NCBI GenBank assembly: GCA_015680905.1
Contig: CM027381.1
Span: forward strand, 65,895,501 to 65,959,500
Direction of reading: 5' to 3'
DNA from: Coptis chinensis
Taxonomy: Eukaryota; Streptophyta; Magnoliopsida; Ranunculales; Ranunculaceae
DNA length: 64,000 bases
Made by a program: the position numbers and the translations under genes. Shown here piece by piece: positions 1-64,000 of this stretch; positions within the stretch are counted from its first letter, which is position 1, and each line of letters starts with the position of its first letter. The notes under the pieces are model-generated. The model made no database searches. It saw only the letters and a program-made list of their open reading frames with translations, and had not been told where the DNA came from.

Positions 1-102
1 TGTTAAACCATACAATGAATCGATTATAGATCTAATAACCAATGTAGCAAAATTATAACGAAAACAACATTAAAGATCAAGAACAATAGAATGAAAACTT
101 AC

Positions 103-355
103 AGATCTGATCTAGATAAAGAATATTGAGATTGAAAGAGAGAATCACGGTGTGTTTTTGTTCAAACAAATTTTTGGGAGCAGAAATCAAAAGGAAATCG
201 AGGGTTTTTTATGGAGACGAATGGTGGAACTAGTTTTTGCCGATTTCTCAATTTCTTGGGTATTTGGTGGGGGGTGTATGGTTCGAAGTTACGCCCAACA
301 CAATGGGCAGACCCCGCCCAACTCGGGGTCTGCCCAACACAAATTGGGGTAAAAA
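103..355 (-). other. leader exon of an unidentified minus-strand gene
   Basis: Read on the minus strand, this stretch begins about 30 bp downstream of a TATA box, is rich in C and T (CTCTCTTTC runs), and ends at a strong splice donor (GATCT|GTAAGT; intron from position 102 leftwards). This is the usual form of a plant 5' UTR exon followed by a leader intron. The coding part would lie beyond the left edge, so the product cannot be named. The transcription start near 355 is inferred from the TATA position. Short plus-strand frames here are unconvincing. Confidence 0.5.
304..336. repeat. perfect 13-bp GC-rich hairpin in the leader
   Basis: Arms 304-316 and 324-336 are exact complements around a 7-nt loop. 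The 11-bp string GCCCAACACAA occurs at 293-303 and again at 332-342, so the hairpin is embedded in a direct repeat. TGGGC-type (site II-like) motifs recur on both strands. It falls within the first ~50 nt of the inferred transcript. Confidence 0.7.
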
Positions 356-383
356 TTGGGGTCTAGGCAGTAACAGGACTCTT

Positions 384-391
384 TTTATATA
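384..391 (-). promoter_or_regulatory. TATA box (TATATAAA)
   Basis: The minus strand reads CTATATAAAAAG. The box lies upstream of the C/T-rich leader exon, at a proper distance for a start near 355. Only 34 bp separate it from the Helitron terminus at 426, so the distal promoter of this gene is now Helitron sequence. Confidence 0.5.
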
Positions 392-2305
392 GTCCATTGC
401 CTTTATTAAGTTATACTATACACTACTAGCAAGATGCACGTGTTGTGCACGCGGTTGACAAACACATTTATTTCATTATATATATAATATGTGATGTAAG
501 TAAAGGCTAGTAAAATATGTGAATTTGAGTGATGTAAGTATTGGTTAGTGTAATATGCATGAATAAGAACTTTAAAGTTTGTTTGACCATTACATATAGG
601 ACACATTCAAAAGCACATTGCATTATGGAATTGATTTTTTTTTTTTTTTTTTGGAGGTTTTTTTTAAAAAATATCATAAACTTTGATATGCCTTTTGATT
701 GATATTGATAGAATGATAGATGAGTTTCTGAGGCCTTATAAGGAAAAGGCAGAAGGAGGCTGAACTTATTGGTTTGAAGCGTACAGTGACAAAAAGAGCC
801 CAAAGCTTCAATTGTTCATGTAGCATGAATTCTTCTTTGTTGCTTCTATCACCACACTTTGAGAGGGCGGGTGAGGGCAATACAATGAAGCACTACTATA
901 ATGTATAAACTAAGAAGAACCTCCAATTATGAGTACTACTCTTGGCATCGAAAGTAAAAAAAAATTAATTCTACAGTAACATATTTGAGTCTGGAAATAG
1001 GTCCCTTCTCCAGGCCATAACTCTATACTAACATATGCTTCTAAGCTAGACTGTTTTTTCCCATCTTCTAAAATGACGATGTGCAATCTAACACTGGACA
1101 GTTTATATACAAACTAATTGGTGACTTGGAGTAGTCCTTGTTTGCATTTCATATTATCTTTTCCTAGCAATGGATAGTTCGATCATAAAATTACTTGATC
1201 CACATTTGAGATATTATAATTTATTTAAGCTCAATTGTTTTCAGTTGAATGTTAAGAGTGGGTACAAATTGTTAGATGTTGTGAACTCCAGTAGCGTGCT
1301 AAACATGTATTTGGTAAGTGGTTATTCAGAAATTTTAATTGATAAGCTCTATATCTACGAACTGAAGTTTGGAAACATATTCCAGCCAAAAAAAAAAGTT
1401 TGGAAGCATCATTTGAAAACAGAAATTGCTCAAAGCACATATAAAAATTGTCCAGTAACGTAACTATACTGAACTAAAGAAGAAAAAAGCTTGTGACAAA
1501 TCAAAACCATGGAATTATTCTGAACATATTCTAAATGAACCGAACATGAAATTTGGTGGCTTAAAAAGAATCTTAAATAAAAAGTCACTGACTACATGCA
1601 TATATTTTTGCTGGTTTGCACATAAATAACAAATTGCAATTGATCTAAAGAACATACATTTCATAACATTAAATTTATGGTACCAATATCTTCAAAAAAA
1701 AAAAGAGCGAGATTCAGTTGGAGGTTAATTACATTCTGTGTAAAGAACAGGTGTGAAGGCTATACAGGTGTGACCGCTTGCTTCATATTTTACAAAACTT
1801 ACGTAATGGGCAGTTGACACTCCTACGATTCGGTGCCTATTGGCCTATCCTGACTGGTCAATAACACATATTTTGATTCTTTTGTATGGCTATTTTTTCC
1901 CTCTGTTTCCTAGTATTCTTTCTTGTGGTTTCTTGGGATTCAAAGCCACTTCAGCATTCTGTAGCATTTTATATCAGATTGCAGGTGAGCAGGAAAATTT
2001 CTACTCCTCCAATGGTCCTCAAACCATGTTAGTCTACTTGGGTCTTTATTGCAATCTCATTTTTACCCATGTTGTTTCACACAAACTCCAACATAACATG
2101 CCAGAAATTTTCCTTCAAAAATTCTAGGGTCCTTCGACATTGCATACAACGTTTATGATTTAATATTGCTTGAAACAGAAGCTCTGTAGGGATGTAATGC
2201 AAAAGTGAAAATGCACCAATTGTGAGTAAACAAATGAGAAGTTTCTCTCTCCAATAAAATTCATACACAAGCACATGTTCAATAGAATACCTCAGCCGAC
2301 TTCAT

Positions 2306-3008
2306 CAATTAGATGAAGGGTACCGATAGTAATAATGGCGCAAAGCATCTGGAATACACGCTGGTGTGTTCTGCCAAAGATCAAGGTTCTGGTCCGTAAT
2401 CTGCATGCAAGTAAATTACATGATTAGGGCACCAAGGGAAGACTTAAAAAAGAAACAAAGAACCTGTTTTGCTTCTTTTTTTTAAAAGAAATTGTTGTAC
2501 CACACACTCACACACAACAAATTAGTATTTGCGATTGCCTGCGGATAATGTACTTTTGACAAATCTGTTTCCTTTTCAAAATGCCAAGTTTTTATTTGAT
2601 AATTGGTGTCATTTGGCAGATCAGGTCGAGTGCTTTCAGAAAATACCTATTTTTTATAATAGAACTTGTGCATCAAATTGTACGGTATCTTTCACAAATC
2701 ATATGTGTGTTAAAATGATGGCGGCAGGTCATGCTACAATCAGTATATGATACAGTCAATGAAACTTGTAAAAACTGAGATACTGAGGAAATATTAAACA
2801 TTCACACTCCTAAATTGTCGCCCACCTCCTCATAAAATGTCATTGTGGTGAGTCGATATCCTGCTAAAAGCATATACTCCTTTACAGCACAGTTAAGATC
2901 TTTACGCTCATTGTCTTTTAGAGAACCCAAATCAGAAAAGGGAGAATCCCTCTTCAACTGTTGCAAGGTAGGTCTATCAGTTGCAGAAACATTTAATGAA
3001 TCCCTCTT
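2306..3008 (-). pseudogene. captured LisH/HEAT (RELCH/KIAA1468-like) gene fragment
   Basis: Exon A (3008-2826) encodes VSATDRPTLQQLKRDSPFSD, then KDNERKDLNCAVKEYMLLAG and YRLTTMTFYEE, ending at a GTGGGC donor. Exon B (from 2400, after ATGCAG) encodes ITDQNLDLWQNTPACIPDAL, RHYYYRYPSSN and stops. The LisH-like helix NCAVKEYLLLAGYRLTAMTFYEE with TDQNLDVWQNTP is what I remember from the plant homologue of RELCH/KIAA1468 (At5g16210 type). Only two exons are present, so this is a fragment rather than a gene. Confidence 0.7.
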
Positions 3009-3033
3009 CTAATTAAATTTGGTTCGTTGGCTT

Positions 3034-3377
3034 TAAGTCTAGGGCAAACTCCCGCTTCAATAATAGCTTGGATTTTATCGTTTGTACCATCAGAAAGGTA
3101 AGATAATGCACAGCACACATCAGTTAAGACTTCTTCACCATTTGAATGAATCATATGCTCAAGCGCCGGAAGTGCAGGTTTTGTATGCCATATTGTTTTC
3201 GAAAGGAACATAACATCGTTAGTAATCCCAACCTCTTAATAACCCCACAAATAAATAAAATGCAACTCATCACTAACCTGTTCAAATGGAGGTTGTGGTT
3301 TGCCTCTGCAGAAATTGGATAGAGTTAATGTTGCATTTCTCAACATAGAGAATTTGGCATGCTCATTCAACTGTTGG
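3034..3377 (-). pseudogene. captured importin-alpha exons (ARM repeats)
   Basis: The first exon (3377-3278) encodes [20 protein letters not shown] then [13 protein letters not shown], ending at a GTTAGT donor. The second (about 3192-3034) encodes [20 protein letters not shown] and [20 protein letters not shown] followed by VCPRL. Both are hallmark armadillo-repeat strings of plant importin-alpha, the nuclear import receptor that binds nuclear localisation signals. The acceptor of the second exon has decayed (CAT where CAG is expected), and a conserved Trp of NATWTLSNF is Leu here. The coding sequence breaks off and joins the LisH-protein fragment within about 25 bp. Confidence 0.8.
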
Positions 3378-3530
3378 CTAAACCAACATAAAATTAGACA
3401 ATCAATCAACTACCTCATCATAGTTCTTATTACCAATAGCTTAACAAAACACAAAAAGATCATGAACTTCTGTCAAGTAAATTAAGAATAAAACGTATAT
3501 GAAAGACGATTGTAAGAGCCAAATATTTAC

Positions 3531-3727
3531 CCCATAGAACGATTGAACCCAAACTGCTCTATCAAACGCGCTACCTCTTGAGCTACAACATCTTGATCAT
3601 CCCTTCCAGCCTCTAGAGCAAACCTTACAGCCTCCTAGGCACACCTTTCAATCTCCTGGGCACACCTTTCAGCCTCCTGAGAAATCCTCCTCAGCTCCTC
3701 TACGTTTTGATGGCACTCACACCCATT
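3531..3727 (-). pseudogene. captured coiled-coil exon, gene not recognised
   Basis: A 197-nt exon-like unit is bounded by AACAG| at 3728 and |GTAAAT at 3530. It encodes a charged helix, NVEELRRISQEAERCAQEIE..., with one in-frame stop and ending ARLIEQFGFNRSMG. The middle repeats a unit of about 8 residues (EAERCAQE/IERCA), visible as repeated DNA. Its end phase (GG|) joins the importin-alpha exon to its left in frame (GGC CAA CAG). I do not recognise the parent protein. Confidence 0.45.
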
Positions 3728-5055
3728 CTGTTCTGATCAAGGATTGAAATAGAAATTTTACATATAGTGCCTCTAACCAACAGAAGTATCAATTTATATA
3801 TTGGACTCTAGATATCTCTTTCAAGATTTGCATCATTCTATAGTTGGTACATAATCTTACGGAAAACCTTCGCAGCGTGTTAGGTGAAAGTATGACTCCT
3901 TAAACTCAAAAATAGAAAATGTAATGTAAAATATTAAACTCGTAAATTTCCCAAAAATTATATTTTACATGCTTTGTTAGACAGATAGTTCAAAAAAGTA
4001 ATCAGATAATAAATCATCTAAGTTACAGAGAAGATAGGAAAAGCAGGTATTCCCAGGGACCGTTTCACGAATATATAGTATGGAATTTTAATGAACGTGG
4101 TATATGTTGCAAGAACTGAAAACATAATCTAGTTACTTTACTTCATAAAGCATCAAACACAATCAGTCATTTAATGAGCAATGTATGGAAACTGAACACA
4201 TAACATATTAAACACAATAATTATTACTATTTAGAACAACTAAGCAAAATAACATTCTTGTGTAAATTTGGAGTCTGCTGGCAGATTTGGAAATCGTTAG
4301 TTCAATTGATGGTTATATCAAAGCCACAAAGACCGCAATTCCAATGCAAGTTCATCGAAGCTAGTTATTTAACCCTGTTCAATTCCTTTGGTCTTAAGTC
4401 ACAACTTCACAAGTTCCAAATAGGATTCCAGAAAAAGTTTGACGAAAGCAAAGAAGAAGCATGCCAGAGTCTCACATATAATCATATTCCTCAACATTGT
4501 TATCTCACTCAAAACTACATACTCATAGTTTTTACATCTTATAAGAACTCTATTATATATTAAGAGATTAAGACTAAACAACCCCTGAACATAGTAATCT
4601 ACTACTACACATAGAAACCATGAATTCCAATATTACCACAATCCTCTTCTTGATGTGTATTAGTCTTATATTTCTTAAAGCGCAAGAAGAGCTCCTCATG
4701 ACATAAGTTCTTTCCATAAGTTCTTCCACCCATCTCCACCAACTTCCAGCATTTCCATACATTCCTTAGAAGCCATCAGCTTGTGCCCCATTGCCGTCTT
4801 CCCTATCGTTAATTTCTAGTACACCAAGAATGTTACATACCACTCGAGCACCCAAAACCGATATACCTAACCTATGCTAATTACTTTTTTTTTTTTGGTT
4901 AAAAAAGGGGACCAATTCAAGTACACTTGTTAGTTGGACAGTTGTGATAATTGGAAAGTTTCTCTTAAGATCCGACAAAGAGAAGTGTTAATGTTGAAGT
5001 AAAAAAAATAGCGGTATAATATACAGATGTATGAGTATTTAGAATCTTACAGGTA

Positions 5056-5115
5056 TGCTCCTTTACACATTAGGAAAATGTGTCCGTCCTCATCCCACAC
5101 AATAATGATAGCTGC
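5056..5115 (-). pseudogene. captured P4-ATPase (ALA flippase) fragment
   Basis: Twenty codons on the minus strand read AAIIIVWDEDGHIFLMCKGA. This resembles the conserved segment SVIVRDEEGKIFLLCKGA of plant aminophospholipid ATPases (ALA family), close to the lysine used for nucleotide binding. An AG lies immediately upstream. The match is short, so the identification is weaker than for the neighbouring fragments, though strand and context agree with multi-gene capture. Confidence 0.45.
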
Positions 5116-5526
5116 TTTTGTTTGCTTATATGTCGAATTTGTCGTCGTTTACTTGGTTGTAGAGGCCCCACATCCATCTGCAGGAATGAAAAGTCTCTGC
5201 GGTGAGATGCATAAAGGAAATTGTGTTTGATCACAACGGTTTATTTTGGAAAAAAAAAATGCATACCTGAGTTACTACATCCTTTTGCGTTTCCATGTTT
5301 GTTTGCCAGAGCAAAAGAGTGTCCGCTACTCAATGTTATGGTTTAACTTGATCTCAAAGAGCCCAAAAAGAAAGGGGGGAATTCGTTGTTCTTGAAAGCT
5401 GGGAGAGAGAGAGCAAAAGGAGCTTAATTGCGTGGGAAGACAGAAAGAGAGAGAGAGAGTGTGTGTTACGCGGGCGATTGACAATTTATATGTTTTTTAT
5501 AAAGGCATTTACACTGGATACATTAA

Positions 5527-6169
5527 TCAAAAGCTTTTTATTGATAAGTAAGAGATAGTAAATTCCATTGAGCAAGTAATTACATTGACGCCCAATGTAC
5601 CGAATTCAACTTTCATGCCATAATCATTGTTAATGGAATTTTCCTTACATGGAGTATCCGATCTGAATAAATCTTCTCCCATTCTCTGCTCTTCTTCCAT
5701 GATCTCCACCTTTCGAGCAGCAATGTTCTTGTAATGGACTTCAAAGTAAGTTTTTTTCATAGCTACTGATCCAGGGGTTGAACACTTCTCAACTTCTTCT
5801 AAGTACTTGTTCTGTGAAAACGACGACCATCTTTCCCAAGATAATAAATCGTTCTCATATCTTCCAAATGAAACCGATTACTTGAATCTAGGATCAGAGG
5901 CAATTGGTTTTTCTATCTGCTTATATCATTTTCAGTGCAAAACCCATCAACAATTTTCAAAAACAATGAACATCATCTAAAAATTCAATTGAGAATCACA
6001 ATATAAGAATTCATGAATCAAAACTCATGCAGGTAGTATGAAAAATGAAGAAAGTTCAGAAAATAATACTGAGATCAAATTAAACAAAGGGTATTGCAGA
6101 TATCATACAAAGGAGATATGGGTTTACCTCAAATTCATTTCTGAGAGTCTCTGCCATCATTTCACCCAT
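5527..6169 (-). pseudogene. captured WVD2/TPX2-like gene fragment (start codon and second exon)
   Basis: Exon 1 (6169-6128) begins ATG and encodes MGEMMAETLRNEFE, ending at a GTAAAC donor. Exon 2 begins at 5916 after a GCAG acceptor, in the same phase, and encodes IEKPIASDPRFK, a stop, then SVSFGRYENDLLSWERWSSF and a segment with KYLEEVEKCSTPGSVAMKK and YFEVHYKNIAARK. These strings match the N-terminal region of plant WVD2-like (WDL, TPX2-family) microtubule-associated proteins as I remember them. The C-terminal TPX2 domain is absent. The in-frame stop early in exon 2 and the missing 3' part make this a fragment. The intact parent gene should exist elsewhere in the genome. Confidence 0.7.
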
Positions 6170-7214
6170 AACTCTTACAGATCAAGTTTCAAGAGCTATT
6201 ACTCTGATGCAGAAAAGAGAGTGAAGATTTTGTGCTCAACATGGGCTACCAGTCCACTTGCTAGTCCAAGTGAAGAAGATTAGAATGCAGACAAAACAAA
6301 GAGATATAACCAATTAAGAAGCAGATGAATAAGGAAGGAGAGTATGTGCTTTGGTCTGAATTAATATAAATTCCATAAAACAGTATGCAACAGAGTACGT
6401 ACACTTTAATTTGGTGAGCAAGCCGCTTTCGATGATGCAGTGTCCAGTGGAGAGGGAATCGGCTTCATTGTAGTAGAAAACAACCTTTGTTAATTGATTC
6501 CACACATGAGTGCTGACTGACTGGTGAGTGAGTTGGGTGCATTCTTGGGCGCAAACAGCCGCTGATTTTATTGGGCTTTGGATAATTCGATGGCAAATGT
6601 TGTGCAACACTCACAGTCAAGTAGTCAACTACTATTATATCTCGCACCCACTTGCTTTAAGCCTTTAACCATTCCCGTTTACAAATAATCAGCAGTGGAG
6701 TAGAGAGGGGATCTCCGGTTTAAGAGAGAGAATGAGGGGAGATTTCTTTTTTGATAACTGAATGAGGGGAGATTTGAGAGAGATAAAACTCATAAAAGAG
6801 AAAAGAGAAAGACATCTGTGATATGTTTTTTTTGTTTTTTTGGCTTTTAGCTTTTAAGAGAGAGAGAGAAATGGGCGCATAAAAAGAGAAGAAGATGAAG
6901 AGAGAGACGGTTGGTTTCTTTTCATTTAAATTCGGTATAAATGGTAATAATTTGGCAGTTAATGTAAGGCTAAGTCGCGAACAATTCAATAGTGGCGTGG
7001 AATTGATTTCCGACTTAAAATTACATATACGTCCTTAAAGTACTATGTAATTTTAAGGGTATAAATGGTATGAAATTTTGAAATGACGAAGTAGTCCTTC
7101 TTAAAGGTATTGAATAATTGATTTTAATTTTTTATTAAGGGCATTTCATGGTAGAAAAAAGGTTGGTCTAATTTAAAGGTCCATGTTAATTATGGTATAC
7201 TATACTAATAGAGA

Positions 7215-9411
7215 TACTGTAGTTTCAATTTCCAACTTCCGACTCAATTTGAAACATGGTGATATGCTTGGTTGAGTTATAAACTAGAACTAGTTTAAAC
7301 ATTTCTGGTAAACAATCTTTAATTTTTTTTTTTTTTTTATTTTTTGAATCATTTAGGAGTATAGAGAGGCCCAAACGAGGCCCAAACCTATTGAATATCG
7401 AATTCTATTGCATCCTCTATAATATTTAGAGCCTTTTCTTCTAACAATCTAAGACGGAGAAATAAGTACAAATCAAAGATATTATAAATTTAGGCTACAT
7501 AAATTTTTCATCAAGAACTATCTAAAGCTATTTTTTTAAGTAAATTTTCTCTTGAATTTCTTTTCCAGAGACGGTAATCAACGAGAAAAATAGATAAATA
7601 AATACAGTCCCTCCTTCTAATTAATTCGGAGAAAAGCAATGTTCAAGTATTTACAGAATTACAGCTCCTACCAAACATGCGGTCATTTTCTTATCGTTCC
7701 ACATTTCCACTATTTATTTCCTTACATTTGGTATTCAAAGAAAATAGGAATCACACAAACGATCATCTATTTTCATTTTTCAATGGTGACAACTCAATAA
7801 CTCAGTAAGTCATATCATAACTTAATAAGTCTCCCTTCAAGAAAAAAAAGGCAGATTTAAATTCTTACAGATGGTCTCCAACCAATCAAATGAAATAAAA
7901 ATATTCCAACTTTATGTTACTATGAGCCATTTCTGATGATCTGTTTCATATTATTAGATCAGAAGAAGAAGAAGACATGTTCTTCATGATTTGTGTGAGG
8001 GTTGACTTTTGACCTTGATTTTATTTCTCAAGTGGGCTCATTTAGTCAATAGCATAACCAAAAAAGAAAAGAAAAGAAAAGAAAATTTCAATACGCAAGC
8101 TGCAAATGTGTTTTGTTAGTCTCAAAAGTTATCAATTACATTTTACAAAGCCAAAAAACTAATCAATGTGTCTTCGTATTGTAAAATTATTGTAACAGTT
8201 TTAGACGAAGAAATCCATTTGCCAAAAGCATGAGGAGTGCCATGTTCGATCTAAACATATGCATTGCCTAGCGAAACTCACATTTTACTTAATTTATCAA
8301 TGACATACTATTTTGATGCGACAGTTTCTTTAATGTTGTAGACATAGAAAGTTTAACGGCCTTAATATATATATATGGGTGCCTATATAAAACTTTGATT
8401 CTTGAAGGTTGAAAAAAATATTAGTATAGAGTTCGATACATGAGCTCATAAACTCATTATCATACGCCAAACAAGTTTAATTAAGGTCAATTCAATAGCA
8501 ATGCGAGCCGGATGGACAACCGTATCGCTCTTGGAAAACACACGGTTTGACCTGAATCTAATTAACCATAAATAATACGACCACTACTAGATGATTACCA
8601 CTGGATGATTACAGACTGTATATGTTAATGTGAAAAAGAAATAACGGTGATCGGAATATAACAACGTCGGCATGAGTTGACCCGTAAGTAATGGCCATGT
8701 GACGTTTAAACTCTGTACGAAACTTCAACGGAGCTTACTAACATACAACTACTAACATTAGGTGTGGGCCGGCTAGTGCGGCTTGAAGACCTCTCTTTCC
8801 CTCCCTCACTGATTCCAGCCAATACATCTGTTTTATATTATGGTTCCTGTAGTCACTAGTTCAATGTAAGCGTATCCAAGTAGCCTCTATTTTCTGTTAG
8901 ATTGCGCTGCAAGCAGTTTGATGTAATGCAATCTCGGATGTATACATAGCATACGTACAATACTATTAACTGTGGACTGATCTATTCTCTAGTGTGGAAT
9001 TCAAGTGTGGAATGTGTTGAAAAAATGTAGATGCAATTGGTTAATATTACGTGACGTTTGGAGTATAGGATCGACATGAATATCTAAAGCTTTGAGTTGA
9101 ATCTGTGTCTTCACTGTCTTGCAAGGACAAAAAGGCTTGTATGTCTTAAACGTTGAAGTTGAAATTTTCCCTTTTCAAAGTAAAAATAAAACAAATTGTT
9201 GTAGGTTTCTTTAAGCGCATTTGAGGCGCCGTTGACATTTCTTCTTATTTTAAAGGCTTCGTGTGTGCGTTTGTGTGATGGGTGTAGTTTGAACTTGAAT
9301 AAACTAGTCTAAAACAGTAGGCTTTTTCTATCATAGGCTCTCTTTATAAGAACAAGTTGAATAGATTTGTGGAAGAGATAAGTTGGAAGAACAAGAAAGA
9401 TTTTCCAAGTC
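7215..9411 (+). promoter_or_regulatory. upstream region of the WRKY72-like gene with W-boxes
   Basis: No coding sequence was recognised in these 2.2 kb. W-box elements TTGAC[C/T] occur at 8003-8008 and 8010-8015 (a tandem pair), 8547-8552 and 8677-8682, with a bare TTGAC core at 9232. WRKY proteins bind this element, so auto- or cross-regulation by WRKY factors is plausible but inferred. The A|T junction at 7214/7215 is the Helitron's 5' end, 2.2 kb upstream of the start codon. Confidence 0.4.
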
Positions 9412-12812
<3,401 letters not shown>

Positions 12813-14339
12813 TGGTTTCAAACAATATGAATATTCATTCTTACTGATCCACTTGGCAGCTGACATTCTTGTGGAAGACTGAAGAAAATTGTGCACAAGG
12901 AAGATGACAGTAAGCATAAGTTATAGAAATTTTAGTTTTTGTGACATATCAATGTAATATATTGACTTAAGGGATGAAAGAAACCATAAACCTCGCTTAC
13001 TCTTTCATCAAAATTCTTCTCTTTCTACCCATAACGGCATCTCCAGTCCAATGGGGGTATAAAATTACACCTCCACATAGGGTCTACCTAGGTGCCATTA
13101 GGATTTTACAACTCCAATCACATACTAAAGTGATGTCTCTTTTTTTTTTAAAAAAAACGTCATTTAAAGTGATGTCCGAGTTAAAAGATTTCAAATTATG
13201 GCTTTAGAACTAGAAAGGGACGCAGGCGTTGGTTAAAGTGTCACCTGAGCTATTTATCAACTAATAGCGAGATGGGGAATTCCCCACCTCCTCTATCAAC
13301 TAATAGTCTATATTACCTACCGTATACCACTCCTATTGGAAAAAGTTTTTTGACATTTTGGAGTGTAAAGTTTACACTCTATACGGTTTACACTCCCATT
13401 GGAGAGGCCGTAAGTGCTGATAACTTTGTCAAAGCTTTAGTTTTATGATAATACCAAGTTTAATGTTAATTATTTTGTCAAACTTTAGATAAATAACGAC
13501 GTTGTTTGTCCTAGACTTTTCATTTCTCGTATCATCCGTGATTCCTTTAGAATATTGAATATTCAAACGCGCAATAAACAGTCTGTGCCCTTCCTTGATA
13601 TCTGATCATCGTTATGCCTGTCACCCATCCTTTTTATTAACTCTTTAAGGTAGTAAAAGTTCGTACACAATTCTTCAAAAAGATTATATTGGAACTGTGG
13701 AAGAAAAATAACATAGACCTTAATTACTTTGAACATACAGACTTGTTAAACGCCGTTTACCTTACCTTTTCCAGTATACACATTTCTAATTTTTAATCAC
13801 AATATTGTTTAGTTCAGAATATAGATGCTAATATACTCCCTCGAATCTATCCGATTATTTTCAATTGACTCTTTGGTGTAGTATCCCCAGTTTGTGAGCA
13901 TTAACGTCAACTTCCTCGAATATAATATGTTTAATTTGACAATGATCACCAAAACTTTTAGCTTGGAAAGGTATTTAACTTGGGAAATGTATCTAACTTC
14001 AAAAACGTATGTGGTAAAACTTTACCTAGCATATGGCTATGGCTGGATGTTGGAGTACATCAGCATGGATAAGTCTCCACTGATGCTTTTGAATAGAATA
14101 CGACGGCATCTTCTGAGGTCATATAGTACAAGGATTAGGTATAATTTACTGAAAAGTTGATCATGATACTTCTTCTATTGAGAATTAGAAAATGATGCAT
14201 ATAATGGTTCGCAAATATACACTTCTCTGTCCGCCAAATAAAATACAATTCACTTGCAAATAATGCAGATTAAACCACTTATTCACTTCTCTGTCTAACA
14301 AATAAAATACAGTTTGAAGTGATCAAATGAACTATTAGG
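12813..14339. other. intergenic, no gene seen; small perfect hairpin
   Basis: This is the 3' flank of the WRKY gene. No convincing coding frame was found on either strand. A perfect 9-bp inverted repeat, GAGTGTAAA/TTTACACTC, around a single G lies at 13361-13379, within a stretch where CACTCC.ATTGGA recurs. It looks like a remnant of a small MITE. Confidence 0.4.
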
Positions 14340-15080
14340 AATCTCAGTGACGAGGGCACCAGCATCGACTAATGAGCTGGTCAGGAAGCTTTCAATCGCA
14401 GAGTGGAATCAAACTAGCATGACTCCAGCTGCAAGGGTGCATGCCGACTGGAACCTTGATCATTTCCAACTTCGGATATTCTGACAACAGAAATACTAAA
14501 TGTTGTGTAACTTATTGTATGATGGTCCTGGTCTACCAATGCACTTCATTGCAGTTGAGTACTGGTTACCTGAATGAAGAGATGCTCATTGTTATCAACT
14601 TCAGAATGCTCCAAGTATTGTGTGCAGGTGCACACCTCATGTAAGACTAAGATCGAAGGTTAAATCCAAGGAGCTTTGAGGTTCCAGTGTCAGCTTGAAC
14701 CAAGCAGTATAGGCCACACCTGAAATTGTTTATGTATAAGTAGACCTGTCCTTTTGAAGCATACTTACTGAATAAATTGAAATTAGAAGTTTGAACAAAG
14801 AAACTGAAGTCTACAAAACCCTACCTGATACCATCAGCCTCCTCGGCGAGTATCGTTAGTTCTATGCACACTACAACTTGTCTTTTACTCTCTCTCTCTC
14901 TTTTACTTCTTGCAGGCAGCTTTCTTAATACGGACAAGAATCTTGAAGTCTGTCCCTCTTAAAATGCTCAAGCTTGAGGAACTCCTTGAGAATGCTATAA
15001 AATGCATATATACAAGTCAAGTTCACAATGTATGTGTGGTGGACAGAAAAGAAGATGAGGTTTCTGATATCGTTACTCTG
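14340..15080. repeat. diverged tandem duplication, copy 1
   Basis: Several strings recur about 1.05-1.09 kb to the right. Examples are ACTAATGAGCTGGTC with AAGCTT (14369 and 15449), TCAGCTTGAACCA-like text with CACACCTGAAA (about 14690 and 15750), and TTGCAGGCAGC followed by GGACAAGAATC (14912 and 15957). The copies are noncoding and clearly diverged. They lie on the 3' side of both the WRKY gene (plus) and the PPR gene (minus). Confidence 0.55.
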
Positions 15081-15429
15081 TAAAGTGATTTCTCATTTCA
15101 TCCGAGTCCTTTAGCTGTAGATGGTTACTTCAGGAATGCTACAAAACTATATTTTGTCTTTGGAACGAAGAATCCCTCAACCAGAAATGGTTGTGAATAA
15201 CTTCAAAGAGAACTCGATACTTCTCTTTTAAACCAAAGAATCATTCTACCAGAAATGCTCAATGTATTGTGCACAAGAAGCGCTTTCTGTGTTGCCTAAC
15301 CAGAAAGCTTGGTCAGTTAGGTTTCCTATCTGTCATCGTCTCTCTTACCCTTTAAACATCACTTCACCTTCACTGCCCAGCATAAATGTTTAATGAAAAA
15401 AATGCTGATTGAAGAGAACTTTCATACTC

Positions 15430-16040
15430 AGATGATGATAATAGGATCAACTAATGAGCTGGTCTGGAAGCTTCCAAGCGCACAAAAAAGTAGGTACCTC
15501 CCACATTGCAATGGTGTACGTGGCCTGGAAGATTATTGAAAATATAAGAAGTCTTTGACTCAGTGACTCTTCTTTCTTAAACCGTCATTTTCCAACAATA
15601 GGTAATCTGAGAACAGAAATACCTGATGTACCTAAGCCAAAAATTCTCATGGACCCAGCACACGCACTTCAAATGCTATCAATATACAGGCCACATCTCA
15701 TGCAAGGCGAGATCAGAGGTTAAATTGACAGACTTCCAGGCTCCAGTATCAACTTGAACCATGCAGGCAACACCTGAAAAGTTATGCATTAGTATACTAC
15801 TTCTAATACCAGTCCTTGCGAAGCAAAGAGTAAATTATTAGGTTAGGAGGATGCTAGGACTACAACAACATACCTGAGAGGCTGAGACCTCTGCCTGTTT
15901 GGTAGTATAGTTCTGTGTAAACTATGACCTGTCTTTTACTTCTTCCTTCTTCTCTCTTGCAGGCAGCCTTTATAATGGGGACAAGAATCAAGAAAACATG
16001 CCCCTCTTGTAACGTCCAAGCTTGAGAACACTATGAAATG
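15430..16040. repeat. diverged tandem duplication, copy 2
   Basis: This is the partner of the block at 14340-15080, with the same order of matching strings and small indels. A short TIR element at 16055-16231 inserted into this copy only, at the point where copy 1 continues uninterrupted (GAGAATGCTATAAAATGCATA). The duplication therefore came before the insertion. The interval 15080-15430 also shows no gene. Confidence 0.5.
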
Positions 16041-16054
16041 CATAGTTTCCAACC

Positions 16055-16231
16055 TAAGTTACATTGACACGGATACATGTGTCCGTATCCGACACGGATA
16101 CGGTGTCTGACAAGGCAAAATTTCAAAAATTGAGGTATATCACGTACCATATGTGTCTATGTGTGTCCGACACAGACACATGGATACGTATCCGACACAA
16201 ATTATTTTTGAAATATGGTGTGTCCATGTAA
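16055..16231. mobile_element. 177-bp palindromic element with 14-bp flanking direct repeats
   Basis: CATAGTTTCCAACC occurs exactly on both sides (16041-16054 and 16232-16245). The ends are inverted, with TTACATTGACAC inside the left end and the complement of TTACATGGACAC inside the right end. The interior is built from GACACGGATAC/GTATCCGACAC units in both orientations. No coding sequence is present. The direct repeat is longer than most DNA-transposon target duplications, so the class is uncertain. Confidence 0.6.
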
Positions 16232-16272
16232 CATAGTTTCCAACCAACTTCTCTTCTTCTTCTTTTTTAATT

Positions 16273-18147
16273 TTATGCACTAGAAACGCTTCCTGTTTCG
16301 CCTATCAAACTATAACCAGGAAGCTTCTTTAGCCCCCTAGTTGTCATCATCTCTCTTATCCTTTCTACATCAGTCCATCTTCCTTGCCTAGCATATATGT
16401 TGGACAGACTTATTAATGGAGTTGGATCTCTTGGCTCTGACTTCAAAAGCCTTTCAGCAATCTCTTCTCCCAATTCAGCATCCAGATGACACACACAAGC
16501 ACCAAGCAAGGAGGAATATAAGGAAGTCAAAGGACCAGGGATTTCTCGGATCACATCCCAGGCTTCGTCAAGCCGCCCAGCTCGAGCCAAAAGATCCACA
16601 ATGCAACCAAAATGTTCGGGAGTTGGGATCAAACAATAGTCTCTAGTCATCATTCTGAAAATTTCCAACCCTTTCTCGGTGTTACCAGCATGACTACATG
16701 CAGAAAAGATACCTGTGAAAGTAGCTGAATTGGGTTGACCTCCATCATTTTTCATGAGTTCAAAAATTTTGAGCGCATTTTCGTTTTCTCCAGTTCTTCC
16801 ATATCCTAAAATCATTGCATTCCAAAGTGCAGGATCATCAGATTTCTTGTCAAACTGATCAAAGACACAGCGAGCCAAAGAAGAATAACCACATTTCATG
16901 TACATATCAACGAGTGAAGTTGTGATGAATTCATCAGCATCAATAGCAGACCTTATTGTGTACCCATGTATCTCTTTTCCAGTGCAAAAAGCAGACAAAG
17001 CAGAACAAATCGGTAAGAGGCTTGTGACTGATTTTAAACTAGGAATTACACCTGCAAATTGCATTTTATTAAAAAAACTAAAAGCTTCAACCCCCTTCCC
17101 TAATTGTGAAAAACCACTAATCATTGAATTCCATGAAGCTGAATCAGGGACCAACCCCTCTGATTCTATCTGTTCAAAAAGCTGAACAGCAATCTCACAC
17201 TGATCATTTAACAACATTCCAGATATCAAAGAATTCCACGTAAATAAGCTCCTAATGCCTTCCATTTCCTTAAACATCTCATAAGCTGATTCCCAACATC
17301 CACACTTACAATACACGTCTACAAACCCCGTTCCTACCATAGCATCACAGTCCGCCTCATATTTCATAAAAAGACAGTGAATCTGCTTACCGAATCGAAT
17401 ATCAACAAGTACTGAACATGCTGAAAGAACAGAAACCCAAGTCACAGAACTATACCTATCATCCAATGATTCCCTCATTACCTTAAAAAGTTCCAAAACC
17501 CGACGAGGCATACCACTCTGCAATAGCAATGCCATCAAAGCATTATAACTAACCACATTCTTATCAGGAATCACCTTAAACATTCTCAAACCATATGCAG
17601 ACTCCCCACACTTAGAATACATAGTTAACAAAGCAGTAGCAACATAAACATCCATTTCAACACCCAACTTAACTCCAAACCCATGCATTTGCATACCATG
17701 ATCTATAACCTCACACCCCGACAACGCACTAGCTACCGTAACAGAGTTCGGTCTAAACCCACCTAAACAAACAGTCTTAAACGTCATAAACGCTTCTCTA
17801 ACACACCCATTTTGAGATAACCCTGATATAGTAGTATTAACGGAAACTATATTTCGTTCAGGCATTTCGTCAAACACTTTATAAGCATCTTTTAAAAAAC
17901 GAAGTTTCATGTACATGTCAGTTAATGCAGTTGCTGTGTAAACTTGTTTGTCAAGTCCTGTTTTTAAGACTAATGCATGTAGTGAAAGAGCTTGTGGTAA
18001 TGTTTTAAGCTTTCCACATGCTTTGAATAGTGATGGATATATGAAATTTGTTGGGATGGTGTTGGTTTTGTGGAATTGAGTGTAGAGTGATAGTGCTTCT
18101 TTGTATAGTCCATTTGAGACTAGTTTTTTTATGTCTCCTCCTTTCAT
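16273..18147 (-). CDS. PLS-class pentatricopeptide repeat protein, E subgroup (At2g02750-like)
   Basis: A single intronless frame of 624 residues, as is usual for plant PPR genes. It is tiled with PPR motifs from about residue 35 to 540; clear ones include YTATALTDMYMKLRFLKDAY, VVSYNALMALLLQSGMPRRV, ASWNSMISGFSQLGKGVEAF and ALWNAMILGYGRTGENENAL. An E-type C-terminus follows (LYSSLLGACVCH, ISLSNIYARQGRWTDVERIR, KLPGYSLIGE). There is no DYW deaminase domain. Order, length and wording match Arabidopsis At2g02750 as I remember it. E-subgroup PPR proteins usually bind specific organellar RNA sites, often in C-to-U editing with a partner supplying the deaminase. Mitochondrial or plastid targeting is expected but not shown by the first residues. 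The first ATG at 18147 is chosen because the repeats start soon after. No break is seen. Confidence 0.92.
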   Translation of the reverse strand: MKGGDIKKLVSNGLYKEALSLYTQFHKTNTIPTNFIYPSLFKACGKLKTLPQALSLHALVLKTGLDKQVYTATALTDMYMKLRFLKDAYKVFDEMPERNIVSVNTTISGLSQNGCVREAFMTFKTVCLGGFRPNSVTVASALSGCEVIDHGMQMHGFGVKLGVEMDVYVATALLTMYSKCGESAYGLRMFKVIPDKNVVSYNALMALLLQSGMPRRVLELFKVMRESLDDRYSSVTWVSVLSACSVLVDIRFGKQIHCLFMKYEADCDAMVGTGFVDVYCKCGCWESAYEMFKEMEGIRSLFTWNSLISGMLLNDQCEIAVQLFEQIESEGLVPDSASWNSMISGFSQLGKGVEAFSFFNKMQFAGVIPSLKSVTSLLPICSALSAFCTGKEIHGYTIRSAIDADEFITTSLVDMYMKCGYSSLARCVFDQFDKKSDDPALWNAMILGYGRTGENENALKIFELMKNDGGQPNSATFTGIFSACSHAGNTEKGLEIFRMMTRDYCLIPTPEHFGCIVDLLARAGRLDEAWDVIREIPGPLTSLYSSLLGACVCHLDAELGEEIAERLLKSEPRDPTPLISLSNIYARQGRWTDVERIREMMTTRGLKKLPGYSLIGETGSVSSA

Positions 18148-18275
18148 CCACTTCTTTTTTTTTTGTGAAGGAAGTTAACAGTTTAAGTTTGCAAAAAATT
18201 GACTTAAACCAATTGAAGTAGTTGTTCCAATTTGTTGACTTTTATTTGCCGTTTTTTCAAACCAACCTACTTAAA

Positions 18276-18650
18276 CTCAAGGTTCAAAATATCGATATCG
18301 ATGAATATATCGGTGTACCCAAAAACCGATATATATCGGATATATCCATTTTTTTGGTGATCAGTCCAAACTATTTAAAATATCGGAAATATCAGATATA
18401 TCGGAAATATAATATCAAAAATATCGGAAATATCGGATTTATATTAAAAAATGGTCAAAAAGTCAAACGATATATATCGTAAATATCGGATATATCGATT
18501 ATATCGGCGATATAAACTTTTATATCGGAAATTCTGATATATATCGGAAAAAAAAGAGTACTATATTCGGTAGATATATATCGAAAATATCGATATCGAT
18601 GTACCAAAATACCGATATATATCGGATATATCGTCGATATTTTAGTCCAT
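18276..18650. repeat. ATATCGG-rich imperfect repeat element
   Basis: About 370 bp are built from ATATCGG, ATATCGA and their complements, e.g. GGATATATCGG and ATATCGGAAATATCGG. The two ends mirror each other: AAAATATCGATATCGATG with ATATCGGTGTACC near 18286, and the complement of TAAAATATCGACGATATATC near 18640. The interior contains GATATCGATGTACC again. This suggests a foldback-like MITE rather than a simple microsatellite. No target duplication could be fixed. Confidence 0.5.
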
Positions 18651-18651
18651 G

Positions 18652-19180
18652 GTTGGCAACGAGTGTGGTGCTGCTATAAATTAAATTCCTATTGCAACCC
18701 GCTTGGCGCCGCTGGTGTAGTCCCTTGTTGCGACCTTCCTAGTGTTGCTAATTGGCTTTGGTTTGGATGGACATATAGTTTTTGGCTGAAAATATTTTTT
18801 GTCCGCTAGAGTTTTCATGTTCCTGCTTCCAATCCTCAAAAATTAGAAAATAAAATTAGAAAGAACAAAAAAAAAACCTATATTCCATTCTCCCTCCTCT
18901 ATCTAAACCAAAATTTCTTTCCTCCATCTCCAGTACACGTCCTTTTTCTCTCCACATCTCGCAATCTTATCTCTCCCAATCTCGCTTCATTCCTTCAACG
19001 AGCTCGTAAACGAAGCTTTCATACACAATATCTAATTTAGATTAACTATCATTCACATACACCATCAGATCTACCTTCCATTATATTCTACTCACTTTTA
19101 TGTACGTTTTCATATTCATTTCAATTCATTTCATCTTCATTTCATTTTAAAAGTTCAAATTTTAATCTTTACTTATTTTA
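18652..19180. repeat. CACTA-type subterminal block, copy 1
   Basis: GGCAACGAGTGTGGTGCTGC, a run with TTGCAACCC, GGCTTTGGTTTGG, and a C/T-rich stretch ending TTTCTCTCCACATCT reappear in the same order at 19795-20140. The GTTGC/GCAAC repeats are typical of CACTA subterminal regions. The CACTA 5' end itself is missing here, because the sequence abuts the ATATCGG element. No gene was recognised at 19180-19570. Confidence 0.45.
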
Positions 19181-19570
19181 TTTCAGATTTTAAGAGTTGG
19201 GCTTGCTTGATTTGTGCTAATTGAAGTGGTAAGTGGCTTGTTTTGTTTTGCAGATTTGTTTTTTTTTGTTTACTGTTTCGTGCAGATTGTTTGGGTACTT
19301 AAGAGTATTAGGACTTTGTTTAAGTTTTTGATTAATTGGGTGTGTAAAGTTTGAGTTTCTATCAATTTTGTTGTGATTCAGTAAATATTTCATGTCAGAT
19401 GAACTGAAATATTGAATTTTTATTTGTTATTTCAATTAATTGTTCCTGTCTATCATAATTGAACTTGAAGATTGGGTTTCATTTTGCTATTTATTAACAA
19501 ATTTTAAGGTTGTGAAGTTATGAAGTGTATGTTTTAGAAATGGGGTTTTGAAGTTATGCAATGTACGAAC

Positions 19571-20140
19571 CACTACAACAAAAGGGGTCTGTTGCAACGC
19601 ACTCTTTTGCCACGCCTAAAATTTGCTGCAACAAGTCATCTTTTACAACACCGTGTGGCGTTGCTAAAGGTCATCTGTCTTAATAGAATTTTCATTTTGG
19701 GAAATACCTAGAGCGACGCCTTGAGCGTTGCAAAAGTGTTTGCTTAAATTTACGATAAATAAGAAAAATAATTAAATTGAAAATGTTTATTGTTGGCAAC
19801 GAGTGTGGTGCTGCTATAGATTAAATATCTATTGCAACCCCCTTGCCGCCACCGGTAATTCGAATATAGACTATGTATATGACTTGTTGCGGACGTTTTT
19901 TTGGTGTTGCCAATGGGCTTTGGTTTGGGCGGATGTATTCTTTTTGGCTGCAAATATTTTTCAAGCTTACAATTTTCATGTTCCCATTTGCAAGTCATAA
20001 TGAATTAGAAATACCATCAAACAAAAACACATATTAAAACCCTAGATTGCCGTCTCTCTCCATCACGAAACTTCTTTCCTCCTTCTCCAAAACTCGTTCT
20101 CTTTCTCTCCACATCTTCAAAGCTTATCTCTCCTCCATCG
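19571..20140 (+). mobile_element. left end of a CACTA transposon with subterminal repeats (copy 2 block)
   Basis: CACTACAACAAAAGG at 19571 is a CACTA-superfamily terminus. It is followed by many subterminal GTTGCAACGC-like units in both directions (GTTGCAACGC, GGCGTTGC, GAGCGTTGC). The block 19795-20140 repeats 18652-19180 at perhaps 75-80 percent identity. No matching right end was found, so the extent is unknown. No transposase reading frame was seen in the next kilobases. Confidence 0.5.
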
Positions 20141-22690
20141 CTTTTGAAAGATTAATTGGTAAGATTTGGTTTTATGAATTTGTATGAAGTCTGCGATGAG
20201 AGTATTTTTGTAAGTTGGAATTACCGACTGAAATTTATGTTTATGATTATAATAAACTTGTCTTTTTCGAGGCTTTTGTTTACAAATTTATATATATTTT
20301 TTGTTAATAAATTTTACCATTTTGGATTATTATGTGAAGTCTCTAATAATGATCAAAACAATACTTTCGTTCTTCCGAGATAATATATGCGGAAACTTTT
20401 GGAGACTGAATCAAGAGACTTTTATGGGGAAAAACGATTCTTGTTGAAATAGATATTTGATGTGTTCCATTATGTTTTCTTTTGAATCCTTTCCCTGTTT
20501 CATATCATTGGTTTTATGGCCAACAATGTAGTTTGATTGCAATTTGCGGTGTAGAGTTTCCTAAATTATTTTTTTGTTTTCGTTTTTGAAACGTTTTTCG
20601 TATATTCATCGTCTTCTGGTTGTGAATGTCCATTAAATTTTAAATCCGTGTTCTTCTCATGCTTTTGAGTAAAGATGAAGGTCAGTGATATGCCTTTTTA
20701 AGTGGAAACGTGTAGGAAAAATTAACTGAACACGAAGCCTTTCAAATTTGGTCAATTTTTTGATGATGTTAAAAGTCTATGAAAGTTTTGGTCAAATTTA
20801 CTGGCTTTGGGTAAGCTTGTGTAGCTTTGGACTTCTAAAGGTAAGTAATGTGCCTTAACTGTTATGTGCAATGTCCAATCGTGATATGGTATTGTTAATA
20901 TCCGAAAGTTTGCATAGGCAATGAACCTTTTGGCGTGGTGATCTCTTACGCCCCCACCTCCAAGTTCATGGATTCATGGGAGTATTGTTGGAATAATTAG
21001 GAAGGGTATATTGTAGGATTTGAATTTAAAATGCAATTTTAGCCCGACTAAAAGGAGCAACCATTCATCCCGCTAGTTTGCTAGATTCGACTTCGGTCAT
21101 TGATGCATTCAAAAGTGAAACCTAGCTTGAAGGCTCTTTATCGTCATATTTTTAGTAGACCCAACTGTTTCCACCAAACGAAACTTGGCCGCAGGCTCTT
21201 ATGCGACATTATTAGTAGACCCAGCTTTTTTCAATTTCTCAATAAATATTTGTTTTTATTTTTTGATTATTTTATTGTAGCAGTTTTCTGTTTATAATCC
21301 GAAGGCTCACCCGGTCTTAAAAGCTCATCACCTAATTATACAAAAAGAATTGAAAAGCCATTGAAGCTACAACAAAATCAAAAGCTTCGTTTTTTTGTTC
21401 CCTGCCCTAGTTGAAATCGTTTTTTTGTTCCCTGCCCTAGTTGAAATCGTTTTTTTTTTTTTTTTTTCTCGTCTTGATTGATTGTTTTAGCTTTAAAGTG
21501 GGATTTTTGGTATTCTTTGCAGTGATTTGTGGAGCCAGGTAGAACTGCTCGAATTGGGGTTCTCTACAGTGGGTAAGATATATTGCTTTGCTTTATATTT
21601 TAACATAATGCCAATGAAAACTTTTATTTTTTTGCCCAACTAGCATCGACCCTTTGATTGTCAATTATGTTTGATATGTACATGCGTTTGAAATTATCAA
21701 ACACAGTTCTTTCCAATTTTGCCCCTTCATTTTCTTTTTCTGTATACTAGAAAGTAGAAACCTTTTCTTTGCAATGGAGGGTGAGAGCGGCTTCTTCATT
21801 ACTACTTGTACTACCATTGTTGTTGTTGTTTTCAACAAGATGGTTTATTCTACCATGGAAACTCTTCTTCTTGACACTGTTAGGAACTCTCTTGTTTCTC
21901 TTCTTATGATGGTATACCTTTCAATCTCTCTCTATGTTTTTTCTTGTTTAATTTTATGATTCATTGATTAAATTGTCAGATTGTGTTCATATGTGATTGT
22001 TATGTAAGTGTTGAATCTGTAATGTAGTTACTTTAACTCTTAAACAAAATTTTAGATTATATAATTTTTACTATGTTGATGAGATCTTGTTTTCAAGTGA
22101 AAGAATGAGACTAGAATTTGGCTAACGTTGTGATGCTCATTATCAAATTTTTGGTTTTGTAGATTGTTCCAACTGTATTAGGATTTTATATAATGCATGT
22201 AAGTAACGATGTAAACCTATCTAGTTTGTGCAAAGTTGATGAAGTTTAGTGATTTGAAAGCCAACAGTTAGTAACTTTTTCTTGTCTAGTTTATACCGCT
22301 TTGGACATATATAAAAAACCAAAACCAATCACGCCACCGGATGACCTAAAGATCGCGTGGTTACGCCTTAGGAACCGGAGAGGCATATTCATCTCTTTCC
22401 TTTAGATACTTCATGTATCATAATTTTTCTTTATAACAGAGAGATAGGATACCTATGAATGAATGCAATTCTACTAGTCATCTGTCTCGCATTTAGGAAA
22501 TGCTTTCAGGAAGGGTGCCCTCACCCAAATGAGAAAGGCCACGATCCTCGCCACCCATGCATGCCGCAGGTAGGCCTCCATGCTAAAATCTTTTAGTTTC
22601 AAAGCATAAGCCTTTACTCCACTTTTTTAGGAAAAAGAGCTTTCACTACTTTTCTCTAAACTTGACTTTCACTCTTCCCGCTATTTAAGC
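20141..22690. other. no gene recognised; short tandem duplication at 21388-21447
   Basis: A 30-bp unit containing TTGTTCCCTGCCCTAGTTG is repeated twice in tandem at 21388-21447. A small frame at 21774-21910 ending at a GTATAC donor (MEGESGFFITTCTTIVVV...) has no recognised relatives. At 22497-22570 a possible short exon between TTTAG and GTAGG encodes CFQEGCPHPNEK, which recalls part of an HD-ZIP IV homeodomain but is too short to call. Confidence 0.35.
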
Positions 22691-23000
22691 TAAAAGAAAG
22701 AATGTTTCACTTTCTATACCACCAAAGATGCTTCGCGTCTTGTTCGTTGCTATTTTTAACGTCAAAGGCGCAAGAAGACCACGAGCTTATGCTTGGCCTG
22801 AGAAAAAGGCCCTTGCTTAGGAGATCCTCTCTTTCTTGTTGGTTGAGCCTGATCTACGACCACCCTCTCCTTACCGATGAAATGAATCCTTCAGACCTTG
22901 GACTCTGCGATTTTATTCTTTTGTTGGCTGCTGCACCGCACGGAGATGCACTTGAGATAGGGAAGTTTTGTGTAGTCGGGTGGGATAACGACATCGATGG

Positions 23001-23479
23001 GGGTTTCACTGCTTAGAATAGATTTCCTTGAGTCTCTTCTCCGCTAAAAAACAGATTTAGACGTAGGAGGCCTTGCGTTCAAGATCTCATTCACAACCTT
23101 TTGGCACAAAAGATGCGAATCAATAGGATCGGTCTCTCCTCCCGATTCGATTGGAGGTGTATTTGCTTCAAATGCGTATATCTCGTCCGGGCAGGAGCAG
23201 CAGATTCTGGTAAATGATACTCTAAAATGGGAAGTCAGGCTTATGGCCCACCTTTCCATCTCCGTCTTAGTAGAGTTCCAACGTATTTTTTTTCTTCACC
23301 TACTCATTAGTTAATACTATGATTCAAATACTAAATACACGAAAAGAACAAGAAATATCGAGGTTTTCAAAAAAATTTAAGTACATGTGAAGGGCGTGAT
23401 GGGGAGAATGCAATGTATGTATGACTGCCGAAGTTTCATGTTCAGTTAGCTGTCAGGAGTCCAGGAGTGCATTGAGTAG
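23001..23479. repeat. 479-bp tandem duplication, copy 1
   Basis: This begins GGGTTTCACTGCTTAGAATA and ends GTGCATTGAGTAG. It is repeated immediately to the right with few differences (roughly 96-97 percent by eye). The content is less AT-rich than its surroundings and contains no recognised gene. The upstream 22690-23000 shares the same composition, with an open frame of 104 codons that I do not recognise. Confidence 0.8.
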
Positions 23480-23957
23480 GGGTTTCACTGCTTAGAATAG
23501 ATTTCCTTGAGTCTCTTCTCCGCTAAAAAACAGATTTAGACGTAGGAGGCCCTGCGTTCAAGATCTCATTCACAACCTTTTGGCACAAAAGATGTGAATC
23601 AATAGGATCGGTCTCTCCTCCCGATTCGATTGGAGGTGTATTTGCTTCAAATGCGTATATCTCTGGCCGGCGGGGGAGCAGCAGATTCGGTAAATGATAC
23701 TCTAAGATGGGAAGTCGGGCTTATGGCCCACCTTTCCATCTCCGTCTTAGTAGAGTTCCAACGTTTTTTTTTCTTCACCTACTCATTAGTTAATCTTGTG
23801 ATTCAAATACTAAAAACACGAAAAGAACAAGAAATACCGAGGTTTTCAAAAAAATTTAAGTCCATGTGAAGGGCGTGATGGGGAGAATGCAATGTATGTA
23901 TGATTGCCGGAAGTTTCATGCAGTTAGGCTGTCAGAGTCCGGGGTGCATTGAGTAGA
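23480..23957. repeat. 479-bp tandem duplication, copy 2
   Basis: This is the second copy of the block at 23001-23479, again ending GTGCATTGAGTAG before ATGAGCGAGC. The copies differ mainly by single-base indels in homopolymers and a few substitutions, so the duplication is recent. Confidence 0.8.
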
Positions 23958-25397
23958 TGAGCGAGCTAGAAATCGGGAACTTTACTAGGGTATCTAGCTT
24001 ATGAAACCTCAAGAGTCAAGACACATCTCTTTTTATTTTTATTTGAATCCTCAATACTTGTGTAAAGATACAACTTGTGAAATTGATTTTTTTGGTTAAG
24101 CAATTTATACACTCTTTCATCAGGAAAGTGACTTAAGCATTAGAATGGGATTCTGCTGAAATTCAGCATGATGAGATGATCATGACCATTTCATTTAACT
24201 TCGGTTTTCTCCCTCAAAAAATCTTGATCCTAGATTCATTAAGTACACAAAAATGATAGGTGGTTTAGCATGAAAAGATATAATAAAAGTACAAACAATC
24301 TAAAACAAAAACTTCCTTCCTGCATATGGGACAAGAGTCTAAAGAATAAATTATTTTTCATGAAGTTAGATGGATTGTGTATACCATTACCTCCATTGGT
24401 ATAAAAGATTAGGAAGAACATTAAAAGAGTGTAATCTCATATTTTGCATTTCTTGGAAGAGCATTGATGCTCATCATATTATAGATAGAACTTAATTAAC
24501 TCTCCACCGAAAATATGTGAAGATAAAAAGTTGACCAAATCAAGTGATACAGGCCATAAACAATATACATTACATAAATTTTCTCTTGATGGCTAACCTT
24601 CCAACTCTGGTCATGTGGTGAAGCATGTATATATGGTTAGAAATTGGTCAAATGGATCAGTTGTTTTCATTTGGGGACATCAGTCTGATGTACCCATTAG
24701 TATGCTATCATATATTTATTCCTATCTTTAAAGTCACAAATGGTTTCCCTAGATTTCCTCTGAAAAATAATAAATGCATGGTCTCTGTCTCAAGATGTAC
24801 GAGATTCAACTCTAGCTAAGTTTTGTAAAAGAAACTTGTTGAATTTGTAAAGATAACATTACGGGTACCCTAACATTACCCCATCTCTACTCAAAACTTC
24901 AAAAGTCCTTAAGAAAGATGAAGTGTATTCAAGAAATAATGATGCCAGACCTTGGACTCTGCGATTATATATGAGTTTGCAGGTGTGCATACAAGTGTTT
25001 ATACTCTTAAAACATGGTAGTTTTTGTCTTTTTTTATTTTGGCTAATTATCTTGATTCATCGATCTTTGCATCTTAATGTAATAGAGTGACGGTAATGTA
25101 ATAGAGTGTGTTTGAAAACTTGGTTCAGGTCCTCAACTTAAGCACTTGCAACAAGGAAAATAGGTTGAAGTGTAAACTTCTTTCGGGGTAGCCTTTTCAT
25201 GTTCTCTAGCTTGTATATTTTTAGATTAAAATTGAATTTTTGTTTTGCTGTAATGCAACTTTAGTAGTTTTGAACAATTGATAGCTATATTTTAGAATTG
25301 AACTTTTGAACAATTGATAGCTATATTTAAGAAAGGTCTCGAAGTTTTTTTGTAGTTGTAGATTAACTAAAGGCAAGGTCGATATATTTCTCTAGTA
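23958..25397. other. no gene seen
   Basis: AT-rich sequence without a convincing frame. A 21-bp string at 24946-24966 (CAGACCTTGGACTCTGCGATT) is identical to 22892-22912. A 33-bp near-tandem repeat containing GAACAATTGATAGCTATATTT lies at about 25270-25335. Confidence 0.4.
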
Positions 25398-25559
25398 CAC
25401 TACTAGAAAAAGTCAATAGATAGCACTCAAAAACGCTTATGAAATCAATTCAATAGCATTTATGCAAACGCTTATGAATCAACATTCTATCCTTTGTATA
25501 ATAGCATTTGTGAATAAAACGCTATAAAATCAACAAAAACATTTAGTCATTAAATGGTA

Positions 25560-25850
25560 CTAAGTTCCTAAAAAAGTTGAGGATATTGCATCCATAGAAA
25601 GAATTGGTTTTTTGTTCCTTTTACAACTTCTTTGACATCCTCTTTTAGGAATTAGCTTCTTTGACATCCTCTTTAGGAATTGGTTTTTCTTTGACATCCT
25701 CTTTAGGATTGGTTGAATTCTATCATAAGGCTTTCTAGTCGGTGTTTCCCTTTCAGAGGCGGCTACATATTTATCATTTGTGTCCTCTTTCCTCTGCTGC
25801 AGCTTCGCCAAGGTATTCGCTAGCCTCTCTCGATTAACTTGCCCCATCAT
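25560..25850 (-). pseudogene. Ptta/En/Spm-type second-gene C-terminal fragment
   Basis: A 96-codon minus-strand frame begins MMGQVNRERLANTLAKLQQR, continues KEDTNDKYVAASERETPTR and KPYDRIQPILKRMSKK, and ends in basic repeats. The first part resembles the C-terminal region of plant CACTA Ptta/En/Spm proteins as I remember it. The tail comes from three near-tandem DNA units of about 33 bp containing TTCTTTGACATCCTCTTT (about 25627-25713), which encode KRMSKK-like repeats. The N-terminal bulk was not found. Confidence 0.45.
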
Positions 25851-27067
25851 CTAATTCACAAGCCAATAAAACAAGTGAGGCTTCAATAATATAAGCGATA
25901 AAAATTGAAGGGGGTCAAAATATTGAAAGCAAGCCTAAGGAAAACAAAACCCAAGTTATATTCCAAAAATGTGTCTTCAAAGATAGGTGTCTTTGTACAG
26001 GCCAAATAAATGTAATTTCTGATATGAATTGTTCAACTTAATGCACACCTATATAAATGAAAGCACAACGAAACAGACTACTACACCTATATAGTACATG
26101 TAAACCACAGCAAATAAAAAACTCTGGATGCTGCAGTGATATTATATGACTAGCACCAGTCATGGATGGGTTGAGCCTACGAATTGCAATGCAAGCGTAG
26201 AAGCTCACTTCGTTCGCTATTATGAAACTTCATGGTTCTTTTCCTTTTTTCTTAACCAAGTAAGATGAGATTGGGCAGACTCCTTACCTGCTATGTTAGA
26301 TACACCATCTACTTTAAACATTCCAATGCTTTAGCTTCTAAAATTAACGGAAGAAGAAAACATTACATCACATAGACCTTTTAAGGAAGCTTATCTTTGG
26401 TCTCTCTAAAAAATGGTTTATATGATACTCATCTACACATCTGAAGACTCCAGAATCCCATAAGTTAAGTTAAAGCAGTCGCCATAAACCTCTTATATCT
26501 TCAAAATGAAATGTTGATATTGATGAAAGGTTTACCCTTGAGCCCAAACATTCATTAAGTGGCGATTACATATTAGAGGGTTCCATCATCAAAATCAATA
26601 TTCCTATTTATTCACACAGTTAAGAGGGTTTCATGTCTAGCTCCTTTCTAATTTCTAATGCAATGGAATTCATCTCTAAGCGGTCTACAATACAAGATGT
26701 CAATTTACATGCCACTTACAAGTTAACAATAAAACAATTTAAATCAAACTAATACCATAGACCTATAAAAGAAAAATGGTTGGGTATATTTTATTGGTGT
26801 AAAGGGTGAAATTAGATAGGAAGTGACTTTCCTAGCACAAATGAAAGGCCAAAGAGACTTCGTCAATCGCAAATCAAATTCTAGGGGAGTACAAAACACA
26901 TGTCTATACCGATCACTAGAATCAAGTTTTATAAACTCAAATTGAATAATCGGAAAAAAAATGATGGATTCTAAATACGCCCACAACATCCATGAGCGTA
27001 AAACAAAGAAAGAAACTCAACATCCTAAGGAATCAATTAGCACATACTTGTTAGAAAATAGTCGACA

Positions 27068-27335
27068 AACCACTTATAATCAACATCGTCATGAAGAATA
27101 TAACTCGACAACCCCAACAAAAATTAAAAGGAATGAATCACACGAGCCAATCTAAACTTATGAAAATGTATACATACTATATCAGTTCGTCCAACCTGAC
27201 TAAACCCTAAACCACTTATAATCAACATACGTCATGAAGAATATAACTCGACAACCCCAACAAAAATTAAAAGGAATGAATCGACGAGCCAATCTAAACT
27301 TATGAAAATGTATACATACTATATCAGTTCGTCAA
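27068..27335. repeat. 142-bp-period tandem duplication
   Basis: ACCACTTATAATCAACAT begins at about 27069 and again at 27211. The following text through CATACTATATCAGTTCGTC is nearly identical in both copies. It lies inside the candidate CACTA element. Confidence 0.75.
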
Positions 27336-28278
27336 CTGTATTCCATGTACTTGATTGATAATCGCGAGAAGTCCGAGCAGACAAGAACGTAGAATTTGGC
27401 AAGCTTACAAAGTTTTCTCAAGACAATATCTATTCCATCTCTTCAGGTCTATTAACTCTTAAGAGCACTAGCAGTTGAGTTGTTACATAAACTTCATTGG
27501 AAGTTAGCTATGATTGGAAAAAGGCTTAATAATCACATAATGCAGCAATCACAGTCCTAAACAAAAAGACATCACATAACACCATTGAATCACATTCTCA
27601 AAAATAAAACATAATTTTTGAATCAACCATAGTTTAGGCTGTTGCAAGCGCATTCGAAATGTATCTTAGGAACACCTTGCTTGGTTCCTAATTCAAGATC
27701 TTGTCGAGTCTTGTAAATTGCATTGAGATTGATTGACTCACTAATTCTTCTTTGCTAATGCTATTGTGTCGTCTTCATCACATTTGCATCTAGACGGTGG
27801 TGGCTGTCATTACCACCGTATCATTATTTCTCTCCTCATTATTATTATTAATCTTTTCTAACCAAGTTTAACCATTTTCCTCATTTTCATAAACACCCAC
27901 CACTGAATAATCTAACAAACAAACAATGCTTCAAATTAGAACCAAAACCCCAAGTCATAAAACCCCCGGACTATGTTGTGGGGCTTTTTTCTGGTCTCGT
28001 CACTCTACAATAGAACTTTGAGATTTGGGGTGAGTCATTTCATCCATCCCTGCTTTAACTCTATCGCCACATCTATTTTCTTCTTTATTCTCAGTGGAAT
28101 CTCAACACAGTTCCTTTCCTTAGCTATTTTTTACCACTAAACCATTTTCTTTAACATAAATGACCAAAGTATAAAAGTAATATTTTATACATGGTTCATA
28201 ATCAAACGGTGAAAGCTGAAGTTGGAAATGATTCTAACTCTCCCAACTTAAAAAATAAATAAAAGACAGAAACAAATT

Positions 28279-28372
28279 GATCCAAATATTACCTTTCTTC
28301 TTACATTTAGTGATCCAAAAAAAACATATTTAGTGATCCAAATATTACCTTTCTTCTTACATTTAGTGATCC
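28279..28372. repeat. short tandem duplication
   Basis: TGATCCAAATATTACCTTTC with CTTACATTTAGTGATCCAAA occurs twice with a period of about 55 bp. It is noncoding. Confidence 0.7.
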
Positions 28373-29144
28373 AAACATACACTCATAGCTATTAACTAAT
28401 GCTTAGGTAGATGTCACCTGATTTGAGCTCGTTAATAGAAGAGTAAGTACTTGATATCCTTGTAAGCTTCCATTATTGCCACTTTTGGCTATGTGAAACA
28501 ACGATAAAAAGCTGGTGCAATAAAAAGCTCACTACTTCCCCACGATTTCACTCTAGCAAGTCGACTATAGCAAGACTTACTCAAATGAGCAAGTCTAACT
28601 AAGCAGTGTGGAAGTCAACACAAAAAGTAACTACTAAATATAAAAGCACACAAATAAGCTTAACTAAGAAGAGGTGTTTAGATATAACATTGAATAAAGC
28701 ATTCTAAAGTTTCCATTTAGCATCTATTGTAACTAACAAAGGCAATCACAAAAAAAAAAAATTAGCTAAAGAAAAGTTCCTTGACTTATAACTAGCAAAC
28801 CCATTGCACCTCTCTATATTCTATTACAAGAAAAACCAAGTCAACACTTGCCCACAAAAGCATCTTAAGCTAGGAAACCAAGTTCATAACATACATGTTG
28901 TGCCAAAGAAAAAATCCAGTATATAGAAACAAAAAAAAATAGAAAAAGAAAAAGAAAAAAGAGTAGCAAGGTAGAGAATAACCATCTGTAAGTTAGAATG
29001 TGCATGTGCTTAGTAGGTCCTAATTTACCATGTGCAATTAAGTAGTATAGACCATGTGTGTAGCCTTTTTATTTGTAATGTAGTGTTATAAAATTCAGTA
29101 ATTTTTGAGCTATTCTCAATTTAAAATTTAAATAGCGAGTAGTG

Positions 29145-30733
29145 GTACTCTAGATAAATCTGCCCCTAATAAATAAATTTAAGAAATTAACTATCACATC
29201 CTAAGAACTTAATTTCATAAAAGTGGATTTGTAAATGCATTGAAACTTTAGCAAATTTTGAAGCACAAAAAGTATAATATTCACGGTGAAGCTTTGTTGG
29301 TCTTTACAAAGGGAAAGCCACAGAATCAAATTGAAGAATTCTACTCAAGGTTCAAACAATGAAAATTTTCATGGCCATTAAAGCTTTTGAACATTCGAGG
29401 CTGGTGGAGGCTTGTGGTAGCCTTTCTTTAGCGATATTACAAAACTAAGTTTCTAAACTTAAGAGAAAACTTATAATTAGTTGCATGATGTTTTGTCTCT
29501 TGAGACTTATTTGGATTGGTAGAATTTGGTTTTTTTATTTGTTTTACAGGCTTAATGAGCACTATATACAAGCCTTTATGATATTATATACATTACATGG
29601 ATTGAATGTTTGTTTCTTTTGTTTAGAGGAGTTTGTTTTACCTTGCCTAGATATGGTTTTATACTTGGATTAGTATGTTGTTTGAGTTTCATTGTATCGG
29701 TTAAAAATGAACTAGTGCTTGGACCATTATAGTTTTTGTCTCACCACAAGAATATATAGGTCTTGTTTATTCATAACAAGACTTCGCTCCTCATGATTTT
29801 GCATTGCTATTATTTTTCTTTTGCGAAAAATGCACACTAGCTGATCACACTCGATTATAGGGTGTAAAACAAGGAGACAATGTAAAAAGTATTCAATATC
29901 AATGTCATTGAGCATCTGTCCATTGAGCATTAGTTGAACATTTCAATAAACCAAATTTAGTAAATAAAAGACATTCAATAAGACCAAAAACATAAACCTA
30001 CTAATTGCGTGCCAAATCTTAGGGTCATAAGTAAGTAACTTGTCTAGTAGAACGGGGAGTACAACTAGTAAAGACAATGTAATACAACCTTGAAAGTTTA
30101 TTAGTTGTTGGTAGCTAATTAAAGGTAACAGCGTCTATAGGTTTTTCTGTGACGTCACTTTCTCCTGTACAACATTGACAAAAGTGTTGTTATTTCTAAC
30201 CACAAAATATCTCATTTACTAATGCAACATCATACTTAATTATACCAATAACAAAATTTTAACAATGAGATCCTTTAAAATATTTAGCATAGATAATTCG
30301 ATTTTATCGAAAAATATTAATATATTAAGTTATTAACATACAATGACTACATTAGACAATTATAGTGATAAAAAGAATAAATCGAAGTAAACTTTTTGTA
30401 ACCAATTTAATTTGAAAAAAAAAGTAACAACTATGCTCTTTCTCGAGAGATAAAGTACCTAAACTATCTGAGAAGATTAGGGGTAAAGTTGAAAAGTTAA
30501 AAGTGAGATGTCTTATATTGCGGTTTGTCTTTTCTTGAAGTGAATCTCAAAAGTACCTTTCATTAAGTGACTTTCACTTTAAGTTTAAGGGTTTGAAAGT
30601 TTATTAGTTGTTATATAAGTGAAAGTTTAAGTTCTCGAAACAAATCGATAAGTTGGTGTGGCATGTGTACTATTTTTAGTTTGTGATGTCAAACTGATTG
30701 TACAATTATTATCTTGTAGTAGGAAACACGAAA
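29145..30733. other. no gene seen; upstream flank of the TNP2 fossil
   Basis: AT-rich sequence without a convincing frame. It may be 5' noncoding sequence of the CACTA element whose transposase begins at 30734. Confidence 0.35.
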
Positions 30734-32860
30734 ATGGATAAGAGTTGGATACAATTGCCAAATAGGTTTTGGCAGTATAAAAAAGGAATGAGGGATTTTA
30801 TTGATATTGCTTTCGTGGTCATGTAGGATAATGCGGAGGCGGGGACTAGGTGTCCATGCAAAGAGTGCAAAAATAGGAATTACAAGCACATCAATGAGGT
30901 AAATGATGATCTAGAGAGGTTAGGCATGGACAAGAAGTACACTTTCGTTGGGTGTTTCATGGAGAAGAATATAAGGAATTAAGTGATGATGATGATGGCG
31001 GCGATGATGATGGCAATGGTGTTCAAATGGTAAATTTTGATGGGTTAGATGACATGATTGAAGATTTACAAGCTTCAACACATGTTGATAATTTGGAGCC
31101 TCACGTGGAACATGGGGAATCCGGAGATGATGATGCATTGAATGCAATGAGAAGGTGAAGGTGGCTTTAACAACAATGGAGGAAATGTAGATCCATATGA
31201 TGACCTTTTTTGAGGGAAGCCGCCAACCTTTGTATCGAGGTTGTAAGATTTCTAAGTTAGATTATCTTGTGAAATTGCTTCACTTAAAGATAATCAATCA
31301 TTTGGAGTAACAAATCGTCGTTTACTATGATTCTCCAGTTGATTAAAATTGGATTGCCTAAAGGTGAGACAACGCCAAAGTCTCATTACGAGGCCCGAAG
31401 ACATTAATCGTAACTTGGGACTTGGTTATATCTCAATACATGCATGCAAGAATGATTGCATGTTGTTTTGGAAAGAAAATGCGATCTTCAAAATTGTCTC
31501 GAATGTGGGGAGCCAAGGTATAAAGTTTGTGAAGGCAAGACTAAAAAAATACCACAAAAAGTGTTGCGTTACTTTCCACTTAAACCAAGGCTCAAGAGGT
31601 TGTTTATGTCGGGGTTACCTGCGGATATGAGATGGCACAAAAGAAAAACATGATCGGGAGGAGAATGTACTGAGGCACCCCCAGATTCTCAAGCTTGGGG
31701 CGATTTTGATAAGGAACATGAGTGGTTTGCCAATGATCCTCGCAATGTTAAGCTGGGGTCTTGCAATGATGGATTTAACCCATTTGGCAATATGAGTAGC
31801 CAATACGATTATGTTTGTAATGGTGATACCATATAATTTACCACCGTGGAAGTGTATGAAAGAACCGATTCACCTTCATGGCGTTACTTATTCCGGGACC
31901 TTCATGGGAATGATATCGATGTTTATTTGCGACCTTTGATTGATGAACTTAAAGAGTTGTGGAAAGATGGGGTAGAGACTTATGATGCGGTGGCAAAAAG
32001 AAAACATTTCGGTTGCATCTTTGCGGTGTTATGGACTATAAATGATTTTCCCTTGCTCACGGTAATTTATCTGGTTTGAGTACCAAGGGCAAACTAGCTT
32101 GCCTAATTGTAACTAAGGATCTGATTTCCATGTATTTGAAGAATGGGCCTAAAGTTATGTTATATGGCAAATCGCCGCTTTCTACCGTTAAGGCATGCTT
32201 GGAGAACTTCGTGGCAAACAATTATTTGATGGAAATAGGGAAGCAGGTTGCCACCTAAAGAGTTGTCTAGGGATGAATTGTTATCACAAGTGAACTATGT
32301 AGAACCCTTTGAGAAATTTGGAAAGCCTAAAAAAAAAAAAAAGCCGCATCGAGATGGAGTTGATTTGGACAAAGAAGAGCATATTTTTGAGTTACCGTGT
32401 GGGACACTCTTAAGCCTATTACCAACCTTGATGTTATGCATGTTGAGAAGAACATTTGTGACAATGTTGTGGGGACATTGCTTTGACCTAGATAGCAAAA
32501 CAAAAGATTCATAAAAGCTTCGATTAGATTTGGCCGCGTGGGTATAAGAAAAGAGTTGCATTTAATCCCAAGAGGTGATAAGTTTGTAATGCCCCGGCAT
32601 GTTACACATTGTCATCTTGGAGAAAAATCTTTTCTTGAAAGTGGCTGAAGTGGGGTGAAGTTTCCGATGGCTATCGTCTAACATTTCTCGATGTGCAAAT
32701 GCTAAAGATGGTAAGATAACAGGAATGAAAAAGTCATGATCTGTCATGTGCTCTTGCAACAACTTCTCCCGGTGCAAATACGTGGTTTTCTTGTCGAGAA
32801 GGATGTAGCCATTGCATTGGTTGAGTTGGGCCTGTTCTTCAAAAGAGTTAGCAATACGCA
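30734..32860 (+). pseudogene. decayed CACTA (En/Spm) TNP2-like transposase
   Basis: Several frames on one strand follow the order of TNP2 proteins. First comes MDKSWIQLPNRFWQYKKGMR with RCPCKECKNRNY (transposase-associated N-terminal domain, about 30734-30950), then FHGEEYKEL and an Asp-rich linker (about 30950-31150). The transposase_21-type core follows, with HACKNDC, LECGEPRYK, VLRYFPLKPRLKRLF, ADMRWHK, DPRNVKLG, DGFNPFGNMS, DIDVYLRPLIDELKELWKDG and AVLWTINDFP (31380-32100). Last is THEIFELP-like/LDLDSKTKDS text and a tail to about 32860. At least six frame breaks separate the pieces, so the transposase is dead. The right end of the transposon is missing where the Ty3 nest begins near 33.0 kb. 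Confidence 0.85.
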
Positions 32861-33010
32861 GGTAACTAAGTAATTTACTATGTCTACTATTGCCAGGGGC
32901 GAAAAAATAGAATACAAGTGTTCATCGGGAAAGGAATCCACGGATAGGTTGATTGTCCGTGTGTAACATCGCTGTAACAGAATCTTGATAAATGGTCGCA
33001 ACCACATTTT
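32861..33010. other. junction between the CACTA fossil and Ty3 element B
   Basis: About 150 bp with no assignable domain, between the last TNP2-like residues and the first RNase H-like residues of element B on the opposite strand. No LTR end could be found here, so B's 3' LTR has been lost. Confidence 0.35.
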
Positions 33011-36000
33011 TTGCTACCTTTTTTATCTCTAATTTAGAGTAAACTCTTGCAAAGGAGAATCCATCGGATCAACCTTTGTTTTGCATCTTTTTAAGCTAAT
33101 AGATAACGAAGTGCGCGTGGTGGAGTGTGAACAATAGTTGGAGAACCCACTAGGTAAGGATGAAACTTATCAGCGCATATACAACGGCGAAAACTCTTTC
33201 TCCGTGGTGGTATAGTTACGTTGAGCTTCATTAAGGGGTTTTACTTCGCGTAGTAAATGACAAGCCGCTTATCTTCTCGGCGTTGCCTAATGCGACTCCT
33301 ATAGCATAATTAAATTTCGCGTCACCACGTTAATTCAAAAGGTTTAGACCAATCGGTGATTGAATTATGGGAGCTGATAGTTAATCACGGTTTTTAATAT
33401 CTCAAAGCTTGTTTGCAAGCTGGCGAAATAAAAATGGCATCTTTAAGCGGAGATTGGTTAAAGGTCTACAACCTTTGAGAAATCTTGAATAAATCTCTAT
33501 AGAACCTTGCGTGTCCTAAAGAATCGTGTGAATGTCGAATTTGTTTTGGTATAGGAAGTGAAGCAATTTTTTTCTATCTTAGCTTTGTGGAGCTTGATTA
33601 GTCCTTTGAAGCGATGTGTCCTAAAACTATTCCTTTAGTAACCATGAAATGACATTTTTCCCATTAAGAACAAGGTTTTCTCTTCACAGCGTGTAAAGAC
33701 CTTTTCAAGATTTGATAGACATTCTCGAAAAATCTCCATAAATTGAGAAGTCGTCCATGAATACTTCCATAAACCGTTCAACCATATCACTGAAAATATG
33801 AAGCATGCAGCGTTGGAAAGTACTAGGTGCATTGCAAAGGCCAAAAGGCATTAATATACTATATGCAAATGTACCAAATGGGCCAATTGAACATTGTCTT
33901 TTCTTGATCGGCGGGGTCTATGACTATCTGAAAATAACCATCAAGAAAGCGATAATAGGCATGACCCATTAAGCGTTCGAGCATCGATCGATGAATGGAA
34001 GTGGAAAGTGATCCTTACGCCGTGGCGGCATTAAGTTTGTGATAGTCAATGCATATTAAGCCATTTCTTTGGGATCTGGCGGAAATGCATTCATCTTTAT
34101 CATTTAAGCACAACCGTAATGCAGTTTCTTTACAACCACGTGTCTGCGGAATCACCCAAACACTATCGAGATAGGGGTAAATAATACCGCATCTAATAAT
34201 TTTAACACTTCCTCTCTCGGACCACATCTTTCATGGTAGGGTTTAGGTACGGCGGTGGTTCCTTGCTGATGTCTTAGCATTTTCTTCCAAGTGTATCACG
34301 ATGGGTGCACACATTAGGTTCAATGCCTTTAATGTCATCGAGGGACCATCGATAAAGGAGCGATGTTGTTGAATGACATTAATTAAACGTGCTTCGATCG
34401 ATCGTCGTTAATTGTGAAGAAATAATAAGCGGGTGGCGACCATAACGGCATCAAGGCATGCGTATTTTAATTCGAAGGAAGAGGTTTTAAATCGTAGCGG
34501 TGGAGTGGGTATTAAAGATTCTTGAGGAAGGTCAATCATCCATGCGATAAATAGATTGATGATCATTCAGTTACTTGACATCAACTGTTGTAGGGTCAAA
34601 TAATGATGCGACTCTAATAACTCATTTACTTCTTGTGTATAATCATCGTCCTCAAACTCGCTTCGCTAAAAGGAAAGAAATTGGTACACCTCATCTTCAG
34701 GAAAAGAGTTTATGAAATACTCTTTGCGGAATCTTTGTCAACCTGTTGACTTCACCATCAATGTCGGGGCTCTGAAGTTGTTTCATCAACTTGAACACAT
34801 TCGAAACCGACCGAAAGAATTCGAAGGACATGGTCATGGAACCATCTCTACAGTTAATAAGAGCATTAGCGGTGGCAAGGAAACGGACGTCCTAAAATGA
34901 TAGGAATGGAATCACATGCCATACGTATCCAAAATAACAAAGTCTGGGATAGAAGAAATCTTGGACTTTTACCGGGGCGTTTTTCCACAATTCCTTTTGG
35001 ATACTTTTATGGAACAATCACTAGCTACCGTAGAGTCATGGTGGTAGGTTTGAGCTCATGAAGACCTAGTTGTTTAAATAAATAATATGGAAGTAAGTTC
35101 ACACTAGCTCCTAGGTCTAATAAGCCTTGATAGCGGATGTATTTGTCACCTAAGGTGCATGGAACAGATTAGTCTACCGGGGGTCCTCTTGTATTTTACT
35201 ATACCATTGTGTTGGGTGATGGAGGGAAAATTAAGTGAGAACGGCTTGTTGAGGAAACATTAGTTCTCCTTTTTGTGGTGCACATATCTTTCAGAAATTT
35301 TGCATGTTTGGTAATAATTTTAAGGCGTCGAGAAAAATTAAGTTGATTGTTAAATTTTGAAAAGTCTCCGAATTTAAAGAAAAATTCTCATCAAGGTTTA
35401 TTCTTTTTGCCAAAGCGTCTGGGAAGCGGTGCCTTAGGGAATTTGGCAAAGGGGTCTACTTGCTTGTTTCCTACATTGGAGGTGTTGACTTTGTTGAATC
35501 TGGGGAATCTTAGTAGGTTCATTATTAGAAATAGATTCCTTGGAACCACTCTTTTCCTTTGGTTGATCATCGGCATCACGTATTTGATTGTCTACAGTTT
35601 TTCTAGATCGTAGAGTAGTGATTGCATGCACCTACCCTTGGTTGGGGGTGCTTGTACGAGGGCATTGGTGAGTTCAAAGTACGTGTTTTGGTTTAGGGTT
35701 TGGAACTGTTTGTGCGCGAGGAAACCGCCTTTCTGACTCTTTTCTTAGCCAATTGCTGAAGTGATTGTTGGATAGACGTTAAAATTTGAGGCTGTTGGTT
35801 CATGTAAGCTAAGAAAGTCTAAAGTTTGTCCTATCACGAAGCGGGTTGCTTGAGGTTGTCTGCAACAAGTAGTAGTTCACGATTATTCTTTGAAGTTGTT
35901 GATTATAGTTGGGATCTGGATTAAGCTAGAACAAGGCTGCGCAGTTGGTTTGATAGTTTGCATTGAAATTATTTTGAAATTGACCTTGTTGTATTGTTGA

Positions 36001-37640
36001 TTATTTCCTTGGCGGTATGGAATAAAATTGTTGGTAGGCGAGCAATTGGATTAGCGAAACACGGAGGAGCCCCATTGTTGGTTATTTTGGCGTGGCGAAA
36101 TTCGGATGTTGTCTCCCGCGGTGCATTGGGAATGTTGAATGCATATGCCTCCTCCGGTTGTTGAGTAGGGAAGCATATAACAAAGGGACAATATGCATCG
36201 GGGATGGTCGGGACTAAGACAAAAGGACACAAGAGGCGGTGTCAACGTTCATGACCGGGTTTTGGTAGTTGATCGTTTACTTGAAATCTACAAGGGCATC
36301 TACTTTTTAGTTAGGGATTCTATCAAATTTTTATTTAGGGATCGGGTTTTACCTCAAAATAGATGTGGCCTTTGTAACATTGTCCTTTGATGACCTAGAA
36401 GCGACTTCGGTGTTACCCGTGTGTACCACTTTTTAAACGTTTTCAAGAAAAGTATAAAACCCGGTAGCTCCCTTGTCCATGAAGCAACCGCCGTTCATTA
36501 TATCAAGAGTTTCTTTTTTGATGATCGAAAAGACCATTAAAGAATGAAGCGAACAAGGGCGACTTTTCAGTTGGTGATGAGGACATTCTAGCGGAAGATC
36601 GGTAAAAAGCGACTCCATGTAAAAGGATTCATGAGGATTTTGACGAAAAGAATTGAATTTTACGAAGCATTTGGGTTGTTTTAAAGTGTAAATGAAGCAT
36701 GAAAGCTTGAACTAATCGATTCCATGTATCTATGGGCGTGGTACATTGTCCTGCTAGCAGTTGGCCGACGCTTTTCGCTAAAGTGAATGGAAGCGATTGA
36801 AGCAAGAGTTGTTCCTTAGAGGCGTTGGATGGTGAAATGTTGTTGCCACTTGTTGAAGAAGCGAAGATGATTGTAAGGTTTTTAGTGCTCGAACCATGAT
36901 ATATAGGTAACAAACTGAAAGCGTTTGGTGGGATCTGAAAATCACCGACAATGTCTCGAAGTTTGATGTAGGAAGAAGGTCCTTCCCATGTCGATCGATA
37001 TAGAAATCCGAGGGGGAGGCTTCTCTGTTTGTGGAGGATCGTCGGCCATAATGGCGAAGTTGATGGCGGCGAAGGATTGTGATGAAGGTAATTAGCGGTA
37101 AGAAGAACAATTTTTAGGTGAAAACTTTACGCAATTGCTTATGGTATTTTTTTCAACGATAGGTATGTTCAATTTCTTTAGTGGAACCGGACCTTAATCT
37201 CATGCAAGCATAAAATTAGATCTAACTACGGAAGGAATTTAGTAGGACTCGAATTTTATTATTATCTTAAACATTAGAGTTTAACAACATATGCCTAAGC
37301 TGCTTTGCTAGCGTAGCAATGAAGATAGGAATCGTGTGCATAAACCAACAAAGGTCCGAAGAAGAGATATGAGGGAGGCTTTTCCGTGCAAACCTGCGGT
37401 TCTAATTAAGTAACCTCAATCTTTCAAGTTTCCTTGACACCATCGGAATATGATTAAGATTTATGGAATTAAAATTTATGCAAAGGCGATATTAATTTTA
37501 ATTTAATTTAATTTAATTAATTAATTAATTATTTTTTTTATTATTTTATTATTTTTTATTATTTTTTTAAGATTTATGCAAGGGTGAAAATACAAACATG
37601 CAAATACAATCTACTCATACAATACTAGGTGCATAGTATG
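33010..37640 (-). mobile_element. element B: Athila-lineage Ty3 fossil, internal region
   Basis: Minus-strand pieces occur in the order gag (about 37100-36430, with ASKEQLLLQSLPFTLAKS, and CPHHQLKSRPCSLHS with LDIMNGGCFM), a protease-linker region (about 35630-34900), reverse transcriptase (34230-33550, IDYHKLNAAT and the FMDDFS-type region) and RNase H (about 33450-33050). The wording is typical of the Athila lineage. It is broken in many places, well over ten, and the 3' part including integrase and the 3' LTR is not seen. The AT-rich tract 37495-37572 (TTTAA/TTATT units) lies in its leader. Its 5' part continues beyond element A at 50062-52591. It must be older than A. Confidence 0.75.
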
Positions 37641-39014
37641 TGAAGGTCGTAAAATGAATAGTCTACCTACGAAATGAGCGATGAATCCTCAGCGTAAAGT
37701 AAACTAAACTTAATTCTTGATGCTATCTTGTTTATCAAAGATTTATTTCTACTCTCGACCAATTGAGATATAGTGGAGTAGATAGAGTTAGTTCCACTCT
37801 AGTGCTCTAGCATGGATGTTTTCTAATCTAACTAGTGGTTTTTAAGTCTATGAGAGTTTTCTGAAGGGAATTATACTACGATGCAACTACCCACAAATCT
37901 GACTAGTTAAACATCGATCGACTAAAGGGAATGCTCGTTGATTCTATGATAAGGAGTTAGAGGGGATTGATTCCACCTTAACTCAACTTAATCCACTAAC
38001 GGCGAATGCGTAAGTAATCGAATGAGCTGAAGCATGAACGTTGGTTATTCCTAATCCTAATTATACATGGCATTTCTACCAATTCATAACTAGCATGTGA
38101 ACAATTAAACCCGTTCTCATGGTGAACTAATCATTTCTAGAGTGGAATAGAAAATCGGCGACTCTACGATAATCGGAATCAAGCTTTCATCAAGGCTTCA
38201 CCCCCCTCTAATGGAGGTTTAGCCTTGAATCATTCATAATCATTTCCATTTATATTAAAACTAAACATAATATAAAGCATTGAAATTTATTTAATTAAAC
38301 AATAATGAAATCTAATTTAATGACTAAATTGAACTAAGGACATGAATTGAAATTAGATCTAGAATTGGAATTGACAAAATCGAAATGGATAAAGAATACT
38401 ACTTTATTGATCTAATCAAATGAAGAACAAGATTCAAAGGTTTAATCTAATAAAGGGATTTGAAACTAATTAAAAAAAACAATTAAATCTAGATCTAGAA
38501 GCTATTTTAATGGCTACTTTCTATTCTAAGCTATGAACCCTAATTCTCTAATTAATTAATCTACCATTAACAAAGACTTAAGCTTTTGTTCTTATACATT
38601 CAGATCAAAATTCGTGCATGGGCTTGGAGCCATGGGTTTGGGCGAGAGAATCGGGCCCAAAACCCCATCTTCGATCCAAAAGGCCTCTTCAGCTGCAGTT
38701 GACTTCCACAGACTTTTCGTCCACTTCTGCTCCTCTGATTGGGTCAAGGCTTGGACCATTGCAAAAGCTCTTTCGAGCGGTCGTTTTGACATAAGGTATG
38801 CCCAATTCGAAGTCTGAGTCCAAAGATCGGCTTTTCGAAGTTCTGGCGACTTTTGCTCCTTTATCTCGCTAAAGTGGTACATTTCACATAATGGACTTTG
38901 AAACACGAAATGCATAAAAGCAGCGTGTCGGTGTTAACTCTTACTTATTATTCACATAATTGGTCTAGCGGTATGATTATTAAGGGGTTAAAACTACAGT
39001 TTTGGCTCTTATCA
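37641..39014 (-). repeat. 3' LTR of element A
   Basis: Nearly identical to 48673-50061. On the minus strand it starts TGATAAGAGCCAAAACTGTA right after a purine-rich TTGGGGTGGTT. Its far end near 37641 is less well preserved than that of the other LTR. An open frame of about 100 codons (38915-38592) is shared with the other LTR. Confidence 0.85.
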
Positions 39015-39025
39015 AACCACCCCAA
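39015..39025 (-). other. polypurine tract of element A
   Basis: The minus strand reads TTGGGGTGGTT directly before the TGATAAG start of the 3' LTR. This is the expected place for plus-strand priming and fixes the orientation of the element. Confidence 0.6.
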
Positions 39026-42000
39026 CGGCATTTTGCTTGTCCTCCGAAAAATATGAAAAAATTAGAATAAGTGACCAAAATGGAGTTCTAACTAATCTCG
39101 TTTTATTTGAGTCGCGATTGCATTGACCATATGCAACAAGGCCTTAAACCACTAGGAATTCCCTAGTGGGCCGAGTTATAACCTGCGTGAGAGTTTTCGA
39201 TGAAGGTACTCATGAACTTCATCTATCTTCTGGCGACTAAGAAAATAAAACTATTGTTTCCTTATTCATGCTCAACTATCTATACATCTCTCTAGCAATT
39301 ACATAAGAATAACCCGGTCAAAACCCTAAGTTAATATATGCATAATAATCAATCATCTACAATAAACATATATCTGATGAGTAGTACTATCAAATGTTTA
39401 GCGGGTTTGTTTTACGAGAACTTCGGAATAAGCGTCCTTAAATAGGTTCTCACAATAATAGTCAAAACAACACTCGATTTTTTGCACTCAAGTTTAAGCT
39501 ACTCCGATTAATGCGATGGGCACACTTTACCTTACAATCTCAATGACAACAAAGGAAGCGGGGGTCAATCAAACACATCTGCACTTACTATCACACTAAC
39601 CTATTCCTAATTGGCTAGAGGTCTTTATTAGGTGTTCTGAGGGATTAGGAGATGGTTTAAGAAGGAAGGAAATGGATATTCAAAGGACAAGTCTGAGATA
39701 ATAGAGTCTTACATTATTATGTAACTTAGAAAACCTTGTTATTTTCTTTTTTGCTTCTATACTTTGTTTCCATCCTTAGCCATATTTTTTTTTTTTTTTT
39801 TCTTTTCTTTTCTTGGCTTTTGACTCCTTTTTATTCTATTTTTTTTTTTTTTTGGAGTTTTTTTTTTATTTCTATTTTTCTTTTCTTTGGATGGAAACTT
39901 CTTTTCTTTATTTTTCTGAAGCAAGTAACAATTTTTTTTTTACCGCGAGGTTTTCTCTTCTTCTTTCTTCACTCATTCTATTCTCGGACTTATTCTAAAT
40001 TGGGTAGGTTGATTTATTCTCTTTTTTTTTTTTTTTTTTGTTTTGTAGCGAGGGTAAAGGAATTGTGGTGTATGGAAGGCTAAAGAAAAGGCTTCGAGTG
40101 GTGACTAGCGGAAAATAATTCATAGGTTTGAATTTACGGCTATATCGATCAAAAGAGCTAAAATTCTCACTTAGGATATGGTTTAGTGATCAAGCAAGTG
40201 GGCGTGTGATTTCTCTATCCGTTTTACTTCTCCCTTGTGTCATTTCTCAAATGTTTCACTTTCATATAAGGCTTTAGGCTATATTCTCCACGAGGATTTG
40301 TAGAATAAGTACTCTAGCCTAGATTTGAAAACTTCTTGCTAACAATCATAGATACTCATGTAATATATTTATAGATAGATGCAAAGATTATTACCTACAT
40401 TATTAACCTAAGTTTCTAACAATTATTACGATCTGACAACTATGTGAGACTTCTAGATTGTTAAGAGCATGGAGAAAAGAAAACAATACCAATATTCCTA
40501 AGTGTATAGCATAAACTTATTTATTTATATTTTTAAATTTTTGAAATTTTAACTAGAAAACAAATGCATATTATATATATCTATATCCTAACGGATGTCT
40601 TAATTACCGTGATTCTATGCCCCCCCCAAACAAAAGCATGCTTTGTCCTCAAAGCATTGTAAATAAAAGAGGGTAGGAAAAATACCATTGAAGCGGCGTG
40701 AAATTGAAAAACATCTGCAAAACAATGTTAGAGCGTACTAATATAGGAAATAAAAGCGACCTGACTCTCTATAAGAGTTCCACCCATTATGGGGTTAACA
40801 TAATTAAATTGCTTGGGACATAGCGGACACTAAACGAGAAACTAAAACTTACCTCCACTCCGTTGTTATTAGTCATCTTAGTCATCCTCTACTTCTATAA
40901 AGAAGTGGGGTTCCTTCAGCGATCTGCCATGCTATGATAATTTGCGGGCTTCTTCGCCATTTATCATCTATGGTTGCTAACCTATTAAGTGCCACTTGGT
41001 GCGATGGGGTGTAGGGTGCAACTGGTGAGGTTATCCGCCACCCACCCATGCCAAGTCATTGCGGGAAAAGATCGGATAATACTATTGGTGGAGTTAAGCC
41101 GCACCGTGTCTACCTTAATCCATCCGTGAAGCGTGTACAAAAACAGGAAAGAAACATAGCATAATCATTGAAATTAGAGCGGGCATAAGAAGGTACTTAT
41201 GCCTCATAGTATAGGCTCGTGCTAAACTAGACATCAAAGTCACGGGAAGGTCATAGAACCCGTCCATTGGCTAAAAGCAAGGGAAAAGCGGCGCAAAAGT
41301 GGCGTCATTCCGGAAAGAAAGCGCCATTCCCCTAAAATGTTTAGCATTATCCAAAACATAGCGGTTCCTATGTTCATGGACCCGGGCTACCAAGAACGGC
41401 GTTATAGTCCCCTTGGTCCTCAATCTGGAAAATGCCTGCCCCCATAAGCCTCGTGCAAAGACTTCATAAGTGTAGACATGCATATTATCGACCCAATAGC
41501 ACCATGGGTCTTGTATCTCGGCGGGCATAGCAAGTCGAGAACAAATGCTAGCAAGAACACGGTAATCTCCATTGGTTCATTGTCAATGTTGATGGAGAAC
41601 ACTTGTTCTCCATCCGGTCTCTCAAAGAAATGCAGTTATTATAAAAATAAGATGCAAGTCTTTGGAGAATAAAGTTCAGCCCGGTCTTACCATAAGAGGT
41701 TCCCGACCCACATATGTGATCACCTCATGAAACCAAGCACCGTAAGTAGTGCTTTGGAACAAATCTTGAAAAGACTGTTCGGTATCAATATTGGAGATGT
41801 CATCTCTAAATTAGCTTTGGAATAGCTCGCGAATGATCCGGGAACTACTACGAAAAACTGGAAAATTTCTGGTCGGAGAAGTCGAAATCGGGCGCGCTCA
41901 ACTTAAGCGTTTCCAGGGCGCTCTTTGTATTTTGATTTCCATAACTTAAGCGCGGGGGTCGCTCGACTAGAAACGCAGGCGCGCTCGACAAAATTTTCTG

Positions 42001-45000
42001 CGGAATTTTTAGGGCGCCAGCGCGCTCAACTAGAGGCGGCGCGCGCTCGGGAGTTCTTACAGAATTGCGAAAATGAAGTCGAAGCGTGGGAATCAGCGGG
42101 TTTGAAGGGTGAGTGATGGAGTTTAGGTGTAGTGTGAGTTGTGAGGATAGATTGTATCAAGTTTATATAGGCTTAAAGTTGCTAGAATGGATCGGAAAAG
42201 TTGCCAAAACTAATTTCGGCGGTTTAGGAAATCCTAAAATTTCCAAACTTCAGCGGAAACAACTTCGTCTCACGGATTCTAATTCAAACCCGATTATCTC
42301 TTATTTGGATTTTATGACTGAATGTACCTATTTAATCTAGATTTCATCCTACAATGATTCTCAATCACGGATATGCCTAAACTTCCATATTTTCACCTTA
42401 CTCATGATAAATTCTAACACTAGGGTTTTATAAAAATAAAGCTTGAAATAATCAAACCACCCCCAAACAAGTTTGGAAGGTGGGATTAATATGAAACAAG
42501 CACACAAACTGAAAATAACCCCTTATATTAAAATTTTCATTGAATTATCACTACAAAATCCATTCTTCTTGAAATAAAAATTACATTACAATAAAAAACA
42601 AAAAGTAAATAAAACAACAACTACTAAACATAAATAACTACCTATCACTCCTCATCCTCTCTAAACACCTGCCCTGGTGGTGGCGGAGCCTGATCTCTCG
42701 AGTGGTGGCTCACGAACTCGAGGAAGGTCGGCGCAGCGATCGTCCTCCGTCGGCGGCGCTCATGCCTAGCAATTTGTCCTCGGTGATCGTATGAGGTGGG
42801 AAGCGTGCTAGCATCTCTACTCTAAAAGCCCGGCGGGGCTTCCATCTCGACCCTACGCTGCTCCCCATCTCTCATCCTCCCTCACGGGTGCGGGCTTCGA
42901 AGTTGTGGTGAATGGTGGCTGTCGAGTCGGAGTGCGCGAGAGAGTGTTGAGTGAGCAGCGTGCCCACATGTAGCATAGTCATGCGCTTCGGCATCGGACC
43001 ACACCTGCGGAAGGCATCCGTATCAAAAGCGAGTGCCATCCTCCTCATCCTCCTCCGACTCATCCTCATCTACCCTCTCCTCCTCCTCCTCCTCGGCTGT
43101 TCCCATCCTCGGGCAATTTCGGACTTGTTGGACACACTCCTATATAGAATCTGGCGGGTTCCGTGCGGGGGTAATGTAAATCCTCTCGAAGCCGGAGTTG
43201 CCTTCATCTTGACATGATCTTAGTGATAAGCCGCGGGAAGAGGTGCCAGCGACCGTCGAACCTCGATTATGTTGAGCAAAAACTCCGGGATCAGAAATCG
43301 TACTTCCGCTCTGGAGTATCCATAGGGCGTGGAAGGCGAAGGTCGGACCGATATCAGCGACCTTGTCGCTTGCCTAGGACATTCCGACCAATCCAGCGAA
43401 GCCCGGTTGGTTGGTCCTCGAAAAGCTTTGGCGCCTGATGGGAGTTTGGATTGTAGCTCCCATTGATGGCGATGCGCCATCAATGGCTCAACCCGTCAAA
43501 GCTGGGGATCTGTAAAAGCGGCATCAGTTGATTCTAGGCGGAATGCCTAGAATCTCGACCAACGACCCGTAGTCGACTCCTCCTCTTCTTCCTTCACCAA
43601 AACAAAAATCTTACTCCCCTCCAACTCCGGGTGTTGTAGAACCGTCGACCAAGTCTTCATGGTAGAAGTCTTGATTAAGTACCGAGACTATTCCAGTCTC
43701 TACTAGCCATTCGTCACCGTAAAGCGGTAGCGAAATGGTCGTGATAAAAATCTGCTCGGTATAATCTGGCGTTGAGCCATCTAGTTTTGAAATGTCGATT
43801 TGGGTTTATATAGGATGTGGTGGTGGTGGTTTAACTTGACCGACTTTAAGAACAATGGTGGTGGTGGCGTGGTGGCGGCAGCACCAAAATTTTTAATTTT
43901 CGGTGGTTTTGATAATAGAAATCGGTGGTGGTAGTGATGGTTGGTGTTTTGAAGTCGATTTGAGGTTTGGATTTGATTTTTGGCGTGGGTTGTTTGTATT
44001 TTCTTTTTATTTTTATTTTCTTTTTTAGTTTGGAGCTTGGTAATGGCGTTAATGGAAGATGAAGCGATGGTAACTGGTGAGAATGTAAAAGGCCGAGCGC
44101 TCTCCATGAAGCGTGGTGGTGAGTTGGGCCCAAGCCCAAAATCAAAATTTTCGATTTTTTTTTTTTTTTTGAAATTTCAAATCAAAATTCCGCTTAGTTA
44201 CCGGTCCGATTTTTCGCGAATGAGATATGGAAATGATCAGGAGAGAATTTCCTATCAATGATCCATAAAACACTCTATTCCGACTTCGGATGACATATGA
44301 GATAGTGGAAAACGCCTCGAAGTGCGTGCATGGCGTAAGTTATCTTGAGCGAATGAACTCTAAATTAATAGATCATGTCAATCCGAATCGTAATACAATA
44401 AAAGCGGCCTAAGCAACTCTAGTGGGACATAAAACATTTAGTATGCGAAAACACGAACACCCCACCCCAAAACAAATTTTTTTACAAAAAGCTTAGAAAA
44501 TTTGTTTTTTAGCGATGGGTCTTTTAAAGTCGATTCGAGACTTCATAGATTACTATGTTTATTTTATTTTTTTTTTTTTTTTTAGTTTTAGAAGGAAAAA
44601 CAATAAGCAATAAAGACATAATTCACACCATAGAAAACATGACTCAAAATCCGAGAAAAACATGCAAGAGTGGAAGCGTGAACTATGTGAACCGTGGACT
44701 TAGGATCCGGTACTTACAGACCACACTCCATAGGGAGGGGCCGGTTACCTTAATGGTGCACTCACCAATATATTGGAATGAAAGGAAATGCACCAACACA
44801 GAAAATTTTGAGTGGTTTATAGTCGGATACTCAAGACTTTATCTAAAACATATGTATGAACATGCGGTTGATCATATATCGACAACCCGAAATAGTTGTG
44901 GATCATTCCATAAATAAATATCACGGACAAACATATCCAAATACAATGAAACACCAAGATTTCCCTCTGACTCGACCTAGTGGAATCAAAGCGAAGTTGG

Positions 45001-48000
45001 GTAACCACTATTGTGTAACCTATCATGCACCTTCTTTTTCATTTTGAATGAGTGGGTGTTCTAGTAAATAAGTGTGGAAAAGTGAATGGTTGTGGAGAAT
45101 ATGGTAGATATGGATAAGTTCTAGAAAAGGCGGCTTGTACCTGATGAGGGATTTGGTTTTAGCACTGAACTCATTCATTGTGTGTGTAGGGGGCTCTCAA
45201 TTTTGAAAATGAAGGTGTCACAAAGTTTGTCATACGAAGTATCATTTGTTAGGAGGATTTAAAAATTATAGAGCCTGAAGAAACAACGGGATCGAGTGCA
45301 AACTTCGGGGTTCCTTTGAAAGGGTGGAAGGAGGGGAATCGAGGTGGATGTTGTGCTAGTTAGTTCTTGATAGGGTGAATTGTCACCTACTCGAAGAAAC
45401 TCATCAAATTCCTCATCTAGATTGGTCATATCCACATTACTATGGTAGTCCTCTACGTCTTTGAGAAAGTCATCTATCCCATTCTCATCAATAATACGTG
45501 TATCGACTAGTGTAGGAAAGAAAATATTGGAGTCTGACTGTCCAAAGGAAATAATTTTGGGCATATGACTATCCGGGAACGTGTTGTTGAAATAATCTCG
45601 AGCAAAGCTCTCCGATCATGCTAACCTCTCCATCCATAGGCGAATCGAGATGGCTTGTGTCCTTGTTTTAAAAACATTGACTTCAACGACAAGATGGCCA
45701 AAAGACATGGACATTGAACCATCCGCGGCAATTAATGGCGCGTTGGCGGTTGCCAGAAAGGGCATACTAAAATGATCGGGACCCAGTGGTTAGCGACTTA
45801 CGTATCGAGGACTACAAAATCAGCGGGATAGTAGAAATCCTGAACTTTTACCAACACATTTTCGACTACACCCTTAGGATACTTAATAGACCGATCGACT
45901 AATTGCAGCGTCATTTTAGTGGGTTGCATTTTGTCTAGACCTATTTGTCTATACAAATAAAATGGGAGTAAGTTAACACTAGCCCCGAGGTCTAATAAAG
46001 CGATGCGTCGTATAGGAATCTCTAAGGTGCATTATGCTGATGGGGCGACCCGGGTCCTTGTACTTAACAATTCCATTATGTTGGATAAGGTTGGGAATTG
46101 TTACGTTAAAAAGCGTCTTTTGGTATATTGGTCTTCGCCTAGTAGTACACAATCCTTAAGAAACTTAGCATGATGTGGTAGCTTTTTAATAGCTTGAGGA
46201 AGGGAAGGTTTATAGTTAGATTCTTAAAACATCCACTAATCTCCTCATAATTTGTATCCTTAGTTAACATGGCTAATTTTTGTGGAAGCGGTGGTTTACG
46301 TCTATATTTAGCAATGGTATCTCTGGATGTTTAACCGTAGCTTTTGTTTCTTTGGTTGTGTTGTGGCGGGTACCTCTACGGTGGTAGGCTCTTGAGTTTC
46401 TATTTGATTATCTAGTAATATAGCGGTGTAGGGAGACTCTTGGTGGGGTAACTATAGGCATAGTTACCTTGTTATCAACCACTCTGCCCGAGCGGAGTGG
46501 TGATGGCATTTATCTCACCTACATTTTCAAATTCATTACTAGTATTATCCGTTACCTCAAAGTGTGTTTGTTGTTTTAGGATTAGGTATTGCGTTACACG
46601 GAAACACACCTTTGGTTTGGGCTTTATCTTGAGCCAATTTGTTGGGTTAAATTAGTTCACGGTTGTAGAAGGCATTGGTTGGATTGAGCCATGGTTTGGA
46701 AAAGTTTTTGGCTCACTTGTATAAAGGTGTCAAGGCGATCCGGTTGTGTGGGTGTAGTGGTCCGCGGGTGGTGTTCTTTGGAACTATTTCCGTGAATTAT
46801 TTATTGGTGGATTTTGATAGTTATTATTTACCGGAGCGATACCTCTATTAGCATTATAATTATTATAATTACCTTGACCTTGTGCTTGACCTTGTCGGTT
46901 GCACTTGGTTGTTATAATTATTAAAATTACCACGACCACAATCCTTGTCGTAGTGGGGCTTGGTTAAAAGCTTTGCGTTATTCTAACATATTGATGATTG
47001 TACCGCTTGAGGTGTGGCGTTTTGGTTATTTCTCCAACCGAAGTTGGGATTTTGTCTCAAAGAGGCGTTAGGTTCACTATTAATGGAACAAGCTTTGTTC
47101 ATAGGCTATAGGGCCGATGGGATTAGGGATGCTCGGGGCTCAATGAAACTACATGGATTTGAATTTACATTCATAGCGGGGGATTGGCTTTTGTTGTACA
47201 GAAATGGCATCTACCTTTTTGTGTGAGGATTCATTAGAGTTTTAAGCTCGGGATCTGATTTAACCTCAAACATCTTGGTAGCCTTAAGCGTGGAAGAAGA
47301 AGAACTAGCGGGCGGGAGTAATCGTCACTACCCCCAATTATTATTACAACTTAGTTTGGTCCTCTAAAATTTATAAGCCTCAGAGGCTCCTTTGTTTAAG
47401 AAACTACCCCATTCATTATGTCAAGGACTTCTTTATGGTGATGTTGAAGTCCTTTGAAAAACCGCGAACTAACGTGTCTTTAAGCTAAGTTATGATGTGG
47501 ACACTCTATAAAGCGGTCGGTGAAGCGATTCCAAGCCTCGAAAATGTTTCATGAGGATTTTTGTCGAAAAAAATGAATCTTAGAAAGCATCTCATCCGTC
47601 TTTAGGGGTGGGTAAAATGTTCCATAAACAATTTGAACAAGTTTAGCCCACGAGTCCACACGAGAATTAAGCTTGGCGGTTAACCAAGGCGCCGCCTTAT
47701 CGGCTAAGGTGAAAGGGAATACCCTTAATTTAATTTGTTCGAACCAACCGTAGGATGGTGGAATGTTGTTAGGACTTGTTCAATCCTACGCGTATCTTTG
47801 GTAAGGTTTTCATGGTCTAAACCATGAAAAGCGGGTAACAAATTAAAATATTTGGAGGGATTACTGAAATCCCCATTTGGGTTTGCTAGAAACGATGCAA
47901 GATTTGGGGCTATCGCTCGAGGCTTTGTAGAAGTCGAGAGAGGAGTCTCTCTTTCTTCCCCGTTATATCGGTGGTGTGTGTGGAATAGTAGCTAGAGGTG

Positions 48001-48654
48001 TAGTGTGTGGTATACTAGATAGACTTGATTGTTGATGTTGTTGTGTATTTACGTTCGGTGTTTTTATGCGACCGGACCTTAATCTCATGCAAGACTAAGT
48101 CGAGCTTAACTACACATCTGACACTCCAAACAATTACGATATACTAGTATAAACCTCTAACGGGAGATCGACGAGGTGTGGAAGAAAGGAATACGATTAG
48201 CGTCCTTGCTTAAGCTTATGAATAGCGTCTTGTTTGGCGTGTTCGGTGTATATAAGAGAATAGAACACTGAAAAACTTGACAACTTCGAAGTTCAAATCA
48301 AAGCTGTGGAAATCACGGAAATTGAGAGAAGGAAAGGCTAGCGCCGCTCTATCTTAAGTCTAGGCGCTCAAGGCAAAGTCGAGCTCGATAAGATAAGGCG
48401 GGTGGCGCTCTCTTTGAAGCGTGGCCTTCGATGTATAAGCGAAGTCCAGTAAGATAAGCGCGCGCTCTCTTTGAAGCTCTCTTTGAAGCCGGTAAGATAA
48501 GCGCTCTTTGAAGCCTTCGCTCATCGCGTTTTCTCGCGGATTTTTTCCAAAACTGAAAGCGGCAACCACGGTATGAATCAAACAAGGGTGGGTGGGTGAA
48601 ATGGGACTTAAAATTACTAATTCTATTATGAAAACAATGATAAAGTGCAACTAA

Positions 48655-48670
48655 GACGGCAGCGGCGCCA
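48655..48670 (-). other. primer-binding site of element A
   Basis: The minus strand reads TGGCGCCGCTGCCGTC two bases after the 5' LTR. TGGCGCC-type sites are usual for the Athila/Tat branch. The same layout (GCGCCATTTGAT on the plus strand) is seen at element B's 5' LTR. Confidence 0.7.
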
Positions 48671-48672
48671 TT

Positions 48673-50061
48673 TGATAAACGTAAAATGAATAGTCTACCT
48701 ACGAAATGAACGATGACTTCTCAACGTAAGTAAACTAAACTTATTACTGATGTTATCTTGTTTATCAAAGATTTATTTCTACTCTCAACCAATTGAGATA
48801 TAGTGGAGTAGACAAGTTCGTTCCACTCCTAGTGCTCTAGCATGGATGTTTTCTAATCTAACTAGTCGTTTTTAAGTCTATGAGAGTTTTCTGAAGGGAA
48901 TTATACTACGATGCAACTACCCACAAGATCTGACTAGTCGGTTATCGATCAACTAAAGGGAATGCTACGTTGATTCTATGATAAGGAGTTAGAGGGGATT
49001 GATTCCACCTTAACTTCAACTTAATCCACTAACGACGAATATCGTCGTAATCCGAATGAAGCTGCCCTGCGAGAACAATTTAGTTATTCCTAATCCCTAA
49101 TTATACATGGCATTTCTACCAATTCATAACTAGCATGTGAACAATTAAACCCATTCTCATGGTGAACTAATCATTTCTAGAGTGGAATAGAAAATCACGG
49201 CGACTTCTACGATAATCGAATCAAGCTTTCATCAAGGCTTCACAACCCCCCCTAATGGAGGTTTAGCCTTGAATCATTCATAATCATTTCCATTTATATT
49301 AAAACTAAACATAATATAAAGCATTGAAATTTATTTAATTAAACAATAATGAAATCTAATTTAATGACTAAATTGAACTAAGGACATGAATTGAAATTAG
49401 ATCTAGAATTGGAATTGACAAAAATCGAAATGGATAAAGAATACTACTTTATTGATCTAATCAAATGAAGAACAAGATTCAAAGGTTTAATCTAATAAAG
49501 GGATTTGAAACTAATTAAAGAAAAACAATTAAATCTAGATCTAGAAGCTATTTTAATGGCTACTTTCTATTCTAAGCTATGAACCCTAATTCTCTACTAA
49601 TTAATCTACCATTAACAAAGACTTAAGCTTTTGTTCTTATACATTCAGATCAAAATTCGTGCATGGGCTTGGAGCCAGGGTTTGGGCGGAGAATCGGGCC
49701 CCGAAACCCAATCTTCGATCCAAAAAGGCCTCTTCAGCTGCAGTTGACTTCCACAGACTTTTCGTCCACTTCTGCTCCTCTGATTGGGTCAAGGCTTGGA
49801 CCATTGCAAAGCTCTTTCGAGCCAGTCGTTTTGACATAAGGTATGCCCAATTCAGTCTGAGTCCAAAGATCGGCTTTGGAAGTTCTGGCGACTTTTGCTC
49901 CTTTATCTCGCTAAAGTGGTACATTTACGCACATAATGGACTTTGAAACACGAAATGCATAAAAAGCAGCGTGTCGGTGTTAACTCTTACTTATTATTCA
50001 CATAATTGGTCTAACAAGATGATTATTAAGGGGTTAAAACTACAGTTTTGGGCTCTTATCA
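48673..50061 (-). repeat. 5' LTR of element A
   Basis: On the plus strand it runs from TGATAAACGTAAAATG to GGGCTCTTATCA. It pairs with 37641-39014. Differences are concentrated in short patches (e.g. around 49035-49075) while long stretches are identical. Confidence 0.85.
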
Positions 50062-51142
50062 TATATCAACAATAACATGCAAATTTGAATCACTCAAATG
50101 CGTATCTAAATACATAAGCATCTTGCGGATATAGTATACATATCTTGAGATAAATCGAAAACTAAACATGCAAAGTATTATACCTAAACTAAAATCGACT
50201 CTTGTATTGCATAATAAATCGATTTCGACAATACTCATTGAGATTGCGAATGTCCTATAGAGAGCGACTTTTACCCCGTAGTAGGTTTAGAAACAACTTA
50301 CCCAACTCAGTTTTAACCCTTGTTGGAATGTTCTCCTCTTTCTTGACAAAATCGACTTATTAGACAATACGGTAATAAATGGCGTAGAAAATGTTAAACA
50401 TGTAACAAGAAACATTTATAATTGAGAAAGACATATACCCATGCAAAACAAGTACCATTAATAAGTAAAATATACATTAATATGCAATTCATGTCCGAAT
50501 GTCGTATATAAATATTTACCGTATCTAACTTGATTCATGCATAATTCGAGGCTAAAACTTAAATAATAATCTATAAAGTTTTCCTAATACTATATACATG
50601 GCATACATGCAGAAAAACATAATAAAAAAATTACAATAATATTGAAAATTTGGAACCTCAATGCGTCCGCGTTTTAAGCCTTTAACCTGAAACAAACGTT
50701 TCAATTAAAATCAAGATTATTAATCCCAAAGGATTATCGAATTTTTCAGTCTGAGGGCCAGATATTTAGGCCTCGAAATGGATCAAGGTTGATCGGAGAT
50801 CTTTGGTGGTTGAACAGAGCAAAGAAAACAAAAAATGACTTCATGGACGCTGGTCATACCTACCCTACGTAGCGACTCGATCTGAGTGCACGTGTCGAGT
50901 TAATTCAGAATGATTTCAACTTTTTACAGCACTCTTATAATCGCCTGAATTGTTGTTTCCCAGTCCTAACTTTTGGAACCTGGAAGTGAAACGAAAAATT
51001 TGTGAGATTACAGGTCTATTTCGAGGGAAAAATACGAATTTTAACCAAAAGGAAATGAAGGAAGAGAATGGGGGTTCCCCCTTGATGCAACTTCCGATCT
51101 GTAGCACAAGTTCTATGGCTTTAGAACAGCAGCAGCGCCATT
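50062..51142 (-). mobile_element. element B: 5' leader continued, with primer-binding site
   Basis: AT-rich leader sequence resumes at the right edge of element A. At 51125-51140 the minus strand reads TGGCGCTGCTGCTGTT, two bases from the LTR, in the same position as in element A. This shows that the leader begun at about 37.1-37.64 kb continues here and that A split it. No gene is seen. Confidence 0.6.
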
Positions 51143-52591
51143 TGATGTATGCTTGTTTAACACTACTTAGAGGTTTGAACTCTCTAAATTGATACAAAAG
51201 CACTCAAGGTTCCTTACTCACGATCTTCGTTTCGTAGAGTTTGAATAAGGATTCGAACTAACCTAAAGTTTAGAACAACTACAAATTGGATGTTACAATT
51301 AAGGGAACTAAGGAGTAAGGTTATAATATTAAAGCTAGGATTTCCTTCCTACACAAACATTAAGAAAGACATTAAAGTTTGAAAACATGCACTTAATACA
51401 AAAATAGAGATTTGAAAGAAAAGGTGGAGAGTTAATCCTCCTCATGTGAAACTATCATTAGATGTTGATTTGAAAAAGGTTATTTGATCCTTCCTAAACT
51501 CATAGACAAGCCCCTAATGGAAGAAAAGATTTGATCCCTAGCATGTATGTCTCACTTAAGAGTTCACACATGCTAGCAAGTGGAACTAAGCAATGACTTA
51601 TCTCTAAGCTCATTGCTTTGATTCCTAACTAGACACTACACCAATTATCATTTTGGGATAGGGTGTAGAGCTAGTTGTTCTTCCTAACAACCTACCAAAC
51701 CAACAAAAATTGATTTACCCTCACATGAGTTGGATTAACTCCCCAAAAGGGAAGTTAGCTCATGATCCTTGGGACAAGGATTTATAAACTAAAAAACACA
51801 AAGAGAGAGAGAGAGAGAGGGGAAAGCAAACAATCAAACTCACTTCTATTTATTTTCTAGAAGAAAACAAGTGTTTCCTCCATTAAAACTATTACAAGCT
51901 TTCTAATAAAAACTAAAACTAACTTATTTTTTTTTTTTTCACTAAGGAACTAAAATAATGCCATGTGAGGAAAATAAGTCAAGGGAGTAAATGGAGTGTC
52001 CCCACCCTTGTCTAATTTCTTCTCCATTTGAGAGAAATCTCATTTCCTCCCACGAATCATCAAACCACATTAATTCATTTTTATCCACTACATTAAAACA
52101 AAGTGACACCTTGCTTTTTTTCACTATTAATACCTAATCTAATTTATTACATGCAAGGTGTCAACTTTGCACCAATAATTTGTTATTTTTGTCTTGACAT
52201 GCTCCATGATTGATGACTCATCCAATCTTGTGTCCCCGCATAGTGGGCCCATGTGCTGATCTAGTGGCGGTCCGGGTATTTTGGGCGCTTTTACAACTTC
52301 CGCCTATCGCGTAGAGTTCATCGCCTTTGATTGTCCGAGCGACTCTCTTGTCGATTCAGAGTCCCGGTTCGAGAGGTAGGAGCTTTGGAAGTTTGATGCT
52401 TTTGTCGCGGTTGGGAGAATTCATATATACTGCCGTTCCTCGTTTTATTGCGGTTTAACCAATATTTTCATGTTTACTGCAAATACCTGCAAAAGTATGA
52501 AAACATATTTATTTCATGATTATTAAACACATAATTAACCAAATTTATATGTCTCAATGGAGTTTCATAATACACTTTTGGGTGCTTATCA
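51143..52591 (-). repeat. 5' LTR of element B
   Basis: On the plus strand it runs from TGATGTATGCTTG to GGGTGCTTATCA, about 1.45 kb. It has TG...CA ends and the same terminal style as element A's LTRs, but a different interior. Its outer edge at 52591 abuts coding sequence of element C. A GA microsatellite lies at about 51801-51820. Confidence 0.65.
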
Positions 52592-55500
52592 GGCTACATC
52601 CATGTTTGGCTCATTTGATATTCAGAGAGTGGGCAGAGGTCACCGATTTCTAAGACGTGCTCTACTTGGTAGGCAGGTCGGTCAACTACTTCAATGAGGA
52701 GTTGTCTCGGGCGCCGCCTGGTGTTTGAGTAGCCAAGTAGGTTAGACTGTCTGTGTGGCGATTCTCGTCGCTTAAAAAGTGGTGCATGGTGGCCCTTTTG
52801 AAAGATAGAAGTAACTGATTAACAACTTTAAGGTATTTAGAAAGGTTACCTTCGTGGGTAGTGTACTCTTTAGCAATCTGGCGAACGACCAGTTGCGAGT
52901 CACTAAAGAGTTGAAGTTCTTGTACACCCAGCTGTAGCGCCATTCTAATCCCCATAATTACTGCCTCTTACTCCGCTTTGTTATTGGAGGTCGCAAAGTC
53001 GATGCGAACTGATTTCTCCATTACTTCTCTGGCGGGCGATACTAATACGATGCCAATGCCACTTCCGCCGGGGTTGTTGGAACCATCTACAAAGAGGGAC
53101 CAAACAGTCTTGTCGCTGTGCTTGGGGGGTAGGGTGTCTGTTTCGGGCTCCCAATGTAGATCGTCCACCGGGAAGTCGGCAAGGAAGTCAGCTATGACTT
53201 GTCCCTTCTGTGAGGTACGTGGGACGAACTCGATGTGGTGTTCGCCGAGCTCTTCGGCCCAAACTGCCATGCGAGTTGTCTTATTTTCCTTGTGAAAAAT
53301 CTTCTTCAACGGGAGATTAGTAAGTACTTTGATTGGGTGTGCCTGGAAATATGGCCTGAATTTCCTTGCAGAGTATAATAGTGCTAAAACTGCTCTTTCG
53401 ATGTAAGAGTAGTTCTTTTCGGCTGGAGTTAATGTCTTACTCATAAAATAGATTGGTTTCTCTGCGTTGTTGTCTTCCTTGAACAGGACCGAACTAATAG
53501 CGAAGTCTGATATTGCTAGATACAGCCCCAGTGTTTTGCCGTCTGTTGGTTTGGCTAAGACGGGAGGTGTTGTGAGGTACTCTTTGAGAGTGGAAAAGGC
53601 ACGACACACCGATCGTTCCATGAGAACCGCCGCCTTTTGAGGAATTGCAGGAATGGTCGGCACTTGTCTGATGCCCTAGATATTAATCGGTTAAGTGCAG
53701 CAACCATGCCTGATAGTTTCTGTATCTGCTTCTTTGTCTACGGGTTAGGCATATCCAAGAACGCGCGAATTTGATCTGGGTTAGCTTCGATCCATACGGT
53801 GAGACCCGGATAGCCTAGAAATTTCTTTGGAGGGCGCTCGAAAAGGCATTTTTCGGGGTTTAGCTTCATGTGAGTTCGGCGTAACCTGGAGAACGCTTGC
53901 TCGAGGTGGGTGAGGTGGTCACCTGCTTTTTTGCTCTTGACGACCATGTCATCGATATATACTTCCATGGTGTCTCCTAACATGTCTTGGAACATATCAG
54001 TTACCATTCGTTGATACGTCGCGCCAGCGTTCTTGAGGCCGAATGGGAGAACGTTGTAGCAATAAACCCCCTGTTCGGTAATGAAGGATATTTTCTCTTG
54101 ATCTTCCTTGGCAAGTGGTATTTGGTTGTACCCACTATAAGCATCCATGAAGGAGAGGAGTTCGTGGCCGCAGGTCTGGTCCACAAGTCGGTCGATCCTT
54201 GGTAACGGGAATCTGTCTTTGGGTGTTTCCTGGTTGACATTGGTGAAGTCAACGCAGCGCGCATCGCGTCGTTTTTTTGGAACCGCCACTATGTTAGCGA
54301 TCCAATCTGGGTAGTCGACCTTCCGGATGAACCCGACTTGCTTGAGTTTATCGACCTCATCGTTGATTGCTTTTTGGAACCGTAGTGATAGTCTCCTCGG
54401 TCGCTGTCGCACTGGTTTTGCACTAGGGTTGACGTTCAACCTATGGCAGGCAACGTTGGGATCTATTCCTGGCACGTCAATATACGACCAAGCGAAAACA
54501 TCTTTATTCATGGACAAAAAGTTTACAAGATGGGTTTTGAGTGTGGGGTCAAGGTTAGCCCCAATATAGACGAACTTAGGGTCGTCTTCCGTTTCTAGAT
54601 TCACTCGTTGCCTCTCGTTGGCTGGTGCCATAGCTTGTGCTGGGAGAGCGTCCTCTGGTGGTTTGAGCTCTGTGGATGCGTTGTTGGTCGAATGAGTGAT
54701 TGGAATTGCTGCAGGAGTTGGAGCGTTTTCTGTGGTTACGACCACAGAGTCTGGGATGGCGTCTGTGGTTATGACAACAAAAACTGGATCATGCTGCCCA
54801 AGCTGTTTCGGCGGTGGTGGATTTGACGGGGCGACCTTTGTGGTTTGCACAGGTGGAACGCTGGTTACAGGGGCGATCTCTGGTGTCTTGACGAGTGAGT
54901 GAGTGGCTGCCTTGGCAACTTTCGGAGTCTGTTCAGATGGATATGCCTTCTTGTTAGAGCCTCCAGCGCTCTGAGTTGGTGCGTTGCCTCTGACTTCGGC
55001 GACCAGGTCTTTGGCCATAGTGTAGCTGGTGGGCTCGTCTCTTATGCTGATTGGGGCCTCAGTGGTCTTGTTTGCTGAGTGGATTTGATTACAGTGATAG
55101 GCTTCCAGTTGGTTGCTACGAAGCTCCATCGTGCCCCTGGGGCCTGATTTGGGTGCTTGCGACCTGGGACGTTTTTTGGCAGGTGGAGTGTCGTCAGAAA
55201 TTGCCGCAACTTCTTGGTTGTCTGATAGACCGTGATGTCGCAAACCTTCTTGCTGCTTAATATACTTGTCGACCCGAGCATATAGCTCTGATAGGGTTTT
55301 TGGGCGCGACCTCATCAGCGACCTGGAGAGGTCTGTGTTGCGCACCCGACAGGCGTTGGAGAATGCCAGTGTGACAAAAGACTCTTTGAGGCCACTTTCC
55401 ATGCATAATAGTTCGGCTTTGAACTGACTTAGGAACTGGCGAATGGTTTCATTCTCTCCAAACGATAGCTGGAAGAGTGAATCCAGATCTTCTTTTTTAC

Positions 55501-56161
55501 GTCTGTTGTGCACGTACTGGCTGACAAATAGATCAGTGAGCTGCTTGAAAGTTTTGATTGAATCCGACTCGAGTGAAAAGAACCAATCGAGTGGGCCATC
55601 TTTGAGGTCATGGCGGGGAAGCCGCCGGCCGATGAAGATGGTCAAACTCGGGAGTCAGAAAGGGCCAGGCTTTGAATGTAGCGGGCTATATGTTGGCCGG
55701 GGCATGTGCTGCCATCATACATTGGAAAACGTGGCTGGACGAAATCTTGAGGAGAGGATTTACTGAGTACCTCTGTGGTAAACGGGGAAGCGCGGTACGT
55801 CTTGAGCATTTTCTAGACGATCTGGGATGCGTCTTTTCGTACTGCGCTCTGGTCAATCCGTTGTGACAACTCATTAATTTGTTGATTAACTTCGTTGATG
55901 CCGTTCTCAGCAACGTTACCAGCTGGCTGTTGTTGAGCGTCAACTTGTGCCCGAAGAGCAGCATTTTCTTGCCTGAGCAAGGAGATGCTCTCATTGGTTA
56001 AGCCTAACTGGTTTGCGAGGCCTTGAACTTGAGCTTCGAGGCTTGCCATGCTTCGTGGACTTGAGATATTTACTTTTTTTTTTTTTTTTTTTTTGGTGCT
56101 TAGGTCTTTTGGTTTGTGTGAAGATAATGACTCAAGTAATCGAAACCACAGACGGCGTCAA
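52592..56161 (-). mobile_element. element C: Tat-lineage Ty3 fossil, gag-pol
   Basis: On the minus strand, gag starts near 56049 (MASLEAQVQGLANQ) and continues with a gag core (PLDWFFSLESDSIKTFKQL, SLFQLSFGENETIRQFL). Reverse transcriptase follows (PLPRIDRLVDQTCGHELLSF, MEVYIDDMVVKS), then RNase H (LYLAISDFAISSVLFKE) and a second, archaeal-type RNase H (WSLFVDGSNNPGGSGIGIVL). The double RNase H marks the Tat branch. It is broken in only a few places (about three or four), so it is better preserved than B. The primer-binding site lies near 56145-56160 (TGACGCCGTCTGTGG on minus). Integrase and the 3' LTR are not seen, because the element is interrupted by B at 52591. Confidence 0.8.
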
Positions 56162-56699
56162 TGTAAAGGCGTGATTCAGCTTTCCTTTACATATACAGTT
56201 GGAGGGGAACTGAAAAGGGATATTAGGGGGACCGAGTTTGGCTTAGGAGCGAACTGCCTACGTATCTTGCTCTCGATTTCGTGAGGGAGAGAAGAATCAG
56301 GTCTGGCGTAGTTCATAGGAGGGGTATTTATAGATGTTCAGAATGAATCCTCGCCCACCACGTGTAAAGTGCATCACCAACGTGGAGTCTAGATCAAGGA
56401 GGTGTGTGAGACCTGTCTTTATAAGTCTGCTGTGATGATGGAGATTAGTAGTCTGGGCAAGTAGCTTGCGGCAGTGGTCAGTAGCTGGTGGCAGTGATCC
56501 GTGCATATGCTCCTTTGCTCATGATTGCTTCTAGAAGGCAAGTTGAGTCACAGTATAGCGTGGTTCGCGTACTGGTGCGAACTGTGCTAGAACGTTCTCT
56601 TAGCTTATAGATGCGATCTGGTTCCACAGGTCGGTGTGATAGTTCCACCGTGCTGAGTACGCGCCTGATATTCCTAAGGGGGGATATCACTCCCTTACA
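56162..56699 (-). repeat. 5' LTR of element C
   Basis: On the plus strand it runs from TGTAAAGGCGTG to ACTCCCTTACA, about 538 bp with TGTAA...TTACA ends, and sits directly beside the primer-binding site. The GATACGTAGGCAG motif on the minus strand near 56260 is common in plant LTR R/U5 regions. Confidence 0.65.
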
Positions 56700-57360
56700 G
56701 TGCTGATACTTGTCACGTGTGATAATCTGGTGGACAGGTGAAGTTTCTCCAATATAGGTTCTTTCTTCTTTAATGAGAGGTGATACCTTAAAAAGTACAT
56801 TCTATCTTCATCATGAACTATATAAAGGTTACTGCATGCTTTACAGTTTTGAAGTTCGAAGCTGGTTTGAAATTTAAAGTTCCAGTCCTGATTGTACTGC
56901 GGCATATGATATGAGTATATGGCACAACACTTCTTCTTCATTTTAACTTGAAATTAAAACACACGCTAGGGACATTTATTTTCTTGTTGGGGACTTGGGG
57001 GCTAGCTTATCAGGTCAGTTTACTTTTTGTGTTATGGTCATTGACACAGCACTTGTTCACAAGTCATTTGGAAGCAAAGTAGAAACGAAGGAAAACTACT
57101 TTGCCCTTTTCAGAAACATGAACTTGAAGGCAAGTAACTGTTCGGTCTGCAGGGTAGTAGTATAGAGAGATAATAGTCCTGCATAAAACAGAACAGCGGT
57201 AATATTATCCTTGGCATGACAAGAAACTCAGTGCGGAGCACAACCACTTCATGGTCAAAATCCGCAAATACCATTTGAGTACACACACCATTTGCTTTTG
57301 TTGTTCTTCACAAGTTAAGGAGACAGTACCAAGTTCTTTCTCATCCATAACAAAAACAAA
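56700..57360 (+). other. upstream region of the B3 gene
   Basis: No coding sequence was recognised. It lies between the edge of element C and the first ATG of the B3 gene and should hold the promoter and 5' UTR. No clear TATA box could be assigned. Confidence 0.35.
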
Positions 57361-59386
57361 ATGCTTCACCAAAAGAAAAGCCAAGAACCAATGATCTCAA
57401 GAAAGAAGAGGACATCTTTTTTTAAGATTATTAACTCTTCTATCATTCATGGTCGACAGCTTGTAAGAATTTCAATCCCCTCCTTTATTCAACTTGTTTT
57501 TTTTTTTCTGTGGAACTTAATACGTTGAATCTTTGTTTTTTTTTTCTTGTGATATTTTTATAATGAATTAAGTCCTCTTTGTATAGTGTTAATGTCAGAA
57601 TATTGTTTGTGCGGTTACTAATTTGAGCTTTAAGGATGTGAAATTTAAACGAAAGGGAAAATTGCATCATCAAATGATTGGATGGGAGGAAAGGATTCAT
57701 TAATTATTTCATTGTTTACTTTTACAAATATATATTACTTGCATCTCTAGTTTAAATCTTGATGTGTAGTCTATTAAGTACATATTATTATGTTTGTGCT
57801 TAGATAGATGAAATTAGAATACCTGTGGCTCAGTTTTACGGAACTGTTTCTCGAGATAAAGAATTAGTGGTTAAGCCTTGCTGATAAAAATGTTAAAAAC
57901 TTGTAGAAAAATATTCCATAGATATTGGTTAAGTGAAGACGTGTGTACATATGCTTGATGTATAATGTATTTTGACTACTGATATAATAAGCATGCGGTT
58001 GGAAGCTCTGAGAAGAAGTTTGTTTCTGAAGCATTCGGATTCATCTTTGCTTCTTAAGGATATTCACATAGAAATCCAGCAGACAATGGAATAACTAGTA
58101 TACCGTACTGGGAGCTAGCTAGGTTTGTATAATAGCAATTGAGTTGGTATATTCAGAAAAATAAAGTTTACCTAATAGGCTAATACTATTGAACTATAGA
58201 AGTGAACTCATGATTTCATGAAAATTCTAAGTTGTAAGTTCTTGCTATAATGTCTACTATATTGTCTTAAACATAAAGCTCTTAATGTGTGCGCATGCAG
58301 GGGATCCCGAACAGGTTCATTCAAAAACAGGGTAAGAGTCTGCCATATGTTGTAGACTTAAAAGTTCCTACTGGTTCACTTTCGCGTGTCGAATTGAAAA
58401 AAGTGGATGGCATTCTTTGGTTTCAAAAAGGTTGGCAGGAATTTATGGAACAATATTCCATTGACGTAGGGCATTTTTTAGTTTTTAAGTATGATGGAAA
58501 ATCTCAGTTTCATGTTCTTATATTTGATATGAGTGGTAATGAGATTCCCTACTGTAATGACTCGAACTGTGCTGGAGAATCTGGTCAAGTGCCAAGAAAA
58601 GAATCTACAAAGCGCAAGGAAATTGTTGACATTCCTTCTCATAAGCATATATATCAAACTCTGATCCTTTGTTGTTGTTTTCATATAATGCTCTGGATAT
58701 CCAATAGGGTTAACTAGTATTACCCCCTACTAGATGAGCCAATTAGGATTTCCCCAACTAGATGGAGAAATTAGGGTCTCCCCTGAGTACACAAAAAAAA
58801 AACACGGTCAACTAGTAGGGGGTAATACTAAAAGATCCTATCCAATAATGACCAATACTGTATTTGTTAAATGCAGGTGGAGGTCATTCAATATGAGAAA
58901 TGTGAAGAGAAGGAAATTCATACTAGCTCAATTAAAGCTTTAGGCAGCCTGTTCTTTTATGTCGAAACATCTTTTCTTCATAATTAAAATGAGACCATCA
59001 TATGTGAACTCTAAATATGTGGTGTGCTTTTGAATATTATTTTAGACTCTCATACTTTTAGGAACAGTTAAGATTTCCTTGTTTTCACTTTTTTGTATAT
59101 ACCTCTTCTTTCTTGTATGAGAATGTGTTTCTTCTTCTGTGCACAGCATATACCAAAATCATTCTTCACAAAGTACCTACCAAGGCGGTTGGAGGATTTC
59201 AAAATTCAAACTTCTGATGGTAAAGAATGGACTGTTGGATACAATTTGAATGAAAATGGTATGAGAATGAGTAAAGGAGTCAGTGCCTTTCTATCGGGTT
59301 GTAACATTAAACTCGGTAATATTTGCATCTTTGAGCTGGTTAACAGGAAGGAATTTGAGTTGAAAGTTAAAATAGTCAAACAGTAG
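57361..59386 (+). CDS. VRN1-like (REM) two-B3-domain DNA-binding protein, possibly damaged
   Basis: Exon 1 is 57361-57462 (ATG at 57361, or in frame at 57391) and encodes ...SFFKIINSSIIHGRQL. Exon 2 starts at 58301 in phase 0 with GIPNRFIQKQGKSLPYVV and WFQKGWQEFMEQYSIDVGHF, completing B3 domain 1; its donor is unclear (somewhere near 58600-58700). A linker exon begins at 58877 (VEVIQYEKCEEKEIH). The second B3 domain starts with SKHLFFIIKMRPSYVNSKYV (58962-59021, donor GTGTGC) and resumes at 59147 with HIPKSFFTKYL, ending at 59386. VRN1-like proteins bind DNA with little sequence preference; VRN1 itself acts in vernalisation. The linker exon and SKHLFF lie in different frames (net +1) unless an acceptor at 58946-58947 is used, so the gene may be a pseudogene. 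Confidence 0.65.
58707..58838. mobile_element. 132-bp MULE-type MITE in a B3-gene intron
   Basis: It is flanked by an exact 9-bp duplication, TATCCAATA (58698-58706 and 58839-58847), as Mutator-like elements make. Its arms share the perfect 19-bp inverted repeat TAGTATTACCCCCTACTAG (58715-58733 and 58812-58830). The outer ends are GGGTTAAC and, inverted, GGATCTTT. A related copy lies at about 60264-60471. Confidence 0.8.
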
Positions 59387-59435
59387 TAGTTGGATAGAGG
59401 AGTAGGATGTGAAGAAGACTATCCATTTTGTAATA

Positions 59436-59621
59436 TCTTTAATATATATAGAAAAACGAGGGTCGAGTGAATAGTGAATAGTGAATGTGTGTGGGTGTAG
59501 GGGCATTTTGGTCATTTCACATTTTTTAAAATTTTTAAAGAATAAAATAATAATTTAATATTTATAAGCTTTAAAAAAAAGTATATAGATCCCACGTGGG
59601 TACCACGTGTACAATAGCTAG
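59436..59621 (+). mobile_element. 186-bp mini-Helitron
   Basis: A|TCTTTAATATATATAG opens the element and CTAG|T closes it. Eight bases before CTAG is a perfect 7-bp stem, CACGTGG/CCACGTG (59593-59609), with a 3-nt loop. The 5' start resembles that of the large Helitron at 426-7214. The element lies 49 bp after the B3 stop codon, so it may be within the transcript's 3' UTR. Confidence 0.7.
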
Positions 59622-60250
59622 TTATGTTTTAAAGACCGCCCATGTTAGGCTATTCTTATTTGTAGGTTGTTTTAGGGCTGTATTTGCAATTGGCTGAATC
59701 AAAAGCCAATCTGTCCTTTTAAGTCCTTTTAATCAGAGAATCTATGTTATTTAATTCAGACAATGAAAAATGTGATTGCAGTTTGAAAAGTGATAGCAAG
59801 AAGCTGAGACTAGTTTACTTTTAGTTAGATTAAAAAAACTTGTAGTCTACCGGTGGAACTTGCCATTAAACTCTACCAACGTTTGGAGTTAAACTGATGC
59901 CGAGATCACAAATGGAGATAATCAGAGTGACATACTGTCATCTACTCAATTGAAACTGACAGATTTGAACTGATTTAGTAATTTGGATTCCATGAAGAGT
60001 ACTATTGTAGGAACCTTCGGTTTAGCATTTTGTTAGATGCATTTGAAACTGACAGATTTGAACTGATTTGGTAATTTGGATTCTATGAAGAGTACTATTG
60101 TAGGAACCTTCAGTTTAGCATTTTGTTAGATGGATTCGTAGAGCATATGGGAAAAAGAAAAGAATGTACTCAAAACTCAGAAACATGTTTTATCACTCTT
60201 GGTACTTCGTAGAATACAATATTACATCACACCATGCAACAAGTGAACTA
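59622..60250. other. intergenic; 93-bp tandem duplication at 59952-60137
   Basis: GAAACTGACAGATTTGAACT starts at 59952 and again at 60045. About 90 bp following each are nearly identical, through TTTAGCATTTTGTTAGAT. No gene is seen. Confidence 0.7.
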
Positions 60251-60263
60251 GGCAATCCAATTG

Positions 60264-60471
60264 GATCCCCCCGATCAGCCAATTAGGATTCCCCCAAGAT
60301 CGGAAATTAGAGTTTCTCCCAAATACACACAAAAAAAACACCCCAAATATACACAAAAAAAACACGATCAATTCAAATTGATTTTTTTTTTTGGTGTACT
60401 TAGGGGTAACCCTAATTTCCCAATTTTGTAAGGGGGAAATCCTAATTGTGGTGGGTAATACTAGTTAACCC
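60264..60471. mobile_element. second copy of the MULE-type MITE, foldback
   Basis: The left arm (CCAATTAGGATTCCCCC, GGAAATTAGAGTTTCTCCC) and right arm (complement of the same, then GGGTAATACTAGTTAACCC) fold back on each other and match the 58707-58838 element. The left tip is shortened. The right tip GTTAACCC is the target site used by the hAT-type element that follows. Confidence 0.65.
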
Positions 60472-61164
60472 TAGGGGTGACTTTCGATCGGATAAAGGAC
60501 TTTCGGAAAAATTTCCAATTTTTTTTCGGATGACAATATTCTTTCCAAATCCGATCAAATTATTTTTCAGATAATTTTTTTTTCCGAATTCGGAAAGTTT
60601 AGAAAATTAGAAAATTTTCAAAAATTTCGGAATCCACAAAATATGAATTTGAATTATATAATCAGATTTTCTTTTAGAATAACAATTTTTTTTTTATCCA
60701 GTTAATACATTCATTTAACAATTATTTTGAAATATATTAATTAAGCAAACAACTTAGACCTTTTAACATGTTCATTCAGCAAAAATATTCTTTATGCTAA
60801 TACATTAATTCAGTAAATGGGAATATGGGATAAATTGAGACATATACTAGAATGACAATATTAATTTCTTGAAGTTGTGAGAAAGACATTGTTTTACCTC
60901 TCTAGGGTTTTTATTTTGTTTGTAAATTATATGTAGTTTTAATTTAGTAATTATATGAAATAAACCGCTATATGTTAAAAATTCGGAAATTAATCGAAAA
61001 TTGGATCGGATTTTGAAAACATATCCAATTCCGAGCCAATTATTTTTCGGAAAAATCGGATATTGGAATTTCAGATATTGGAACACAAATATCATTGCCA
61101 AATTCGGAAAAATATCGGATCGGAATTCGGAAAAATTGACTTTTCGGAAAAAAGAGACACCCTA
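60472..61164. mobile_element. 693-bp non-autonomous hAT-type element
   Basis: The ends are TAGGGGTG and CACCCTA, flanked by an exact 8-bp duplication, GTTAACCC (60464-60471 and 61165-61172). Both are as expected of the hAT superfamily. Subterminal regions carry many TTCGGAAA/ATCGGAT units in both orientations. No transposase is present. Confidence 0.75.
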
Positions 61165-61345
61165 GTTAACCCTTTAAAGTTTTATACAAGCACAAAAGTC
61201 ATGGAGAAGAAACAATAAATCATCTAATAGACAAAAATAACAGCATGAAACAAAAGAAGATGGATACAGAAAGATTGGCCGAGTAGAAACAAAAGCCAGA
61301 GTGAAATTAAATGAAATTCGAATATTAGCAGGCTCTGGGGAAAAG

Positions 61346-61606
61346 TTAAAAACAAAATGCATTTGATTCAAAGTGGGAAGCCTTTACGGGTAGATGTCCT
61401 CGAGGTCTCTGCCAAAGGCTGCCCTTTGGCTTTGTGTACAACTCCATCAACTCACCACCCACATCCTTGGAATGACAAGCAAATAATGCCTTTAAGAACC
61501 AAGGCTCCCTGAATGCTCTAAACATGACCAAAGCTCTGTCAATATTCACTACCTTTCCACAGATGGTCTCACACGGTATATGAGAAACATCAGCTTTAGC
61601 AGTCAA
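61346..61606 (-). other. open frame of 85 codons, possible terminal exon, not recognised
   Basis: The minus strand encodes a frame without an ATG at its start. It contains HIPCETICGKVVNIDRALVM, FREPWFLKALFACHSKD and VGGELMELYTKPKGSLWQR, and ends FESNAFCF. The composition looks protein-like rather than random, and an AG (GCTAAAG) near 61597 could be an acceptor. The upstream side is cut off by the Ty1/Copia element. I do not recognise the family. Confidence 0.3.
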
Positions 61607-61607
61607 G

Positions 61608-61821
61608 TGAGTTTACAAAAGTCAAAGACTCAACAGAATTGAACACGTCAACACAATTCTATTGGTTAGTTGTAATTCTATTTTGGTTTTAGTTTCAGTA
61701 AAGTGACAGCTGTACATTCTTGTAAGTATATAAAGAGAACTCCTGTAATAGTTTCATTCAAGAAAATGAAATCAAAGTTTATGTTCTAATCCTCAAATCT
61801 TCTCCACTAAGTTTTATATCA
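61608..61821 (+). repeat. probable 5' LTR of the Ty1/Copia element
   Basis: The right boundary is set by the primer-binding site (TGGTATCAGAGC, 61822-61833), which follows ...TATATCA. The left boundary is uncertain; TGAGTTTAC at 61608 is one candidate. It contains a good TATA box, TATATAAA, at 61727-61734. The 3' LTR is outside the window, so the limits cannot be confirmed by pairing. Confidence 0.5.
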
Positions 61822-61833
61822 TGGTATCAGAGC
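61822..61833 (+). other. primer-binding site complementary to initiator Met tRNA
   Basis: TGGTATCAGAGC is the standard plant Ty1/Copia primer-binding site, directly after the LTR. Confidence 0.85.
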
Positions 61834-64000
61834 CTTTTTCGCTTCACAGCACCGCCATTAAAACTTCGATCAAAGCTTCCGCAAGTGGATTTCTCTTACT
61901 TCAAAATCATTATTGATTCATTGAATCATCAATTTGAGGTAAATCAATCATCGATTTCAAATTCAATCACTCATTTACCTGATTCATCAAATCTTTAGTT
62001 CATTTGGTTCAAAACAAAACCAAACATCATGAATCCTATAACAATTGAAACTTTAACCGCTCAAATTGTTCAATGACAAGCTCAACTTCAATCCCAAATA
62101 CAACAACAATCCATAAACTTACCATCTCCTACTTCAAATATGTTTCATGTCAACAACATCACCAATCTTGTTCCTGTTAAGTTGAACTGTGAAAACTATC
62201 TTGTTTGGAAACAGTTGTTCTTACCAGTTGTGAAAAACAACAGTCTTTTGGGGTTTGTTGATGGTACAAATGAATGTCCATTGAAATACATTATTGATGA
62301 TGATGGAAATGAAACTTCCACTATCAATCCTCATTTTGTTGATTGGAATAAGAAAGATCAGATGGTTTTGATTTGGCTTAATGCAACGATATCTGAAAGT
62401 TTGCTGCCTTACATTGTTGGTATGCCTACGGCAAGAGATTTATGGTGCACATTAGAGAAAAGGTTCTCTGCATTCTCTAGAGCACAGATTCATCAGTTGA
62501 AATCCAATCTTCAAAACACAACCAAGGGAAATAAAACTATGACAGACTACCTACAACAACTCAAACTTCAAGCAGATGGACTTGCTGCTGCTGGTGCTCC
62601 CATCAATGATGGTGATCTTGTATTCCAAACATTAAAAGGATTGCCTGATGAATATAAACCTTTCTGTACTTCAATCAGAACCAGGAAAGATAATGTTACT
62701 CCAGATGAGTTACATAGTCTATTACTCAGTGAGGAACTTGCTTTGGATGATACTCCAAAAGCAATTGGAACAGAACCAAATACTCATGCTTTTTCTTCAG
62801 TGAAGACTTCTAACTACCATCAGAATTCCAACTATAACAATAGAGCTCCTATGAATAGTAGAAATTATGGAAATTCTCAAAGAGGTAGAGGAAATGGAAA
62901 CAGAGGTCGAGGAAGGGATAGAATTGGATTAAGAGGAAATTATGGTAATGGGAATGATACTCCGTCATATTATAACAACAATGGAGCCAGTACTAGTTAT
63001 AACAATAATGGAGCCAGTATTAGTTATAACAACAATGGAAGTTCAAGTTACAATGGGAACTCTTCTTATCAGTCAAATGGAAATGGCAACAGGCCTACAT
63101 GTCAAATCTGTAATAAAATTGGTCATCTAGCTGTTGATTGTTACAACAGGATGAACTATGCTTTCTCTAGGAAAATTCCTCCACCAAAACTTGCAGCAAT
63201 GGCAACCTCTTCTTATCACTCTAATGATCAAACCTGGATTGCTGACTCTAGAGCTACTAATCACATGACCTCAGACTTGTCTAATCTCTCAATGCACTCA
63301 GATTATCATGGAACAGACAAGGTTCTTGTCGGCAATGGTGAAGGTTTGCATATTCAACACACTGGTTCTGCCTTTATTAATACACCTCTGTCTAGTTTCA
63401 AGTTAAATGAAGTATTGCATGTACCTAGTATAGCACATAATCTATTATTTGTACACAAGTTTGTTAGTGATAATCACTGCTCCATCACCTTCACTCCAAC
63501 TCACTTCTTTGTGAAGGATCTTACATCACAGAAGACACTTTTCCAAGGGCACACTGAAGGTGGGCTCTATCCTATCTCTTTCAAGTCCTGCATCAAATAC
63601 AATAAAATTCCTACTGCCTTCATTTGCACAAAAGCACCTTCTTTCTTGTGGCATGTGAGATTGGGACATCCTGCTCAAGCAGTTCTTAGTCAAGTGTTAG
63701 CTACCACAAAGCTCACTCTTGAAGGCTCTTCAAACAACTAAACTTTTTGCTCCGCCTGCCAACTTGGCAAAAGTCACAAGCTTCCATTTGTTTCTTCTCA
63801 AATAAGAACTATTGGTCCTTTACAACTTGTCCACATTGATTTGTGGGGGCCCTCTCCTATTTTTTCTGTTTCAGGCTTTAAGTACTATGTAAGTCTTGTA
63901 GATGACTGGTCAAGGTTTTGTTGGTTTTATCCAATTTGCAATAAATCTCAGTTTCATACTGTATTCTCTGTTTTTAAGAACAATGTGGAAAATTTCTTTG
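61834..64000 (+). mobile_element. Ty1/Copia element, gag to start of integrase, cut by window edge
   Basis: Gag begins near 62140 (LNCENYLVWKQLFLPVV, FSAFSRAQIHQLKSNLQ) with an Asn/Gly-rich stretch. A CCHC zinc knuckle follows (CQICNKIGHLAVDC, about 63100-63140), then a protease region (about 63235-63290), a pre-integrase segment (FLWHVRLGHPA, about 63650) and the start of the integrase core (VDDWSRF, about 63900). It resembles the RE1/RE2-type Copia group, though the lineage is a guess. It looks fairly young, with at least one break in the visible part. Confidence 0.85.

Follow-up and report, generated by a model that had tools for sequence, protein, structure and literature searches.

In maize, stepwise capture of gene pieces by Helitrons is known (PMC3288121), and bypass of the 3′ end has been demonstrated for Helraiser (PMC4778049). 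By definition, the 3′ end of a Helitron is preceded, at a distance of about 10-15 nt, by a GC-rich hairpin of 16-20 nt (PMC6591975). Arabidopsis Helitrons are reported to have captured gene pieces too, with five capture events among 565 elements (PMC2575219), and in Brassica napus at least two fragments are described for 35.25% of 1793 gene-capturing Helitrons, which are thus multi-fragment like the element presented here (PMC11986588). The initial annotation of our locus had called such capture less documented in eudicots, a statement that agrees with the Arabidopsis count but not with the B. napus proportion. A literature search returned no paper on Vitis Helitrons with fragments from different genes. 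The Arabidopsis capture figures reportedly trace to Hollister and Gaut 2007.

Here we analysed a window of Coptis chinensis DNA (the whole 64-kb stretch), in which positions 426-7214 are best read as a non-autonomous Helitron that carries parts of several genes (Table 1). We consider it likely that this is a plant Helitron which acquired genomic DNA, with introns, from some five unrelated genes and which decayed afterwards. On the minus strand, the element starts with the TC of a Helitron 5′ end at 7214, ends at 426 with CTAG, the most frequent form of the CTRR 3′ end, and sits between A and T as read from its present flanks; joined on this strand, the two flanks give the predicted empty site ...CTACAGTA directly followed by TAGTGTATAG... 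As in other Helitrons, terminal inverted repeats are absent. Six-frame searches of the element gave no Pfam match to RepHel, Rep, helicase or transposase; it is therefore at most non-autonomous. It lies about 3.6 kb upstream of a WRKY-like reading frame starting at 10863.

Table 1 Features of the putative Helitron and its gene pieces (window coordinates; the slash marks the insertion point)
Feature	Positions	Strand	Remarks
Putative non-autonomous Helitron, 6789 bp	426..7214	−	5′ end 7214, 3′ end 426; A/TC...CTAG/T
5′ terminus	7195..7214	−	Starts TC, AT-rich, insertion after A
3′ terminus	426..449	−	15-nt palindrome (5-bp arms, 5-nt loop), 5 nt, CTAG, then T
Probable WVD2-like exon with start codon at 6169	6128..6203	−	Acceptor CAG, donor GTAAAC
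Probable WVD2-like exon (SVSFGRYENDLLSWERWSSF...)	5560..5887	−	Lower edge approximate; TAA near start
ATG exon, 10 codons, gene without assigned family	5267..5296	−	Donor GTATGC
Exon initially named P4-ATPase (doubtful)	5051..5196	−	One in-frame TAA; in frame with ATG exon 5267-5296
Coiled-coil-like exon, no family assigned	3531..3732	−	One in-frame TAG; acceptor CAG, donor GTAAAT
Importin-alpha exon	3278..3370	−	Residues 211-241 of rice importin-alpha1a (chain 4b8j_A)
Next importin-alpha exon	3035..3184	−	Residues 242-291 of rice importin-alpha1a; acceptor AG missing; match ends abruptly at 3035
Probable LisH (RELCH-like) exon, open frame	2826..3008	−	ARMC9_LisH E 0.039, below cut-off
Probable next LisH/RELCH-like exon	2291..2400	−	Two stops near end; 425 bp after first LisH exon

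Pack-MULE target duplications are about 9-11 bp long, and a 10-bp direct repeat, TATACTATAC, occurs at 412-421 and 7196-7205, as would suit a Pack-MULE or non-TIR MULE with captured genes and a 10-bp target duplication. Gene pieces are indeed carried by Pack-MULEs (PMC13317346). However, the likeness between the two copies exceeds 10 bp, reaching the element at one side and the flank at the other, which is unlike a target duplication. The long terminal inverted repeats of Pack-MULEs are lacking (no inverted pair of at least 40 nt at the element), and a comparison of 201-900 with 6701-7900 gave three inverted 11-mers, each with at least one arm beyond the element and none linking its two ends. 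A MULE thus appears quite improbable, and we read the direct repeat as a likeness of Helitron ends.

The 3′ flank (about 370-434) aligns to the 5′ end of the element, and does so from TC on once the element's final 9 nt are counted in. Since this flank resembles a Helitron start, two Helitrons that abut or are nested could together make up the 3′ border, with the flank as the 5′ end of the second and the border at or inside their junction. The alignment score was reached by 0-7 of 1000 shuffles (three scoring schemes, three targets) and by none of 500 in another run, and abutting Helitrons are known in bats (PMC4778049). On the other hand, the likeness was spotted after the fact, and among 6384 overlapping 80-mers of the window the plus strand at 46821-46920 scored 28 against 27 for the flank, while another place reached 25. 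Nor did the alignment become longer when both flanks were joined, and an insertion inside an older Helitron end was dropped on the same ground. We regard two Helitrons as possible although rather unlikely; the arrangement is compatible with the single captured-gene Helitron that we favour.

We then consider how distinctive the ends of this Helitron are. The assumed 5′-end consensus A/TCTCTAYTA, shaped partly on this very element, matched exactly at one site in 64 kb (7214) and with one mismatch at four more, so the scan is partly circular. CTAGT sites with a GC-rich hairpin (5 bp or longer, 2-10 nt upstream) amounted to 3 of 129 on both strands of the 64 kb, the site at 426 included. The A/TC and CTAG/T termini claimed initially were borne out, but the claimed hairpin is short and not significant: the palindrome stops 9 nt before the 3′ end, and the fold of the terminal 45 nt has a z of −0.12, being equally good in 86 of 200 shuffles. 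No second copy of either end was detected in the 64 kb (ungapped search with up to 27% mismatch; blastn), and the 3′-end pattern had no match in viral contigs, a scan that is uninformative for a plant element. Minus-strand CTRRT sites with hairpins were found at eight places in the window, three of them in the element, namely the end itself (426), a site within a LisH exon (2932) and an unexplained one (6249). None makes a convincing older Helitron 3′ end between the fragments, which argues against simple serial read-through.

The insignificant hairpin would also fit a patchwork of pseudogene pieces, assembled by break repair or segmental duplication, whose ends look Helitron-like by chance. 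So would the position of the ends, because the outermost recognised pieces (2291-6203) sit 1.0-1.9 kb inside them and do not define the borders by themselves. Yet TC, CTAG and the A/T site co-occur at ends lying on either side of the pieces, and the five fragment peptides were not found again by tblastn in the 64 kb except for a chance-level LisH match (E 0.27, 50922-51020). Together with the lack of any Pfam match in nine flank frames, this indicates that, in this window, the pieces occur only in the element. A patchwork with chance ends is accordingly improbable in our judgement. A tRNA scan of the window found none, and an Rfam scan gave one match, located outside the element.

As for the sources, importin-alpha is, judged from its sequence, certain, and the sole one proved by a database match. 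Its two adjacent exons (81 aa), already named importin-alpha in the initial annotation, matched rice importin-alpha1a with an E of 1.8e-49; a search with both exons gave no matches at a cut-off of 1e-50, and a slightly different query at 1e-45 gave six, the best at 1e-49. The residues encoded are contiguous in the protein, whereas the DNA is interrupted by a 93-bp gap that opens with GT. An intron has thus been kept between the exons, and therefore genomic DNA was captured. Two tryptophans of this piece are changed, and the LisH exon begins 26 bp beyond the point where the importin-alpha match stops.

The LisH pair is a probable captured source, presumably from a RELCH-like gene. Pfam ARMC9_LisH matched at E 0.14 and 0.039, both below the family cut-off, the full joined pair had no Pfam match, and the best PDB match of the peptide (E 0.27) was not meaningful; of the LisH/HEAT exons named initially, no HEAT exon was seen. 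The WVD2-like part, with its two exons, is likewise a probable source. Its pieces had no Pfam match, the only PDB match of the peptide was an engrailed construct (E 0.042, not meaningful), and the longer exon does not join the ATG exon at 6128-6203 in frame. The P4-ATPase identity of the next exon is doubtful on sequence grounds: a stretch of about 20 residues is similar to the P4-ATPase CKGA region, with one PDB match (E 0.099 over 21 residues), and Pfam gave no P-type ATPase match. This exon may instead be part of another gene, one that has its ATG exon immediately upstream, preceded by a CT-rich leader (about 5400-5465). The extra coiled-coil exon described before is present, its match to Pfam LsmAD (E 0.0045) falling below the cut-off. 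Hence the proposal of at least four unrelated host genes holds for importin-alpha, probably for the LisH and WVD2-like parts, and doubtfully for P4-ATPase.

All named pieces lie on the minus strand, the Helitron's own, as had been noted, and three frames of the plus strand gave no Pfam match up to E 1. By simple arithmetic, five sources fall on one strand by chance with a p of about 0.06, which is not significant, and the same-strand argument was dropped. The splice signals reported earlier are also there: an acceptor AG precedes 7 of the 8 pieces expected to have one (all but importin-alpha exon 2) and a donor GT follows 7/7 pieces with a clear downstream edge, counts that are no independent test because the edges were picked by eye to fit. 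These many kept splice edges, the CT-rich leader with its ATG exon and a second ATG exon would suit a functional chimeric gene built from fragments. However, stops or frameshifts occur in 4 of the 9 pieces and 4 of the 5 presumed sources (WVD2-like, P4-like, coil and second LisH), the importin-alpha piece has its changed tryptophans and a lost acceptor AG, and in a few trial joins, which were not exhaustive for splice forms, no reading frame extended far over two sources. A functional chimeric gene is thus very improbable.

For a non-autonomous Helitron, RepHel supplied by an autonomous relative would have peeled off a single strand, beginning at the TC of the 5′ end and finishing at the 3′ hairpin and CTAG, and this strand would have been inserted at the A/T site. 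The gene pieces may have come in over several steps, either because the 3′ end was bypassed by read-through or because filler DNA was added at break repair. A present-day effect through RNA (captured leaders and splice sites, or small RNAs directed at the parent genes) seems more likely than one through chimeric protein; chimeric RNA from the element is possible and chimeric protein unlikely. A bolder view, which we hold to have a low probability, is that of a Helitron outside maize with pieces of at least five genes, all in sense and behind captured leaders, that is or was transcribed, spliced across sources and active on its parents through RNA.

If confirmed, the element would be one more multi-gene capture with introns kept, bearing on how often Helitrons shuffle exons outside maize; the general picture would remain unchanged. 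It resembles the maize gene-capturing Helitrons described in PMC3288121 in its TC/CTRR ends, A/T insertion, several gene fragments and presumed stepwise gain. The same source reports related maize elements that display the capture steps, whereas only one copy is seen here, and ZmhelA1, with eight predicted gene fragments, is putatively autonomous, unlike the present element (PMC3288121). The palindrome is shorter than the usual 16-20 nt. In B. napus, the mean length of captured sequences is reported as 230 bp, and UTR makes up 73.26% of captured exons in an exon-only search (PMC11986588), while our element holds several coding exons, some with introns between them. Its length of 6789 bp compares with a mean of 950 bp reported for Arabidopsis Helitrons (PMC2575219). 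Overall, the element seems to be a decayed product of a process already known, and not a new element type.

On sequence evidence, importin-alpha is the only source of the pieces captured by this putative Helitron (window 426-7214, minus strand) that can be regarded as certain. The two importin-alpha exons, when joined, showed a gapless match to residues 211-291 of rice importin-alpha1a (E 1.8e-49), with 69 of the 81 residues identical, which bears out the importin-alpha piece proposed in the initial annotation. The exons abut at residues 241/242 in the protein but lie 93 bp apart in the DNA, and this gap opens with GT, indicating capture of genomic DNA as an exon-intron-exon block. No acceptor AG was found before the second exon, and tryptophans 225 and 266 of the rice chain are replaced by L and C in the captured copy. 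The match terminates at ...GVCPRL (3035), and the LisH exon begins 26 bp beyond this point, after TTAG.

Positions of the recognised pieces within the element
Feature	Position	Strand	Remark
WVD2-like pieces	6128-6203 (ATG at 6169) and about 5560-5887	minus	probable family
P4-like exon	5051-5196	minus	about 20 residues resembling the CKGA region of P4-ATPases
Coil exon	3531-3732	minus	Pfam LsmAD E 0.0045, below cut-off
Importin-alpha exons	3278-3370 and 3035-3184	minus	81 residues when joined
LisH pair	2826-3008 and 2291-2400	minus	425 bp between; LisH-like motif read through

A P4-ATPase exon had also been claimed. The exon at this place carries the short CKGA-like stretch and has a phospholipid-transporting ATPase as its sole PDB match up to E 10 (E 0.099); Pfam returned no ATPase in two scans (one gave DAC at E 0.23, the other nothing). 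Just upstream, a leader ends in a 10-codon ATG exon (5267-5296), which joins the P4-like frame in frame; the latter has one TAA. Moreover, the CKGA motif occupies residues 742-745 of the matched 1570-residue ATPase chain, but lies near codon 57 in the captured copy. Given this in-frame ATG exon and the misplaced motif, the 5051-5296 region is either a junction of two sources or one gene of other identity. For the LisH pair, whose parent is presumably RELCH-like, Pfam ARMC9_LisH was matched at E 0.14, and at E 0.039 with a short peptide spanning the join, both below the cut-off; the full joined pair gave no Pfam match. The pieces that we take to be WVD2-like had no Pfam match and no meaningful PDB match.

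Five of the nine captured pieces have open frames in the subset of possible splice forms tried. In the joined models tried, the WVD2-like ATG frame meets a stop 10 codons into the second exon, which carries a TAA in its own frame; one TAG interrupts the coil frame, and two stops occur towards the end of the second LisH exon. Recognised pieces extend over 2291-6203, and the outer 1.0 kb (5') and 1.9 kb (3') of the element are without recognised content. Nine Pfam frame scans, covering both strands of 7215-10800 and the minus strand of 1-425, yielded no family up to E 1, and a tblastn search of the 64 kb with five fragment peptides returned the element itself plus one chance-level LisH match (50922-51020, E 0.27). 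A near-palindrome of about 44 bp (opposite-strand self-match, 81%) lies in the 5' part at 7014-7057.

On the minus strand, the ends of the element read A/TCTCTATTAGTATAG... at 7214 and ...TGCACAACACGTGCATCTTGCTAG/T at 426 (slashes mark its boundaries). A GC-rich hairpin with 5 bp or more of stem, placed 2-10 nt upstream, was found at 3 of the 129 CTAGT sites on both strands of the 64 kb, 426 among them, and at 10 of the 507 CTRRT sites. The sequence A/TCTCTAYTA, which we take to be the 5'-end consensus and which was partly shaped on this very element, matched exactly only at 7214 in the 64 kb, with one mismatch at 4 further sites. The fold of the terminal 45 nt did not stand out from shuffled sequences (z -0.12; 86 of 200 equally good), no inverted 11-mer joining the two ends was found, and neither end had a second copy within the 64-kb window.

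The DNA at the 3' flank (371-434) resembles the element's own 5' end, sharing the 10-mer TATACTATAC, with a score that 0 to 7 of 1000 shuffles reached (three scoring schemes, three targets); the alignment opens at a TC once the element's last 9 nt are included. That a second Helitron abuts or hosts the element is a fair but tentative reading, and 371-434 is possibly its 5' end, the remainder running off the window. However, another place scores higher among 6384 overlapping 80-mers of the window, and joining the flanks brought no alignment gain. Abutting Helitrons are described in bats (PMC4778049).

Elsewhere in the window, a 17-nt palindrome (7-bp stem), 8 nt and then CTAG/T on the plus strand (59593-59621) may mark the 3' end of a further Helitron. 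Judging from translations, the window holds plant-type frames (WRKY-like, PPR-like) and LTR-retrotransposon frames, including Ty3-type polyprotein frames on the minus and a Ty1-copia-type gag frame on the plus strand at 52968-55654 and 62077-63741. Direct copies at 37713-39005 and 48743-50051, 94-100% alike per listed block and about 11.0 kb apart, are probably the LTR pair of a young retrotransposon. The sole Rfam match of the window at gathering score was snoRNA Z159/U59 (20339-20419), near which short stretches (18.6-18.98 kb and 19.8-20.1 kb) show 79-88% similarity to one another.

The pieces could have been gained by filler-DNA capture or by serial read-through. In published work, the Helraiser hairpin serves as terminator and 3'-end bypass takes flanking DNA along (PMC4778049), and maize Helitrons gained gene fragments stepwise (PMC3288121). 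Because no convincing older Helitron 3' end was found between the captured pieces, we infer that serial read-through is no likelier than filler-DNA capture. Outside maize, the published picture of multi-fragment capture is mixed, with five capture events among 565 Helitrons in Arabidopsis (PMC2575219) versus two or more fragments in 35.25% of 1793 gene-capturing Helitrons in Brassica napus (PMC11986588). Overall, the element appears to be a further example of already described multi-fragment Helitrons, resembling those of maize, where single Helitrons with several gene fragments are likewise reported (PMC3288121).
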